NCBI GenBank assembly: GCA_012970285.1
Contig: JIBW01000002.1
Span: 1,240,001 to 1,304,000, forward strand
DNA length: 64,000 nt
From: Bacillaceae bacterium JMAK1
GTDB lineage: Bacteria > Bacillota > Bacilli > Bacillales > Marinococcaceae
Reading direction: 5' to 3'
Shown here: in pieces, positions 1-64,000 of the stretch
How positions within the stretch are numbered: position 1 is the stretch's first letter
Layout of the letters: each line of letters opens with the position of its first letter
Program-made: the position numbers and the translations under genes
Notes under the pieces: model-generated
What the model saw: the letters and a program-made list of their open reading frames with translations, nothing else
The model's database searches: none
Told to the model about the DNA's origin: nothing

Positions 1-163
1 TTCGTGTCACCTTGACTGGTGTAGATCGTTTATTGATAAGAGCGATATTTTGATATGCATACATCTGGTTTGTATGATTGATTGCTGTCTCAAAGGCCAT
101 ACCTCGATTGCCTTGTCCAACCTTCTTTCGGTACTCATCCGCAGCCATTCTTAACTGTGCCAT
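1..163 (-). CDS. recU: Phage-type Holliday junction resolvase RecU (N-terminal part, runs off the window)
   Basis: The minus strand reads from an ATG at 161-163, with a GGGAGAAGGAG ribosome site just upstream, into a frame that stays open to the window edge. The peptide contains NRGMAFE, then NQMYAY, then a Lys-Arg-Ser-Thr-Pro-Val-Lys stretch, which matches the start of RecU (NRGM..E.....T...Y......A.I.K..TPV). RecU resolves four-way junctions during recombination and replication in Firmicutes and their phages. The catalytic acidic residues are beyond the edge. An internal ATG at 146-148 is an alternative start. Confidence 0.75.
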   Translation of the reverse strand, partial: MAQLRMAADEYRKKVGQGNRGMAFETAINHTNQMYAYQNIALINKRSTPVKVTR

Positions 164-178
164 TACTCCTTCTCCCTT

Positions 179-553
179 CTAAAAACCAACTGGTCGAACA
201 AATTCATGCATCCCCTCTTTTGTTTCATGGATCCACTCAACATCACCTACAAAACGCTCATTAAGTGGATTTGGATACGCATTGTAATAAACCACCGTCT
301 TAATTTCTGCAGCTATGATGAGCTTGCGACACTGCCAACATGGTTCATGTGATACAAACAGTGTCGCTCCTCTTGCCTTGCTCCCCGCTTTTACAATGGC
401 TGATGCCTCAGCATGTACGGTGTTGATGCAATGACCGTCAACGTGACAGTCGGTATTGTTGCACTCGTTAATTGGATTATTTTTCCCCGTGCTTAATATT
501 CGGTTATCTTTTGCTAAAATTGCTGACACTTCTAATTTCTTGCAATAGCTCAC
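179..553 (-). CDS. dCMP/CMP deaminase-like zinc enzyme, ComEB family
   Basis: 124 residues. The zinc-binding and catalytic motifs of the cytidine deaminase superfamily are intact: HAE near residue 47 and PCWQC near residue 71. dCMP deaminases supply dUMP for thymidylate synthesis and are common in phages. The start is a GTG (551-553) behind AAGGAGTTGGAG, and it overlaps the upstream stop codon by one base (TAGTG). The N-terminal helix usually found before the first strand in this family (around 15 residues) is absent, so the protein is shorter than typical. Substrate (dCMP or other) cannot be told from sequence. Confidence 0.8.
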   Translation of the reverse strand: MSYCKKLEVSAILAKDNRILSTGKNNPINECNNTDCHVDGHCINTVHAEASAIVKAGSKARGATLFVSHEPCWQCRKLIIAAEIKTVVYYNAYPNPLNERFVGDVEWIHETKEGMHEFVRPVGF

Positions 554-807
554 TACTCCAACTCCTTAAATACCTTACCGATGTGTTTTTTGACTCTATC
601 TATGCTGTATTTAGCAACCACACTGCTCTTAAATGGCTTGTCCCTTGCGACCAGCACATCATATATGTGGTACTTTGTAAGCGCGTATGCGGTAAACACC
701 GCCCCGTGATCGTGCTGCACTCTGTACCTCAGTACCTTTGTCTCGATAAGCTCCTCGATCGCTATCTCAACCTCATCAATCGGCGATAGGAGGGACAGCT
801 GCTCCAT
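553..807 (-). CDS. Hypothetical phage protein, 84 aa
   Basis: I do not recognise this family. The protein begins MEQLSLLSP and has a mixed acidic first half and a basic C-terminal half (KYSIDRVKKHIGKVFKEL), with no membrane segment or Cys motif. It overlaps the YopX-family gene upstream by 32 bases and the deaminase downstream by one base, so it belongs to the same leftward operon. The tight packing supports a real gene. Confidence 0.6.
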   Translation of the reverse strand: MEQLSLLSPIDEVEIAIEELIETKVLRYRVQHDHGAVFTAYALTKYHIYDVLVARDKPFKSSVVAKYSIDRVKKHIGKVFKELE

Positions 808-1282
808 TTGTAGCCTCCAGTAAATCCTTGTTTTCGTAGATGTTGCCTAGATAAGTCCAACTGCATTCATGTAGCCCATGGAAATTACAGACAGGGACTT
901 TCTCTCCCTCAAATCCGTCTTGATCATCCTCGTATCCCATGTGCTTTTGTATATCCTTTTGTTTAATTTTCGTTAAGCAAACGCAAGCTAGCTCTTCATC
1001 ATATTCCAAAACGCCTGTAATTTCGTTTTCATACTCAGTTCCATCAAATAAAAATTGGTGCATTGTGACAATATCGGCAGTATATAGATCTTTAGGTTCG
1101 TTAAATTGTTCAACGTCCATGAGTCCTGTGTATTGACCGACTGACTCCCACTCAACAGGGACTGGACCGTTGCCCATATTTTCTATATAAGCAATCTTTT
1201 CTTCGTAATCTAAAATGGCTGATCCGTAAACCCATTGACCCTCTTGAATAGATTTACCACGAAACTTAATCTCCCTACTCAT
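776..1282 (-). CDS. YopX-family phage protein
   Basis: 168 residues. It opens with REIKFRGK and later has VGQYTGLMD and LYTADIV, the conserved pattern of the YopX family (REIKFRAW... VGQYTGLKDKNG..IYEGDIV). The family is widespread in Gram-positive phages; its molecular role is unknown. The start is an ATG at 1280-1282 behind GAAGGAGG. The C-terminus extends past the YopX core with a WTYLGNIYEN segment and overlaps the next gene by 32 bases. Confidence 0.8.
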   Translation of the reverse strand: MSREIKFRGKSIQEGQWVYGSAILDYEEKIAYIENMGNGPVPVEWESVGQYTGLMDVEQFNEPKDLYTADIVTMHQFLFDGTEYENEITGVLEYDEELACVCLTKIKQKDIQKHMGYEDDQDGFEGEKVPVCNFHGLHECSWTYLGNIYENKDLLEATNGAAVPPIAD

Positions 1283-1333
1283 AACTAGCCTCCTTCAAGT
1301 AATGTGGATGTTCGTAAATGTTGCCGATGACTT

Positions 1334-1639
1334 TTATCTTGAAATTTCCACTTCCACAAACTCAAAATGTTTCATGATGTTTGTATAACCGAAATTACAT
1401 ACTGCGCCTTCTCCAAACATTTCAAGAATCATCTTTTCATGATATTTAAACTCTTCTATAGCTTTCTCTTTATCTTCAAATACCGTTGCTTTGTTTAAGT
1501 TTTGTGTTAGCCAATCTAACTCTTCGCCATCACCTTCTAAATAGTATTCACCTGTCATTTCTTCTTCTTTTGACTCTGGTTTAAGTCGTAATATCCACGC
1601 ATCTTTTTTCATGTTGTGACATTCTTGGATTTCACTCAT
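1334..1639 (-). CDS. Hypothetical phage protein, 101 aa
   Basis: Not recognised. It is acidic, with alternating charged helices (KEKAIEEFKYHEKMILEMFG) and no obvious catalytic motif. The start ATG (1637-1639) overlaps the end of the SprT-like gene by eight bases, and the start context GGCGATGAGTGAA closely repeats that of the two genes upstream. Membership of the leftward operon is clear; function is not. Confidence 0.6.
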   Translation of the reverse strand: MSEIQECHNMKKDAWILRLKPESKEEEMTGEYYLEGDGEELDWLTQNLNKATVFEDKEKAIEEFKYHEKMILEMFGEGAVCNFGYTNIMKHFEFVEVEISR

Positions 1640-2039
1640 CGCCTGCCACCTCTTTCAAGTAATTTTCGTACGCTTTCTGGGCGATCTTTGTTTCGCTGAT
1701 CGGCGCACCAACTCGTACGGCTTCTTGCACAAAACGTTCGTCGTTATCATGAAAAGGTTCGTTGTGAATGTACAAATACCAATGCACCAACTCATGAAGC
1801 AGCGTCCCTTTAACCTGATCATTTGTTCTTTGCGCATTTCTTACCTCACTGAATTCAAACCATAATTTACATTTGTCTTCTATCCCACGGCGAAACGAAG
1901 CATTTTGGCGTTTCCAATTACGATTGTGAATAATGATGTCACCTGTATACGGTATCCCCCAATGATGTTGTGACAGCTCATTCGCCAACGATAATAAGTC
2001 TTCTCTTGTGTACGTACACGACTCGTTACATTCACTCAT
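1632..2039 (-). CDS. SprT-like zinc metallopeptidase-fold protein
   Basis: 135 residues. The segment TLLHELVHWYLY carries an HExxH zinc site near residue 83 in the context typical of the SprT-like domain, preceded by a beta strand (CKLWFEFSEV) that usually forms the active-site edge. The SprT family includes the DNA-protein crosslink protease Spartan; phage members are uncharacterised. No C-terminal Cys ribbon is visible, so it is a short version. Start ATG 2037-2039 lies in a 21-bp repeated start cassette shared with the next upstream gene. Confidence 0.75.
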   Translation of the reverse strand: MSECNESCTYTREDLLSLANELSQHHWGIPYTGDIIIHNRNWKRQNASFRRGIEDKCKLWFEFSEVRNAQRTNDQVKGTLLHELVHWYLYIHNEPFHDNDERFVQEAVRVGAPISETKIAQKAYENYLKEVAGDE

Positions 2040-2289
2040 CGCCCTTCGCTCCTTTCATTTCCTCTTCTGCTGCTTCGAAAAATCTATCAAATGGCTCAAT
2101 ATCTCCATTCAAATGCCAATTTGACACTCCTAAACCTTGCTCGTATAACCCTTCATAATAAGCATGAAACCTCTCATAACGTTCAGCTTTTTCAGCTTGT
2201 TGGATTAGCCAAACAAAATCACTATCTCTTGTTTTCCCCCATTGCCTCCGTCTTTCTAGGACTTCTTTTAACTTCTGTTCTTTACTCAT
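2032..2289 (-). CDS. Hypothetical phage protein, 85 aa
   Basis: The protein starts MSKEQKLKEVLERRRQWG and is helical and charged, ending in an acidic tail (EEEMKGAKGDE). I chose the ATG at 2287-2289 because AAGGAGCGAAGG precedes it at the right distance; the longer open frame upstream lacks a ribosome site and overlaps the small zinc-ribbon gene. Similar short proteins are common in Bacillus phages but have no assigned function. Confidence 0.6.
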   Translation of the reverse strand: MSKEQKLKEVLERRRQWGKTRDSDFVWLIQQAEKAERYERFHAYYEGLYEQGLGVSNWHLNGDIEPFDRFFEAAEEEMKGAKGDE

Positions 2290-2302
2290 CGCCCTTCGCT
2301 CC

Positions 2303-2434
2303 TTAGTCAAATTGGGTTGTTCCACACGTAGGACAAAAATGAACTTCTGGTTGATCACCTAAAACGTAGACTTTGAAATCAATATTGCAGTACCGACAAT
2401 GGTGTTCCGCATCATTAACCCAATCATCTTCCAC
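2303..2434 (-). CDS. Small zinc-ribbon protein, 43 aa
   Basis: The minus strand encodes a 43-residue protein starting with GTG at 2432-2434, immediately after the stop codon of the upstream HTH gene, and ending at TAA 2303-2305. It has two CxxC knuckles (CRYC near residue 13 and CPTC near residue 34) separated by a beta-rich linker (FKVYVLGDQPEVHF), the layout of a rubredoxin-like zinc ribbon. GGAGGCGGAG precedes the start. Its partner is unknown. It is too short for ordinary ORF cut-offs. Confidence 0.65.
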   Translation of the reverse strand: MEDDWVNDAEHHCRYCNIDFKVYVLGDQPEVHFCPTCGTTQFD

Positions 2435-2680
2435 TCACTCCGCCTCCTTTATCAACTTGTTAATCCTATAAGCAAAGAAGATGGCTTCAACCGGTTGCCC
2501 ATAATACTCAGCAATGACAATCATTCTGTCAGGTGATGGAAGCCGCTCGCCTTTTTCATAGCTTGATAATAAGTTTTCATGGATTCCTAGGGCTTTTGCG
2601 ACTTCTTTAATTGTCGTGTTTTTACGCCTACGCTTACGTAGCTCTTTTAAACGTTTACCAACGCTTACTCGGTCAATCAC
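2435..2680 (-). CDS. XRE-family HTH protein, 81 aa
   Basis: A helix-turn-helix of the XRE/Cro type spans roughly residues 5-60 (VGKRLKELRKRRRKN, then IKEVAKALGIHENLLSSYEKG). The GTG start at 2678-2680 has AGGAGG eight bases upstream and gives the normal XRE N-terminus; the longer frame is probably untranslated. Sitting in the middle of the replication operon, it may tune middle or early phage expression. Its DNA target is unknown. Confidence 0.7.
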   Translation of the reverse strand: MIDRVSVGKRLKELRKRRRKNTTIKEVAKALGIHENLLSSYEKGERLPSPDRMIVIAEYYGQPVEAIFFAYRINKLIKEAE

Positions 2681-2691
2681 TTGATCGCCTC

Positions 2692-3489
2692 CTAACAGAG
2701 TCGTAAACCATAAACCCAATCAGCAGCTATAGGATTAAGCCAAAGTACTTCTTCTCTTTTTGCACCAGCTTCTGCAACGGAAGAGATCGTTTCATTTTTC
2801 CAATCACTCAATATCTCTTCATACAAATCGCTCTTATATCCCGATAAAAGTACTGGTCCAGGATGATCGATTAGAACCTTTAAAAGTTCTTCGTGGTCTC
2901 TATCTGACATTTCATGCTTGTATGCTGTAGTTGTTCTTGTATTTAAAAGGTAAGGAGGATCTGCATAAATTAATACGTTTTGCCTTGCGTATCTTTGAAT
3001 GAGTTTTACTGCAGGTTGTTTTTCAATCTGAACCCCTTTCAAACGTTCAGATATCGATACTACCTTATCTGGAAAGGCTAACCATTCTTTGCCTGGCAAC
3101 GGTCCATTTCCTTCGATCATGCTACGCCATCCCGTACGATGGGCAGTTTTACCACCCCTACCCTGCCAAAGTCGTACAATAAGCCTCCTTGCTTTCTCAA
3201 CATTATTTTCTGCCTCGAGGTAACTGTTGTAATATTCCTGTCTTGAGTGTGGCGTGTAATAAATCGCATGAGCTAATCGCTCTGGTTGCTCACGTATGAC
3301 ATTAAATAAATTGACTATATCTTCATCGAGATCATTCACTGTTTCAAGTTTGCTTCGGTCCTTAGTAAAGAGTACGGCGCCTGACCCAAAGAACGGCTCC
3401 AAATAAGTCTCATGTGGCGGCATTTGTTCAATTATCCATTTAGCAATTCGCCACTTACTGCCTGGGTAATGCAAAATCCTTGGGATCAC
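2692..3489 (-). CDS. DNA adenine-N6 methyltransferase, D12/Dam class
   Basis: About 265 residues. The N-terminal HYPGSKW loop, the FFGSGAVLF SAM-binding motif and the DPPY catalytic motif (near residue 178) appear in the order of the alpha-group Dam/DpnM (MethyltransfD12) family. It should methylate adenine in a short DNA site using S-adenosylmethionine, probably to escape host restriction or to mark replication. The GTG at 3487-3489 is preferred because AGGAGG lies eight bases before it. No cognate restriction gene is adjacent, so it is an orphan methylase. Recognition site unknown. Confidence 0.85.
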   Translation of the reverse strand: MIPRILHYPGSKWRIAKWIIEQMPPHETYLEPFFGSGAVLFTKDRSKLETVNDLDEDIVNLFNVIREQPERLAHAIYYTPHSRQEYYNSYLEAENNVEKARRLIVRLWQGRGGKTAHRTGWRSMIEGNGPLPGKEWLAFPDKVVSISERLKGVQIEKQPAVKLIQRYARQNVLIYADPPYLLNTRTTTAYKHEMSDRDHEELLKVLIDHPGPVLLSGYKSDLYEEILSDWKNETISSVAEAGAKREEVLWLNPIAADWVYGLRLC

Positions 3490-3671
3490 ACCGCACACCT
3501 CCTTGTATTGATGTGGTCCTCAATTCGCTTTTTCAAAGATTCGTATTTTTCAATCCGTTCACTTTCTCGTCGATCGTGTTCAGCTGGAGGGCAAGCAATG
3601 CATCCGACTGCTTGCAATCCGTAGCTTAATTGCGTGTATACGATCCCCGTTCCGTCACAGACATTACACAT
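3486..3671 (-). CDS. Small double-CxxC protein, 61 aa
   Basis: Starting at the ATG 3669-3671, with AGGAGG eight bases upstream, the protein begins MCNVCDGTG and has a second CIAC pair near residue 24, followed by a charged helix. This resembles half of a DnaJ-type zinc finger. The start overlaps the end of the DnaC-type gene by eight bases. A longer upstream frame exists but lies inside the DnaC gene and has no ribosome site. Function unknown. Confidence 0.6.
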   Translation of the reverse strand: MCNVCDGTGIVYTQLSYGLQAVGCIACPPAEHDRRESERIEKYESLKKRIEDHINTRRCAV

Positions 3672-4587
3672 TGGACGCAACCTCCTTAAACCGCATATCT
3701 TTACCAGATGCCTCAAGTAAGTATCGTCCACACTCTCCAAATAATCGGCTTGCACCTGCATAACCAATCTTTTCAGCGAGCGAGCTACGATCTTCATTAG
3801 AGTTAAAAACAATGGGTTTATTACGTTTATATCGCTCATTAATGATGGTGTAGTACATCCGTTCACGAGGCTCTGTATTGCTTACTTTTCCAATGTCATC
3901 CCAAATGAGTACATCCGCTTTTAAGGCGCTATCTAGCAGTTTAAAATACGACTCGTTGTTATCATCCGCTTTTCGAGCTTGCATAAGATCATCAATAAAC
4001 GTGACATCCGATACGACCAATACGTTAAAACCGTCTTTCACTAGCTTTTTAGCCAAAGCCATTTGAAGGTGAGTCTTGCCGATCCCGAAGTTGTTTTTAA
4101 GCTTTTTCATCTTTGCGCGGTCTACTGGATTAAGCTCACGCATACTAGACTCACCAACTTCTGCTATAAGCCCGAAATTGTAGTTGCTGAACTTCTTTTC
4201 TTGCCGACCATCCTCTGCTGTAAAAACACTAAATTCCTGCAAATAATCAACGGTCATTTCATGCATGAGATGTTGTACATTAGCGTCCATGTTGAAGTTA
4301 TCAAGTCGAGCATCTACAAACTCATCAGGGACCATTGAGCTTTTAAAACGTCGCTGCCATTCTTTCCTTGCCGAACACTCACAAGGTTTCGCCCAATCAG
4401 TCCCAATCTCATCATTTTCATCTCTGTATACTTTGTAAAAAACAAGCTCCTTGCCGTTGCATTTAGGGCATTCGTTATCCGCCCCAGGCTTCTTTGGAGG
4501 ATTGGATTTCTGCGAGTAGTTCTTCTGCTGTTTTATGACCTTTTCCAAATCCGCCATTACTTCGCCCACGCTTTGAAACCTTGTCAT
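3664..4587 (-). CDS. DnaC/DnaI-like replicative helicase loader
   Basis: 307 residues. An N-terminal zinc ribbon (C40, C43, C69, C71) is followed by an AAA+ core with Walker A NNFGIGKT (about 165-172) and Walker B VLIWDDIG (about 226-233). The P-loop lacks the usual first glycine and is preceded by a roughly 25-residue insert rich in Lys and Arg. It loads the replicative helicase at the phage origin with the initiator encoded just upstream, which it overlaps by 113 bases. The ATG at 4587 is supported by GGGGTGAG. It corresponds in position to YqaM of skin. Confidence 0.85.
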   Translation of the reverse strand: MTRFQSVGEVMADLEKVIKQQKNYSQKSNPPKKPGADNECPKCNGKELVFYKVYRDENDEIGTDWAKPCECSARKEWQRRFKSSMVPDEFVDARLDNFNMDANVQHLMHEMTVDYLQEFSVFTAEDGRQEKKFSNYNFGLIAEVGESSMRELNPVDRAKMKKLKNNFGIGKTHLQMALAKKLVKDGFNVLVVSDVTFIDDLMQARKADDNNESYFKLLDSALKADVLIWDDIGKVSNTEPRERMYYTIINERYKRNKPIVFNSNEDRSSLAEKIGYAGASRLFGECGRYLLEASGKDMRFKEVASNV

Positions 4588-5464
4588 CGTTACTCACCCC
4601 ATTTTGGTTTTCCTGTCGTGATTGTTTGTCATGGTGTCGATCTAAGATAAAGCCAACACAGTAATCAAGGCTTTGAATCCTATCTCGGTTATGTCGTGGG
4701 GCATAGGTGTCAAACCGCTCTTGTAGCCACTCCAGAGCGTCATCGAGTTTGACACCCGCACCCACAATCTCTTGTGCTGCTGTAAAATCTTTTGTGCTTT
4801 CCATGAATCCACTACCACGCAACTGAATATACTTGTCCAAGATCGTTCGAACAGGGTCGGCAGAAGTATGTGATATTTCGTCTGCTTTCGAAACAGACTC
4901 ACCGTTACGGTCGGCTGTAGGCACTCCGTCACTTTCTCCCACGCGCATATTAGTAGCTGTAGTACTTAATTGATTAATCCTTAATTCATCTTTATTACAT
5001 CGGACACTTCTGTCTGATCTCTTGGACAAATCTGTCCGATCTCCACCCGACGAATTTGTCTGATCTCTATTAGATAAGACATTATTGTCCGATCTCTTTT
5101 CATCTAAAGAACGGACATTTTTGTCCTTTCTCTTACTGAAGCCCCGCTTAGAATTTCTAACCGTAAATATCAGACCATAAGGTGCTCTCTTTACGAAAAG
5201 ATACTGATGCTTTTCTAAATCCTTAATCCACCTACTCACGGTCTTTTCACTTACTTCAAATAGAGTGGCGAGCTCATAGAGCTTGTGAGGTTTATTGCCC
5301 TTAACGATGCCCCATTGCACTCCGTCCCTCTCAACTTCATCTGTTGTCGAACTCACACACCATAAAAACAGCCAAATTGCATTCCCGATCTGCTTGTAGT
5401 GTTCAGGTGTCAAAAGACCCGTGTAGGTGTAGAATGGATGGCTCTGCTTCTCCTCTCCAGGCAC
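4475..5464 (-). CDS. Phage replication initiator / replisome organizer
   Basis: 329 residues, GTG start behind GGGGGTGG. The N-terminal third contains a winged-helix (LYELATLFEVSEKTVSRWIKDLEK, about residues 60-85). The centre (about 105-160) is a low-complexity, charged linker encoded by the iteron-like DNA repeats. The C-terminal part (about 200-290) has the helical pattern seen in replisome-organizer proteins. Its place directly before the DnaC-type loader matches YqaL/YqaM in skin and O/P in lambdoid phages. It should bind the origin located inside its own gene and recruit the loader. Confidence 0.75.
   Translation of the reverse strand: MPGEEKQSHPFYTYTGLLTPEHYKQIGNAIWLFLWCVSSTTDEVERDGVQWGIVKGNKPHKLYELATLFEVSEKTVSRWIKDLEKHQYLFVKRAPYGLIFTVRNSKRGFSKRKDKNVRSLDEKRSDNNVLSNRDQTNSSGGDRTDLSKRSDRSVRCNKDELRINQLSTTATNMRVGESDGVPTADRNGESVSKADEISHTSADPVRTILDKYIQLRGSGFMESTKDFTAAQEIVGAGVKLDDALEWLQERFDTYAPRHNRDRIQSLDYCVGFILDRHHDKQSRQENQNGVSNDDKVSKRGRSNGGFGKGHKTAEELLAEIQSSKEAWGG
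5011..5132. repeat. Iteron-like repeats, candidate prophage replication origin
   Basis: Five copies of TGTCYGATCTC (the last degenerate, TGTCCTTTCTC) begin at 5011, 5033, 5057, 5086 and 5122 on the plus strand, inside the initiator gene. GGACAAATCTGTCC at 5024-5037 is an inverted pair within the array. Origins with iterons inside the initiator gene are established for lambda O and SPP1-like phages; applying that here is inference. Confidence 0.55.
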
Positions 5465-5475
5465 CGTTCCACCCC

Positions 5476-5652
5476 CTAACTTTTCTTCTTACAAATAACA
5501 TCCATCTTATCAATTCTTACGAACTCAAATTCTGGGTACTGACTCTTAATGTAGCCACGAGCAAAGGTTGCGAATGTCTGCCTTTTGTTTGGGCTTTCTT
5601 CTGCGATCCCCAGGTACTCATAAGGAATTGGAACACGGTATTCATGCAACAT
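5476..5652 (-). CDS. Hypothetical phage protein, 58 aa
   Basis: The likely start is the ATG at 5650-5652, which overlaps the end of the MBL-fold gene by eleven bases; the longer frame upstream lies entirely inside that gene. The protein (MLHEYRVPIPYEYLGIAEES...) has a helix-rich middle and ends in a basic KKKS tail. No motif recognised. The ribosome site is weak, so translation may be coupled to the gene upstream. Confidence 0.45.
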   Translation of the reverse strand: MLHEYRVPIPYEYLGIAEESPNKRQTFATFARGYIKSQYPEFEFVRIDKMDVICKKKS

Positions 5653-6343
5653 AGACTGGCTTACCTGTTGCGCCTTGTATGACTCTCTTAAACTGTTCTT
5701 CATCGCTATTGTTATTGCTAAGATGCAGCAACCACGTTTCTTGTAGTTTCGATAGATCATTTGAGTTAAAGAATTCTTTAACGTTTTCGATGCTAAAATG
5801 CGATCTCATCAAACGCCTTTTCATGAATGGAGGAACAATGCCCTCCGCTATATTTTGATCAAGTAATTGAGTGCTGTAGTTGGCCTCGACCATCACATGG
5901 GTGAGGTTTTTGAATTTGTAACGGATATAATACGTGTCTGTAGCGAACAGGAGACGTTCTCCTGAATCGTTTTGAAGCAAGAACCCTAATGGCTCTGATA
6001 CATCGTGTTGTACGTCAAACGGTAACACTGTCCATGAACCGAGTTTGAATTGCTTCTTCGATTCAACGATATGCATTCGATGGTGATCATCTTTTACAGC
6101 ATCTTTTGTGCCTTGCGACATATAACAATCAATCCCTGCTTTTGTCACCTCACCGATCGCCTTGCAATGGTCCAGGTGTTCATGAGTTATAAGACACCCT
6201 GCAATATCTCTGGTTTGGAAACTCAGCTTGCGTTGAATCTCTCTGTATCGAATTCCTGCTTCCAATAGAACTGAAGTTTTGCCGTCTGTAACGTGATAAC
6301 AGTTACCTGTTGACCCCGTAGCGAGCACCGTTACATTGATCAA
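5642..6343 (-). CDS. Metallo-beta-lactamase-fold hydrolase, phage type
   Basis: 233 residues. The HEHLDH metal motif near residue 54 and ATDTYY near residue 134 place it in the MBL superfamily, nearest to the YycJ/WalJ-like branch that includes nucleases. Phages often carry such a gene next to recT. Because no RecE or YqaJ exonuclease is visible in this operon, it is a candidate for the nuclease that prepares single strands for RecT; that role is inference. It overlaps recT by four bases (ATGA). Confidence 0.8.
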   Translation of the reverse strand: MINVTVLATGSTGNCYHVTDGKTSVLLEAGIRYREIQRKLSFQTRDIAGCLITHEHLDHCKAIGEVTKAGIDCYMSQGTKDAVKDDHHRMHIVESKKQFKLGSWTVLPFDVQHDVSEPLGFLLQNDSGERLLFATDTYYIRYKFKNLTHVMVEANYSTQLLDQNIAEGIVPPFMKRRLMRSHFSIENVKEFFNSNDLSKLQETWLLHLSNNNSDEEQFKRVIQGATGKPVYVA

Positions 6344-7275
6344 AACGGTGGCTCATTACTTTCTTGATTTGAAGTCTTATCAGATTCCCCGTTGCTAAAT
6401 ACTTGACCATCGTCTTTTGGCGATTCTGATTCGCTCTGAGAAACAACCTCAGATTCCTCTTCAGTTACCGGTTCCGCTTCGAAATCAATGACCTCTTTAT
6501 TTGCGTTTTCGCTAAGTTCTGCTTGATGTTTTGCTTCTTCTGCTGCTGTATCGTTTCGATTGAAATAATCCATGACAAGGGATGAATCATCACTGGAGTT
6601 TAAATACCGTTTACAAGCACGATTGATGACAGTCTTCTTTGCCATCTCTTGTTTAAATTCATCATGTGTGGACCCAGCCTTTTCTTTCGTCTGATCCTTC
6701 CCCCAAAACTGTGCCTTACTCCATGCCATACGAAGCTCATCGATCGTCATTACTTCCGTATAGACTTGGTCGTTAGGCAACTTAATTACAGCGTAGGCAC
6801 CAACAATCTTGTCTTTCTTAATGTTTCCGAACTTTTGCTTGTGCTGTAAGTTGGTTATACGTCCATTCACCATGTCATAATCCACTTCATCTTCTTCATA
6901 AATGACTGTGGCATCAATTTCAGTTGCCCCACTCACTCTCTTAGTGACTGCCATTGTTCCAAAATAGGAGCGTTGGAACGTTAGCTGATTGCCGTAGACG
7001 ATGAAATACCCTTGTTTCTTCGCTGGGTTTAACCCTTGTACGACCATTTCAAGCAGTGAGTTAGCAACACTGTCTTTCGTACAAACGTCTAAAGCAGGTT
7101 TCTTATTCTTATCCTGGGTGCTCTGTAGAGTGAGCCAGGCAGACTTCATTGCATTTTCTGGAGAATATCCAACCGGAAAGTGAAGCTCTCCTTTTTCTTG
7201 AAATTCCTTAACTTTGCTTGCAACTACATCAACGGTGTCTTTTTTTATCATTGCGAGTTCATTTTTTGCTGTCAT
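6340..7275 (-). CDS. recT: RecT single-strand annealing protein
   Basis: 311 residues with the RecT pattern: LDVCTKDSVANSLLEMVVQGLNP..KQGYFIVYG and LTFQRSYFGTMAVTKR (about 85-140), and a later KTVINRACKRYLN. It anneals complementary strands during phage recombination and corresponds to YqaK of skin. Beyond residue 240 the protein is acidic, Ser/Glu rich, and ends in NEPPF, which resembles the C-terminal tip that bacterial SSB uses to contact partner proteins. ATG start at 7273-7275 with AGGAGG upstream. Confidence 0.9.
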   Translation of the reverse strand: MTAKNELAMIKKDTVDVVASKVKEFQEKGELHFPVGYSPENAMKSAWLTLQSTQDKNKKPALDVCTKDSVANSLLEMVVQGLNPAKKQGYFIVYGNQLTFQRSYFGTMAVTKRVSGATEIDATVIYEEDEVDYDMVNGRITNLQHKQKFGNIKKDKIVGAYAVIKLPNDQVYTEVMTIDELRMAWSKAQFWGKDQTKEKAGSTHDEFKQEMAKKTVINRACKRYLNSSDDSSLVMDYFNRNDTAAEEAKHQAELSENANKEVIDFEAEPVTEEESEVVSQSESESPKDDGQVFSNGESDKTSNQESNEPPF

Positions 7276-7463
7276 TAGTTAGCCTCCTCTTTCACTTGGA
7301 CAGTTACATATTGCTTCTCTACTACAATTTCTTCTGGTGGAGCATTATTTCGATTCTGTGATTTTCTAATCCGTGATTTCCTTCTTGCTTCTTGAGCATT
7401 TTCAGCTTCAACTTCAATCTTTACAGTTTCTTCGTATACCTCAGTCACAATGTAGAGTGGCAT
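7275..7463 (-). CDS. Hypothetical phage protein, 62 aa
   Basis: A short beta-helix-type peptide: MPLYIVTEVYEETVKIEVEA is strongly beta, then a basic helix (QEARRKSRIRKSQ) and another beta strand (EEIVVEKQYVTVQV). Start and stop overlap its neighbours by one base each, and AGGAGG precedes the ATG. It is unrecognised but clearly operonic with recT. Confidence 0.6.
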   Translation of the reverse strand: MPLYIVTEVYEETVKIEVEAENAQEARRKSRIRKSQNRNNAPPEEIVVEKQYVTVQVKEEAN

Positions 7464-7750
7464 TAGTTAGCCTCCTGTAATTGATTAGATAAGTGCTCTT
7501 CGATGTTAAATACAATCTGGTTATTAGTGTCATTTATCACGATCGTTGCTGTTTGAGAACGATTTACCAAGCCTACTTCAACCGGCATTGTGCAATCGTT
7601 TGAAAAATAACTAGGCTCCTTTTCAAGCTCGTCCTCAGTGAATATTCCTGCTTGATTCAAGTCTCGGGTATAACCCCATGCCCCGGGGCGCCACCAAGTG
7701 TAGTGGTCGCCTACCGAATGTTTTAATGACAAAATATAATATCGTTTCAT
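7463..7750 (-). CDS. Hypothetical phage protein, 95 aa
   Basis: The N-terminal half (MKRYYILSLKHSVGDHYTWWRPGAWGYT) resembles short phage proteins of unknown role that start with RYYILS and contain a Trp-rich loop; the second half is a plain acidic region. It overlaps the Rad50-like gene by one base and has AGGAGG before its ATG. No catalytic motif is visible. Confidence 0.6.
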   Translation of the reverse strand: MKRYYILSLKHSVGDHYTWWRPGAWGYTRDLNQAGIFTEDELEKEPSYFSNDCTMPVEVGLVNRSQTATIVINDTNNQIVFNIEEHLSNQLQEAN

Positions 7751-9774
7751 TAGATCGCCTCCTTGTGTTGCTCGCTAGCATATTCAACGCGTAACTGCTT
7801 GTCCTGTCCTGAAACCGTAAGAGCAATCGTTTGTGCATTGATGTCAAAAAGCTCTGTCACTGCTTCGCTATTGTCGATAAAGATTGGTACGGAAATACCG
7901 TAGTGCTCGGACAGGGTACGAATAATGTCGAGTCCAACGTTGATTCTCGCAGCATTGTTGAGGCCTTTTGAGTAAGGTACGCCTTTATAAAGTGTCTCGC
8001 ACGTTTCCTCAACACCACCATTAACCAATGTTTCAAAGAGTTTAAATGTCGCAAACTCAAACTTGCCGTTGATACGATCTTCAATAATTTGTGTTTTCGT
8101 ACGAGTAAAGTGCTCTGTTAAAAACAGCTGTTCTTCTAATTCCTCGTAGCGATCGGCTAAGTCTCTTTCTTGCACCGTTAGCTCACTAATTCGAGACTTT
8201 CCAGTGTTGCTTTGTTCAAATTTGTAAAGATCGTTCTTAACAGTGCTTAATTTCTCTTTCAGTTCGGTGATTTCAATTTGAACTGCGCTAACAGCATTCT
8301 GGGCACTTTGTTTAAGTTCATCGATCTTACTAATGATCCGGTTCTTCTCAGCGACTTTTTCTTGATAATCAAACGACTCACTAATATCCATCGTTTTTTC
8401 TTGTGCTGTTTTATATTCTGCCTCGAGTGATTGAACCGACTCTAGAGCCTTTTGATACTCAACTTCATCGCTTTCAATAGTCGCTTTTTTGCCTTCAATT
8501 ACTTGCTCAAAACTTTCGATTTGGCTTTTCAAACGCTTGCCTTCTGCCACTACCTCTTCTAGTTGAGAAGCTTTACGTTGATTAAATGCATCTTGTGCAG
8601 TTTGTTTGGCTTGCTGAGCTTTTTCTCTAGCTGCAGCAATTTGATCCTCTGGTAAACTCTGTGCACATGTTGGGCAAACCGTTCCTTCATCGTGGCTATG
8701 ATCGTTCCATGTAAACGAGCGATCGTTTATGGCTTTCCAATCATCTCGTAATCCGTTCGCTTGTTCTGTATAACGAGCAATACTTTGTTCTGCACTAGTG
8801 ATTTCTTGTTGGTGTGAGCGAATTGTTGATTGGATATTATTTGCTTCGAGCTTCTTGCTGTGGATTCGTTCAGACAAATCCGAAACAAGCTTTTGATTGT
8901 GTGTTTGATACTCTGCTTTGATTTCATTAATTTCTGTTTCAATTTCGCTAAGCAAACGCTTCTGCTCAGTCACTTCTGTACCAGAGTTTAAGCGAGTTAC
9001 TTCATCCTGTTTAGAGCCGATCTCTGCTTCTAGCGCTTGCGATTCAGCGTGAAGTTCTTCTTGATCCAAACCGTTCAGATCAGGCAATCCACGGGACACC
9101 TCACTAATCCGCACTGGTATCTTTTGAAGTTCTTCGTTAATGTCTTTTTGCTTCTTCTTAACAATTTCTCTATGCTTGTCCACCGGTCTTTCATCGAGAA
9201 TAGACAATAGTCTTTCAAGCTTCTTGTCAGATGAAATGACCTCTGAGTCATCAATGTCTGCACCGGCAAGCGTTAACAACGTTTCTCGACGTTCTTTCCA
9301 TTTCAATTCCTCATTAAAATACGAAGGAGAAGTTATTAACTTGAAAACATCCTCTGAAATAATGTTGCCAATCTCAGCATCAAATTCTTTCTTCTTAGCC
9401 GGAACGGTGTCTACATAATGGTCAACCGTGTGTCCTGTAAATTCTTTATCTGCTCGACCACGCTTTTTTGTCCACTCTTCGCTGTACACCTTTTTGAGTG
9501 TCTTTACTGCCCCGTCAATTAGCAATACAACTTCCACCTCATGCTCCAGACCGTGTAAGACCTCACCTTTATGATCTAGTGTCTTGATGGCAAACTTGCT
9601 GCTATTCGTTGAATCTTTGCCGAAGAGTAGCCAAAGGAATGCATCGTAAATCGTTGTCTTGCCAGTCGCGTTGTCTCCGAACACCTTTAGATCGGCACCT
9701 TCTGCTTGTAATACAAACGACTTAATACCTTTAAAATTTTTAAGTGACAGTTTAACAATCTGGATCTTTTTCAT
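7750..9774 (-). CDS. Rad50/SbcC-like SMC-type ATPase
   Basis: 674 residues. Walker A GDNATGKT lies at 33-40. Two long coiled coils (about 180-345 and 375-560) flank a CPTC zinc hook at 367-370. The C-terminal ATPase half ends with a degenerate Walker B/D-loop region (PIFIDNSEAV). Rad50/SbcC proteins tether DNA ends and drive the Mre11/SbcD nuclease; no SbcD-like gene is nearby, so it may pair with the MBL-fold protein. Shorter than cellular SbcC (about 1000), as is usual for phage forms. Overlaps the next gene by four bases. Confidence 0.85.
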   Translation of the reverse strand: MKKIQIVKLSLKNFKGIKSFVLQAEGADLKVFGDNATGKTTIYDAFLWLLFGKDSTNSSKFAIKTLDHKGEVLHGLEHEVEVVLLIDGAVKTLKKVYSEEWTKKRGRADKEFTGHTVDHYVDTVPAKKKEFDAEIGNIISEDVFKLITSPSYFNEELKWKERRETLLTLAGADIDDSEVISSDKKLERLLSILDERPVDKHREIVKKKQKDINEELQKIPVRISEVSRGLPDLNGLDQEELHAESQALEAEIGSKQDEVTRLNSGTEVTEQKRLLSEIETEINEIKAEYQTHNQKLVSDLSERIHSKKLEANNIQSTIRSHQQEITSAEQSIARYTEQANGLRDDWKAINDRSFTWNDHSHDEGTVCPTCAQSLPEDQIAAAREKAQQAKQTAQDAFNQRKASQLEEVVAEGKRLKSQIESFEQVIEGKKATIESDEVEYQKALESVQSLEAEYKTAQEKTMDISESFDYQEKVAEKNRIISKIDELKQSAQNAVSAVQIEITELKEKLSTVKNDLYKFEQSNTGKSRISELTVQERDLADRYEELEEQLFLTEHFTRTKTQIIEDRINGKFEFATFKLFETLVNGGVEETCETLYKGVPYSKGLNNAARINVGLDIIRTLSEHYGISVPIFIDNSEAVTELFDINAQTIALTVSGQDKQLRVEYASEQHKEAI

Positions 9775-10073
9775 AGTCCAACAACATCACCTTTCACAAC
9801 GTATTTAAGATACTCTGCTTCGCTAATGACCGTGTACAAGTAAATCCCGTTATAACAGACATTAAATCTGTACTTCAGTTCTGTACCTAAGACGTTTAAA
9901 TGCTCGATTTCATAAGAATCAAATAGTGTAAAAAACGTTTCTGGATCAGCTATGATTTCTAGTTGCTTTGACCATGTATTATAGTGAGCTGAAAAACGAC
10001 CTAGCTCTTTTAACTCCTTGTGTGACTTCTCAAGATCATTTCCTAGTTGCTCCAAACGTTTCAACTTATCCAT
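9771..10073 (-). CDS. Hypothetical phage protein with N-terminal coiled coil, 100 aa
   Basis: The first 30 residues form an amphipathic coiled coil (MDKLKRLEQLGNDLEKSHKE); the remainder is a small alpha/beta domain. ATG start behind GGAGG, and an ATGA-type overlap with the Rad50-like gene that follows, suggest it works with that ATPase. Family not recognised. Confidence 0.6.
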   Translation of the reverse strand: MDKLKRLEQLGNDLEKSHKELKELGRFSAHYNTWSKQLEIIADPETFFTLFDSYEIEHLNVLGTELKYRFNVCYNGIYLYTVISEAEYLKYVVKGDVVGL

Positions 10074-10092
10074 TTGTATCCTCCAATGCTCC

Positions 10093-10190
10093 CATTGCGT
10101 GAATGCTGGGGTTAGGCTACAATGGAGCTATAAATGTTTTGGTTAACCCCTGAGTCGATTTGAGTGCCCGCTCAAACGGCTCTTTTTTGT
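10093..10190 (+). ncRNA. Candidate small RNA between early phage genes
   Basis: On the plus strand, opposite to the surrounding genes, TTGCGT (10093-10098) and TACAAT (10116-10121) are separated by exactly 17 bases. A GC hairpin with an imperfect stem (around 10162-10182) followed by TCTTTTTT lies about 60 bases downstream. The implied RNA would be 60-70 nt and contains only a nine-codon frame. It may be an antisense or untranslated regulator; promoter and terminator are seen, the RNA is inferred. Confidence 0.35.
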
Positions 10191-10321
10191 TTGGCATAAA
10201 CTCTACGAACGAAAGATTCATCAAATGCTAGCTTTGATGCTACTTGCGGAACTCCGCGTTTCTCACCAAGCACTTTGATATGCTGGACGATGTAAAAATT
10301 TAAGTCATTATTCGTAATCAA
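10172..10321 (-). CDS. Small HTH-like protein, 49 aa
   Basis: A TTG start at 10319-10321 follows CTGGAGGTGAGG. The peptide runs LITNNDLNFYIVQHIKVLGE, then KRGVPQVASKLAFDESFVRRVYAKQKR, which has the length and pattern of a single helix-turn-helix (VPQVASKLAFDESFVRRVY). It probably binds DNA as part of early gene control. The stop overlaps the terminator-like hairpin of the opposite-strand candidate RNA. Confidence 0.5.
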   Translation of the reverse strand: MITNNDLNFYIVQHIKVLGEKRGVPQVASKLAFDESFVRRVYAKQKRAV

Positions 10322-10326
10322 CTACC

Positions 10327-10416
10327 TCACCTCCAGATAAAATTAAATGCACCTAATGCCGAAAGGTATGCTATTATTGCCAAAGTGACTAGCACTCCAC
10401 TTTCAATCTTTCTCAT
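10327..10416 (-). CDS. Single-pass membrane micropeptide, 29 aa
   Basis: An ATGA overlap with the stop of the upstream regulator starts a 29-residue peptide: a basic MRK head, a hydrophobic run of about 18 residues (VLVTLAIIAYLSALGAF) and a Trp-Arg end. Its stop codon lies inside the ribosome site of the next small gene. Translational coupling on both sides supports expression. It could be a small membrane effector or merely a coupling ORF. Confidence 0.4.
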   Translation of the reverse strand: MRKIESGVLVTLAIIAYLSALGAFNFIWR

Positions 10417-11069
10417 GAAAGTGGTCCGTTCATGGCAACAAGTTTTTCAATGTGTTCTGTATATACCTTTTCCGATTTGTACGCTTCGTATTGTTCAACG
10501 GACTTTACAACAACACCAGTAGCAATAGATTGTGCAATCCAACGATTACGAACATGCTCTTTTGCTACACCCCAGACATTCTCCGCGACATCTGCGATAC
10601 AATAACTCGCCTGTCTAACATCCAATATCTGTTTTAGTAGACTTTCTACTTCTTCTAATTCAATCTGACTGAACTCCTTGCCTGGACGCTTAGATACCGA
10701 AATCATTTGTAATTGTCGAGCAGCTTCTTCCGCTTCTTTAATTTCATTGACGAAGTTAATTAATTGCGTAGACATGTCAGCCAGTAAGCGCGGATCCGTC
10801 GGCGGTAACGGTGTAAGACCATAAATATATAAGATTTTCTGTTTTGCCAATGAATCATTGACTGCATCACACCAGGCAATCGCTGTTTCTAAGCTCGGGG
10901 GAGTATCACCGTCTTCGATCGCTGTTAATGCACGATAGGATAACCCAAGCTCTCGTGATAACCATTGTTTGGTACGGCGTTCGGGTTGACTTGCTCTATC
11001 ACGAGCAATCCGTAGTATGTCTTTTATCCGTGAAGCTCGATATAATGAGTGACTGTTCGCATTTTTCAT
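10413..11069 (-). CDS. XRE-family phage regulator, 218 aa
   Basis: An HTH lies at about residues 30-60 (KQWLSRELGLSYRALTAIEDGDTPPS), followed by a helical region and a second part (QASYCIADVAENVWGVAKEHVRNRWIAQS) that may be a dimerisation domain. Larger than Cro-type proteins. It is the first large gene of the leftward early operon and may activate or time the replication genes. ATG start at 11067-11069 behind GGAGGCG. No close family recognised. Confidence 0.65.
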   Translation of the reverse strand: MKNANSHSLYRASRIKDILRIARDRASQPERRTKQWLSRELGLSYRALTAIEDGDTPPSLETAIAWCDAVNDSLAKQKILYIYGLTPLPPTDPRLLADMSTQLINFVNEIKEAEEAARQLQMISVSKRPGKEFSQIELEEVESLLKQILDVRQASYCIADVAENVWGVAKEHVRNRWIAQSIATGVVVKSVEQYEAYKSEKVYTEHIEKLVAMNGPLS

Positions 11070-11115
11070 TAATACGTTCGCCTCCGTTTATTCAATTTTG
11101 GTTGATACACTATAC

Positions 11116-11265
11116 TTAGATCGATTCATTGGAAATTGCTTCACGTTCAGCTTGATACTCACCGGACTCAATCTTTTTACGTAAGATTTTCTTAGTAGTG
11201 CTGTACACTCTCGGCATTAATGTGCCGTTTTTGAGTTGTTCACCTTCGATGAGTTTAACTTTCAA
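11116..11265 (-). CDS. Small basic phage protein, 49 aa
   Basis: A TTG start (11263-11265) follows AAGGTGGTGAAG. The peptide is LKVKLIEGEQLKNGTLMPRV then a basic helix (TTKKILRKKIESGEYQAEREA). It could be a nucleic-acid-binding or MerR/excisionase-like short helix protein, but no family is recognised. It lies between the Cro-like gene and the larger regulator, in the same direction. Confidence 0.45.
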   Translation of the reverse strand: MKVKLIEGEQLKNGTLMPRVYSTTKKILRKKIESGEYQAEREAISNESI

Positions 11266-11311
11266 GGACTTCACCACCTTTCGTATTTAAAGCCAATGGA
11301 ACTCACTTCAG

Positions 11312-11554
11312 TTATGCTGAATTACTAGTTTTGATACATTTTTTATCATTGATGTTAAAAAAAATATCAGGGAATAATTCTGTCATATCCTTCGCAAAGA
11401 AATGTACATATTTTAAAATGGTGTTTCTTCCTGGATCTACATCACCTTTTTCAATTTTCCTGACGTAAACTGCTGATATGCCAAGATTATCTGCTAATTC
11501 TTTTTGAGTTTTACCAAGTTCCAATCTTAATTTAATTAGCTGAGTTCTCTCCAT
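11312..11554 (-). CDS. Cro-like XRE repressor, 80 aa
   Basis: A compact HTH (LIKLRLELGKTQKELADNLGISAVYVRKIEKGDVDPG) fills residues 5-45; the tail is short and hydrophobic. It is the first gene of the leftward operon, divergent from the CI-like repressor, so it fits the Cro position. A promoter with TTGACG and TATATT lies upstream, overlapped by two of the four operator copies. ATG start with GAGGTG seven bases upstream. Confidence 0.75.
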   Translation of the reverse strand: MERTQLIKLRLELGKTQKELADNLGISAVYVRKIEKGDVDPGRNTILKYVHFFAKDMTELFPDIFFNINDKKCIKTSNSA

Positions 11555-11572
11555 CTTTACACCTCAATTCTT

Positions 11573-11666
11573 GATACAAAATTTATCTTAACTTAAATAT
11601 AAACGATACAAAATTTATCGTCAACACTTTTTTGATAAAAATTTTATCATAGATACAAATTTTATC
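11573..11666. promoter_or_regulatory. Prophage immunity operators, four palindromic copies
   Basis: Four 15-bp near-palindromes of the form GATAC(A)AAATTTTATC occur at 11573-11587, 11605-11619, 11634-11648 and 11652-11666. Copy 2 fills the spacer of the leftward promoter; copy 1 lies at its start site; copy 4 overlaps the -35 region of the TATAAT at 11677-11682 that faces the repressor gene. The layout is that of a CI/Cro switch. Confidence 0.75.
11596..11624 (-). promoter_or_regulatory. Leftward early prophage promoter
   Basis: Reading the minus strand, TTGACG (11619-11624) and TATATT (11596-11601) are 17 bases apart, close to the sigma-A consensus. An operator occupies the spacer, so repressor binding should block polymerase directly. 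It drives the early operon starting with the Cro-like gene. Confidence 0.65.
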
Positions 11667-11709
11667 GCTCGTTGTTTATAATTGGAGGTGAATAGAGGTG
11701 CTGATCTAT

Positions 11710-12150
11710 ATGCCAAATAAAACCATAGGTCAAAGACTAAAAGATTTACGAGGCAAAAGAACACAAAATGAAGTTTCTATCAAGCTCGGATTATCTCGTG
11801 GTCGTTATGCGCATTATGAAAATGATCGTGTTGAACCGGATATTCCCACTATAAAAAAGTTAGCTTCTTTTTATAACGTGACAACCGACTTCCTTCTAGG
11901 TTATGAAGACTTAGATTCTCATGAAGTAGTTGTTGCAGGAAAAGAAGTTAAGTTAAGCACTGAAGAATATCAAGTCTTTGAAGAAATAAAGAAACATCCA
12001 ATCATGTTTAATGACCTTCAAACAAACACTGAAAAGAAAGTTAAAGAATTGATTCGTATGTGGGAGTATACAAAAAAAGTCCGGGATGATTACGAAGCTG
12101 AGTTAGACCCAGATGATGACGGGATGGGCCCATTACCAGATAGAGATTAG
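11710..12150 (+). CDS. CI-like prophage repressor
   Basis: 146 residues from the ATG at 11710 (PNKTIGQRLKDLRGKRTQ). HTH at about 6-60 (QNEVSIKLGLSRGRYAHYENDRVEPDIPTIKKLASFYNV) followed by TDFLLGYED, the usual end of the domain in Bacillus repressors such as SknR and Xre. The C-terminal half is helical and ends in an acidic DPDDDG tail; no LexA-type peptidase residues are visible, so induction may go through the ImmA-like protein. The GTG at 11698, with GGAGGTG upstream, is an alternative start; TATAAT at 11677 would favour the ATG. Confidence 0.8.
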   Translation: MPNKTIGQRLKDLRGKRTQNEVSIKLGLSRGRYAHYENDRVEPDIPTIKKLASFYNVTTDFLLGYEDLDSHEVVVAGKEVKLSTEEYQVFEEIKKHPIMFNDLQTNTEKKVKELIRMWEYTKKVRDDYEAELDPDDDGMGPLPDRD

Positions 12151-12170
12151 CCGAAAAGGCTTTTCTTTTT
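12149..12170 (+). terminator. Short terminator after repressor gene
   Basis: AGCC-GAAA-AGGCT followed by TTTCTTTTT begins at the repressor stop codon. The stem is short, so read-through into the lipoprotein gene is possible. Confidence 0.5.
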
Positions 12171-12273
12171 AACCTAAAACCGAACAGATATTCCGAACAC
12201 TTATTCCTATTATTTTTTTACTAAAGTATGGGAAAATTTTATATTTAATACTTAATAAGGGAGAGTGAAGGTA

Positions 12274-13311
12274 TTGAGAAAATCAATAGGTACATTGTTA
12301 CTAAGTGCTTTTCTTTTAACTGCATGCGGATCCGATGATGAAATAATTGAGGAAGTATCTGCTGATCAACCTGAATCTAGTGATGCATCCGAAAATGAGG
12401 AACGTTCTAGAGGAATTGATGATTTGTTTAATAAAGATTTAGGTGATCTTGAAGCTCAGGATTGGGACAGTGTTTATATAGCGAAAAGAGATTTTGACCT
12501 TATCTTAAAAGAGATGATTGAGAGCGCTGAAGAACATGACTTGGATATACAGGATATAAAAATGGTTTCTGATGATCATATTGAAGTTATCTATAACTTT
12601 ACAGATGAAGAAGCTATCATGCATGGATTCATTTTGGCGTTTGTTGATGGATTAACCAGATCATTATATCTGAGTTCAGGTTATTACAATGGCGAACAAC
12701 CACTAATAAGTTATTATGATTTAAATGGTGAGCTAATTGGTGAACTTCACGATTTTGCCGATTTTAATGATGAAGATATATCTGATGTAGAAGAAACTAG
12801 TAACAATGTTTTAACTGAAGTAGGTGATTCAATAGAAACAGACGAAGGGACCATTACTTTAAAAAATATAAAAAACACACAAGAGCCTTATAATCATGGA
12901 CAGCTAGAAATCACAATTGAAGATATAAAAGTGTTCGAACGTACAGAAATCCCTGAAACTTATCTAAGTTATGCCCAAGACTTCTCTAATCAACAACTTA
13001 ATGATTCTTACAATTATATACAAGTTGCATATAGTGCTAAAAATAACGATGAGTCTTTAATAAACTGGCGTGGATTTGAAAAAGTAGTATTGAGTAACGG
13101 ACAACAGATTGATGTGTCTTTTGATTCATATAGAGATGGAAGAGAATGGGGTTCTGAATTTTATGGTGGTGTTATCAAGGATGAACATTTCAGTGTGATT
13201 TTTGATGGATCCAGCGAAGACATTGATTTAATTAAATTGGTTTTAAGTGATTCATATGATTCGGACTACAGAACAGTTACAGACTCTACAGAAATTGATT
13301 ATGAGATGTAA
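12274..13311 (+). CDS. Prophage lipoprotein, candidate superinfection-exclusion factor
   Basis: 345 residues from the TTG at 12274 (GGGAG and GAAGG upstream; the GTG at 12265 is too close to the ribosome site). A signal peptide ends in the lipobox LLTAC, followed by a long acidic linker. The second half, from about residue 185 (EVGDSIETDEGTITLKNI), is beta-rich and resembles DUF4352-like extracellular domains. Lipoproteins in the lysogeny module next to the repressor block DNA entry of related phages in some Gram-positive prophages (Ltp-type); that role here is inference from position. Confidence 0.6.
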   Translation: MRKSIGTLLLSAFLLTACGSDDEIIEEVSADQPESSDASENEERSRGIDDLFNKDLGDLEAQDWDSVYIAKRDFDLILKEMIESAEEHDLDIQDIKMVSDDHIEVIYNFTDEEAIMHGFILAFVDGLTRSLYLSSGYYNGEQPLISYYDLNGELIGELHDFADFNDEDISDVEETSNNVLTEVGDSIETDEGTITLKNIKNTQEPYNHGQLEITIEDIKVFERTEIPETYLSYAQDFSNQQLNDSYNYIQVAYSAKNNDESLINWRGFEKVVLSNGQQIDVSFDSYRDGREWGSEFYGGVIKDEHFSVIFDGSSEDIDLIKLVLSDSYDSDYRTVTDSTEIDYEM

Positions 13312-13367
13312 GACTGAATCGACCCTATCGTGAGCTATATAAATAAGTTAAGGGGGGTTGCCCACAA

Positions 13368-13787
13368 GTGAATAATGAGCAATATCTTAAGGAACGTTTA
13401 GAAGACCAAATATCATGGTATGACAACAAGAGTATCAAATCACAGAAAAGATACAAGTCTATAAAGGGTTTTGAAATTATAGTTGCTGCACTCATACCAG
13501 TTGTTGCAATCTTTGAACTAACATGGATAGCAGGGTTAATGGGCGCTTCAATCGCAGTACTAGAAGGAATACTAAACATTAACAAATATCATGAAAATTG
13601 GATTGAATATCGTTCAATCTGTGAAACTTTGAAACATGAGAAATATATGTTTTCTACACTCACTGGTGTATATCGATATTTAGAAGAAGATGATGCTTTT
13701 ATGCTTTTAGTTGAACGTGTAGAAAACATTATTTCAAAAGAAAATGTGAATTGGGCAAACATGAATAGAGAAAAAAAGGAAGGATGA
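13368..13787 (+). CDS. SLATT-family (DUF4231) two-helix membrane protein, candidate defence effector
   Basis: 139 residues, GTG start behind AAGGGGGG. Two adjacent membrane helices lie at about 35-51 and 53-70, followed by a soluble part with W-x-x-Y-R near residue 78 and a helix (ETLKHEKYMFSTLTGVY) ending in the GxY pattern typical of DUF4231/SLATT proteins. The SLATT superfamily has been predicted by comparative genomics to form pores triggered by nucleotide signals in conflict systems. The TIR-like gene follows after six bases. Pore formation is family-based inference. Confidence 0.65.
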   Translation: MNNEQYLKERLEDQISWYDNKSIKSQKRYKSIKGFEIIVAALIPVVAIFELTWIAGLMGASIAVLEGILNINKYHENWIEYRSICETLKHEKYMFSTLTGVYRYLEEDDAFMLLVERVENIISKENVNWANMNREKKEG

Positions 13788-13793
13788 TTTCTA

Positions 13794-14195
13794 ATGACAA
13801 AAGTATTCATTAGCTATGATTATGACGAAGATGCAAATTACAAAAGATTGCTTACTGCGTGGTCAAAAAATGAATCTGATTACTTTAAAGGAATTAGCTT
13901 TGATGATGGGTCAACTGACATTTCAATTAACTCGCATGATGAAGCAGCGATCCGCAGAGCAATATCGCGTCGTCTTAACACATGCGATAAAATTATAGTT
14001 CTTATTGGCAAAGATACGCACAAGAGCAAATGGTGCCGTTGGGAAATTGAAAAAGCTGCTGAATTAGGTCTAAAATTCGTTGCAGTGAAATTGGAAAGTT
14101 CAAACACGACACCTACAGAGTTATATGGAAAAAGTGCCACATGGGCTCATTCGTTTACAAAAGATTCTATAGAGAAAGCAATTAACTCTGCTTAA
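13794..14195 (+). CDS. TIR-like domain protein (MTH538/ThsB type), candidate signal-producing sensor
   Basis: 133 residues, a single domain. Box 1 is [11 protein letters not shown] (residues 3-13); a [12 protein letters not shown] strand follows at 64-75; then [12 protein letters not shown], where Glu84 matches the catalytic glutamate in the W-C-x-x-E helix of TIR NADases. The fold pattern fits the DUF1863/MTH538 family, to which Thoeris ThsB belongs. Such proteins make NAD-derived signals on infection. Together with the SLATT gene it forms a compact two-gene unit; AAGGA precedes the ATG. Activity is inferred. Confidence 0.7.
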
Positions 14196-14397
14196 CCGGT
14201 TCATAAGTTTTTTCAAAAATATCAGGCTTCACTGGATAAGATTCTCCATTAACACCTGTAACAATCCAGTCACCTACATTAGCTTTCATTTTACCCTCCA
14301 AGGTATCTATAGTTCTTTCCTGACTTGTTTGATAAGCACAAACAACAACAGGCTTTTTTCTAAAAAGTTGCTTTTCCTCATGGTGTTGATTTTCCAT
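14182..14397 (-). CDS. PGDYG-type conserved protein, 71 aa
   Basis: The sequence [11 protein letters not shown], then [21 protein letters not shown] and [15 protein letters not shown], matches a short protein family common in phages and bacteria (V..A.Q......T.EG.M....GD.I.TGV.GE.YP.KPDIF..TY). Function unknown. It is convergent with the TIR-like gene and overlaps it by 14 bases. AAGGAGGTG precedes the ATG, and a minus-strand TATAAT at 14422-14427 is a likely -10. Confidence 0.7.
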
Positions 14398-14489
14398 TTC
14401 TGCACCTCCTTTTTAGACAGTATTATAACACATGGCCTATTTTTGTAGTCATTAGTTTCTAGAGCTTTTACTTCTTAGGGTGTGGTCAA

Positions 14490-15056
14490 TTGCTACTTAG
14501 AGAGAAATTACCAAAAATAAAAGATGTATGGGAAGATCGAGCAAATCAAGTGCTAAAACTTTTCAACTTTTCATTTCCTGATGAAATTGACATGGGAGCA
14601 ATATGCTATAAATTCGGCATCAAGATTAAACCAATGCCATTTGGTGATCCTTCTCTTTCCTACTCGCAAATTACAAGGGGAAGACGTGGGATCATCTATA
14701 TAAAGAGTGGTATGGATCCTATAGATAAAAAGATTGTTCTTGCTGAAGAATTTGCCCATATATACTCTCATACTCAACATCAACTAGAGGTAACAGAAAT
14801 CGATATTAATAAAATTGAATTTCAGGCAAAAAAAATGGCAGCATATTTACTAATGCCAACCAAGCTTTTAGGTGAAGTTTATGTTACCGCTTGTCAATTA
14901 ACAGATGCAGTATTAGTATCTGAGATAGCAGATGAATTTTTAGTGTCAGATGAATTTGCATGTTATCGTCTACAACTTGCTTTTGGTCATCCGGTCCATG
15001 GTATTACTAAGATGCCTGACGGATCCTACAGTACCATTCAAATGTTTAAGGAATAA
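14490..15056 (+). CDS. ImmA/IrrE-family metallopeptidase-like protein
   Basis: 188 residues, TTG start. The helix LAEEFAHIYSH carries EExxH instead of the HExxH zinc motif, and KKMAAYLLMP is the conserved downstream helix of the family. The variant first ligand is common among phage members. ImmA proteins cleave phage repressors and release lysogeny, as shown for ICEBs1; YqaB in skin has the same position. It lies between the cargo genes and the sigK junction, where B. subtilis also has the recombinase gene. Substrate is presumably the repressor at 11.7 kb. Confidence 0.75.
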   Translation: MLLREKLPKIKDVWEDRANQVLKLFNFSFPDEIDMGAICYKFGIKIKPMPFGDPSLSYSQITRGRRGIIYIKSGMDPIDKKIVLAEEFAHIYSHTQHQLEVTEIDINKIEFQAKKMAAYLLMPTKLLGEVYVTACQLTDAVLVSEIADEFLVSDEFACYRLQLAFGHPVHGITKMPDGSYSTIQMFKE

Positions 15057-15060
15057 ATGA

Positions 15061-15085
15061 TGGACAAGCCTCTAGAGCTTGTCCA
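15061..15085 (+). terminator. Hairpin after ImmA-like gene
   Basis: GGACAAGC-ctctaga-GCTTGTCC forms a perfect eight-base stem followed by ATTTG. The weak T-run makes termination less certain. It also separates the prophage gene from the sigK fragment transcribed toward it. Confidence 0.55.
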
Positions 15086-15093
15086 TTTGCCAT

Positions 15094-15462
15094 TTAATTA
15101 CGCATCACTACTGTTATAGAGATCTCGTTCTCAATACAACGTGCTGCGTATGTCGCAAGCTTCGTCCCTTTGTTCGGGGAATAGCTTTCAATTCCTTTTA
15201 TCAATCCGATCGTACCGATGGAGATCAAGTCTTCCGTGTCTTCTTTTGTGCTTTCGAATTTCTTAACGATGTGAGCAACGAGTCGTAAATTATGCTCAAT
15301 TAATTTATTGCGGGCGTCTTCATCCCCTTCTTTCATCTTCTCAAGACATTCTTTCTCTTCTTCTTTAGAAAGCGGCTGCGGGAACGCGTGATTTTTCACG
15401 TACGACACGAACATCATTAGTTGCTTAATAAGCAATGCAGCGCCTGCAAGAATTCCAGACAT
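15094..15462 (-). pseudogene. sigK: 5' part of sigK, interrupted by the prophage
   Basis: The ATG at 15460-15462 (GGGAGGG upstream) starts a frame colinear with pro-sigma-K: a 20-residue hydrophobic pro-sequence ending in FVS before [11 protein letters not shown], the [13 protein letters not shown] region and [17 protein letters not shown] of region 2. At Glu-Asn-Glu-Ile (residues 111-114) homology stops; eight unrelated residues follow before TAA. Regions 2.4 to 4.2 are missing. SigK drives late mother-cell transcription in sporulation. In B. subtilis the skin element splits sigK at this point and is excised. CATAAGAT at 15492-15499 is a possible sigma-E -10. Functional only after excision. 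Confidence 0.9.
15118..15132. other. Prophage-sigK junction (attachment site)
   Basis: On the minus strand the codons for Glu-Asn-Glu-Ile read GAGAACGAGATC, and the homologous B. subtilis codons contain the AATGA crossover core (AACGA here). SigK homology ends within this block. GAGATCTC at 15119-15126 is palindromic. The exact core can only be fixed by comparison with the other end, outside the window. Confidence 0.7.
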
Positions 15463-15675
15463 AGTAATCCCTCCCCAAGTCACCTCAAGTCATCTTATGC
15501 AACACACAGCTTGGGTGGTGACACATTTGGGAAAGATGTTTTTCACTTTCTAATGCACGCCTCGTTTGACGTGGGCGTTGTATGTACTTATCCCTGTATG
15601 GACAGGGATATAAGATCATCAGCCAAGTTGTAGCATACCTACTACTGAAAATGCGCACCAAGAAAATGCTCCACT

Positions 15676-15703
15676 CAAAAAGCCCCTTTCATCATTGGGG
15701 CTT
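15676..15703 (-). terminator. Terminator of the beta-propeller gene
   Basis: Minus strand AAGCCCC-(10-base loop)-GGGGCTT followed by TTTGAG, just after the stop of the propeller gene. The 200 bases between it and sigK hold a further perfect stem, ATCCCTGT-atgg-ACAGGGAT (around 15590-15611), of unknown role in the sigK upstream region. Confidence 0.75.
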
Positions 15704-15714
15704 ACTTGTTTCTA

Positions 15715-16710
15715 TTAACATTCGTAATAATAAAGAGTTACCTCTACAGGTTCAACACCAACACCGATCGTTTGAATCTCGGAGAATGTTGATAGATCAA
15801 TTGTTGAAACAGTGTTTTGCTGGCGATTAGTTACATAAGCGATGTTTTGTTCATAATCAACGGCAACATCCCAAGTAAGATTGCTCAATTGGATGCGGTT
15901 TATCACTTCGTTTGTGACCCCATCAATCTCGACTAACTCACCATTAACTAGCGTAACGTATACCTTATTTGTAATAGGATTAACATCAATGCCACGAGGG
16001 CTTGCTTGTACCGGGATCGAGGTTATGAGTGTATTCGTAACCGTATCAATAACTGCAACACTGTTTTCTCCACGAACGGATACATATGCGCGTCTTGTCA
16101 CAGAATTCAAAGTATTTTCTCCCGGACGGCTCCCTAAAACGATTTGATCAATTTCTACAATGCCACTTATAACTGACACATAGTTTGAACCATAAGCTGA
16201 CGCATAGACTAGACCAGAATTAGAATCGATTGCAAATTTAAAAGGACTCACTATAGGAACTCGCCTAACTTCTTCAAATGTCGTTCCATTATAGGTAGCA
16301 ACCACTATACTATCTTCAGATGCAATATAATAATAATTTGAAATCGGGTTGTAGATCACACCAGTAACCAGATCTAAATTAAGTTCAATGATGTTTATAA
16401 TTGTGTCTGTTATAGGGTCAATGATGACGAGTTCATTGCTTAATAAAGAAACAATGACTTGATTCGTATAGGGGTTAACGTATACCTCGAACGGTCTCCC
16501 ATTTAAACCTTCAATCGTGTCAATCACTTGACCCGTAGCTGTATCAATGACACTTATTGAATTACTAAGAGAGTTCGTTACATAAAGCTTGCCACAAATA
16601 GACGGCACTGGTGGTTCTGGCGTCGGTGTTGGCCACGGTTGTGGCGTTAACCCCGGTCCGTTGATTAAGTTATTATTAATTTCAATTCTTTTGCAACGGT
16701 TATTTGGCAT
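15715..16710 (-). CDS. YVTN-repeat beta-propeller protein
   Basis: 331 residues from the ATG at 16708-16710, with AGGAGGTGAAAGC upstream. After a short Pro/Thr linker (TPQPWPTPTPEPP) come about seven repeats of the pattern LYVTN..SNSISVID..TG.VI..I, a YncE-like seven-bladed propeller. There is no signal peptide; single Cys residues near both ends could crosslink. Similar proteins occur on spore or cell surfaces, and the neighbour sigK hints at sporulation, but this is inference. An in-frame extension to 16806 overlaps the upstream small ORF and lacks a good ribosome site. Confidence 0.7.
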   Translation of the reverse strand: MPNNRCKRIEINNNLINGPGLTPQPWPTPTPEPPVPSICGKLYVTNSLSNSISVIDTATGQVIDTIEGLNGRPFEVYVNPYTNQVIVSLLSNELVIIDPITDTIINIIELNLDLVTGVIYNPISNYYYIASEDSIVVATYNGTTFEEVRRVPIVSPFKFAIDSNSGLVYASAYGSNYVSVISGIVEIDQIVLGSRPGENTLNSVTRRAYVSVRGENSVAVIDTVTNTLITSIPVQASPRGIDVNPITNKVYVTLVNGELVEIDGVTNEVINRIQLSNLTWDVAVDYEQNIAYVTNRQQNTVSTIDLSTFSEIQTIGVGVEPVEVTLYYYEC

Positions 16711-16802
16711 GCTTTCACCTCCTGCGACATGCTTTCTACTTAGCGTATGCACGTTTTCTTGCTTGAGGTGGTCAAATCCCTTACGGCATGTCACCATTTT
16801 AC

Positions 16803-16964
16803 TCATTCTTCTTCAATTACAATTTCCCTACGACTAGTTACCTCAACAATCTCCACGATCTCTTTGTACATTTCTTGATCTAATTTTTGATAAAATAACG
16901 TCTCCACGTCTTTAACGTCTGTTGATTCTGTCACTATGTTTAGCTTTCTAAACTTTCGATCCAA
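16803..16964 (-). CDS. Possible small acidic protein or decayed gene, 53 aa
   Basis: A minus-strand frame is open from about 17010 to TGA 16803-16805 and encodes LDRKFRKLNIVTESTDV... ending in EIVEIVEVTSRREIVIEEE. Only a TTG at 16964 or a later GTG can start it; the good AGAGGGGCGG site at about 16990 has no start codon at the proper distance, and a stop closes the frame upstream. It may be a truncated gene. The rest of 16711-17110 shows nothing else I can support. Confidence 0.3.
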   Translation of the reverse strand: MDRKFRKLNIVTESTDVKDVETLFYQKLDQEMYKEIVEIVEVTSRREIVIEEE

Positions 16965-17110
16965 ACCGATCCATATAACGAGATGGACCGCCCCTCTTAC
17001 TAATACATGCTATTCAAATGGTCATTCTGTAATTTATTTATAAATCCTCTTTTCCATATCATTAAGCCCTCTCTTGCGTAATTAATTGTCCGATCAATCC
17101 GTTTTACGCA

Positions 17111-17707
17111 TCAAAATTCATTCACAAGTATTTCGACGACTTTCAATTTTACTCGATCATCGAGCTCACGGAACCCTGGTAATGCACTTACGGTTGCAAT
17201 CACTTGCAATGTCTCAACTTCAATTCGGTGTTCGCGGTAACTATGGACAAGGAAATTTATTAAGTCTTGATGTAAGTCTAGATTGCGAATCCATTTATCT
17301 GACGGTTTTCCTTTAACTTTGTTCGTTAAATACAACGTCTTTAACTGGGCATCTTTCTCTTCTTGAGCGGCATCCAACCAATTAACAATTAACTGAATCA
17401 TCGTGTTTTTACTTAGAGATTTAGAATTTAGACCGAGCAACAACTGACGCAACAATCGGTTTCCTGTACTCGTTAATGGAAAAATTAAGCATTGTACGCT
17501 AGTAATTCCGAGTAGCTGCAATGCTTCGTAACGGCGATGACCGTCAACGAGGATATAATCGTGCTCATTAGCTTTTTCAACAATCAAGGGTGTTACAATC
17601 CCTGTTAGCTGTATGCTTTCGACTAGCGTCTCTATATTCGCTTGTGAGCGAACTTGCAGTTCTAATGAAATGTCGTCTAATAATACGTCATTACAATATG
17701 AATTCAT
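17111..17707 (-). CDS. ParB/Srx-fold nuclease-domain protein, orphan
   Basis: 198 residues. The N-terminal 90 residues follow the ParB core: ESIQLTGIVTPLIVEK, then YILVDGHRRYEALQLLG, with the GHRR CTP/DNA motif intact. The middle and C-terminal parts are helical and lack a clear ParB HTH. It is not the chromosomal ParB (no parA neighbour). ATG start behind AGGAGGAAG. It could be a plasmid- or phage-derived regulator, or a sporulation-linked ParB-like protein; neither is supported beyond fold. Confidence 0.65.
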   Translation of the reverse strand: MNSYCNDVLLDDISLELQVRSQANIETLVESIQLTGIVTPLIVEKANEHDYILVDGHRRYEALQLLGITSVQCLIFPLTSTGNRLLRQLLLGLNSKSLSKNTMIQLIVNWLDAAQEEKDAQLKTLYLTNKVKGKPSDKWIRNLDLHQDLINFLVHSYREHRIEVETLQVIATVSALPGFRELDDRVKLKVVEILVNEF

Positions 17708-17838
17708 TCTTCTTCCTCCTTGATCTACCGTGTATAAACTTATGCACGAACGGACGGAGGATATTCGGTAACTACCAAATCTATTAAGAGAGTTTTTGAA
17801 AGTTGACGAAAATTTTATTTCGACTTTCTAAATAACCG

Positions 17839-17867
17839 TTGTCATGTAGCACCTCTTCTTTTAAAAT
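17839..17867 (+). promoter_or_regulatory. Sigma-A-type promoter of the S9 peptidase gene
   Basis: TTGTCA (17839-17844) and TAAAAT (17862-17867) are spaced by 17 bases, about 45 bases before the ATG of the peptidase gene. Good match to consensus. Confidence 0.5.
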
Positions 17868-17912
17868 GAGAACTAGTGTGAATTGACTTTATATTTGAAG
17901 GGGACATGATAA

Positions 17913-19904
17913 ATGGAAAAGCGAGCACTTACAATTAATGATTTGTCAGAATTAAAACGTATTTCTGACGTTCAACTTCATCCAGATGGCACTCAATACA
18001 TATATGTACAAACCTCTGTTAACGAACAAGAATCTTACAATAGTCATTTATACGTAGGACAATTGCAAGAACGAGCAATTAGCCATGCGTGGACATTTGG
18101 TGATGTTAAAGATCATAGCCCCCGCTACTCACCAGATGGAAAGTCTGTTGTTTTCCTATCAAACCGTAGTGGTACGTCCCAGCTATGGATGATGCCGACA
18201 ACGGGTGGTGAGCCCCAACAACTAACGTTCTTACGTCACGGTGCCGGTGCACCGCTTTGGTCCCCTGACGGTCAACAGCTCTTATTCAGTGCACCTGTTG
18301 CAGCAGGTACAATCGTCTATAACGAAGGTGAACGTACAAAAGAAGAGAAAAAAGAAGTGCTAGAGAAGAAAGCAAAAGAACCTCTTCGCGTAACAAGACT
18401 AAAATACAAATCAGATGCAAAAGGCTTTCATGATGATACGGTTCTGCAATTGTTCTTATACACCGTTGATACGAGAGAAACTACGCAACTAACAAAAGAG
18501 GATTACGACCGTAATGCAAGTAGCTGGCACCCGAACGGGAACATCATTAGCTACACAGCCAATCGTTACAGCGACCATGAGCTCGTCAGTGACGTCTATC
18601 AGCTTGATTTAGAAACCCATAAGAGTGAGCAAGTAACAGACGGAAAAGGGACATACGGCCTCCCTTCTTGGTCAAGCGATGGGCAATCGTTCGCTTACGT
18701 CGGCAATACGAAAACTCATGCAGGTGCGACTCAAAACGAACTATATGTCCTTAAAGACGGCACCACAGTAAATCTTACACAAGACTATGACATGCAGTTC
18801 CCTGATAGTATGATTTCTGATTTTAATAGTGGCAGTAGTAGTCCAGGGTTCCTTTGGAAAACCAACGACACATTGTACATTACAGCGAGTAGTAACGGCC
18901 GAACAGGACTATACGTCATTGACGTAAACCAATCGTTACAGCCCGTATTTTTAGAAGATGCACACGTCTTTGATTTTCATTACAATCACAAACAAGATGA
19001 GCTCATAGCAGGTATTAGTTTCCCTACCGAACCTGGTGATTACTACCTTCTAAGTGAAGAAGCACCTAAGCGATTAACAGAGATTAATCAATCACTCCTT
19101 GAAAACATACAGCTTGCAGAGCCGACAACACTCTCCTTCACCGCTCATGATGGGACAACAATTGAAGGCTGGCTCTTAAAACCATACGATTTCAAAGAAG
19201 GAGAAAAATACCCACTCATTACAGAAATCCATGGTGGTCCGCATGCGATGTACGGCTATGCCTTTTTTCACGAATTACAAGCCCTTGCAGGAAAAGGATA
19301 CGGTGTACTGTATACGAACCCTCGCGGAAGTTATGGCTATGGTCAAACGTTTGTGGATCTCGTTCGAGGAGATTACGGTGGCGATGACTACCGAGACATT
19401 ATGTCCGCCGTCGATCAAACGATCGAGTCATTCAATTGGATTGATGTGGACCGCCTCGGCGTTACAGGGGGAAGCTATGGTGGCTTTATGACGAACTGGA
19501 TTGTCACGAAGACAAACCGCTTTAAAGCAGCCGTTACCCAGCGCTCAATCTCTAACTGGCTTAGCTTCTACGGTGTGAGTGATATTGGATTTTACTTTAC
19601 AGAGTGGGAAATTGGCGCGCACTTATATGAAGACCCAGAAAAACTGTGGAATCATTCTCCGTTAAAGTATGCTAAAGACGTGGAAACCCCACTCCTTATC
19701 TTACACGGAGAACTTGATTATCGTTGCCCGATTGAACAAGCGGAACAATGGTTTATTACACTTAAACATCTCGGTAAGGAAACGGAATTTGTTCGCTTCC
19801 CTAATGCTAATCACGAATTAAGTCGTAGTGGCCCTCCAACGTTACGTAAAAAAAGACTCGAAGAAATCGTCATGTGGTTTGAAAAATACGTTAAAAACGC
19901 ATAA
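17913..19904 (+). CDS. S9-family peptidase, acylaminoacyl-peptidase type (YuxL-like)
   Basis: 663 residues. The first 390 hold WD40-like/TolB propeller repeats (HSPRYSPDGKSVVFLSNRSG, APLWSPDGQQLLFS, PSWSSDGQSFAYVG). The C-terminal alpha/beta hydrolase has the nucleophile in GGSYGGF (Ser521), Asp602 in HGELDYRCP and His634 in ANHELSRSG. No signal peptide, so cytoplasmic. It should cleave short or N-acylated peptides that enter through the propeller. GAAGGGGAC precedes the ATG. It is a single-gene unit between its own promoter and a strong terminator. Confidence 0.9.
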   Translation: MEKRALTINDLSELKRISDVQLHPDGTQYIYVQTSVNEQESYNSHLYVGQLQERAISHAWTFGDVKDHSPRYSPDGKSVVFLSNRSGTSQLWMMPTTGGEPQQLTFLRHGAGAPLWSPDGQQLLFSAPVAAGTIVYNEGERTKEEKKEVLEKKAKEPLRVTRLKYKSDAKGFHDDTVLQLFLYTVDTRETTQLTKEDYDRNASSWHPNGNIISYTANRYSDHELVSDVYQLDLETHKSEQVTDGKGTYGLPSWSSDGQSFAYVGNTKTHAGATQNELYVLKDGTTVNLTQDYDMQFPDSMISDFNSGSSSPGFLWKTNDTLYITASSNGRTGLYVIDVNQSLQPVFLEDAHVFDFHYNHKQDELIAGISFPTEPGDYYLLSEEAPKRLTEINQSLLENIQLAEPTTLSFTAHDGTTIEGWLLKPYDFKEGEKYPLITEIHGGPHAMYGYAFFHELQALAGKGYGVLYTNPRGSYGYGQTFVDLVRGDYGGDDYRDIMSAVDQTIESFNWIDVDRLGVTGGSYGGFMTNWIVTKTNRFKAAVTQRSISNWLSFYGVSDIGFYFTEWEIGAHLYEDPEKLWNHSPLKYAKDVETPLLILHGELDYRCPIEQAEQWFITLKHLGKETEFVRFPNANHELSRSGPPTLRKKRLEEIVMWFEKYVKNA

Positions 19905-19913
19905 CATAGAAGT

Positions 19914-19950
19914 ACGGTGCGCATGCATGTTGCATGACGCACCGTATTTA
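19914..19950 (+). terminator. Terminator of the S9 peptidase gene
   Basis: ACGGTGCG and CGCACCGT (19914-19921 and 19938-19945) form an eight-base stem with a palindromic GCATGCATG loop, followed by ATTTATTTG. Confidence 0.7.
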
Positions 19951-19998
19951 TTTGAACGACTAAACTTGCATAGGTTTATGATGAAAGGGCTGACTTTA

Positions 19999-20604
19999 GT
20001 GGACGAAATGATCAATTACAACGCGCTGCGAAAGCGCCTTCCTGGTGTCATTGGAGAAGACACCGCACGTAAGTTTGCGGTTGCTTTACCAATTATGCAC
20101 GTGAATGGTGAGCCTTCTTTGCTCTTTCAAGTTCGCAGTCAAAAAATGCGCCAACAACCTGGAGACATCTGTTTTCCCGGAGGAAAAATGGAATTGTCAG
20201 ATTTAACGTCACGTGAAGCGGCGGTACGTGAATTAAGTGAAGAAACAGGGATTCCAAGAGCAAAAGCCGCACACATCGGTGAGTTGGACCGTTGGTTGAC
20301 CGCGTACGGGATTGTCGTCTACCCCCATGTGTTTATGATTGATGATGTCACATTAGCCCCTAACGAAGAAGTTGCAGAACTGTTCACCGTTCCAATTGCA
20401 AGCCTTCGAAATCAACACCCAGATCAAATTATCATTCCAATTACACCAGATCCACCCGACGACTTCCCTTACGAAAAAATCGCCGGCGGACGAGACTATC
20501 AATTTCGTAAATCATCCATTCCGGAACTTTTCTACGAATATGAAGGTCGTCATATTTGGGGACTAACCGCCCGGATTCTACAACACTTCTTAAAAATAAC
20601 GTAA
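19999..20604 (+). CDS. Nudix hydrolase, CoA diphosphatase type
   Basis: About 201 residues from the GTG at 19999 (AAAGGG nine bases upstream; ATG 20008 is an alternative). The Nudix box reads GGKMELSDLTSREAAVRELSEETG, and the preceding RSQ..MRQQPGDICFPGG matches the UPF0035 CoA-pyrophosphatase signature. It should hydrolyse CoA or its derivatives to phosphopantetheine and 3',5'-ADP using divalent metal. The long upstream frame overlapping the peptidase gene is not used. Confidence 0.85.
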   Translation: MDEMINYNALRKRLPGVIGEDTARKFAVALPIMHVNGEPSLLFQVRSQKMRQQPGDICFPGGKMELSDLTSREAAVRELSEETGIPRAKAAHIGELDRWLTAYGIVVYPHVFMIDDVTLAPNEEVAELFTVPIASLRNQHPDQIIIPITPDPPDDFPYEKIAGGRDYQFRKSSIPELFYEYEGRHIWGLTARILQHFLKIT

Positions 20605-20640
20605 GACCTAACCCACGTGAATGGATTAGGTCTTATTGTA
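20603..20640. terminator. Bidirectional terminator between Nudix gene and yrhC
   Basis: AAGACCTAACCC and GGATTAGGTCTT form a stem of about eleven pairs, flanked by A-rich and T-rich runs on both sides; it lies between convergent genes. Confidence 0.7.
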
Positions 20641-20653
20641 TGAGTGAAAAGCT

Positions 20654-20887
20654 CTATTGCTGATTTTCTTTATCTAATTGACTTTGAAAGCGACGACTCG
20701 CGACCATACATAGAATCGCTCCTGCGAGTGCGGTCATCCATAATGTCATACCTGGTAACGTTCGCATTTGCTCTGACGGTTCAGGTAACAAAAACCCAAC
20801 CGATAAAAACAATGCTAGCATCAGAAAAATCATCGCGAAGCGTTGATAATCTTTAATTCGAACTGTTTTACGATCCGTTTGCTTCAT
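20654..20887 (-). CDS. yrhC: YrhC-like small membrane protein
   Basis: 77 residues with two membrane helices (about 17-34 and 48-64) and basic ends (KQTDRKTVRIKDYQRF). Length, topology and position next to mtnN match B. subtilis YrhC, whose role is unknown. The cysteine-conversion genes mccA and mccB that accompany it in B. subtilis are absent here. ATG start with GGAGGG upstream. Confidence 0.65.
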   Translation of the reverse strand: MKQTDRKTVRIKDYQRFAMIFLMLALFLSVGFLLPEPSEQMRTLPGMTLWMTALAGAILCMVASRRFQSQLDKENQQ

Positions 20888-20951
20888 CGATTAGCCCTCC
20901 TTGCATGTCACTATCATTCTAGCATGCAACGAGTCACGTTTTATCAGGTAA

Positions 20952-21644
20952 TTATTGCAAATCTTGAATGATCGTCTGTACAAGATCAGCAGAGATTTTG
21001 GCTGTTGTATCTAAGAACGATTCATACGAGTGAATCGCCTCATCCCCTGCAATGTCGCTTAGTGCACGAATAATGAGGAACGGACAACCGAAACGGTGCG
21101 CAACTTGTGCAATCGCTCCTGCTTCCATTTCTGTACATAGTGCATCAGGAAACGCTTCTTTAATTGTCGCAATTCGTTCTTCATCGTTCATAAACGAGTC
21201 TCCAGATAATACGAGTCCAGACTTCACGTCAATTCGGTTTTTCTTCGCAGCAGCGAGTACCGCTTCATGGGTCTTCTCGTCTGCTTTATAGGCAGCTGGC
21301 ATGGCTGGCACTTGCCCGAATTCGTAACCAAAGACCGTAGCATCAACGTCATTGTAACGAACTTCAGTAGAAATCACTAAATCACCAACACTCATCGTTT
21401 GATCCAAGCCACCGGCTACCCCGCTGTTCACAACGACGTTAGGCTTATACAACTCAATCATCAATGTTGTGCCGATTGCAGCATTTACTTTCCCGATTCC
21501 TGATTGCATGAGAATGATTTCTTTACCGTATAAATTACCTTCATAAAAATAACAACCTGCAATTTCTTTTTCCTTGCGATTCTCTAAATTAGCGGCAATT
21601 GTACGTACTTCTTCTTCCATCGCTCCGATAATTCCGATTTTCAC
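20952..21644 (-). CDS. mtnN: 5'-methylthioadenosine/S-adenosylhomocysteine nucleosidase
   Basis: 230 residues from the GTG at 21642-21644 (VKIGIIGAMEEEV), the family start; AGAGAGG lies at the right distance, while the ATG at 21653 is too near. SGIGKVNAA, NSGVAGGL and a C-terminal CTEMEAGAIAQVAHRFGCPFLIIRALSD motif with catalytic Asp are intact. It cleaves adenine from MTA and SAH in methionine salvage and the activated methyl cycle. Confidence 0.95.
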   Translation of the reverse strand: MKIGIIGAMEEEVRTIAANLENRKEKEIAGCYFYEGNLYGKEIILMQSGIGKVNAAIGTTLMIELYKPNVVVNSGVAGGLDQTMSVGDLVISTEVRYNDVDATVFGYEFGQVPAMPAAYKADEKTHEAVLAAAKKNRIDVKSGLVLSGDSFMNDEERIATIKEAFPDALCTEMEAGAIAQVAHRFGCPFLIIRALSDIAGDEAIHSYESFLDTTAKISADLVQTIIQDLQ

Positions 21645-21689
21645 ACTGTCCATCCTCTCTTATTAAGAACATGTATGTATACCTTAAAA

Positions 21690-21720
21690 TTGCCTGGAAT
21701 TGTCATACAATTCCAGGCAT
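21690..21720 (-). terminator. Terminator of the yrrS gene
   Basis: GCCTGGAATTGT and ACAATTCCAGGC form a twelve-base perfect stem around a three-base loop, followed on the minus strand by AATTTTAA. It ends the yrrS transcript ahead of mtnN. Confidence 0.7.
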
Positions 21721-21725
21721 CTCTA

Positions 21726-22340
21726 TTATCCGATTGAAACATCCAATGGCATCCAGCCTTCACCTTCTACCCATTCCATCTCAACCTCATATTGAACCCC
21801 TTCATAGAAAATACGACCAAGAGCTTGACCAACACCACCATTATTCTCAATGCGATCAAGATAATCCCAATCTGACTCAGGAATCCCTGTTGCATACTCA
21901 ATTGCGCGCATCATTTCAGAACGGTTTTGTGTACCTTCAGTAAAGGTAAAATCAAGAGATTCTTGTTCTGTACCTACTGGCTCAAAATTGCCGTCTTCAG
22001 GAGGTCCAAGCGGTGCGTTGTTATCACTATCATTTTCCTCAACGTCTTCACTTACCTCGTCTTCTTCAATCGGCTCTGTTAACTCTTCTTCAGAAAGCTC
22101 CTCTTCAGAGTCACTCTCTTCTTCTATTGCATCGTCGTTCTCCTCATCGTCGGTTTCGACTTGTTCAGGTGCTGGTTCTTCTTCGTCTGCGACTTCGTCG
22201 CTACTAGAAAAGAGCAAATGATACATAAAAAAGCCAATAAGGACAACAACTACACCGATCGACACATTCATAATCCGGTTCATCGTACGTTTCTTTCTTA
22301 AGTCGTTTCGACTACTACGGTACTCGTTTTGTTCATCCAT
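21726..22340 (-). CDS. yrrS: YrrS-family (DUF1510) membrane-anchored protein
   Basis: 204 residues: a basic cytoplasmic N-terminus (RSSRNDLRKKRTMN), one membrane helix at about 25-45 (VSIGVVVVLIGFFMYHLLF), a very acidic linker of about 70 residues, and a C-terminal domain (about 120-204) with WDYLDRIENNGGVGQALG. This is the layout of DUF1510/YrrS, found next to greA and mtnN in Bacillus; in B. subtilis it is linked to a forespore penicillin-binding protein gene. The penicillin-binding neighbour is absent here. Confidence 0.8.
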   Translation of the reverse strand: MDEQNEYRSSRNDLRKKRTMNRIMNVSIGVVVVLIGFFMYHLLFSSSDEVADEEEPAPEQVETDDEENDDAIEEESDSEEELSEEELTEPIEEDEVSEDVEENDSDNNAPLGPPEDGNFEPVGTEQESLDFTFTEGTQNRSEMMRAIEYATGIPESDWDYLDRIENNGGVGQALGRIFYEGVQYEVEMEWVEGEGWMPLDVSIG

Positions 22341-22452
22341 TGAGCAATCACCTTCATTACATTGTTTCGTTGATTACGAAAAGCAATTCATGTTCTCTTC
22401 TACTATAAAGGATTTGTCAATCAGATGATAGAGTCATTTGTCGGAATTTGAA

Positions 22453-22926
22453 CTATTGAATGTTAATAATCTCAACTTCCATGTCGCCACCAGGTGTCGA
22501 GACGTTCGCTACGTCTCCGACACGCTTGCCGAGTAGGCTTTGTGCCATCGGTGAATCATTCGAAATCTTACCTTCTAAAGGATCCGATTCCGCACTTCCT
22601 ACGATCGTATACACTTCTTCATCACCATCAGGAAGTTCTTTAAACGTTACAGACTTTCCTAGTGACACTTCATCGTTATTGCCATCATCTTCAATGATGA
22701 CAGAGTTGCGAATCATGTTCTCAATTTGGTTAATTCTACCCTCAATAAAGGCTTGGTCTTCTTTGGCTGTATCATACTCGGAGTTCTCCGATAAATCACC
22801 AAAATCACGAGCCAATTTAATACGTTCTACAACTTCTTGGCGTCTTGTTGTCTTAAGATGCTCAAGTTCATCTTCTAACTTTTGTAAACCTTCTTCTGTC
22901 ATATAGTACTTCTTATCCTCTGCCAT
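22453..22926 (-). CDS. greA: Transcription elongation factor GreA
   Basis: 157 residues from the ATG at 22924-22926 ([13 protein letters not shown]), GGAG eight bases upstream. The N-terminal coiled coil carries the acidic tip [18 protein letters not shown], which reaches into the RNA polymerase secondary channel to stimulate cleavage of backtracked RNA. The C-terminal FKBP-like domain (about 80-157) with [19 protein letters not shown] is intact. Confidence 0.95.
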
Positions 22927-23062
22927 GCCTTTCACTCCTCTAAATCTTTAAGAAGAACGTGACTCTTCTCTTATTTTATATGAATTTTATCATACGCATT
23001 CTATTACGAAAATACAATTGCTTTGCAATAATTTACCAGTGGACACCAATAAAAATACATGC

Positions 23063-23701
23063 TTACTGTTTAATCGCGACTGCCATCCCATCACCAATCG
23101 GATGAATCGTCGTCTGAAACTGCGGGTGCAACAGCAACCATTTATTAAACGACGCCATCTTTTTGGCAAGTGGCTGCAGTCGTTTTGGAGCCTCTGACGG
23201 TTCATACGTCCATCCTTTAAACAAGACGTTGTCTACGACCATAAGACCACCTCGTTTTAGATACGGTGAGAACGTTTCAACAAAGCGTATGTTATGACCT
23301 TTAGATGCATCCACAAATAAAAAATCATAAGAGCCTTGTAACTGTTCGATCCGTTCAAAGGCATCTCCTTCAATAAGCTCAATCCGCTCTTTTGTGGCGC
23401 TTTTTTGGAGGAACGTACGCGCATCTCGAATCCGTGTCTCATCTCGCTCAAATGTCGTCACCGTGCCGTCAGCAGATGCAAGCGCCATCGTAATTGCTGA
23501 ATAACCAATGGCAGTACCTAATTCCAAAATCCGAGTAGCACCCTTTAAGGCGATGAGCTGTTGTAAAAAACGAGCACTTTCTAAATCAATAATTGGAACG
23601 TGATGTTCAGTAGCATGTCGCTCCATTTCTTGTAGAAGTTCATCCTCGTTTATACGGGGATGAACTTCACGTAAATAAGCTTGTAACTGATCCGTCGTCA
23701 T
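23063..23701 (-). CDS. trmR: tRNA 5-hydroxyuridine methyltransferase TrmR (YrrM)
   Basis: 212 residues. The SAM-binding ILELGTAIGYSAITMA (about residues 58-73) and FLFVDASKGHN (about 127) are typical of class I O-methyltransferases of the COMT-like family. YrrM in B. subtilis methylates 5-hydroxyuridine in tRNA wobble positions to mo5U. The ATG overlaps the stop of mltG by four bases, as in other Bacillus. Confidence 0.85.
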   Translation of the reverse strand: MTTDQLQAYLREVHPRINEDELLQEMERHATEHHVPIIDLESARFLQQLIALKGATRILELGTAIGYSAITMALASADGTVTTFERDETRIRDARTFLQKSATKERIELIEGDAFERIEQLQGSYDFLFVDASKGHNIRFVETFSPYLKRGGLMVVDNVLFKGWTYEPSEAPKRLQPLAKKMASFNKWLLLHPQFQTTIHPIGDGMAVAIKQ

Positions 23702-24873
23702 TCGTCGTCTTCCTCATCATCAGCTTGACCTTCAATCCATTCATCACGGTATTGCTGGTGTACTTCATTGTGCTCTTCATACGTTTCTGAATAAATCACT
23801 TCTCCACCAAATCGTGCATAGAAGAACAAATACTCACTATCTGTAGGTTCAAATACTGCTCGAATTGAGTCTTCACCAGGACTTGCAATCGGTCCTGGAG
23901 GCAAACCACTAAAACGATACGTATTGTAAGGGTTATCGGTTTCTAAATCATCGTAACTCGTCATATAACGATGTTCACCAATCGCATAAGCAACGGTAGG
24001 ATCGACTTCTAGACGCATCCCCTCTTCTAAGCGATTATGAAGAACCCCTGAAATCAACCTCCGGTCTTCAGCAGTTGCTGCTTCTCTTTCAATAATTGAA
24101 GCCAGTGTCAAAACTTCATGAACACTTAATTCAGCAGCAGGACCTTCAATTCCTTCTTCATCACTATGGTCTTGTACAATTGTTTCAAAAATTTGAGCCA
24201 TCCGAGCGACCATCGCTTCAATGATCTCTTCTACTGGTGTATCTTCGCTAAGAAAATCATACGATGCCGGAAACAAATAACCTTCCAAAGCATAACGCAC
24301 ATCATCGTCTTGCACTTCTTCTGTTAAGAAAGGATACTCTTCCATTAACTGTTCGCTAAAGTCTTCATCCATTAATACGTCTAAGACTTCTTCTTCATCG
24401 TAATCCGTTTCGGAAGCAATTCGTTCACCAATTTGTTCTAACTGGAGTCCTTCTGGAATAACAAACGTAAACGCGTACTCTTCCATATAAACTCCATCTT
24501 GAAGTGACGTCATAATCTCTTCAAGATCCATTGCACGATTTAACTCATAGTTACCCGCTTGAAATCCAGAATAATTCTGGTAGCGAGCGTAATATCTAAA
24601 AAACGTCGCGTTCGCAATTAAACCTTCGTCTTCAAGTATTTCGCCAATGCCAATGGTTGTCGAACCGATTGGTATCTCAACCTCTACCGTCGACTCGTCC
24701 TCTTCGTCCATTGCCGATACGGCTGATTGCAAATAAATGTAACCTGATAAAATTACGACCGCTACGAGTAAAACAATAGAAATTAATGCAATAACCACGA
24801 TTTTACGAACTTTACGCGCAGTCTCCGCCTGCCTTGACACCGCATCTACTGGTTCCTTCGATTCTTCTGTCAA
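23698..24873 (-). CDS. mltG: Endolytic murein transglycosylase MltG
   Basis: 391 residues from the TTG at 24871-24873; the GGGGGAGGGG ribosome site sits inside the longer GTG-started frame. One membrane helix (about 25-50) is followed by a LysM-like region and the YceG/MltG catalytic domain with the glutamate in LASIIEREA and the EVDPTVAYAIG and NTYRFSGLPPGPI motifs. It cuts nascent glycan strands at the membrane. The extracellular domain is very acidic and ends in an Asp/Glu tail, in line with an alkaline or saline habitat. Confidence 0.9.
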   Translation of the reverse strand: MTEESKEPVDAVSRQAETARKVRKIVVIALISIVLLVAVVILSGYIYLQSAVSAMDEEDESTVEVEIPIGSTTIGIGEILEDEGLIANATFFRYYARYQNYSGFQAGNYELNRAMDLEEIMTSLQDGVYMEEYAFTFVIPEGLQLEQIGERIASETDYDEEEVLDVLMDEDFSEQLMEEYPFLTEEVQDDDVRYALEGYLFPASYDFLSEDTPVEEIIEAMVARMAQIFETIVQDHSDEEGIEGPAAELSVHEVLTLASIIEREAATAEDRRLISGVLHNRLEEGMRLEVDPTVAYAIGEHRYMTSYDDLETDNPYNTYRFSGLPPGPIASPGEDSIRAVFEPTDSEYLFFYARFGGEVIYSETYEEHNEVHQQYRDEWIEGQADDEEDDE

Positions 24874-24926
24874 GAGGGTCCCCTCCCCCACCTAAGCTTC
24901 AATAGTTCTACTGCTTTACGAACAGA

Positions 24927-24960
24927 AATCCCGGTCCCAGAAAAATTCCTGGGCCGGGAT
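24927..24960 (-). terminator. Terminator after yrzB
   Basis: ATCCCGGcCCAGGA-attttt-CTGGGACCGGGAT is a long GC stem followed by TTCTG on the minus strand, between yrzB and mltG. Confidence 0.7.
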
Positions 24961-24970
24961 GATCCGTTCA

Positions 24971-25297
24971 TTATTCCTTGTCTTCGGCTTCGCCATCAAC
25001 AAGCAACGTTTCATCATCTTCAAGAAGTGTATTGATCGTTTCTTCGACCATTTCCCACTCTTCATCAGACTCAATTTGGTGCAACGTATATCCTTCCGGA
25101 TCATCAGCACTTTCTTCGTATTCAAATGCGAAAATCTCAACTTCTTCATCTTCTTCCTCGTCGTCTTCAACGACAGGAGTTACGACAACATATTTTTTTT
25201 CGTTATCATCGACTTCAAACGTAAACATGACTTCAAATACATGTTCCCCTTCACCATCTGGGTCTGGCAATACGATACGCTCATTTTCTTCTAACAT
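24971..25297 (-). CDS. yrzB: DUF1292 acidic protein YrzB
   Basis: 108 residues. The core RIVLPDPDGEGEHVFEVMFTFEVDDNEKKYVVVTP and later FEYEES...YTLHQIESDEEWEMVEE fits the DUF1292 family that always sits between ruvX and mltG. Unknown function. It is longer and more acidic than the B. subtilis protein (an extra Asp/Glu run around 45-55 and an acidic tail). AAGGAG precedes the ATG. Confidence 0.85.
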   Translation of the reverse strand: MLEENERIVLPDPDGEGEHVFEVMFTFEVDDNEKKYVVVTPVVEDDEEEDEEVEIFAFEYEESADDPEGYTLHQIESDEEWEMVEETINTLLEDDETLLVDGEAEDKE

Positions 25298-25319
25298 AGT
25301 AATTACTCCTTCTTTTCCT

Positions 25320-25745
25320 TTAAAGGCTTGTTTTGTGTGCAGTATTGTCTAAAAATCCTTGAAGTATAAGGACAGCCGCTAATTTGTCGACGACTTTTTT
25401 TCGTTTAGCGCGACTAACATCTGCTTCTAAGAGAGTACGTTGTGCAGACATCGTTGTCAAACGTTCGTCCCATAGCTTTACCGTTACATCAAGTCGCTCT
25501 TCAAGAGCTTCTTTGTATCTTATTGATTTGTCGGCACGAGGACCAATCGTACCGTCCATGTTCTTCGGATAACCGATCACAACCGTTGTTACTTCGTTAT
25601 CATGAATGAGCTGCTCCATCTCATCTAATGATGACTTAATGGACTTAACTTGAATCGTGTCGAGCCCTTGTGCTGTGAGTCCGAGCAGATCACTAACTGC
25701 AACACCAATTCGTTTATCTCCAATATCAAAAGCTATCGTTCTCAT
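25320..25745 (-). CDS. ruvX: RuvX/YqgF pre-16S rRNA nuclease family protein
   Basis: 141 residues with an RNase H-like fold: FDIGDKRIGVAVSD at the N-terminus, VVIGYPKNMDGTIGPRA near 55-70, and LWDERLTTMSAQRTLLEADV. The family trims the 5' end of 16S rRNA in bacteria and has also been proposed as a resolvase. Position between ireB-like and yrzB genes is conserved. Confidence 0.9.
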   Translation of the reverse strand: MRTIAFDIGDKRIGVAVSDLLGLTAQGLDTIQVKSIKSSLDEMEQLIHDNEVTTVVIGYPKNMDGTIGPRADKSIRYKEALEERLDVTVKLWDERLTTMSAQRTLLEADVSRAKRKKVVDKLAAVLILQGFLDNTAHKTSL

Positions 25746-25750
25746 TCGTA

Positions 25751-26011
25751 TTAATCGGTACCTTTCAAATAATGTTTTACGAGCTCTTCAATTAGCTCGT
25801 CTCGTTCGAGGCGACGAATTAATGAGCGGGCATCATTATGCCTAGGAATATACGCTGGATCGCCCGAAAGTAAATATCCAACAATTTGGTTGATTGGGTT
25901 GTATCCTTTTTCTTCCAGTGCTTGATAAACGTTATACAATATTTCTTGTACGTTTACTTCAGCCGTTTCATCTTGGACATTAAACTTTACTGTGTTATCC
26001 TTCGAGCTCAT
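25751..26011 (-). CDS. yrzL: IreB-family regulatory phosphoprotein (YrzL)
   Basis: 86 residues from the ATG at 26009-26011, with AGGTGG upstream. [54 protein letters not shown] is the full IreB (DUF965) signature. In Enterococcus IreB is a target of the IreK Ser/Thr kinase that controls cephalosporin resistance. Co-located with alaS and ruvX as in other Bacillota. Confidence 0.9.
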
Positions 26012-26076
26012 AAAAGGCCACCTCGCTTCTCGATTTTCCAACATAACTTGACCCTATTGTACATGATTTACAAGAT

Positions 26077-28716
26077 TTATGAAATGGAACGCACAATACT
26101 AGGAACAGCTTCAATCGCTGTTTGTAGTTTTTCAGGGTTTTTCCCGCCGGCTTGTGCCATATCTGGTCGGCCACCGCCGCCACCGCCACAAAGTTTTGCG
26201 GTCTCTTTAACGATATCTCCTGCTTTGTAACCTGCTTGGATAAGGTCTTTACTTACAGTCGTGACTAAATTAACTTTCCCATTTTTGCTCGTACCTAAAA
26301 CGACAATTCCAGAATCTAGTTTTTGTTTTAATTCATCTGCGATTGAACGAAGCGCATCCATATCACGATCTTCGACAATTGCAGCAACGACTGGAACACC
26401 GTCAACATCTTGCTTGTCATCTAGAATCTTTAATGCATCCATGTTGCCTAGTTTATCCGTTAACGATTCAATTTCACGATCTTTTGCTTTCAACTCATCG
26501 TTTAATTGAAGGACTCTTCTTGGCACATCTTTTGTGGTTTTTACTTTTAATGCTTCCTTTGCTTCATCTAACAATGAAAGCTGCTCGTTCATATACTGAT
26601 AAGCACCAGTTCCAGTTACTGCTTCGATTCTTCGGACCCCTGCACCAATACCCGTTTCAGTAACGATCTTTAACAATCCAATTTCTGAAGAGTTTTGAAC
26701 GTGGCAACCTCCACAAAGCTCAATGCTGTAATCGCCAATATGAACGACACGAACGACACTACCGTATTTCTCGCCGAATAGAGCCATTGCACCTTTTGCT
26801 TTTGCTTCTTCGATGCTCGTTTGTTCAGTTACGACAGTGATATTGTCCGCAATCTTATCATTGACCCTTTGCTCAATCTCAGCTAACTCTTCAGCTGTAA
26901 TAGAACCGAAGTGAGAGAAGTCGAATCGCAAACGGTCGGGTCCAACGTAAGATCCGGCTTGATTGACATGCTCACCTAATACGTCCTTTAATGCTTGATG
27001 CAACAAGTGTGTCGCACTATGGTTTTTCTCTGTTTTTGCACGGGCTTTATCGTTAATTGATGCAGTGACCGTTTGATCGAGTTGCAATTTGCCTTTCGTT
27101 ACTGTCACATCATGCATCGGTTGTCCATTTGGAGCACGTAACACATTTTCGACGGTTGCTTCAAAGTTGTCACCGACAATGACTCCAGTATCTGCAACTT
27201 GACCACCACTCTCAGCATAAAACGGCGTTTGATCAAATAAAACGATTGCGCTTTCTCCAGCCTCAATAACATCTTTTGATTCTTCACCTTGGACAATCGC
27301 AATGACATTGGCTGATACGCTAGCTTCGTCATACCCGACAAACGTACTCGTTTTCGTAAGCGTTCGTAGCGTTTCATTCTGACTTTGCATCGAACCGTCT
27401 TCTTTACGAGCTGCACGTGCACGTGCACGTTGGGCTTTCATTTCTTCATTAAACCCGTCCATGTCGATTAAGAAACCTGCTTCTTCAACATACTCTTCCG
27501 TTAAGTCGACCGGGAACCCGTACGTATCGTAAAGTTTAAAGACGTCACGTCCATCAATTTGGTTAACACCTTTTGCCTTCGCTGTTTCAATCACATCGTT
27601 TAACAATGCTAGTCCTTCTGCTAACGTCTCATGAAAACGCTCTTCTTCATTCTTAATGACTTTCTGAATGAACGCTTCATTTTCTTTCACATCAGGGTAG
27701 TAAGACTTCATAATCTCACCGATGATTGGGACTAGACGGTACATGAATGGCTCATCGATGCCAATCGCTTGAGCATAACGAACAGCACGGCGTAATAATC
27801 TACGAAGAACGTAACCTCTTCCTTCATTTGAAGGGAGTGCTCGATCACCAATGGCAAACGAAACGGTACGTGCATGATCGGCAATCACTTTAAATGCCGT
27901 ATCGTCACTTTCATTGTTCCCATAACTCTTACCAGATATTTTCTCAGTTTCTTTAATGATTGGCATAAACAAATCGGTTTCAAAGTTTGTCTTCGTATCT
28001 TGAATAACCGAAACCATTCGCTCTAGACCCATTCCCGTATCAATGTTCTGGTTTGGAAGTGGTGTATACGTGTCATCGGGGTTGTGATTAAACTGTGAGA
28101 ATACGAGGTTCCATATTTCTAGATAACGCTCATTTTCCCCACCAGGGTATAGCTCTGGATCACTTTCATCATCTCCATAAGCTGGTCCACGATCATAGAA
28201 AATTTCAGAGTTTGGTCCACTAGGTCCTTCACCAATGTCCCAGAAGTTCTCTTCGAGACGTATGATGCGCTCCTCTGGTAGTTTAATGTTGATTTTCCAA
28301 TAATCGTAAGCTTCCATGTCCTCTGGATGGACCGTTACGCTAAGCTTCTCAGAATCAAAACCAATCCACTTTTCACTCGTTAAAAATTCCCAAGCCCATT
28401 CAATGGCTTCTTCTTTAAAATACTCACCAATAGAAAAGTTCCCGAGCATTTCAAAAAACGTGTGATGCCTTGCCGTTTTACCGACATTTTCAATATCGTT
28501 CGTACGAATTGACTTTTGTGCATTCACAATTCGAGGGTTCTCAGGGACCACACGTCCATCAAAGTATTTTTTGAGTGTCGCTACACCACTATTAATCCAT
28601 AATAGTGAAGGGTCTTCATGGGGAACGAGTGACGCGCTCGGTTCAACGTCGTGCCCTTTTTCCTTAAAAAAATCAATAAACATTTGGCGTACTTCAGCAG
28701 AAGTTAAAGATTTCAT
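26077..28716 (-). CDS. alaS: Alanyl-tRNA synthetase
   Basis: 879 residues. The class II catalytic core occupies the first 400 residues ([33 protein letters not shown]). The editing domain has HSATHLLH and CGGCH, the zinc ligands that clear Ser- and Gly-tRNA(Ala). The C-Ala domain ends in [17 protein letters not shown]. It charges tRNA(Ala). Expression should be controlled by the T-box leader upstream. Confidence 0.97.
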
Positions 28717-28744
28717 TTATATGACCTCCAATCGTTTTTTAAAC

Positions 28745-28990
28745 ACAGAAAAGCCCCGCCCCAGAAGGGACGAAGCATACTATTCGCGGTACCACCCTTG
28801 TTAAGCACACAACATATGTGCTTCACTCTGCTGCATTAACGCTGCGAACGGCAAGGTTTACTTGCACTCAGGAGTAGCCTTCAATGAAGAGCACGCACTC
28901 TCTTTCAGCCAAGGAGAATGTCTCTAGATCAATGCCTCATCATTTACTCGTTCCTTCATCGTGTTTCATATCTTTTCTTATAATACAACG
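28745..28990 (-). promoter_or_regulatory. T-box riboswitch of alaS
   Basis: The minus strand carries AGGGTGGTACCGCGAAT (28779-28796), the conserved T-box antiterminator sequence, followed by a terminator hairpin GCTTCGTCCC-ttct-GGGGCGGGGC and TTTTCT. About 170 bases of paired leader precede it. Uncharged tRNA(Ala) should stabilise the antiterminator. I could not place the specifier codon with confidence. Confidence 0.85.
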
Positions 28991-29108
28991 ACTCATAGGG
29001 TTTATGTCAAGTTTTACCGAATGGATGACACATATTCTCCATTCTGCCCACACTGTTTAAAAATAAACGAAATAGATTGCCTGATTTTTTACTTCATTCT
29101 TCTTTAAT

Positions 29109-29122
29109 GCAAAAAATTTTGC
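29109..29122. promoter_or_regulatory. Candidate RocR-type operator before rocR
   Basis: ATGCAAAAAATTTTGC contains the palindrome GCAAAAAATTTTGC, directly before a TACACT (29123-29128) that may be a -10. Two closely related sequences occur in the rocR-rocA gap, suggesting a common DNA-binding regulator, most simply RocR itself (autoregulation). Confidence 0.45.
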
Positions 29123-29146
29123 TACACTACATTTACAAAAGGCGAA

Positions 29147-30523
29147 GTGCAGGTGACAGCAATGGATGAACACGTACACACACTGTATGAACAAGTGTTT
29201 GAAAAGATTGACATCGGTGTCCGTATTATTAATAGTGCCGAAGAACCGGTCGTGTATAACCGTAAAATGAGAAACATTGAAGAAATGACAACTGCAGATT
29301 TTGCTGGTCGATCACTTCTCGACGTTTTTCAATTTAAATCCGAACAAGAGAGCCGTTTACTACGAGCTTTACATCACGGTGAATCTACGAAAAATCAAAA
29401 ACAAACGTACTTCAATTCGCGAGGTCTTGAAATTACGACAATGAATCACGTGTATCCAATCTACCATGATGAGCAGATTATCGGTGCAGTCGAACTTGCG
29501 AATGACATTACGAGAATGGAAAAAATGCTTCGTGACAAACGCACAAATGAACATGCCTCACACTATCAATTTGCCGATATGATTGGCTCTTCTCAATCGT
29601 TCCAAGCGGTCATTGAACAAGCAAAACGGGCATCACGTACGTCTTCAACCGTACTACTTATTGGAGAAACAGGAACAGGGAAAGAACTGTTCGCACAAAG
29701 CATTCATAGTGCAAGTCGTCGCAGTCATGAACCGTTTGTTACACAAAACTGTGCCGCCCTTCCGGAAAGCCTTATTGAAGGGATTCTGTTTGGCACATCA
29801 AAAGGTGCTTTCACCGGGGCTCTCGACCGTCCAGGGCTTTTTGAACAAGCGGATGGCGGAACGTTGTTACTCGATGAAATCAATTCACTCCCCGTCCATT
29901 TGCAACCGAAGTTGCTACGTGTGATCCAAGAACAAAAAGTCACGCGTATTGGAGAAAGCAAAGAGCGTACCATTGATGTGAGACTTCTCGCCACAATGAA
30001 TGAAGATCCAATTGATGCGGTGTCGGACGGTCGTTTACGTAAAGATTTATTTTATCGTTTAAGTGTCGTTAGCTTGTTCATCCCCTCACTAAAAGAACGG
30101 AAAGGAGACATTATCCCCTTATCTTCTTTCTTTTTGCAAAAATATCGTGAACGATTCAATGTTTCCATGCACACACTCTCACCAGAAGTGATGCAAGCGT
30201 TAAACGAGTATCATTGGCCAGGAAACGTTCGCGAATTGGAACACGTGATTGAAGGGGCACTGAATGTCGTAAATGGTGAAGAAACAATGACACTTCATCA
30301 CCTACCACACCACTTGTCACATCGTACTCAACCTTTAAACGCGCTGCATCAATCACCGCTACAAGAAACTGAAACATTGCCAGAACGTTTACTAAAAGTT
30401 GAACAACAGCTGATCGCTGAAGCGATGGATGCAGAACAGCACAACATTTCACGCGCTGCAAAACGACTCGGGTTAAGTCGCCAAAATTTGCAATATAAAC
30501 TTTCAAAGTTCCACGTACGTTAA
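29147..30523 (+). CDS. rocR: Sigma-54-dependent activator of the RocR type
   Basis: 458 residues (or 453 from the ATG at 29162, which has AGGTGA just upstream). An N-terminal PAS-like sensor (about 10-120) precedes the AAA+ domain: Walker A GETGTGKE, the GAFTGA sigma-54 contact loop (KGAFTGALDRPG) and Walker B GGTLLLDE. The Fis-type HTH is at the end (ISRAAKRLGLSRQNLQYKLSKF). RocR activates arginine/ornithine catabolic genes in B. subtilis; the downstream sigma-54 promoter and rocA support the same role here, possibly responding to ornithine or proline. Confidence 0.85.
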   Translation: MQVTAMDEHVHTLYEQVFEKIDIGVRIINSAEEPVVYNRKMRNIEEMTTADFAGRSLLDVFQFKSEQESRLLRALHHGESTKNQKQTYFNSRGLEITTMNHVYPIYHDEQIIGAVELANDITRMEKMLRDKRTNEHASHYQFADMIGSSQSFQAVIEQAKRASRTSSTVLLIGETGTGKELFAQSIHSASRRSHEPFVTQNCAALPESLIEGILFGTSKGAFTGALDRPGLFEQADGGTLLLDEINSLPVHLQPKLLRVIQEQKVTRIGESKERTIDVRLLATMNEDPIDAVSDGRLRKDLFYRLSVVSLFIPSLKERKGDIIPLSSFFLQKYRERFNVSMHTLSPEVMQALNEYHWPGNVRELEHVIEGALNVVNGEETMTLHHLPHHLSHRTQPLNALHQSPLQETETLPERLLKVEQQLIAEAMDAEQHNISRAAKRLGLSRQNLQYKLSKFHVR

Positions 30524-30529
30524 GAAAAA

Positions 30530-30572
30530 GCAAAAATATTTGCAGTAAAACGCAAATATTTTTGCTTTTTTG
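30530..30572 (+). terminator. rocR terminator with embedded RocR-like sites
   Basis: GCAAAAATATTTGC (30530-30543) and its exact reverse complement GCAAATATTTTTGC (30552-30565) form a fourteen-base AT-rich stem followed by TTTTTTG. Each arm also resembles the palindrome before rocR, so the segment may double as the upstream activating site for the sigma-54 promoter 50-90 bases downstream. Confidence 0.55.
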
Positions 30573-30617
30573 TATCCTCTGCGCTCGTAGAAGCCTTATT
30601 TTTCACGAATTTAAAAT

Positions 30618-30633
30618 TGGCATCGTTTTTGCA
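30618..30633 (+). promoter_or_regulatory. Sigma-54 promoter of rocA-putB
   Basis: TGGCAT-cgttt-TTGCA matches the -24/-12 consensus TGGCAC-N5-TTGCA with one mismatch. It lies 42 bases before the rocA start and just downstream of the gene for a sigma-54 activator. Confidence 0.8.
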
Positions 30634-30674
30634 ATTAACTAATTGCGAGTCTATAAATTTGAAGGAGTGATCTC

Positions 30675-32222
30675 ATGGTCGTCCCATACACACACGAACC
30701 ATTTACAGATTTTACTGTTGAAGAAAACAAACAGGCAATTGAAGAAGCAATTCAGTACGTGAAAGGACAACTAGGTAAAGATTACCCTCTTATCATCGGT
30801 GGCGAACGCATTACGACCGAAGACAAAATTACATCCTACAACCCAGCAAACCATTCTGAAATCATTGGTACCGTTTCAAAAGCGAACCAAGACCTTGCAG
30901 AACAAGCGATGGAAAAAGCGCAAGAAGCATTCAAAACATGGAGTCGCTGGACACCTGAAGCGCGCGCAAACGTTCTCTTTAGAGCTGCTGCGATTTGCCG
31001 TCGTCGTAAGCACGAGTTTTCTGCTTGGATGGTTTATGAAATCGGGAAACCTTGGAAAGAAGCAGATGCAGATTCTGCTGAAGCGATTGACTTCTTAGAA
31101 TTTTACGCACGCCAAATGCTTGAACACAAAGACGGAGCAGAAATTAACAGCCGTCCGATCGAGCACAATGCATTTACGTATTTACCGCTTGGTGTTGGTG
31201 TAACCGTATCTCCTTGGAACTTGCCGTTTGCGATTATGGCAGGTACGACGGTCGGACCAATGGTTGCAGGAAACACGATTCTACTCAAGCCTGCGAGCTT
31301 AACACCAGTCATTACGTATATATTTATGGAAGTACTTGAAGAAGCGGGCATGCCTAAAGGTGTCGTCAACTTCATCCCAGGAAGCGGCAGTGAAATTGGA
31401 GACTACCTCGTTGAGCATCCAAAAACACGCTTTATTAACTTCACCGGTTCAAAAGAAGTCGGCACGAGCATTTTTGAAAAAGCTGCGAAGATTCAACCTG
31501 GACAGAAATTCTTAAAGAAAACAGCCATTGAAATGGGCGGAAAAGATACGATTATCGTCGATCGCGAAGGGAATCTCGACATTGCAACGGATGCCATTGT
31601 ACAATCCGCTTTCGGATTTAGTGGTCAAAAATGTTCTGCATGTTCACGCGTCGTAGCTCACGCTGATGTGTACGAAGAACTTCTTGAGCGTGTAAAAGCA
31701 AAAACAGAAGAATTAACGATTGATACACCGCAACACGCGAGCACGTACATGGGACCCGTATGCGAGGAGTCTGCATTTGATAAAATTCTTGAGTACATCG
31801 AAATCGGTAAATCAGAAGCGACACTCGTAACAGGTGGTACAGGCGACAAATCAGAAGGTTACTTCGTAAAACCGACGATCTTCAAAGATGCTGATCCTAA
31901 TGCTCGCATCATGCAAGAAGAAATCTTCGGACCAGTCGTTGCTTTCTCGAAGGCAAACGACATCGATGAGCTAATCGAAATTGCAAACAACACCGATTAC
32001 GGCTTAACAGGTGCCATTATTTCTGACAACCGTGATCATTTAGAGAAAGCTCGCCATGAGTTCCACGTTGGAAACCTCTACTTTAACCGTGGTTGTACAG
32101 CTGCAATCGTCGGTTATCAACCGTTTGGTGGATTTAAAATGTCAGGAACAGACACGAAAGCTGGTGGACCTGGCTACATCCTTCACTTCATGGAGCCGAA
32201 AACGGTTTGTGATCAATTCTAA
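30675..32222 (+). CDS. rocA: Delta-1-pyrroline-5-carboxylate / L-glutamate gamma-semialdehyde dehydrogenase
   Basis: 515 residues, ALDH superfamily. Catalytic Cys lies in [10 protein letters not shown] (near residue 320) and the general-base Glu in [10 protein letters not shown]; the NAD-binding [11 protein letters not shown] and FTGSKEVG are intact. It oxidises glutamate semialdehyde to glutamate, the last step of arginine and proline degradation (RocA and PutC are close paralogues). GAAGGAG precedes the ATG. The gene sits directly behind the sigma-54 promoter and ahead of putB. Confidence 0.95.
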
Positions 32223-32231
32223 TTAGGAATC

Positions 32232-32259
32232 GTTGACCCCTCTCATAAGAAGGGTCAAC
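32232..32259 (+). terminator. Intergenic hairpin between rocA and putB
   Basis: GTTGACCC-(12 bases)-GGGTCAAC followed by CTCCTTTTC. The short T-run suggests an mRNA-stabilising or partial-termination hairpin setting the rocA:putB ratio rather than a full stop. Confidence 0.4.
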
Positions 32260-32282
32260 CTCCTTTTCAAAGGGGTATGGCA

Positions 32283-33194
32283 ATGCATAAATTAAACCGA
32301 GATTTTTTTCTATATTTGTCGAAAAATAAACTCTTAAACAAAAACGCAAAGCGATGGGGTCTTAAATTAGGTGCCTCTAAAGTTGTTGCTGGTTTAACCA
32401 TTGAAGATTCATTACAACCATTACAAGAATTAAACGAAAGTGGACGAATGATCACGCTTGATCATTTAGGTGAGTTTGTTTATGAAGAAGAGGAAGCGAT
32501 CGAAGCCTTTCAATCAAGTATGGAAGCGTTAGATTTTATTAAAGAAAACAACATTGATTGCTACCTTTCAGTTAAGTTAACAAAACTCGGTTTAGACGTT
32601 GACGAAGGGTTATGTATGAAGCACATTCGTGCCTTGATTGAACGAGCCAAACAATACGACACGATGATCAATATCGATATGGAAGATTACGCTCATTACG
32701 ATCAAACCCTTGATCTACTCGAGGAATTGCGTAAAGACTATGACAACATTGGCATCGTTTTGCAAGCTTACATTCACTCTGGCATTGAAGACACGAACCG
32801 CCTGAAAGGAATGAAAATTCGCTTCGTAAAAGGCGCTTACAAAGAAGACGCAAGTGTTGCCATTCAAGATAAGAAAAAAATCGATGAGCATATGTTAGAG
32901 ATGATCAAAACACACATGCTCAATGAGAGCTATACAGCGATTGCCACTCACGACCATGAAATGATCGAAAAAGTTAAAACATTTGCATCAGAAAATGGTA
33001 TTCCCCGGGAAATGTTTGAATTCCAAATGTTATACGGGTTTCGCAATGATGTACAGCTCCAACTCGTTAAAGACGGTTATCGGTTCCGGACGTATGTTCC
33101 ATACGGTAAAGATTGGTACGGATACTTTATGCGCCGGTTAGCGGAACGACCACAAAATGTGGCTTTTGCCTTTCGAGGTATGCTCTCCAAATAA
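32283..33194 (+). CDS. putB: Proline dehydrogenase PutB
   Basis: 303 residues from the ATG at 32283 (AAAGGGG seven bases before; ATG 32277 is too close). The TIM-barrel signature CYLSVKLTKLGLD, MINIDMEDY, VLQAYI and RLKGMKIRFVKGAYKE matches the monofunctional FAD proline dehydrogenase of Gram-positive bacteria. It oxidises proline to pyrroline-5-carboxylate, which RocA/PutC upstream converts to glutamate. Confidence 0.95.
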   Translation: MHKLNRDFFLYLSKNKLLNKNAKRWGLKLGASKVVAGLTIEDSLQPLQELNESGRMITLDHLGEFVYEEEEAIEAFQSSMEALDFIKENNIDCYLSVKLTKLGLDVDEGLCMKHIRALIERAKQYDTMINIDMEDYAHYDQTLDLLEELRKDYDNIGIVLQAYIHSGIEDTNRLKGMKIRFVKGAYKEDASVAIQDKKKIDEHMLEMIKTHMLNESYTAIATHDHEMIEKVKTFASENGIPREMFEFQMLYGFRNDVQLQLVKDGYRFRTYVPYGKDWYGYFMRRLAERPQNVAFAFRGMLSK

Positions 33195-33227
33195 AAGGAT
33201 CAGACCCCTTGTTCTGATCCTTTTGTT
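33195..33227. terminator. Bidirectional terminator putB / yrrI
   Basis: AAAAGGATCAGA-cccctt-gtTCTGATCCTTTTG forms a strong stem between convergent genes. On the minus strand the stem overlaps the last codons of the AI-2E transporter gene. Confidence 0.75.
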
Positions 33228-34312
33228 TGTCTAAAAACTTTAATGACTTCTGATGCAATGACAAATAACGGGACAGCGACGAGTAAACCGATGACCCCAG
33301 CAAATTCATAGCCTAATAATAAGGCAAACAGAATAATAAGCGGATGCAAATGTGCACTCTTCCCAACAATCATTGGCGATAAGACATTTCCTTCAATCTG
33401 TTGGATGATTAAGATCGCAATCAAAGCAAAAAGCGCCGTTTGCCATGATACAGTAATTGCAATGATTAGTGCCGGAATTGCCCCGAGTATTGGACCGAAG
33501 TAAGGAATTAAATCCATCAGCCCTAATAAAATTCCGAGTACAATTGGATATGGGACGCCCGCAATCCAAAGCCCGATGACCGAAAGAATCCCTACGCAAA
33601 TCGAAACGAGCAACTGTCCACGAATATAACTTCCCAATGCATGGTCCGCCGCTTTTGCCACTTTCTCACCCGTTTCTCGAAACCTTTTTGGTGTTAGAAA
33701 AACGACCGCTTTCTCTAACGCTCGCAAGTCTTTTAGAAAGTAAAACGTTACGAACGGCAATAAAAACAAAAAAGCAATCCCTTCCAAAATAAGCGGCAAT
33801 CGATCGACCACACCATTCATCATTTCACTGCCTTCATTCTCTAAGCGAACGACACCATTCTCAATTTGATCATGAATGCTCGGTGGCAATGTATCAATCT
33901 GTCGGTGAATAGAGAGCAGTTGATCATTGAAGCCACGAATCCAAGTAGGCAAAGATTGTAACAACTCTCTCGTCTCTTCTAGAATTTTCGGTGCGGTTTC
34001 AATAACAGCCCAAGCACCGCCCCCGAAAAAAATCGTATAAATGATAAACACCGACAAAAAGCGCGGTGAACCTTGTCGTTCCAAGTAATCAATAACTGGA
34101 TGCAATAAATACGCAAACAGTCCAGCGATCATGAAAGGAATAAGTATTTTAAAGAGACTAACGAGTACCGGTTTCCACACAGGTGTAAGCAAGTACAAAA
34201 CATACAAACTTACTAATATGGTTAGCACCAATGCGACTCGGTAAATCCATTTTCTTTCCGTCTTAATCACCCCCTCTCCCTTAGGATGGGCAACTAACGA
34301 ATCCTTATCCAT
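33200..34312 (-). CDS. yrrI: AI-2E family transporter YrrI
   Basis: 370 residues with about eight membrane helices and the conserved C-terminal block GLMDLIPYFGPILGAIPALIIA and QQIEGNVLSPMIVGKSAHLHPLIIL of the AI-2E exporter/PerM family. Substrates differ between members (autoinducer-2 export, Na+/H+ exchange, permeases), so none is assigned. The gene lies between alaS and recD2 in B. subtilis too. Confidence 0.85.
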   Translation of the reverse strand: MDKDSLVAHPKGEGVIKTERKWIYRVALVLTILVSLYVLYLLTPVWKPVLVSLFKILIPFMIAGLFAYLLHPVIDYLERQGSPRFLSVFIIYTIFFGGGAWAVIETAPKILEETRELLQSLPTWIRGFNDQLLSIHRQIDTLPPSIHDQIENGVVRLENEGSEMMNGVVDRLPLILEGIAFLFLLPFVTFYFLKDLRALEKAVVFLTPKRFRETGEKVAKAADHALGSYIRGQLLVSICVGILSVIGLWIAGVPYPIVLGILLGLMDLIPYFGPILGAIPALIIAITVSWQTALFALIAILIIQQIEGNVLSPMIVGKSAHLHPLIILFALLLGYEFAGVIGLLVAVPLFVIASEVIKVFRQTKGSEQGV

Positions 34313-34316
34313 AACG

Positions 34317-34346
34317 AAAAAAAGCCAAACCGCTGCGGTTTGGCTA
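34317..34346 (-). terminator. Terminator after yrzQ
   Basis: Minus strand AGCCAAACCGCAGCGGTTTGGCT followed by TTTTTT is a ten-pair stem with uridine run, between yrzQ and the AI-2E transporter gene. Confidence 0.85.
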
Positions 34347-34350
34347 ATGC

Positions 34351-34515
34351 TTAAAAGGCATTTTTATACGCCTTTTTCAACATTTTTACGTGCTTGTTTT
34401 TTTTCATCTTATTCATCCAACGTTTATGAGAACGATCGTGCGTGTTCATCATATAAATGGCCGCTCCTACTGTTCCGATTCCTGCTACGAGCAGGGATGA
34501 CGACGTTTTGTTCAT
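34351..34515 (-). CDS. yrzQ: YrzQ/DUF3918-like small protein, 54 aa
   Basis: The minus strand from ATG 34513-34515 encodes NKTSSSLLVAGIGTVGAAIYMM, a glycine-rich membrane helix, followed by a very basic tail (DRSHKRWMNKMKKNKHVKMLKK). This matches DUF3918 proteins in length and pattern; B. subtilis has yrzQ at the equivalent place. GGAGCTGG precedes the start. Function unknown. Confidence 0.65.
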   Translation of the reverse strand: MNKTSSSLLVAGIGTVGAAIYMMNTHDRSHKRWMNKMKKNKHVKMLKKAYKNAF

Positions 34516-34567
34516 GAACCATCCAGCTCCATCCTATGATTTACAGTCGGACAGTCACCAAACGTTT

Positions 34568-34774
34568 TTACATACTTTGCTCATGTTCAATGCAGCTCTC
34601 ACGCTCAGCTTCTGAGAACACATCATCTAATGATACGAGTGAGCCGTCTTCTTCAACTTGATACACGGACAATGTTGAACCTTTCACGACGAGCTCAATG
34701 CAACATTTCCAGCAATAGTATTGATTCGCACCAATCTTTCCGATATCTTTCCACATGCAATTTGGACAATGCAT
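34568..34774 (-). CDS. yrzR: YrzR-like zinc-ribbon protein
   Basis: 68 residues. CPNC at the N-terminus and CWKCC near residue 21 form a zinc ribbon, followed by a short beta region (LSVYQVEEDGSLVSLDDVF). The position between yrzQ and recD2 and the length agree with B. subtilis YrzR. ATG start behind AAGGAGG. Function unknown. Confidence 0.7.
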   Translation of the reverse strand: MHCPNCMWKDIGKIGANQYYCWKCCIELVVKGSTLSVYQVEEDGSLVSLDDVFSEAERESCIEHEQSM

Positions 34775-34861
34775 GATGTAACCTCCTTGTGAACCTTCTT
34801 ATTCACAAGAATGGTCAAAGAAAGCCGATGCTAAACGTGGCAACTGTCACTGAATGTAGTT

Positions 34862-37135
34862 TTAGCGACTAGCATCGTTTTTATGATTGGTAATCGGTTC
34901 CTTAAGATGCGCGATTCTCTCGGTTAAATAGGAATAACGTGAATGATGATCGTTATGATCAATCGCAAAGGAGTAGGCACGCTCTTCACCGACCATAATT
35001 AAGTAATCACGGGCACGTGTGATCGCTGTATATAACAAGTTCCGCTTTAACATCCGACGGTAATTCATAACAAGTGGCACGATTACAATCGGGAACTCAC
35101 TCCCTTGCGCTTTATGAATCGATGAGCAATAGGCAAGCATCACTTGCTTTAAATCTTGACGCTCATACTCCACTTCCAGCTGATCAAAACGTATGATCAC
35201 TTTTTCTTTTTTATCATCGGTGTCTTTTGCACGCCGGATAGCAACAATTTCACCACGGTCACCGTTGTAGACATTTTCTTCAGGATTGTTGACGAGTTGC
35301 AACACCATATCACCTTGACGTAGCGTTAAATCGCCATATGTAATCGATGATTGTCCTGGTTTTTTCGGATTAAACAGCTCTTGCAACTTCTCATTAAGCG
35401 CCGTAATCCCTGCTTCCCCTCTATACATCGGAACGAGTACTTGTACGTCACGTGGGGCATATCCCCGGTCAACAGCTTTTTGGCACACTTTCTCAATGAG
35501 GGGCACGATGTTCGCAGCACTTCCTGGAAAAAACGCACGGTCATGAAGCGGTTGTTTGAAATCATCCGGAAGTTGCCCTTCTTTAATGCTATGTGCAAGG
35601 TCGGTTATTGAGGAACCTTCAGCTTGTCGATAAACGAGTGATAGCCTTACAGCAGGAAGTTTACCAGAAGAAAGTAAATCACTAAGCACTTGACCCGGAC
35701 CGACAGAAGGAAGTTGGTCTTCATCTCCTACGATGATTACTTGCATTTTGGCAGGAATCGCTTTAAACAACTGATTGGCTAACCAAATGTCAATCATCGA
35801 TGCCTCGTCGATAATGAGCAGCTCACCCTTTAACGGAGAATCTTCGTCCCGCTCCGTAAACTCTGAATCATCGCCACGCCAACCGATTAATCTGTGGATC
35901 GTTACGGCATTTCTTCCTGTCGTTTCACTCATCCGCTTTGCTGCACGCCCTGTAGGAGCTGCAAGTAAGATTGGTGACTTCTTCGGATCATCTTCTGACC
36001 AGCCACGAATACGCTGGAACATTTCAACAATCGCTCGTATAACTGTCGTTTTACCAGTCCCTGGTCCCCCGGTTAAAATCATCATCGGTGATGATAACGC
36101 TAGGCGTACAGCTTCTTTCTGCTGCTCAGCATACGAGATCTTGTAACGTTCTTCCATCTTGCCAAGCTCTTGCAAAAAAAGGTCTTCAGAAAAACTTTCA
36201 ATTTCACGATCAACTGTCAATCGCTCTAAGTTCGTCGACAATCCTTTTTCCGCAAAGTAAAGAGACGGAACGTAACCGCGATCATCATCAACGGCGATTT
36301 TTCCATCTTCAGCAAGATCAACGATCGCTTGGAGTAATTGCGCTTCCTCTGCGAACGGCGAACGGTGATTTAGTATTTGTTTTGCTTCTTCAATCCATTC
36401 AGATTCAGGCAAGTACACGTGTCCTGAACTCATACTTGTTGCCACAATCGAATGCATGAGCCCCGCTTTTAAACGCTTTTGATCAAGTGGCTCAATGCCA
36501 AGCTGGGTGCCAAGTTCATCAGCTTTAAAAAAGCCAATCCCATCAATGTCTTGAACGAGACGGTACGGATCGGTCTCAACAATACGTAGCGTGTCATTTC
36601 CATAATGGCTAATGATTTTTGTCGATAACTCCATCCCAAAGCCGTAGTTCATGAGCTTATTCATAAACTGTGCAGATTCTTGTTCTTGTTGAAGGGTTTC
36701 AATAATTACTTTACGCTGTTCTGCTTTTAAACTCGGCACAGACTGCAAACACGTCGGGTCATTTAACATTTGATCAAGTGCCGCCTCACCTAAATGCGCA
36801 ACAACCATCGCTGCCGTCTTACGTCCTACTTTTGGGAAACGTTCACTTGATAAGTATTGAATGAGCGCCTGTCCTTCTCTTGGGATGTGCTTTTCATACG
36901 TTTCACTCTTAAATTGCTGACCATATTTCGGGTGCTCTGTATACTGCCCCCGAAACGTAAGCAATTCACCTTCTGGTGACGACGGGAAGTGACCGAGAAC
37001 GGTAATTGTATGCGTTTCTGCTTTCGGTTCTGATTGTTCCACATCAACAATCATTACTGTATATCCGTTTTCATCGTTACGAAAGATGAGTTGACTTACC
37101 GTCCCTGTAACATACGGCATCTCCTCTACAATCAT
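34862..37135 (-). CDS. recD2: RecD2 5'-3' DNA helicase
   Basis: 757 residues. The N-terminal OB-like region (MPYVTGTVSQLIFRNDENGYTVMIVDV) and tandem HhH region define RecD2, the RecBC-independent form. Superfamily 1 helicase motifs follow: GGPGTGKTT (motif I, about 360), LLIIDEASMIDI (II), GDEDQLPSVGPG (III) and AYCSSIHKAQGSEFP / YTAITRA near the end. It takes part in replication fork and mismatch-linked repair in B. subtilis. The start is either the ATG at 37135 or the one at 37120 behind GAGGAG. Confidence 0.92.
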   Translation of the reverse strand: MIVEEMPYVTGTVSQLIFRNDENGYTVMIVDVEQSEPKAETHTITVLGHFPSSPEGELLTFRGQYTEHPKYGQQFKSETYEKHIPREGQALIQYLSSERFPKVGRKTAAMVVAHLGEAALDQMLNDPTCLQSVPSLKAEQRKVIIETLQQEQESAQFMNKLMNYGFGMELSTKIISHYGNDTLRIVETDPYRLVQDIDGIGFFKADELGTQLGIEPLDQKRLKAGLMHSIVATSMSSGHVYLPESEWIEEAKQILNHRSPFAEEAQLLQAIVDLAEDGKIAVDDDRGYVPSLYFAEKGLSTNLERLTVDREIESFSEDLFLQELGKMEERYKISYAEQQKEAVRLALSSPMMILTGGPGTGKTTVIRAIVEMFQRIRGWSEDDPKKSPILLAAPTGRAAKRMSETTGRNAVTIHRLIGWRGDDSEFTERDEDSPLKGELLIIDEASMIDIWLANQLFKAIPAKMQVIIVGDEDQLPSVGPGQVLSDLLSSGKLPAVRLSLVYRQAEGSSITDLAHSIKEGQLPDDFKQPLHDRAFFPGSAANIVPLIEKVCQKAVDRGYAPRDVQVLVPMYRGEAGITALNEKLQELFNPKKPGQSSITYGDLTLRQGDMVLQLVNNPEENVYNGDRGEIVAIRRAKDTDDKKEKVIIRFDQLEVEYERQDLKQVMLAYCSSIHKAQGSEFPIVIVPLVMNYRRMLKRNLLYTAITRARDYLIMVGEERAYSFAIDHNDHHSRYSYLTERIAHLKEPITNHKNDASR

Positions 37136-37165
37136 CCCGCCATTCCCCTCTCTCCATACTACTGT

Positions 37166-40103
<2,938 letters not shown>

Positions 40104-40133
40104 GATTGTCACCTTCAACTTTCTATCGTTAAC

Positions 40134-40553
40134 TTAAATGTAGAACATATAATCTTCTTGAGTATCTGCCTCTTCATAATTGGCAAGGTCTAAAAGTGTT
40201 GTGGAATCGAGCACGTCTTTAATTGCATCACGAATCTTAATCCATAAATCACGCTTAGCCGGCTCTTCATCTTCCATCACTTCTACTGGTGTAATTGGTC
40301 CTTCTAGAACCCGAATGATGTCACCTGCGGTAATATCACCCGGTTCTTTTGCTAACATATAACCACCATAAGCGCCTCGTACGCTTTTTACATAAATGGC
40401 ATTTCTAAGTGGAGCGATTAATTGCTCCAAATAATGTTCTGATAAATTATTGTCTTTAGCAATCGACTTTAATGAAATCGGACCCTCACCATGTCTTTTT
40501 GCTAATGCGATCATAATTGTTAATCCGTAACGCCCTTTAGTTGAAATCTTCAT
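40134..40553 (-). CDS. cymR: Rrf2-family cysteine metabolism repressor CymR
   Basis: 139 residues from the ATG at 40551-40553 (GAGAGGTG upstream). KISTKGRYGLTIMIALAKRHGEGPISLKSIA and SVRGAYGGYMLAKEP are the Rrf2 winged-helix signature. The protein has no cysteine, so it cannot hold an Fe-S cluster like IscR; that fits CymR, which senses O-acetylserine through CysK. Regulates sulfur uptake and cysteine synthesis. TATAAT on the minus strand at 40636-40641 is a likely -10. Confidence 0.88.
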   Translation of the reverse strand: MKISTKGRYGLTIMIALAKRHGEGPISLKSIAKDNNLSEHYLEQLIAPLRNAIYVKSVRGAYGGYMLAKEPGDITAGDIIRVLEGPITPVEVMEDEEPAKRDLWIKIRDAIKDVLDSTTLLDLANYEEADTQEDYMFYI

Positions 40554-40753
40554 AATGGACACCTCTCTAATTTTAAAAACCAAACATTTATATCGATCGT
40601 GTTATGCGCTCGTTTATCACTCTGCTTTACGTGACATTATAGCATGTTCACTACTCATTGAACACAAGGCTGTACTTCTTGTCTGTTTTTGGATGTTTGT
40701 GCTAAGCTTTGAACAACTAGAACGTGTATTCGCTAGTAGATGGAGTGATTTAA

Positions 40754-42034
40754 TTGAACCATGCCCCACTTGCATACAACATGCGACCAAGGACAGTCAA
40801 AGAAGTTGTCGGTCAAAAGCATTTATTAGAAGAAGGCGGGCTCATTACTCGAATGGTAACTGCTGGTGTATTACACCCGATGATTTTCCACGGTCCACCA
40901 GGTACGGGGAAGACATCAACAGCCATTGCCATTGCGGGTACGATGAACCTTAAATATAAGTTGTTAAACGCAGTTGAGCATACGAAAAAGGATTTACAAA
41001 TCGCTGCAGAAGAAGCGAAGCTGTACGGTCAGCTCGTCTTAATTCTTGATGAGTTCCATCGTTTGGATAAAGCAAAACAAGACTTTTTACTGCCTCATTT
41101 GGAAAGCGGAACGTTAATTGTCATCGGAGCGACAACCGCTAACCCTTATCACTCCGTTAATCCAGCAATTCGTAGTCGTTGTCACATCTTTGAATTACAT
41201 TCTCTTGAAGTTGAAGAGATTACTTCGATGTTAGAGCTAGCATTGACCGATCGTGAAAGAGGCTTAGGTGACGTGCACACAGATGTCGATCCGGATGCCT
41301 TAGAGCACATCGCTACTTCCTGTAATGGTGATTTACGCGCTTCATTAAATGCATTAGAACTCGCAGTCTTGTCCACACCTAAAGGTGACGACGGCATTGT
41401 GAAGATTGATATTCATATTGCCGAAGTATGTACACAAAAAAAGAACTTTAACCATGATAAAGATGGTGATGGTCATTATGACGTATTATCTGCGTTCCAA
41501 AAATCCATTCGTGGCAGCGATGCGGATGCAGCACTTCATTATTTAGCTCGTTTAATTGAAGCAGGAGATCTTGTTAGCATTAACCGTCGGTTACTCGTCA
41601 TCGCCTATGAAGACATTGGCCTTGCGAACCCGCAAGCAGGCGCAAGAACACTATCTGCCATCGAAGCATCCGAACGGCTCGGTTTTCCAGAAGCACGAAT
41701 TCCACTCGCAAACGCCGTCATTGAACTGTGCTTATCACCGAAATCCAATTCAGCATATAAAGCTGTAGACAAAGCTCTTGCCGACGTTCGGCAGTACGGA
41801 TCACCGAAAATCCCTGATCATTTACGCGATGCTCATTATAGTGGCGCACAAGAAATGAATCGTGGTGTCGGTTACTTGTATCCACATGACTATGAACATG
41901 CAATGGTTGCTCAACAATATTTACCAGATTCGATTAAAGATCATCGCTACTTGAAATTATCTGGGAAAAGCAAGTACGAACAAGCCTTTTATGATGCACA
42001 GCGAAACATCAAATCTCGCACGAAACAAAAATAA
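40754..42034 (+). CDS. rarA: Replication-associated recombination protein RarA
   Basis: 426 residues from a TTG start with TGGAG upstream. Walker [11 protein letters not shown], Walker B LILDEFHR and the sensor-1 [13 protein letters not shown] match RarA/MgsA of the clamp-loader AAA+ clade, and the C-terminal [12 protein letters not shown] tetramerisation region is present. It acts at stalled replication forks. Divergent from cymR as in B. subtilis. Confidence 0.93.
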
Positions 42035-42122
42035 ACGCCCTCTTTCTATGAATAGAAGTATAGAGATTCCGAAGTTTGTCCATAGTAAAACTAGAATCTT
42101 TAAGTGGAAGAAGGGACGTTTC

Positions 42123-42737
42123 ATGACAAAAGTTCGACAAGATGCGTGGTCACACGAAGATGATGTTTTGCTTGCAGATACCGTCCTCAATCACATTAAA
42201 CGAGGAAGCACGCAACTAAAAGCATTTGAAGAAGTTGGCGATCAACTGAACCGAACAGCTGCAGCGTGTGGATTCCGTTGGAATGCGGTCGTCCGTGATC
42301 AATACGATAACAAAATTGCAGATGCAAAACGCGAACGCAAAAACCACCAAAGAAAAGACGCTGCCAATGCAGTCGCTCATACATTTGGTAATCATAATCA
42401 TAGAGAAGCGACAGCGACCGTTCAAACAAACACAGCTAAAGAGCCAAGCGAATCCATGAGTATCGACGATGTTATTTCGTTTTTACAGCAATACAAAAAT
42501 CAATCGCAAGAAGGCTCAAATGTACTCGATCAAAACAAAGCATTAACTGAAGAGAACCAACACCTACGAGAACGTATACAAAAGATCGAAAAAGACCACG
42601 ATTCTCTAATGCAAGTGATTAATCGCGCTCGAAATATGATGTTTTTGGATGAATCTGCTTTAACGGATTCATTTATGAGCTCAAGCTTTCGTATGGATGA
42701 AAATGGGAATTTACAACAAGTTTCAAAAGCTGATTAG
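42123..42737 (+). CDS. rsfA: RsfA-family prespore regulator
   Basis: 204 residues from the ATG at 42123 (GGAAGAAGGGACG upstream). The Myb/SANT-like start [54 protein letters not shown] is the RsfA signature; a linker and a C-terminal coiled coil ([20 protein letters not shown]) follow. RsfA proteins modulate sigma-F-dependent genes in the forespore. Which of the several paralogues this is cannot be decided from sequence alone. Confidence 0.85.
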
Positions 42738-42763
42738 CGACTATTCATTTAGTCGCTTTTTTT
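42736..42763 (+). terminator. Terminator of the rsfA-type gene
   Basis: AGCGACT-attcattt-AGTCGCT followed by TTTTTTT, starting at the stop codon. Confidence 0.85.
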
Positions 42764-42805
42764 AGATTTTCCGACAGAAAATCTGACAATGCCTCCCTTA
42801 AAGTA

Positions 42806-42822
42806 TGTGAATTTTGCTATCA
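42806..42822. promoter_or_regulatory. Candidate TnrA box before tnrA
   Basis: TGTGA-attttgc-TATCA differs in one position from the TnrA/GlnR site TGTNA-N7-TNACA and lies about 40 bases before the tnrA start. Autoregulation of tnrA is known in B. subtilis. Confidence 0.55.
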
Positions 42823-42860
42823 TTAAGGAAACATACATAACATCAAGGGACGGGGATGTC

Positions 42861-43169
42861 ATGAACTATAAGAAGAAGAAAGTCATCACCATCGGTGTCG
42901 TTTGTGAATTAACAGGCCTTAGCGAACGTCAAGTTCGCTACTACGAAGAACGACAACTCGTTTTTCCAGAGCGCAGCAAAGGCGGCACAAGAAAATACTC
43001 GTTCTTAGATATTGAACGACTCATGGAAATTGCTGAGAAGATGGCAGACGGTATGCAAACGTTTGAAATTAAACGTATGGACAAGCAACGTAATGCCACT
43101 CTCCGTGAAAAAATGCTGAAAGGCCAAATTAACGCACAATTCGGACAGAGAGCAGCGAAACGTCCATAA
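42861..43169 (+). CDS. tnrA: MerR-family nitrogen regulator TnrA
   Basis: 102 residues from the ATG at 42861 (AAGGGACGGGGATGTC upstream). The winged helix VITIGVVCELTGLSERQVRYYEERQLVFPERSKGGTRKYSFLDIERL and the C-terminal helix LREKMLKGQINAQF match TnrA more closely than GlnR, which has a different tail and lies next to glnA. TnrA activates nitrogen-limitation genes and is held by feedback-inhibited glutamine synthetase through that C-terminal helix. Confidence 0.85.
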   Translation: MNYKKKKVITIGVVCELTGLSERQVRYYEERQLVFPERSKGGTRKYSFLDIERLMEIAEKMADGMQTFEIKRMDKQRNATLREKMLKGQINAQFGQRAAKRP

Positions 43170-43216
43170 TTGTTTGGAAACAAACACGGTCTTTTACATC
43201 ACCTTCTATTCCAACG

Positions 43217-43258
43217 AACCCTCGAATTTCTGCTCATAAAGAAATCGAGGGTTTTCTA
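43217..43258 (+). terminator. Terminator of tnrA
   Basis: AACCCTCGA and TCGAGGGTT (43217-43225 and 43245-43253) form a nine-base stem, with TTCT after it. Between here and 43330 I see nothing else. Confidence 0.7.
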
Positions 43259-43329
43259 GTACAATGACTGATATGCAGAATGATTTGGAGTAAGACATTT
43301 CAACTATATAGTATTGCTTTAAGCAACAT

Positions 43330-43352
43330 AAAAAAGACCCATATACATGGGT
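43330..43352 (-). terminator. Terminator of the 6S RNA gene
   Basis: Minus strand GGACCCATGTATATGGGTC followed by TTTTTTATG; a compact stem at the 3' side of the 6S RNA transcript. Confidence 0.8.
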
Positions 43353-43384
43353 CCTTGATCATTCATCTTAAACTTGTTCGACTA

Positions 43385-43572
43385 TGTAGTCCCGTTGTGC
43401 CGTATAAAATCACCAAGTTTTGAAGCCTGCAATCGCAGGTGGGTGCCTTGTTCAATACTCCGTAAGTCCTCAGCTACCGAGGCATTTACTTCCTATTGAA
43501 ACGTCAAGCTCCCTAGTAAAAAATGTTGGCTCAAAACGTATAGTGCGCTACGAACACTACAGGACTTTAACT
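43385..43572 (-). ncRNA. ssrS: 6S RNA (6S-1 / BsrA type)
   Basis: The minus strand begins AAAGTCCTGTAGTGTTCG, like the start of B. subtilis 6S-1 RNA, and ends near GGGACTACATAG, whose GGGACT can pair with AGTCC at the 5' end. The middle includes GCCTCGGTAGCTGAGG and CCTGCGATTGCAGG stems flanking an open central bubble, about 190 nt in all. The locus next to aspS is the same as in B. subtilis. 6S RNA binds sigma-A RNA polymerase and lowers transcription in stationary phase. Exact ends are approximate. Confidence 0.8.
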
Positions 43573-43579
43573 TGTAAAA

Positions 43580-43608
43580 AGTATAGCACGAACGTGTTTC
43601 TTCTGCAA
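43580..43608 (-). promoter_or_regulatory. Promoter of the 6S RNA gene
   Basis: Minus strand TTGCAG (43603-43608) and TATACT (43580-43585) with a 17-base spacer, seven to eight bases before the predicted RNA start. Confidence 0.75.
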
Positions 43609-43687
43609 CAAAAGAGTAAACAATTCAGCGGTCCAAAGGTTTCACTCTTTCTTCTCACTGGGTATACTGTAGTCAGGAGGGAATATT

Positions 43688-43975
43688 ATGAGTGAACCAA
43701 TTAGCAAACTACCCATTACCCATATCGTTCAGAAGATCGGGGCGATTGAAAAGCACACCGAGCATTACGATACAGATATGGTGCTTTATGATGACCGCAT
43801 TACCATTGATCATGAATCCTTTGTCATTGAGAACGTCTTTGACATCTCTTATCGCTATCAAGAAGGCGAGATCGGCTTTTTTTATTTACATACATCACAA
43901 GGTGTACGAACGTTTTACATAAAAACCGACCCATCTGCCTTTGTTGAAAGTTTTCGGAACGTCGAGCGTAAATAG
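43688..43975 (+). CDS. Conserved hypothetical protein, 95 aa
   Basis: Not recognised. The pattern VQKIGAIEKHTEHYDTDMVLYDDRITIDHESFVIENVFDISYR followed by GEIGFFYLHTSQGVRTFYIKTDPSAFVESFR is beta-rich and ends in one helix, like a small PH-type domain. AGGAGGG precedes the ATG. It lies between 6S RNA and aspS, convergent with aspS, with only one base between the stop codons. Confidence 0.7.
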   Translation: MSEPISKLPITHIVQKIGAIEKHTEHYDTDMVLYDDRITIDHESFVIENVFDISYRYQEGEIGFFYLHTSQGVRTFYIKTDPSAFVESFRNVERK

Positions 43976-43976
43976 C

Positions 43977-45746
43977 TTAACGTGGACGTAAATGCAACTC
44001 TTTCCATTGACTAGGACTAACTTGACTTGGTGCTTCAGTGAGCAAGCAACTTGCACTCGCTGTTTTCGGGAACGCAATGACTTCACGTAAGTTATCAACG
44101 CCTGCAAGTAGCATAACGAGTCGGTCAAGTCCTAGTGCAATACCTCCGTGAGGTGGCGCACCGTGGCTAAGCGCATCAATTAAGAAACCGAATTGATCTG
44201 TCGCTTCTTTCTCTGTAAAACCGAGCGTTTTAAACATTTGCATTTGTAGTTCTGGTTCATGAATACGTTGTGAACCACCACCAAGCTCGTAGCCGTTTAA
44301 TACGAGGTCATACGCATGAGCGATGACATTTGTTGGCTCTGATTCGAGCTTTTCAACATCACCTTCAACTGGACGAGTGAACGGATGGTGTAAAGCGACG
44401 TGACGGTCTTCATCTTTGTCGTATTCAACGAGTGGGAAGTCTGTGACCCACAAGAAGTTATACGCATCTGTATCGATTAATTCAAGCTCTTTCCCGAACT
44501 TCATACGAAGCGCACCGAGAACATCGTACACGACTTTCGATTCATCCGCTGCGAACATGAGTAAGTCTCCACTTTCTGCATTCATCGCACGTTTCATCTC
44601 TTCTTGAATGTCTTCCGATAAAAACTTAGCAATTGGTCCTTTAAGCGCCAATGATTCATCTACTTTTAACCACGCTAACCCTTTAGCGCCATAAATCGCT
44701 GCAAAGTCCGCAAGGTCATCAATTTCTTTACGACTCATTGCGTCGCCTTGACCTTTTGCATTTAGTCCTTTTACTTTGCCACCTTTTTCAAGAGCACCCG
44801 TAAATACTTTAAATCCACTGTCTTTCACGATCTCTGAAAGCTCTACGAGCTCCATCGCAAAACGTGTATCTGGCTTATCAGAACCGAAACGATTCATCGC
44901 TTCTTCGTACGTCATACGCGGGAACGGTGTAACAATGTCTTTATTGTGTACGGCTTTCATAATGCGCGCCATCATCGCTTCTGACATTTTGAACAAGTCT
45001 TCGCTATCCATAAAAGATGCTTCAATATCGACTTGGGTAAATTCCGGTTGGCGATCTGCTCGTAAGTCTTCATCACGGAAACAACGAACGATCTGATAGT
45101 AACGCTCAAAACCAGCAACCATTAGTAGTTGTTTGAACAACTGTGGCGATTGTGGCAAGGCGTAGAATTCATGTTCATGGACACGACTTGGAACGAGATA
45201 ATCTCTTGCTCCTTCTGGTGTGCTTTTCGTAAGCATCGGTGTCTCAGCTTCCATGAAGTCTTTTTGATCTAAGAAGTTGCGAATTTCCTTTGTCACTTGA
45301 TGACGTAAACGAAACACGCGTTGCATGTTCGGACGACGAAGATCAAGGTAACGTTTCTTTAAGCGAATGTCTTCTGAAATTTGTACGTCTTCATCAATCG
45401 TAAACGGCAACGGTTTCGATACGTTTAGGATCTTCACTTCATCAACGTGTACTTCTACTCTTCCGGTTGCAATTTTGTCGTTGATCGTCTCTTCATCTCG
45501 TAACACGACTTTCCCTTTTACGTCTAGCACATATTCGTTACGAATTGAGTCCGCGATAGCCAATGCCGCTTCGTTAATTTCTGGGCTAAATACGACTTGT
45601 ACGACACCACTGCGGTCGCGTAAATCAATAAAAATAACTTGTCCGAGATCACGACGTGTGCGTGCCCACCCCTTTAACTGTACGTGTTCACCAACAACTG
45701 CTTCGGTGATTTCTTCGCTGTAATGTGTTCTTCCTACTCCTACCAC
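43977..45746 (-). CDS. aspS: Aspartyl-tRNA synthetase
   Basis: 589 residues, GTG start behind GAGGAG. Anticodon-binding OB fold at the N-terminus ([23 protein letters not shown]), class II core with motif 2 [18 protein letters not shown], the bacterial GAD insert (about 280-420) and motif 3 [11 protein letters not shown]. It charges tRNA(Asp). Forms an operon with hisS under the T-box leader. Confidence 0.97.
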
Positions 45747-45774
45747 TTAAACACCACTCCTCATCTGTTCTCTA

Positions 45775-47037
45775 TTAAGACGTTAAGTGAGTAACAAGGT
45801 GCTCAAAAGAAACTTGTTCTTGTTCCCCTGATTCCATGTTCTTCACGCTGACGATGCCACTTTCGAGTTCTTGCTCACCAATGACGATAACACGGCTTGC
45901 GTTTACTCGATCTGCGCTCTTAAACTGAGCTTTCATTTTCTTACCTGCATAGTCTTTATCACAACTAATACCAGCTTGACGTAATTCATGAAGCAACGTC
46001 GTTGCCTTGTCATTCTCTTTCTCTCCAACAGCTACGACAAATACATCTAAGCTTGAACCAACTTCAGGAAGTTTATTTCTTGCTTCAAGTGCCATTAACA
46101 CGCGTTCGATGCTTAAACCAAAGCCAATCCCTGACGTTTTCGGACCCCCGAACTCTTCAATAAGCCCTTCGTAGCGTCCTCCACCTGTAAGTGTTGTAAT
46201 TGCACCGAATTCCGGTTCATCAAGCATAATCTCAAATGCTGTATTCGTATAATAATCAAGGCCACGGACTAAGTTCGGATCAACAACATACGCAATACCC
46301 ATGTCTTCAAGCAATTGCTTCACTTTGTCGAAATATTGAACCGAAGTTTCATTCAAATACTCTTGAATTGAAGGTGCAGATTGCACGAGTTCGTGATTGC
46401 GATCGACTTTGCAATCTAAAATTCGAAGAGGATTCGTCTCGAGTCGCCCTTGGCAATCGCTACAAAATTCATCAATGCGATCAGAAAAATGTGCAACTAA
46501 TGCTTCACGGTGATTTTTACGTACTTCTTTGTCACCTAAACTATTGAGAACAAGCTTTAAGTTGTCTAAACCACACGCTTTGTAAAAATCCATCGCAAGA
46601 GCAATCGTTTCTACATCAATAGCAGGATCGTCACTTCCGATTGCTTCAACACCGAACTGGTGAAACTGACGCATACGTCCTGATTCTGGTCGTTCATAAC
46701 GAAACATCGGTCCGATGTAGTACATCTTTACCGGCTGCGTAACATTGCCGTGCATTTTATTTTCTACGAATGAACGAGCAACGGATGCTGTTCCTTCAGG
46801 ACGTAACGATAAGTGTCGACCACCACGATCTTGGAACGTGTACATTTCTTTTTGAACGATATCCGTGCTATCCCCAACACTACGTTGGAAAATCTCCGTT
46901 GTTTCAAAAATTGGTGTACGTATTTCTTGGTAATTGTATTTGCGGCTCACTTCTCTTGCAATCGACTCCACCCATTGCCACTGCTCCGATACGCCAGGCA
47001 ACAAATCTTGCGTGCCACGAGGAATATTAAATGCCAT
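45775..47037 (-). CDS. hisS: Histidyl-tRNA synthetase
   Basis: 420 residues from the ATG at 47035-47037 (AAGGAGTGAGACG upstream); the longer frame runs into the T-box terminator. FNIPRGTQDLLPG, motif 2 MFRYERPESGRMRQFHQ, the HisA motif LVRGLDYYTNTAFE and FGLSIERV are intact. Charges tRNA(His). Confidence 0.97.
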   Translation of the reverse strand: MAFNIPRGTQDLLPGVSEQWQWVESIAREVSRKYNYQEIRTPIFETTEIFQRSVGDSTDIVQKEMYTFQDRGGRHLSLRPEGTASVARSFVENKMHGNVTQPVKMYYIGPMFRYERPESGRMRQFHQFGVEAIGSDDPAIDVETIALAMDFYKACGLDNLKLVLNSLGDKEVRKNHREALVAHFSDRIDEFCSDCQGRLETNPLRILDCKVDRNHELVQSAPSIQEYLNETSVQYFDKVKQLLEDMGIAYVVDPNLVRGLDYYTNTAFEIMLDEPEFGAITTLTGGGRYEGLIEEFGGPKTSGIGFGLSIERVLMALEARNKLPEVGSSLDVFVVAVGEKENDKATTLLHELRQAGISCDKDYAGKKMKAQFKSADRVNASRVIVIGEQELESGIVSVKNMESGEQEQVSFEHLVTHLTS

Positions 47038-47064
47038 GAAACGTCTCACTCCTTCGAAATTAAT

Positions 47065-47330
47065 GCATAAAAAAGCCCCTCTGAAAAACAATTCAGAGGG
47101 ACGAGTATACCCGCGGTGCCACCCAACTTGAAGTCTAATTAAAGACATCCACTTAGCACAGTTAACGCCTGTGTTACGTCTCGCTCTACTAAAAATTTCG
47201 TTCGAACGAGCCCCTACGAAGTGTCTTTCCTAAATGGGTGAACAGAAGGGCTTCCAGCCAAGGCCTCTTCTTCTCTGTGCTCATGGTCCATCTAGTACTT
47301 TTCTTCATCAACGGTCTGCATGTATGTTTT
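47065..47330 (-). promoter_or_regulatory. T-box riboswitch of hisS-aspS
   Basis: Minus strand GGGTGGCACCGCGG (47112-47125) is the T-box sequence, followed by terminator GTCCCTCTGAATT-gttttt-CAGAGGGGC and TTTTTT. The leader upstream is paired and about 200 bases long. It should respond to uncharged tRNA(His) or tRNA(Asp). The specifier codon was not located confidently. Nothing else is seen between hisS and dtd. Confidence 0.85.
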
Positions 47331-47376
47331 CTATCATAAATATCTATCTTCACATTGTCAACTATCTTCACAAACT

Positions 47377-47820
47377 TTATTGCGGAGACTCGAGCATCAG
47401 CGTTACCGGACCATCGTTCGTTAACGAGACGTCCATCATCGCTCCGAATACACCCGTTTCAACGTTAACGCCTCGGCTTCTAATTGCTTCGTTAAATTGC
47501 TCGTAAAGATCATTTGCAACATCAGGCTTTGCAGCATTTGTAAAACTTGGCCTTCTACCTTTTTTCGCATCGCCATACAACGTAAACTGAGAGACAGATA
47601 AAACACTTCCACCCACATCTTGTAACGAGTGATTCATCTTACCTTCATCATCTTCAAACAAGCGTAAGTGAACGATTTTTTCGGCTAGCCACTCAATATC
47701 CTTTGCCGTATCTTCGTGTGTAATTCCGACGAGTAATACGTATCCATAATCGATTTTTCCTACAGTGTCATCGTCAACGACGACTTGAGCCTTTTTGCTA
47801 CGTTGTAGTAATACTCTCAT
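47377..47820 (-). CDS. dtd: D-aminoacyl-tRNA deacylase
   Basis: 147 residues. The cis-proline [12 protein letters not shown] at the C-terminus and [19 protein letters not shown] in the middle are the two DTD signatures. It removes D-amino acids and glycine from mischarged tRNAs. Twelve bases separate it from relA upstream, as in other Bacillus. Confidence 0.95.
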
Positions 47821-47831
47821 GGTTGACTCCT

Positions 47832-50012
47832 TTATTGCATGACTCTTCGAACAGAGTATACATCTGGCAATTTCTTAATTTTATCTACGACTTTATAGAG
47901 ATGATCGATGTTGTTGATTGCTATTGTCATATCAATTGTAGCCATTTTGTTTTTGTCTGAGCGTCCGTTGACAGCATGAATGTTCGTTCTAGACTCTGCA
48001 ACGACATTTAACACTTCATTCAATAAACCACGACGATCGTACCCTGTAATTTCAATATCAACGTTATAGTTCTTCACTTTCTGGTCGTCTTCATCCCATT
48101 CAACAGATACAACGCGACTACGATCATCACCTAGACCCATAATGTTCGGACAGTCTGTACGATGAATCGACACACCTCGACCTTTCGTAATGAACCCGAT
48201 AATGTCGTCTCCTGGTACAGGATTACAACATCGAGATAAACGAATGAGTAAGTTGTCAACGCCTTTTACTTTCACACCCGTACCTGAACGTCTCGTTCTT
48301 GTCGGCGTCTGAGGTGATATTTCTTTGACAGCATCTGAGACCGTCTTCTTTTCTTGTTGCTCGTTTTCCTGACGCTTTTTATCGGTAAGACGAGTCACGA
48401 CTTGTTTTGCACTAATGCCATTGTATCCAACGGCCGCAAACATATCTTCTTCACCCGCAAAACTGAATTTGTCCGCCGTTGATTTTATATTCTCATCGAT
48501 GAGGATTTCTTTCGGGCTGTAATCTTGAGATTTCAATTCTCGTTCAATCGCTTCGCGACCTTTTTGTACATTCTCATCTCGGCGTTCTTTCTTAAAGAAC
48601 TGCTTAATTTTGTTTTTGGCATGGGAGCTTTGCGTGATCTTCTGCCAATCTTGTGACGGTCCATACGAATGCTTTGACGTGAGAATATCAACGATATCGC
48701 CTGTTTTTAATTGATGATCAAGCGGAACCATCTTACTGTTCACTTTTGCACCGATCGTTCGGTTTCCAATCTCTGTATGAATACGATAAGCAAAATCAAT
48801 CGGCACCGAACCACGAGGCAATTCAATGACATCACCTTTCGGGGTGAATACAAACACCATATCTGAGAAGAGGTCGATCTTAAGGGACTCCATAAACTCT
48901 TCTGCATCTGATGTATCGTTTTGCCATTCTAGTATTTCTCTAAACCAACCGAGCTTGTCCAACGATTGCACACCCGTCGGTGTACCCTCTTTATACGCCC
49001 AATGTGCGGCTACCCCGTATTCTGCAATCTTGTGCATATCTTCGGAGCGAATCTGCACTTCAAGTGGCTCACCTTTTGGTCCGATGACCGTCGTATGCAA
49101 GGATTGGTACATGTTTGCTTTCGGCATCGCAATATAATCTTTAAAGCGGCCTGGCATTGGCTTCCATTGTGTATGAATAATTCCGAGCACTGCATAGCAG
49201 TCTTTAATGTTCTTAACGATAATTCGAACGGCTAACAAATCGTAAATTTCGTTGAATTGTTTTTTCTGAATCGTCATTTTTCGATAAATGCTGTAAATAT
49301 GCTTCGGACGACCAGATGTGTCTGCTTCCACATTTAACTCTTTAACGTTGGAACGGATATCAGTCATGACTTCATCGATATATTGTTCACGTTGAGCACG
49401 TTTTTGTTTCATCAAGTTCACGATGCGATAATATTGTTGGGGGTCTAAATAGCGAAGCGCTATGTCTTCTAACTCCCATTTAATCGTGGAAATTCCGAGT
49501 CGATGCGCGAGCGGTGCAAAAATTTCTAGCGTCTCGTTAGAAATTCTGCGTTGCTTCTCTGCAGGTAGATGCTTAAGTGTACGCATGTTGTGCAGACGAT
49601 CTGCCAATTTAATGAGGATAACACGAATGTCTCTTGCCATCGCCACAACCATCTTACGATGGTTCTCTGCTTGTTGTTCAGCCTTGGACTTGTATTTGAT
49701 CTTCTTTAACTTTGTTACACCGTCGACGAGCATTTTCACTTCTTCACCGAAATGCTCCTCTAGCTGCTCCAGACTCGTCTCCGTATCTTCAACAACATCA
49801 TGTAAAAAAGCACCAGCAATTGTTGCAGGCTCTAGCTTCAATTCAATTAATATTCCAGCCACTTGTACAGGGTGATGAATGTATGGTTCACCGGATTTCC
49901 GATACTGACCTTCATGTTCTTTCTCTGCGTATATATAAGCACGATTAATAAAATCAACGTGCTCTTGTGACATGTATTCTGCTGCCCGCTCTAATAACTG
50001 CTCGATCGTCAT
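47832..50012 (-). CDS. relA: Bifunctional (p)ppGpp synthetase/hydrolase RelA
   Basis: 726 residues from the ATG at 50010-50012 (AAAGGTGATTCC upstream). HD hydrolase domain ([17 protein letters not shown]), synthetase domain ([24 protein letters not shown]), TGS ([29 protein letters not shown]), zinc-finger and ACT domains all in order. The intact HDxxED shows it can both make and degrade (p)ppGpp, as expected for the Rel of Bacillus. Confidence 0.97.
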
Positions 50013-50115
50013 GGAATCACCTTTCATCAATCTCTCTACATCTCTATTTAATCTATTATCAATAAAAAATGATTGCCTGTAAAGTCCTTCGGCTTGCTCT
50101 TTTTGGTTCCTTACA

Positions 50116-50143
50116 GAAAAAGAGTGCCTGCATTTAGGCACCC
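50116..50143 (-). terminator. Terminator after apt
   Basis: Minus strand GGGTGCCT-aaatgc-AGGCACTC followed by TTTTTCTG, between apt and relA. Confidence 0.75.
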
Positions 50144-50150
50144 TACACGT

Positions 50151-50666
50151 TTATGAGTAACGAATTAACGAAAAGACGTCGTAATCTTTAATCTTAGCTC
50201 GACTATCAATATACTGAAGCTCGATTAAAAATGCACACCCAACGACGACTCCTCCAAGCTTCTCAACGAGCTTAATTGTCGCTTCAATCGTACCACCTGT
50301 TGCAAGTAAATCATCCGTAATAATCACACGATCGCCTTCTTTAATGCTGTCAGCATGAATGGCAAGTGTGTCCTTTCCATATTCAAGACCATAATCTTCA
50401 GTTACGACTTCACGTGGAAGTTTACCTGTTTTACGAACAGGCACGAAACTCTTTTCTAAAGAATAGGCGATTGGACAACCGACAACAAAACCACGTGCTT
50501 CAGGACCAACTACGATATCAACATTTTTAGTCTTTACGTATTCTGTCATCTCGTCGATGGCCTTTTTATAGGCAGGACCATTTTGCAAAAGCGGCGTAAT
50601 ATCCTTAAATTGGATGCCTTCTTTCGGGTAATTATCAATAATTTTAATGTGCTCTTTGTAATCCAC
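50151..50666 (-). CDS. apt: Adenine phosphoribosyltransferase
   Basis: 171 residues from the GTG at 50664-50666 (GAGGAAATACGCA upstream), giving the usual length of about 170. [14 protein letters not shown] and the PRPP loop [17 protein letters not shown] are intact. It converts adenine and PRPP to AMP. The start lies inside the last codons of recJ. Confidence 0.93.
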
Positions 50667-52998
50667 TGCGTATTTCCTCGCTTTCAATTGGCTGCTCAAC
50701 TAAAAAAGGATGAAAAAATGTTTTTAGTTGCTCAGTTGTTGACATTAACAACGTTGTTTCAACTTCAACTTTTTTACGATGACGCTCGTAAATTGGGGCG
50801 TCGGTTAAGGCTTTTTTAGAAGGTGTGTCATTAAGCCCGACTTGCCCTTCACTCTTCTTAATAAACTGCAACTCTTCAAAAACGACAAACATAAAGCGAA
50901 CGGTATCTACAGACCATCCTTTATGACGCACGATTTGTTCGATTGTGCGTTTAAGATCAAGGGTGCCTTCTTGTTTAATATACGCAAATAACCACTTAAA
51001 TTGTTCACGTGTCGGAAGTGATGTGAAGTATGCTTTCGTTTCATCTTGCAACAACACGTATAGTGTATCCATTTGCTTTCCAAATTGAAGGAAGACTTTT
51101 TCGAGTGATGCTAGGTCCTTTGGTAAATCGATGAGCACAAACGTCGTGATCGTTTCAGAAGTTGCTTCGCTCATGTCATCGACTAGCTGATGCTCCTTGA
51201 TTCCTAATTCGACAAGCTTTTGTTTCATGTTGTCTTGAAACACAATATAGCTCGTTTCATGATCAAATCGCTCAATCGTTTGCAAAGGCTTTCCCCTCAT
51301 ATCAAACACTTGAGTCTCACTAACCGCTGCATCTCGAATAATTAATTGTGGCTTAACATTGCCACGCCACTCATTATTCTCAAGTTCACCAATGACTGAG
51401 ATTAAGCTATCATCGCTTACGGCATCATTCATATAACTCTTTCGAAACCCGATACAATCAAGCGTTGCCCCTTCGCTTTCAAGAAGCATTTTAACGTGAG
51501 TCTGATCGCTGCCAATCGCTTTCTTTTGCGCGATGGCTGCGTTTTTAATGAGTACACTCGGCTTTGGGTTTTTCATACCGAATGGAGCGAGTTGCTCAAT
51601 TTCTTTAATTAAGCTCGTCGTTACGTCACTCATCTTTAAATCTAACTCAACTGGAGACGTTTTTATGAAATCTTCCTCTGTCATCGTTTGCTTTACTGCA
51701 TCGTTTAAATGCTCTCGGAGCATAGCAATTTTATCACTGTCAATTGTGAGACCTGCTGCCATTGGATGTCCACCGAAATGGGTAAACAACTCTCGCACCG
51801 ATGACAGTGACTCATACAAATCAAAGCCCTCAATACTTCTGGCAGACCCTTTGCCGACACCTTCTGAATCCAGTGCAATCACGATGCTCGGTCGTTGATA
51901 TTTCTCGACCAATCGGGAAGCAACAATTCCGGTTACACCAGAATTCCAGTTCTCATTCGCAACGACAATGGCATCTTGTTCACTAAAGTCCTCAGACAAT
52001 GCAATGGCTTCTTTCGTGATCTCCTCGACGGTACGTTGTCGTTCAACGTTTAATTGTTCAATTTGTTCTGCGAGTTGATAAGCTTCTTCTTGATCCGTCG
52101 TAAGCAAGATCTGGCAAGCAGGATCTGCACTACTCATTCGTCCGGCAGCGTTTAAGCGCGGACCAAACCCGAAGCCGACATTTTCTGCTGTAAATGGTGG
52201 ATCGCTTAGACCACTCAGCTCACAAAGTGCCTGCAAACCAGGACGATCAAGCCTTGATAGTACTCGAAGGCCCCGTTTGGCAAAATAGCGGTTCTCATCG
52301 ATGAGCGGAACTAAGTCACTAATCGTACCTAATGAAACGAGATCAAGACCGTCTTTAGGTACATCACCTAAAAGTGCATGCGCCACTTTCATTACGACAC
52401 CAACCCCAGCAAGATCACTAAACGGATATAAGCAATCTTTTTGCTTAGGGTTAATAACCGCAAAGGCATTTGGAATTTCTGGACCCACTTCATGATGATC
52501 TGTAATGATCACATCTAACCCTAATTCGTTCGCAAATGCAACGGTATCCACTGCAGCAATTCCCGTATCGACGGTAATGAGCAGTGTTGCACCTTCATCG
52601 TACAATTGATTAAAAGCATTCCGGTTCGGACCGTACCCTTCAGTAAACCGATTCGGAATATACCAATCATATTTCGCACCTAACTTAGAAAGGGTCTCAC
52701 ACATAAGCGCTGTGCTCGAAACACCGTCAACATCGTAATCGCCAAAAACGACAATCTTTTCTTGATCAATAATCGCTTGATGAATACGATCAACGGCTTC
52801 TTTCATCCCTTTCATAAGAAAAGGATCGTGCATACGATCCTCATTCATATGTAAAAAAGCTTCCGCTTTTTCTTTTGTATCACATCCACGATTGATCAGG
52901 AGATGGGCGGTTAAACGCGATACCTCTAGTTGTGTAGCTAACACTTGGGCAGATTCCGATTCAGTTTTCAGTTCCCACTTTGTTGTTGGTTGTAACAT
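50644..52998 (-). CDS. recJ: Single-stranded-DNA exonuclease RecJ
   Basis: 784 residues from the ATG at 52996-52998 (GAGGAGGTCGCTACC upstream). DHH phosphoesterase motifs are [28 protein letters not shown] and the DHHA1 [25 protein letters not shown] follows. The Firmicute-type C-terminal extension (about 560-784) is present. It degrades 5' single strands in repair and in recombination. Confidence 0.95.
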
Positions 52999-53065
52999 CG
53001 GTAGCGACCTCCTCACCTGACCGTAACTATTATACAGAAGAGACAGCGGAACGACAATGAACTTT

Positions 53066-53377
53066 TCATGTCGATTCGTTTTCTTGATTTTCGTCTTTCG
53101 TATCAACTGGATCTGGATGGTCGCTTACTTGTCGGCCTTCCTGTTGATTTTTCTTTAGGCGTTTTATTTCTTGTTGGAGTTTGTATACCTTAAGTAGTCC
53201 AACTGCCCCAACGATAACGCCACCCATCAATACCGAACCTAGAATAATTAAGATCAGTGGTACTTGAGTTGTTGTAAACATAAAATCTACCGTTACAGAA
53301 TCCACATTGATCACTGCAAAGATTGAAATGATTAATGCCGCAACCAACCCTAAGATTAATGTCCATTGCCCTCTCAT
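53066..53377 (-). CDS. yrvD: LapA-domain membrane protein YrvD
   Basis: 103 residues with two membrane helices (about 5-25 and 40-62), the VINVDSVTVDFMFTTTQVPLILIILGS pattern of the LapA/DUF1049 family, and a basic coiled coil followed by an acidic tail. LapA proteins are linked to membrane and lipopolysaccharide assembly in Gram-negatives; role in Bacillus unknown. ATGA overlap with the CDF gene. Confidence 0.8.
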   Translation of the reverse strand: MRGQWTLILGLVAALIISIFAVINVDSVTVDFMFTTTQVPLILIILGSVLMGGVIVGAVGLLKVYKLQQEIKRLKKNQQEGRQVSDHPDPVDTKDENQENEST

Positions 53378-54318
53378 TGTTCATTCACTCCAGTCTCATC
53401 TTCATCTTCCACTTCATCTAACGGATTGACATGAACGAGTACGTTCCGAACACGTTCTTCTTCCATGAGCACTGCCTTAACATTTTTAGCAATGTCATGA
53501 CCTTTGCGTACAGAAATTGTCGGATCTACTCCTATTTTAATATCTACAATTACGTAATGTCCATGCTCTCTTGCATGAAACTCATCAATATGATACACAC
53601 CTACTACTTTTCGAACATTTTGCTTCATTTCTACTGTATCTTCGTCATGCAAAACGTGATCAAGAGCATTGTGAACAGCATCTTTTCCGAGTTTAAATGC
53701 CATTATCATAACGAGTAATGCAACGAGAATTCCTGCAAACATGTCGCCGTACATCAACCAAGCGATGCCAAAGTGAGCACCGAGTAACGAGGCAATAATC
53801 CCCGCCATTGCAGCGATTGAAGAATACGCATCTGAACGGTGGTGCCATGCATCCGTAATAATTGCTTCACTATTGTATTTTCTTCCCAAATGAAGCTTAT
53901 AACGAAACAGAAGTTCTTTAATGATAATAGAGATGATAATCACATACAATGCAATCATCTGTGGAACTGGGTTTTCTGAACCAATGTCACCGAACGTACT
54001 CATCGCAATTTCTAATCCGACCATAAATAGCAAAACACTAACGATGATCGCAGTAATTGATTCTGCTTTGCCGTGTCCATACGGATGATCTTTGTCTGGA
54101 GGTAACTCAGCTGCTCGCACACCTATTAAAACGGCAAAGGATGTCACAACATCGGCTGCTGAATGCACAGCATCGGCAATTAATGCTCGACTGTTCGCAA
54201 AAACACCTACAATGCCTTTGACGAGTGCTAAGACGATATTAATAACAATCCCTAACCAAGCAGCAAAATTAATTTTTTTGTAGCGCTCCTTTGTGGCTGA
54301 ATCCACGTCTTCCCCCAC
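53374..54318 (-). CDS. Cation diffusion facilitator transporter
   Basis: 314 residues: six membrane helices with the metal site residues in ALIADAVHSAADVVTSF (helix 2) and TDAWHHRSDAYSS (helix 5), and a cytoplasmic C-terminal domain ending HVNPLDEVEDEDE. The HxxxD-type site is typical of zinc or manganese exporters (FieF/MneP-like); metal unknown. Most likely exchanges metal for protons. Confidence 0.88.
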   Translation of the reverse strand: MGEDVDSATKERYKKINFAAWLGIVINIVLALVKGIVGVFANSRALIADAVHSAADVVTSFAVLIGVRAAELPPDKDHPYGHGKAESITAIIVSVLLFMVGLEIAMSTFGDIGSENPVPQMIALYVIIISIIIKELLFRYKLHLGRKYNSEAIITDAWHHRSDAYSSIAAMAGIIASLLGAHFGIAWLMYGDMFAGILVALLVMIMAFKLGKDAVHNALDHVLHDEDTVEMKQNVRKVVGVYHIDEFHAREHGHYVIVDIKIGVDPTISVRKGHDIAKNVKAVLMEEERVRNVLVHVNPLDEVEDEDETGVNEQ

Positions 54319-54345
54319 TCCCTTCTCATAGCTATGGACGGTAAA

Positions 54346-54372
54346 GATACCCCTTCATCTTGAAGGGGTATC
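54346..54372 (-). terminator. Terminator of secDF
   Basis: GATACCCCTTCA-agа-TGAAGGGGTATC is a twelve-base perfect stem followed by TTTACC on the minus strand, immediately after secF. Confidence 0.75.
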
Positions 54373-54376
54373 AGAC

Positions 54377-55312
54377 TTAGTATTCTTCGGCCTCTACAGG
54401 TTTATTCTTTTGTCTTTCAAGTGATCGATGTTTCATAACGAGCCAAAGTTGAGCTGCAAGGAACAATGAAGAATACGTTCCTGCAATTAAACCAATGACG
54501 ATCGCAAAAGCAAACGACATAATCGCTGAACTACCGAGTAACCATATCGCTACTGCTGCGAACAAGACAGTCAATACTGTATTAATCGAACGTGTTAACG
54601 TTTGAAGTAAACTATCGTTTACTACTTTTGCAAGATGATCAAACCCTTTGATTTCATCTTGTTTCTTCATGTTCTCTCTTATTCGGTCAAATGTTACGAT
54701 CGTATCATTGATCGAATAACCGACAACGGTTAATATGGCTGCAATGAATGGAATATTCACTTCCAGTTGGAAGATGCTAAACATCGTTAAGACGAAAAAC
54801 GCATCATATAGTAGAGCAACAACTGCTGCAACGCCATATAAAAACTCAAATCGAAATGCAACATATATAACAATTCCAAACGCTGCAATGAGCGTTGCAA
54901 TAATCGCATTTTGCGCGAGTTCTCGACCAATTTGTGGTGAAACCGTACTTACACTTGGTTCCTCACCAAATTCATCAATAAAGTAGCTTTGTATTGTCGT
55001 TACATCTTCTTGAGGCATCGCCCCGATAAACCGTGCGGAAGCTTGTTCATTATTATCACCGGCAAGTGTAATATCATCAGGCTCATAGCCCCCTGCCTGT
55101 ATGAAGTGATCAGCGACCTCTTCTTCTGTTAATGGTGCATCTGAAGCGATATCAACTCGAGTACCACTCTCAAAGTCAATCCCCAAATTAAGTCCTACCG
55201 TTGAAAGTAAAATAGTCCCGATTAATACGATGATAATGGAAAGACTAAAATACTTCTTTCGATGTTTAATAAGGTCAATGTTCTTATTCGCCATATTAAA
55301 GTCCACGAACAT
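54377..55312 (-). CDS. secF: Protein translocase subunit SecF
   Basis: 311 residues with six membrane helices. The SecF signature FRFEFLYGVAAVVALLYDAFFVL and VVGYSINDTIVTFDRIREN is intact, and the first periplasmic-type loop holds SGTRVDIASD. Works with SecD using the proton (or sodium) gradient to pull secreted proteins out of SecYEG. The gene overlaps secD by 17 bases; the two are separate here, whereas B. subtilis has a fused secDF. Start may instead be the ATG at 55294. Confidence 0.93.
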   Translation of the reverse strand: MFVDFNMANKNIDLIKHRKKYFSLSIIIVLIGTILLSTVGLNLGIDFESGTRVDIASDAPLTEEEVADHFIQAGGYEPDDITLAGDNNEQASARFIGAMPQEDVTTIQSYFIDEFGEEPSVSTVSPQIGRELAQNAIIATLIAAFGIVIYVAFRFEFLYGVAAVVALLYDAFFVLTMFSIFQLEVNIPFIAAILTVVGYSINDTIVTFDRIRENMKKQDEIKGFDHLAKVVNDSLLQTLTRSINTVLTVLFAAVAIWLLGSSAIMSFAFAIVIGLIAGTYSSLFLAAQLWLVMKHRSLERQKNKPVEAEEY

Positions 55313-56588
55313 CACGTCCCTTCACACCGAAAAGCCAATACTTACGGTTCAATACGCGGCTGTTAATCCATAATCCAAGTAAGAGCCTTGCACCCCAAAC
55401 GGCTGTAATAAAGCTAGTTAAAATACTTACGATCAACATAACTGCAAACCCTTGTACAGCGCTCGTCCCGAAATAGAACATCACTGCTGCGGCAATAATT
55501 GTCGTGATGTTGGCGTCAATGATTGTACCAAGTGCACGACGGCTTCCGGCTTTATACGCCGACTTCATCGACTTACCGTCTTTCAATTCTTCCTTAATCC
55601 GCTCATACGTTAAGATGTTTGCATCAACGGCCATACCAACACCAAGTATGAGTGCTGCAATACCAGGTAATGTAAGTACACCTTGAATCGCATTAAAGAA
55701 AATCATAACAAGATAAATATAAACAGAAAGTGTAATGGTCGCGATTACACCCATAAATCGGTAATAACCAATCATGTAAAGAAAGATTAAGGCCACACCA
55801 ATCATACCGGCAAACAATGTTTGTTGTAAGGCTTGCTCACCAAGTGATGCCCCGACTGCATTTGAGTACACTTCTTCAAGAGAAACTGGTAATGAACCTG
55901 CGTTTAAAATGTCTGCTAGAAATTCTGTTTCTTCAAGGGTAAAGTTCCCCGTAATACTCGCATCTGTCGTTAATGTCTGGTTAACCGTTGCTGCTGACAT
56001 AAATGCAGGATCTTCTTTTTGTGCTTCCTCTTCAAACGTCATGCCTTCTTCATAATCAAGCCAAATGACAAGCAAGTTGTCAGGATATGAATTTTGAGAA
56101 AGCTCAGTCGTAATTTCTCCGAACAATTCTCCATCACTAATTGTTAACGAGACAATCGGTTCATTGTTCTCATTGAACGTTGCTTGTGATCCCCCTTGTT
56201 GAAGCGACTCCCCTGTCATTAATAAATTGTCATTAATATCACGAAAAGATAACTCGGCTTCTGTACCAAGTGTTTCTCGTGCCGTTTGTTGATCTTCAAC
56301 ACCTGGGAGTTGAACACGTATTCTGTCTTCTCCTTCAACGGAAATCGCAGGTTCGGATACACCTAGCACATTCACACGTTGATTCAATGCGGTTGCGGTT
56401 GATTGGATGTCTTCTTGTGTTAACTCACCATCTTCAGGTTGAAGCTCGTACAACACTTCAAAACCGCCTTGTAAATCTAATCCTAAATTTGTATCTCTCG
56501 CTACATCAGTCGCTGTTTGTGCGATGAGTACGCCAAGAGCAATGACAATGGCGAAAAACGCACCAATTCTCAGCCCTTTTTTACCCAT
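55296..56588 (-). CDS. secD: Protein translocase subunit SecD
   Basis: 430 residues. LGLDLQGGFEVLYEL at the first extracellular start, ALNQRVNVLGVSEPAISVEGEDRIRVQLPGV, and the membrane block ALILGVGMAVDANILTYERIKEEL are the SecD signatures. The six-helix C-terminal domain partners with SecF. The outer domain is acidic (QPEDGELTQEDIQ). Confidence 0.95.
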   Translation of the reverse strand: MGKKGLRIGAFFAIVIALGVLIAQTATDVARDTNLGLDLQGGFEVLYELQPEDGELTQEDIQSTATALNQRVNVLGVSEPAISVEGEDRIRVQLPGVEDQQTARETLGTEAELSFRDINDNLLMTGESLQQGGSQATFNENNEPIVSLTISDGELFGEITTELSQNSYPDNLLVIWLDYEEGMTFEEEAQKEDPAFMSAATVNQTLTTDASITGNFTLEETEFLADILNAGSLPVSLEEVYSNAVGASLGEQALQQTLFAGMIGVALIFLYMIGYYRFMGVIATITLSVYIYLVMIFFNAIQGVLTLPGIAALILGVGMAVDANILTYERIKEELKDGKSMKSAYKAGSRRALGTIIDANITTIIAAAVMFYFGTSAVQGFAVMLIVSILTSFITAVWGARLLLGLWINSRVLNRKYWLFGVKGRDVRGL

Positions 56589-56692
56589 AAGATGTCCTCC
56601 TTAGTGAACAAAACGATCAAGTTCTGATATGTAGACCATATACAGTTGATTTGACACAATATCTCCATTATACGGACGTTGAAAATTGCGTG

Positions 56693-57001
56693 TCAATGGC
56701 GTAGAACATCATCGAGTAAACTTTCTAAGTCATTACGATTCGAATCAATGCCGTCCATCTCGCCACGATAAGCTGAGATCGTAACATGATTCATATAATC
56801 TGTCACTGACAATCGCATAAACGAATTGACAAATTGGTAAAACGGAACGTAATCCGGTTGTTTACGAAGTTTCTGAATGCCTGCCTGCCAGACGAGTTCT
56901 TTTGTCGCTTCTTCGTAACCGAGTAAATGAAATTCATCTACTTTCAGAATTAAGACAGGTTCTAAATCCTCTTTCCACACGTCAAACTGTTGCGGATTCA
57001 C
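56693..57001 (-). CDS. comN: Post-transcriptional regulator ComN family
   Basis: 102 residues, GTG start. The pattern LILKVDEFHLLGYEEATKELVW and YRGEMDGIDSNRNDLESLLDDVL matches the ComN (YrzD) family, which in B. subtilis controls comE mRNA level and localises to division sites. Position beside secD and spoVB is conserved. Confidence 0.8.
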   Translation of the reverse strand: MNPQQFDVWKEDLEPVLILKVDEFHLLGYEEATKELVWQAGIQKLRKQPDYVPFYQFVNSFMRLSVTDYMNHVTISAYRGEMDGIDSNRNDLESLLDDVLRH

Positions 57002-57113
57002 TTCACTTCACCTCTTTTATGATCAGGTTCATCTACTAGTCATGCTTGGACAACTTCAGCATACATATGTAAAACGGACAACCCTTAAATGTCTGACATC
57101 GAGGAGGGCGGCT

Positions 57114-58667
57114 ATGTCCAAGCAATCATTTTTTGCAGGCGCGTTAATCTTAATCATCGCCGGGTTAGTTACACGGATACTCGGTTTTGTAAATAAGATT
57201 GTTGTTGCTAGAATAATGGGCTCCGAAGGTATGGGATTGTATATGATGGCGATTCCGACGTTTTTGCTCGTCATCACATTAACACAACTCGGTTTACCCG
57301 TAGCAATCTCTAAATTAATTGCTGAAGCCGATGCAAACGGGGATCACGTACGAAAGAAGCGCATCCTAGTCGTGTCACTCACTGTAACCGGTATACTGAG
57401 TGTGATCTTCACCGTACTCATTATCGTTATTGCACCCTTTCTCGCGGAATGGATGTTAACCGATGCAAGAGCATTGTACCCACTTCTTGCCATTATTCCA
57501 ATCGTACCGATCGTAGCGTTGTCTGCCGTTGTTCGTGGGTATTTTCAAGGCATGCAAAACATGCGTCCAATTGCAATCGCACAAGTTATTGAGCAAGTTG
57601 TACGCATCGCGTTTGTTGCCATTTGTACGAGTACTCTACTGCCATACGGCGTTGAATTTGCGGCCGCAGGGGCAATGATCTCTGCTGTACTCGGGGAACT
57701 CGCCTCTTTACTTTACATCATTTACGTATTTAAGCGAAAAAAAACGTTAAAAGTCCGCAAAAACTTTATGAGCGCCCTCGAAGGTGGGAAACAAACATTT
57801 AAAGACTTAATGGAGATTGCTTTGCCAACGACTGGTAGTCGACTCGTAGGAAGTGTATCACTATTTCTTGAGCCGATCGTTGTCGCACAAAGCTTAGCTG
57901 TCGCAGGCGTTGCTACGGTGCTTGCTACGAGCCAATACGGTGAATTAAGTGGCTTTGTCGTACCGCTTCTTTTCTTACCTTCTTTTATTACGTACGGCTT
58001 ATCCGTCTCGCTCGTACCTGCCATTAGTGAAGCACATAGTCAAAACGATCACACACTCATTCAAAGGCGACTTCAACAGACGACAAAAGTCGCTTTATTG
58101 TCTGGCGGAATTTCAATCGTTGTACTGTATGTGTTTGCGGTACCGATTTTAACGCTCATGTATCACGCACCACAAGCTGCACTTTATTTAAAACTAATGG
58201 CTCCATTTTGTATATTCTTATACTTCCAAGGACCATTACAAGCGATTTTACAAGCACTCAACCTTGCTAAATCCGCGATGTACAACAGCTTGATCGGTGC
58301 TGTCGTGAAAATTACAGCGATTGCCTTTCTAGCTTCACGCCCAGAACTTGGAATGATGGGCGTAGCTCTTGCAATCTGTTGCAGTATGGTGCTCGTTACA
58401 TTGCTTCATTTTATTAGCGTCTCGCGTGCTGTCGGATTTACCATTCGCATTAAAGATTGGGTAAATACAGCCATCGTCACTCTCCTCACCGTTGGTGCTG
58501 CCACGATAAGCTTTAAAACATTTGTTACAGCAGACCATATGCTTTCAGGTACACTTTTAAGCATCGTCATTTCACTTGCGGTCTACATGATCGGATTGTT
58601 TATCTTTCGATTGCTTCATTTCAAGAATATCAGTCGTTTGCCGATACTTCAATCACTGTTTCGCTAG
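57114..58667 (+). CDS. spoVB: Stage V sporulation protein B (MurJ/MATE-like flippase)
   Basis: 517 residues from the ATG at 57114 (GAGGAGGGCGGCT upstream). About fourteen membrane helices of the polysaccharide/MOP flippase superfamily: GLVTRILGFVNKIVVARIMGSEGMGLYMMAIP at the start, AVVRGYFQGMQNMRPIAIAQVIEQVVRI in the middle. SpoVB is needed for spore cortex synthesis, probably moving lipid II in the outer forespore membrane. Position between comN and yrbG equals B. subtilis. Confidence 0.9.
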   Translation: MSKQSFFAGALILIIAGLVTRILGFVNKIVVARIMGSEGMGLYMMAIPTFLLVITLTQLGLPVAISKLIAEADANGDHVRKKRILVVSLTVTGILSVIFTVLIIVIAPFLAEWMLTDARALYPLLAIIPIVPIVALSAVVRGYFQGMQNMRPIAIAQVIEQVVRIAFVAICTSTLLPYGVEFAAAGAMISAVLGELASLLYIIYVFKRKKTLKVRKNFMSALEGGKQTFKDLMEIALPTTGSRLVGSVSLFLEPIVVAQSLAVAGVATVLATSQYGELSGFVVPLLFLPSFITYGLSVSLVPAISEAHSQNDHTLIQRRLQQTTKVALLSGGISIVVLYVFAVPILTLMYHAPQAALYLKLMAPFCIFLYFQGPLQAILQALNLAKSAMYNSLIGAVVKITAIAFLASRPELGMMGVALAICCSMVLVTLLHFISVSRAVGFTIRIKDWVNTAIVTLLTVGAATISFKTFVTADHMLSGTLLSIVISLAVYMIGLFIFRLLHFKNISRLPILQSLFR

Positions 58668-58672
58668 GATAA

Positions 58673-58701
58673 AAAGCCTCCACATAAACTGGAGGCTTTT
58701 C
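58673..58701. terminator. Bidirectional terminator spoVB / yrbG
   Basis: AAAAGCCTCCA-cataaac-TGGAGGCTTTTCT lies between convergent genes, with T-runs on both strands. Confidence 0.8.
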
Positions 58702-58708
58702 TATGTAC

Positions 58709-59350
58709 TCAGTACTTCTCATCGATGATCAAATGACCATTTCGACTACCTGAACAAACGGCAATTTTTTTCAGGTCGGTATACCCTCGTTTCATCAGTT
58801 CTTTTACTAACCAATCTCTACTTTTTCCGATGTGGTTTAAATGTTTCTTCTGAACTTCTCCATCAATAATAAAAGGAAAAGGAAAAACAACATCTCCTGC
58901 AGTCGTTTCAATTTCGATCACTGACAAATCACCTGAAGGCTCAAGTATCGCATACGCAACTCTAGAAAAATCCGTAATATCGTGTTGCCTTAATTGTAGC
59001 ATCAAGTCATCAAAGTTGTATCGCTGTTTGCGCATTTCCGCTTCATTCACTTTGCCATTCTCGATAATTAATGAAGGTACCCCGTCTAATAGATCCCTCA
59101 TACGATTACTTTTCAATGACACGTACGCCAAAATAATTTGCGTGCATGCTAAAACGACGATCGGAAACGCACCAATCACAATATTACGTTCTTCAATTCC
59201 TTTAACTGCAAATTCTGCAATCATAATGGATACAATAAAATCAAGAAGTGTTAGTTCGCCTACTTCCCGCTTGCCCATCACACGGATTGCAATTAACAAA
59301 AAGAAATAATAAAAAAGAATGCGCCAAAAAATTGAGAACAACTCTTCCAA
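58709..59350 (-). CDS. yrbG: DUF421 membrane protein YrbG
   Basis: 213 residues. Three membrane helices in the first 85 residues, then the YetF/YcaP-type soluble domain: GVPSLIIENGKVNEAEMRKQRYNFDDLMLQLRQHDI and the typical VAYAILEPSGDLSVI. The family is linked to spore germination or stress in Bacillus but no activity is known. Confidence 0.85.
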   Translation of the reverse strand: MEELFSIFWRILFYYFFLLIAIRVMGKREVGELTLLDFIVSIMIAEFAVKGIEERNIVIGAFPIVVLACTQIILAYVSLKSNRMRDLLDGVPSLIIENGKVNEAEMRKQRYNFDDLMLQLRQHDITDFSRVAYAILEPSGDLSVIEIETTAGDVVFPFPFIIDGEVQKKHLNHIGKSRDWLVKELMKRGYTDLKKIAVCSGSRNGHLIIDEKY

Positions 59351-59501
59351 TGTATTCGCTCCTCGTAACTCAATAACGAGTAGTATTCCTCAACTGTCCA
59401 AAGCTCATGTAACTTTTTCTTCTATCGATGCAACTTCTGCATATGTTTAAGTAGACGAACACGGTCAAGCATTGACAACTTCAATCTAGAGGAGGAACAC
59501 T

Positions 59502-59879
59502 ATGGATCACACATTTACGAGAGCAATTGGTGGTTCATTGCTAACGATGCTCTGTCTCGTATTAGCTAGCAGTTTAATCTTAGCAACAATCTTACGGTTA
59601 AGTTCATTATCAGAGCACTCCATCGGTGGGGTTACGATGGCAATTACGTTAATTATTACGTTTATTGGCGGAATGGTCGCTGCGATGAAAGCAGGGGCTA
59701 AAGGATGGCTGTTTGGTTTACTTGCTGGTGTCATGTTCGTTATCTTTGCGATTACGATTCAATACCTCGGCTATGGTAATGCCATCATGCTTTCTCAACT
59801 TCTATTGTTTTCTTTATGTCTTGTGACTGCGATGGTTGGAGGCATGATTGGTGTTGGTATTCGCTCTTCTATACGTTAA
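59502..59879 (+). CDS. yrzE: TIGR04086-family membrane protein YrzE
   Basis: 125 residues with four hydrophobic helices (about 10-30, 40-60, 65-85, 95-120), Gly/Ala rich (MAAMKAGAKGWLFGLLAGVMFVIF). Matches the small four-helix YrzE proteins next to yajC in Bacillus. Function unknown. GGAGGAAC precedes the ATG. Confidence 0.8.
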   Translation: MDHTFTRAIGGSLLTMLCLVLASSLILATILRLSSLSEHSIGGVTMAITLIITFIGGMVAAMKAGAKGWLFGLLAGVMFVIFAITIQYLGYGNAIMLSQLLLFSLCLVTAMVGGMIGVGIRSSIR

Positions 59880-59887
59880 AAGAAACG

Positions 59888-59925
59888 CAAAAACCCGAAG
59901 CAGCTACTCACTGCTTCGGGTTTTT
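59888..59925. terminator. Bidirectional terminator yrzE / yajC
   Basis: AAAAACCCGAAGCAG-ctactca-CTGCTTCGGGTTTTT is a strong perfect stem with A- and T-runs, between convergent genes. Confidence 0.9.
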
Positions 59926-59927
59926 AA

Positions 59928-60188
59928 TTAGTTTTGGTTGACTACTTCACGTACTGCTGAACGATCATATGTTAGCTTACGATTATCGTTAACAAGCAAA
60001 ACTATTTTCTCTTCATCAATTGCATCAATTGTTCCATGCAATCCGCCGATTGTGATGATGTCGTCGCCTTTTTGCAAGTTCGAATGCATCTCACGTACCT
60101 GCTTCTGACGCTTTTGCTGCGGACGAATGAGCAGGAAATAGACGATTGCAAACATCAGAACGAGCATAATAATAGGTTCTAATGCCAT
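59928..60188 (-). CDS. yajC: Preprotein translocase subunit YajC
   Basis: 86 residues: one membrane helix (about 5-22), then YFLLIRPQQKRQKQVREMHSNLQKGDDIITIGGLHGTIDAI, the family hallmark. Accessory part of the SecDF complex. Directly downstream of tgt in the same direction. Confidence 0.95.
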   Translation of the reverse strand: MALEPIIMLVLMFAIVYFLLIRPQQKRQKQVREMHSNLQKGDDIITIGGLHGTIDAIDEEKIVLLVNDNRKLTYDRSAVREVVNQN

Positions 60189-60267
60189 CTATGTTCACTC
60201 CTTTCCTTATTGTACATGTACCACTTTTTGCTTTTCATGTACAATATTTTAAACTGCAAACCCTCAT

Positions 60268-62447
<2,180 letters not shown>

Positions 62448-62468
62448 CGTGGTCACTCCTGCATCTAA

Positions 62469-62699
62469 TTAACGAAAACGCCCGATCAAAAATAGCACCA
62501 ATGATAAAACAACACTAATGATAATCGACGTTACAATCGGGAAATACACCGTCGTATTTTCTCCGCGAAAAATAAAATCACCTGGCAGTTTGCCTAAAGG
62601 CAAAAACTTCCCACCAACTTGCCATAACAAACCGATCGCAATGAGCGTAACGCCTATTATTACGAGCCATTTTGGAAACTCTGCCAACTTTTTAGACAT
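62469..62699 (-). CDS. DUF2905 membrane protein
   Basis: About 76 residues: two membrane helices flank [31 protein letters not shown], the DUF2905 signature. Function unknown; it always sits by ruvB. The start is uncertain: ATG 62697-62699 is only a few bases from AAGGAG and overlaps the ruvB stop, so a TTG a few codons later is possible. Confidence 0.8.
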
Positions 62700-63699
62700 C
62701 TCCTTTATCGAAGTTAAAGTGTTCGTACGCAAGCGGCGTCACGAGTCTTCCTCTCGGTGTACGTTGCAAAAAGCCAATCTGTAACAGATAAGGTTCATAA
62801 ACGTCTTCAATCGTTTCTGATTCCTCGCCAACCATCGCAGCCATCGTCTCAAGCCCGACTGGACCGCCTTTGAACTTCTGAACGATCATTGATAGTAAGC
62901 GCACGTCATTAGGGTCAAGCCCTAAACGATCGACTTGCAATTGCTCTAGCGCCCTCTCCGTTTCTTCATGATTAACAGAAGTTCCACTGTCTGACACTTG
63001 CGCAAAATCTCTAACGCGTCGCAACAATCGATTTGCAATTCGCGGAGTTGCCCGAGAACGTCTCGCAATTTCGAGTGCTGCTTGCTCTTTCATTTCTAGC
63101 GAAAGTAACTTGCTACTTCGTAAAACGATTGATGCCAATTCTTCAAGAGAGTAATACTCCAGACGACTCAACACACCGAAACGATCGCGTAATGGCGCGC
63201 TTAACATACCAGCTCGTGTCGTTGCCCCAACGAGTGTGAACGGAGGAAGGTCAAGTCGCATCGATTTCGCCTCTGTGCCTTTTCCGATCACGATATCCAA
63301 ACAAAAGTCTTCCATCGCAGGGTACAACACTTCTTCAACTGAACGATTCAAACGATGGATTTCATCGATAAAAAGAACATCGCCTGGTTCTAACGTCGTC
63401 AGAATCGCAGCCAAATCACCCGGACGATCAATTGCTGGACCTGACGTCGTACGAATATTAACGCCCATCTCGTGTGCAATAATTGTAGCCAGTGTCGTCT
63501 TACCAAGACCTGGAGGGCCATACAACAACACATGATCTAGACTTTCTTCACGAAGTTTGGCTGCTTGAATGAATACTTGTAAATTCTTTTTTACTTGGTC
63601 TTGCCCGATATAATCCGCAAAACTAAGCGGTCGAATCCCTTGGTCTAACTGTTCTTCTTCCTTCGTTAATGCTTCTTTTGAAATGACACGTTCGTCCAA
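62692..63699 (-). CDS. ruvB: Holliday junction branch migration ATPase RuvB
   Basis: 335 residues. Walker [11 protein letters not shown], Walker [11 protein letters not shown], sensor 1 [18 protein letters not shown] and the arginine finger region are intact, and the C-terminal winged helix ends [16 protein letters not shown]. Drives branch migration with RuvA. Confidence 0.97.
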
Positions 63700-63713
63700 T
63701 CAAATTCCCCCCT

Positions 63714-64000
63714 TTACCGTTCAACAAATAATCGAAGGGCTTGCCTTACGTATTCATCAGCATTCAAATCATTTCCTTGTAATGCCTTTTCTGCTTTTTT
63801 AATCTCACGCTCACCGTAACCGAGCGCCCTTAGTGCATCCATTGCTTCATCTAAGGCATCGCTTTCTTTAGTGAATAACGGTCCAGAAGCGATCAATTGT
63901 TCTTCATCCATGACGTAATCAAGCTTGCCTTTTAAGTCAAGAATCATTTGCCTCGCCGTTTTCTTACCGATGCCAGGAAACTTTGTTAACGTCGTCTCGT
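63714..64000 (-). CDS. ruvA: Holliday junction DNA helicase RuvA (C-terminal part, runs off the window)
   Basis: The frame is open from the right window edge: TTLTKFPGIGKKTARQMILDLKGK is the second HhH motif of RuvA, then an acidic linker and the C-terminal domain III (DALDEAMDALRALGYGEREIKKAEKAL) that contacts RuvB. Fourteen bases from ruvB. The N-terminal OB fold lies outside. Confidence 0.95.
   Translation of the reverse strand, partial: ETTLTKFPGIGKKTARQMILDLKGKLDYVMDEEQLIASGPLFTKESDALDEAMDALRALGYGEREIKKAEKALQGNDLNADEYVRQALRLFVER

Follow-up and report, generated by a model that had tools for sequence, protein, structure and literature searches.

Elements that intervene in sigK are well known as a kind. 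In the skin element of B. subtilis, which carries spoIVCA and skr, the insertion-site sequence within sigK is AATGA, the recombinase gene faces the 5′ half of the split gene (PMC10745906), and SpoIIID is described as an activator of spoIVCA and of the 5′ sigK half alike (PMC517825). Insertions at AATGA are also described for Bacillus cereus AH820 and J7/J62; the AH820 insertion encodes phage-related proteins and, differing in this from our locus, has its recombinase beside the 5′ half (PMC10745906), a comparison that we draw by description only. The skinCd element of Clostridioides difficile is likewise a prophage-like sigK element with a serine recombinase, a directionality factor and SpoIIID control, but it occupies another site in sigK, is reported as opposite in orientation to skin and has a separate recombination unit (PMC5025042). 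SPbeta in spsM (PMC4191935) and phi3T in kamA (PMC6957869) are active prophages that are excised in sporulation with restoration of the interrupted gene, though from other targets and by other recombination units. The nearest published case that we met is MMB025, an infectious contractile-tailed phage integrated in sigK of Alicyclobacillus (PMC13141910). By title or abstract opening we found no published study of sigK in Geomicrobium, most subscription papers lying outside the search; PMC3756968 names both, and its mention of sigK concerns the B. subtilis skin element.

The window analyzed here is a 64,000-nt stretch (contig C4, positions 1240001-1304000) of a 4.12-Mb draft genome in 11 contigs (G000), which kinship places in Geomicrobium; the genus mates compared were Geomicrobium sediminis DSM 25540 (G001), G002 and Geomicrobium sp. 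JCM 19039 (G003). The locus enlarges the small group of sigK elements by a prophage that looks complete, from a haloalkaliphilic genus whose members have been described as non-spore-forming. Most probably, to judge from gene content and architecture, a temperate contractile-tailed phage has integrated in sigK by means of a skin-type recombination unit and would be excised in the mother cell. The locus shares with skin the same gene, the same codons, a large serine recombinase and a short core (Table 1).

Table 1. Features of the interrupted sigK locus; positions are those of the window unless given for contig C4 (C4:).
Feature	Position	Strand	Basis or remark
sigK 5′ half, pro-sequence to Glu113	15094..15462	-	122 aa, NCBIfam models
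Box CAAGC-N9-CATA	15496..15513	-	51 nt before sigK start; putatively SpoIIID/sigma-E-like
Probable crossover GA, junction with 5′ half (attL)	15125..15126	-	attP symmetry
attL phage-side arm	15109..15124	-	forms a near-inverted repeat with the arm of the opposite element end (GTAATAAAGATC / GATCTCTATAACAG)
Right-hand prophage part, early region	1..15124		phage-gene matches
ImmA-like metallopeptidase	14490..15056	+	Peptidase_M78
CI/Cro-type HTH protein, repressor candidate	11710..12150	+	domain match
SbcC-like ATPase	7750..9774	-	PHROGs
RecT-like annealing protein	6340..7275	-	PHROGs
DnaD-like helicase loader	4475..5464	-	PHROGs
DnaC-like helicase loader	3664..4587	-	PHROGs
Large serine recombinase, 501 aa	C4:1200604-1202109	-	Resolvase, Recombinase, Zn_ribbon_recom domains
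Other junction GA (attR)	C4:1200579-1200580		attP symmetry
sigK 3′ half, outside the window	C4:1200206-1200571	-	same two SigK models

The gene is broken inside codon Glu113. The best profile matches of the 5′ half are the SigK models NF004471 (192 bits, residues 4-117 aligned to profile positions 5-118 of 235) and TIGR02846 (183 bits), against only 131 bits for SigE, and, just as the original prediction had read it, the frame follows the family to Glu-Asn-Glu-Ile (ENEI) and then runs for eight more codons in prophage DNA to a stop. That prediction also expected, beyond the left end of the window, a 3′ half starting within ENEILM and a large serine recombinase, and both are present: 54.5 kb to the left, with no change of contig or strand, the 3′ half directly follows the recombinase gene. 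It matches NF004471 from position 117 on, and on TIGR02846 the two halves cover positions 6-116 and 115-226 of 227. As in skin, then, a mobile element separates two sigK halves that remain in frame. A second intact sigK combined with a missing 3′ half had been named as the mark of a dead fragment; the 3′ half was found, and searches of the host genome found no second sigK, the next-best genome match of the 5′ half being a 60%-identical frame of 244 aa that immediately precedes a SigG-like one and that we read as SigE. A natural empty site is provided by G002, where sigK is an uninterrupted 243-aa frame with ENEILMHLR across the insertion site, and when the G000 flanks are joined at their shared GA, 79 residues across the joint are identical to G002.

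The junctions in G000 read AACGA and ATCGA, so that only CGA is common around the break. Since the junction regions show no long direct repeat in exact matches (the longest, 10 bases, lies away from the junction), the core was placed from attP symmetry. On either side of a GA, the attP half-sites form a near-palindrome in G000 and G001 and, in G003, an inverted repeat that is perfect over 12 bp. We therefore place the crossover at this GA, which would make it the first and second base of codon 113. The agreement of the 5′ arm with the uninterrupted gene past this point may be due to the phage arm, as it too begins GATC. Measured from GA to GA, the element spans 54,546 bp in G000, 53,461 bp in G001 and 52,018 bp in G003. 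A core at GA falls within the ENEI codons, where we take the AATGA of B. subtilis to sit as well, so that the claim of a break at the same codons as in B. subtilis stands for the codons, while AATGA itself does not recur letter for letter. A comparable site exists in the infectious phage MMB025, where the sequence 3′ of the recombinase is symmetric around GA at 16 of 21 arm positions, with the GA center falling within the published TCTC recombination core at 50,867-50,870 of its record (PMC13141910).

The recombinase gene stops 23 nt short of the GA at the 3′ junction, and a 70-aa ORF that begins 100 nt upstream of it overlaps its start by 113 nt in another frame. In B. subtilis, the 64-aa Skr shares a 101-nt overlap with spoIVCA in a shifted frame (PMC6957869), and we call the small ORF Skr-like by size, position and overlap; the likeness to SpoIVCA and Skr is thus one of description. 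A small ORF overlaps the recombinase start in all 26 rows compared (23 distinct loci). In a codon-by-codon comparison of 15 rows, of which L034 and L073 read alike, the small-ORF frame is open throughout and stops occur in 26 of the 30 alternative frames. Differences summed over all pairs come to 1553, 1249 and 1795 at codon positions 1, 2 and 3, the third positions varying most, and Gly8 and Tyr19 are present in every row. MMB025 encodes a recombinase 46% identical to ours, whose start is again overlapped by a small ORF with the same motif.

In an alignment of 20 upstream regions, the box CARNY-N8-CATA occupies a fixed place before the small ORF. It is found in 17 of 22 loci (15 with N8, two with N9), where resampling leads one to expect 0.7 loci and reached a maximum of 5 in 500 resamplings, although the pattern was drawn from this same alignment and the loci are related, so that the expected count describes rather than cleanly tests. 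The background in the 64-kb window is 8 matches with N8 and 6 with N9. A CARNY-N9-CATA box also stands at -51 or -52 before sigK in all four Geomicrobium genomes, while a match within 130 nt before the 5′ sigK half occurs in only 15 of 35 loci. Going by the known motif forms of the SpoIIID site and the sigma-E -10 element, the box may combine the two, and control here may thus be of the mother-cell type, as in skin. When the regions upstream of 16 recombinases were scanned for the generally known sigma-E consensus (-35 and -10), the signal did not exceed that of shuffled sequences, and no CARNY-N8-CATA box was matched in MMB025. The five loci in which the small ORF has no box before it are L072, L075, L076, L077 and L086. 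In the first three, the Skr-like ORF and recombinase directly follow the 5′ half in the same direction, and because no strong hairpin-plus-T signal was found between them, the transcript of sigK itself could drive the unit; among these three only L076 has a box before sigK, at -97. The recombinase of L077 is near-identical to that of L076 and has no sigK half nearby, and L086 is a free phage.

From the right-hand part in the window, the prophage runs left to C4:1200581 through late genes, lysis genes, the Skr-like ORF and the serine recombinase. At a cut-off of E <= 0.001, 29 of 30 chosen proteins (one cut at the stretch end) match a PHROGs family. These matches include the small and large terminase subunits, portal, head morphogenesis, tail sheath, tape measure and baseplate proteins, as well as two holins, an endolysin, the RecT-like and SbcC-like proteins, the DnaC and DnaD loaders and an antirepressor; the major capsid gene is presumably a phrog_3116 member, a family of unknown function. 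Genes for packaging, head, tail, lysis, replication and repressor, as expected of an intact temperate phage, are all present, and by its genes the prophage looks contractile-tailed and complete; skin, by contrast, is defective, and MMB025 differs in size (105 kb against 54.5 kb) and host. The ImmA-like gene and the phage-like early genes that the original prediction had noted at this junction are borne out as a Peptidase_M78 protein and, to its left, replication and recombination genes. The G000 and G001 elements align as a mosaic over 40.7 of 54.5 kb at 88%, those of G000 and G003 over 12.2 kb at 72%, and in both pairs the aligned parts include the prophage end with the small ORF, recombinase and attR. 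Near the attL end (13368-14195), an SLATT/DUF4231 membrane protein and a ThsB-type TIR protein look like a phage-borne defence pair. The late region also holds a 279-aa tyrosine integrase (C4:1211139-1211978) besides the serine recombinase.

In the mechanism that we propose, sigma-E and SpoIIID would switch on the Skr-like directionality factor and the recombinase in the mother cell, together with the 5′ sigK half; the recombinase would join attL to attR at GA, releasing the phage as a circle and restoring sigK, while the forespore would retain the prophage. In favor of such a skin-type excision we count the colinear halves with their recombinase, the lack of a second sigK, the empty site of G002 and the 79-residue joint, the attP symmetry, the small ORF, the box, the association with sigK across the order, the phage modules, the core agreement with MMB025 and the presence of SpoIIID above cut-off in 4/4 Geomicrobium; against it we count the description of the genus as non-spore-forming, the post-hoc nature of the box pattern and the null sigma-E scan. 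The most serious alternative is an ordinary temperate phage that uses sigK merely as attB and leaves only on phage induction, so that lysogens could not finish sporulation. The full set of phage modules suits such a phage, as does an infectious relative that integrates in sigK of Alicyclobacillus (PMC13141910), and it fits the description of the genus as non-spore-forming; the sporulation genes present in four draft genomes came as a surprise to their authors (PMC4064037). We nevertheless regard it as unlikely, for in most loci a box of apparent mother-cell type precedes the Skr-like ORF at a constant distance, both sigK halves are open and conserved (94.9 and 98.6% nucleotide identity in the comparison of G000 with G001), SpoIIID and SpoIVA have been retained, and G002 of the same genus has an uninterrupted sigK. 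SpoIVA is above cut-off in all four Geomicrobium genomes, though in two pieces in G002 (L102, L103), where the broken frame may be a draft-sequence error.

The elements of G000 and G001 differ in variable, mosaic stretches, which might be taken as signs of a dead insertion, a decayed phage with sigK fragments that can no longer recombine. Such a state is highly improbable, since the frames of the recombinase, Skr-like ORF, terminase, portal, sheath, tape measure, holin and endolysin are open, the att arms are kept, and the 3′ half protein is identical in G000, G001 and the uninterrupted G002; together with the intact upstream box and the conserved 5′ half, these features also make random decay of sigK the less favored reading, as the original prediction had argued. 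An assembly artefact uniting unrelated pieces could be suspected in a draft genome, yet it has next to no probability, being contradicted by three assemblies (G001 and G003 have the same architecture) and by the contig sequence, which is identical to the window at each of its first 16,000 bases.

If the phage is excised in the mother cell as proposed, the statement that spore formation depends on excision still presupposes that Geomicrobium sporulates. Either these bacteria sporulate under conditions not yet tried, or the loss of sporulation is recent, and the locus raises the question of whether Geomicrobium sporulates after the departure of the phage. This setting is one of two less ordinary aspects of the locus, the other being that its relatives sit in sigK in both orientations, yet with a like phage arm beside the recombinase.

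Among 397 genomes sampled from the order, the recombinase family (E <= 1e-90) occurs in 20, with a sigK half no more than 1.5 kb away in 19 and a colinear arrangement in 18; L071/G402 and L077/G149 are exceptions. The 18 colinear cases fall into three layouts: the recombinase lies upstream of the 3′ half in seven, G000 and G001 included (layout A), faces the 5′ half in six (layout B), and follows the 5′ half in the same direction in five (layout C). The skin recombinase follows layout B (PMC10745906), whereas that of G000 adjoins the 3′ half, in line with it and on the same strand; because layout varies among relatives, this difference marks a variant rather than an exclusion from the skin type.

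On the 3′ side of the recombinase the phage arm is followed by GA in 8/8 A rows and by TC in 8/8 B rows checked, which follows from the orientation of sigK. The arm itself can be common to both layouts, as AATGACATTAGAAT is to A-type L070 and B-type L034, and TGTAATCGAAA to A-type L084 and B-type L083, and the change of strand concerned either the core by itself or the near-palindromic site in its entirety. Because A-type L084 falls inside the B clade in the tree, with starred support but on a long branch that leaves its placement uncertain, at least one polarity change within the recombinase family is likely. With like arms, cores of GA against TC and opposite layouts, L084 (G085) and L083 (G061) form a possible natural polarity switch; for Bxb1, the core dinucleotide alone is reported to set the orientation of a serine integrase (cited in PMC3783163).

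These comparisons invite a broader and more tentative reading, possible but less likely than not to hold in all its parts. sigK would be a standing dock for phages and reduced elements across the order, reached through one mobile unit of Skr-like factor, recombinase and near-palindromic attP; polarity would flip when two core bases or the whole site change strand, with sigK still restorable; boxless elements would use the sigK transcript; and sporulation in Geomicrobium would be intact and gated by excision of a live phage, its lack of spores being conditional. Elements in either orientation, a minimal one of 2 kb, another that is rearranged, and sites left empty form a natural series that bears on how a phage becomes a developmental switch.

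Two further genomes of the same family were not counted, G018 because its sigK match begins only after 22 residues of the 3′ part and the five frames listed beside it include nothing recombinase-like, and G006 because its sigK match lies at a contig end. In another genus of the family, L047 (G024) has a like-reading recombinase directly before the sigK 3′ half. Near the recombinase end of the prophage (L018, 8886-10743) lie replication-relaxation and FtsK/SpoIIIE-like genes, a plasmid-like module. At L087 (7328-9754; G402) the sigK halves point in opposite directions and flank the recombinase, and past the 5′ half lie host-like genes; the arrangement is possibly an inversion. The sigK element of L082 (957-3009; G203) measures 2,051 bp and consists of the recombinase, the Skr-like ORF and one separate 70-aa frame, which makes it a candidate for a minimal skin.
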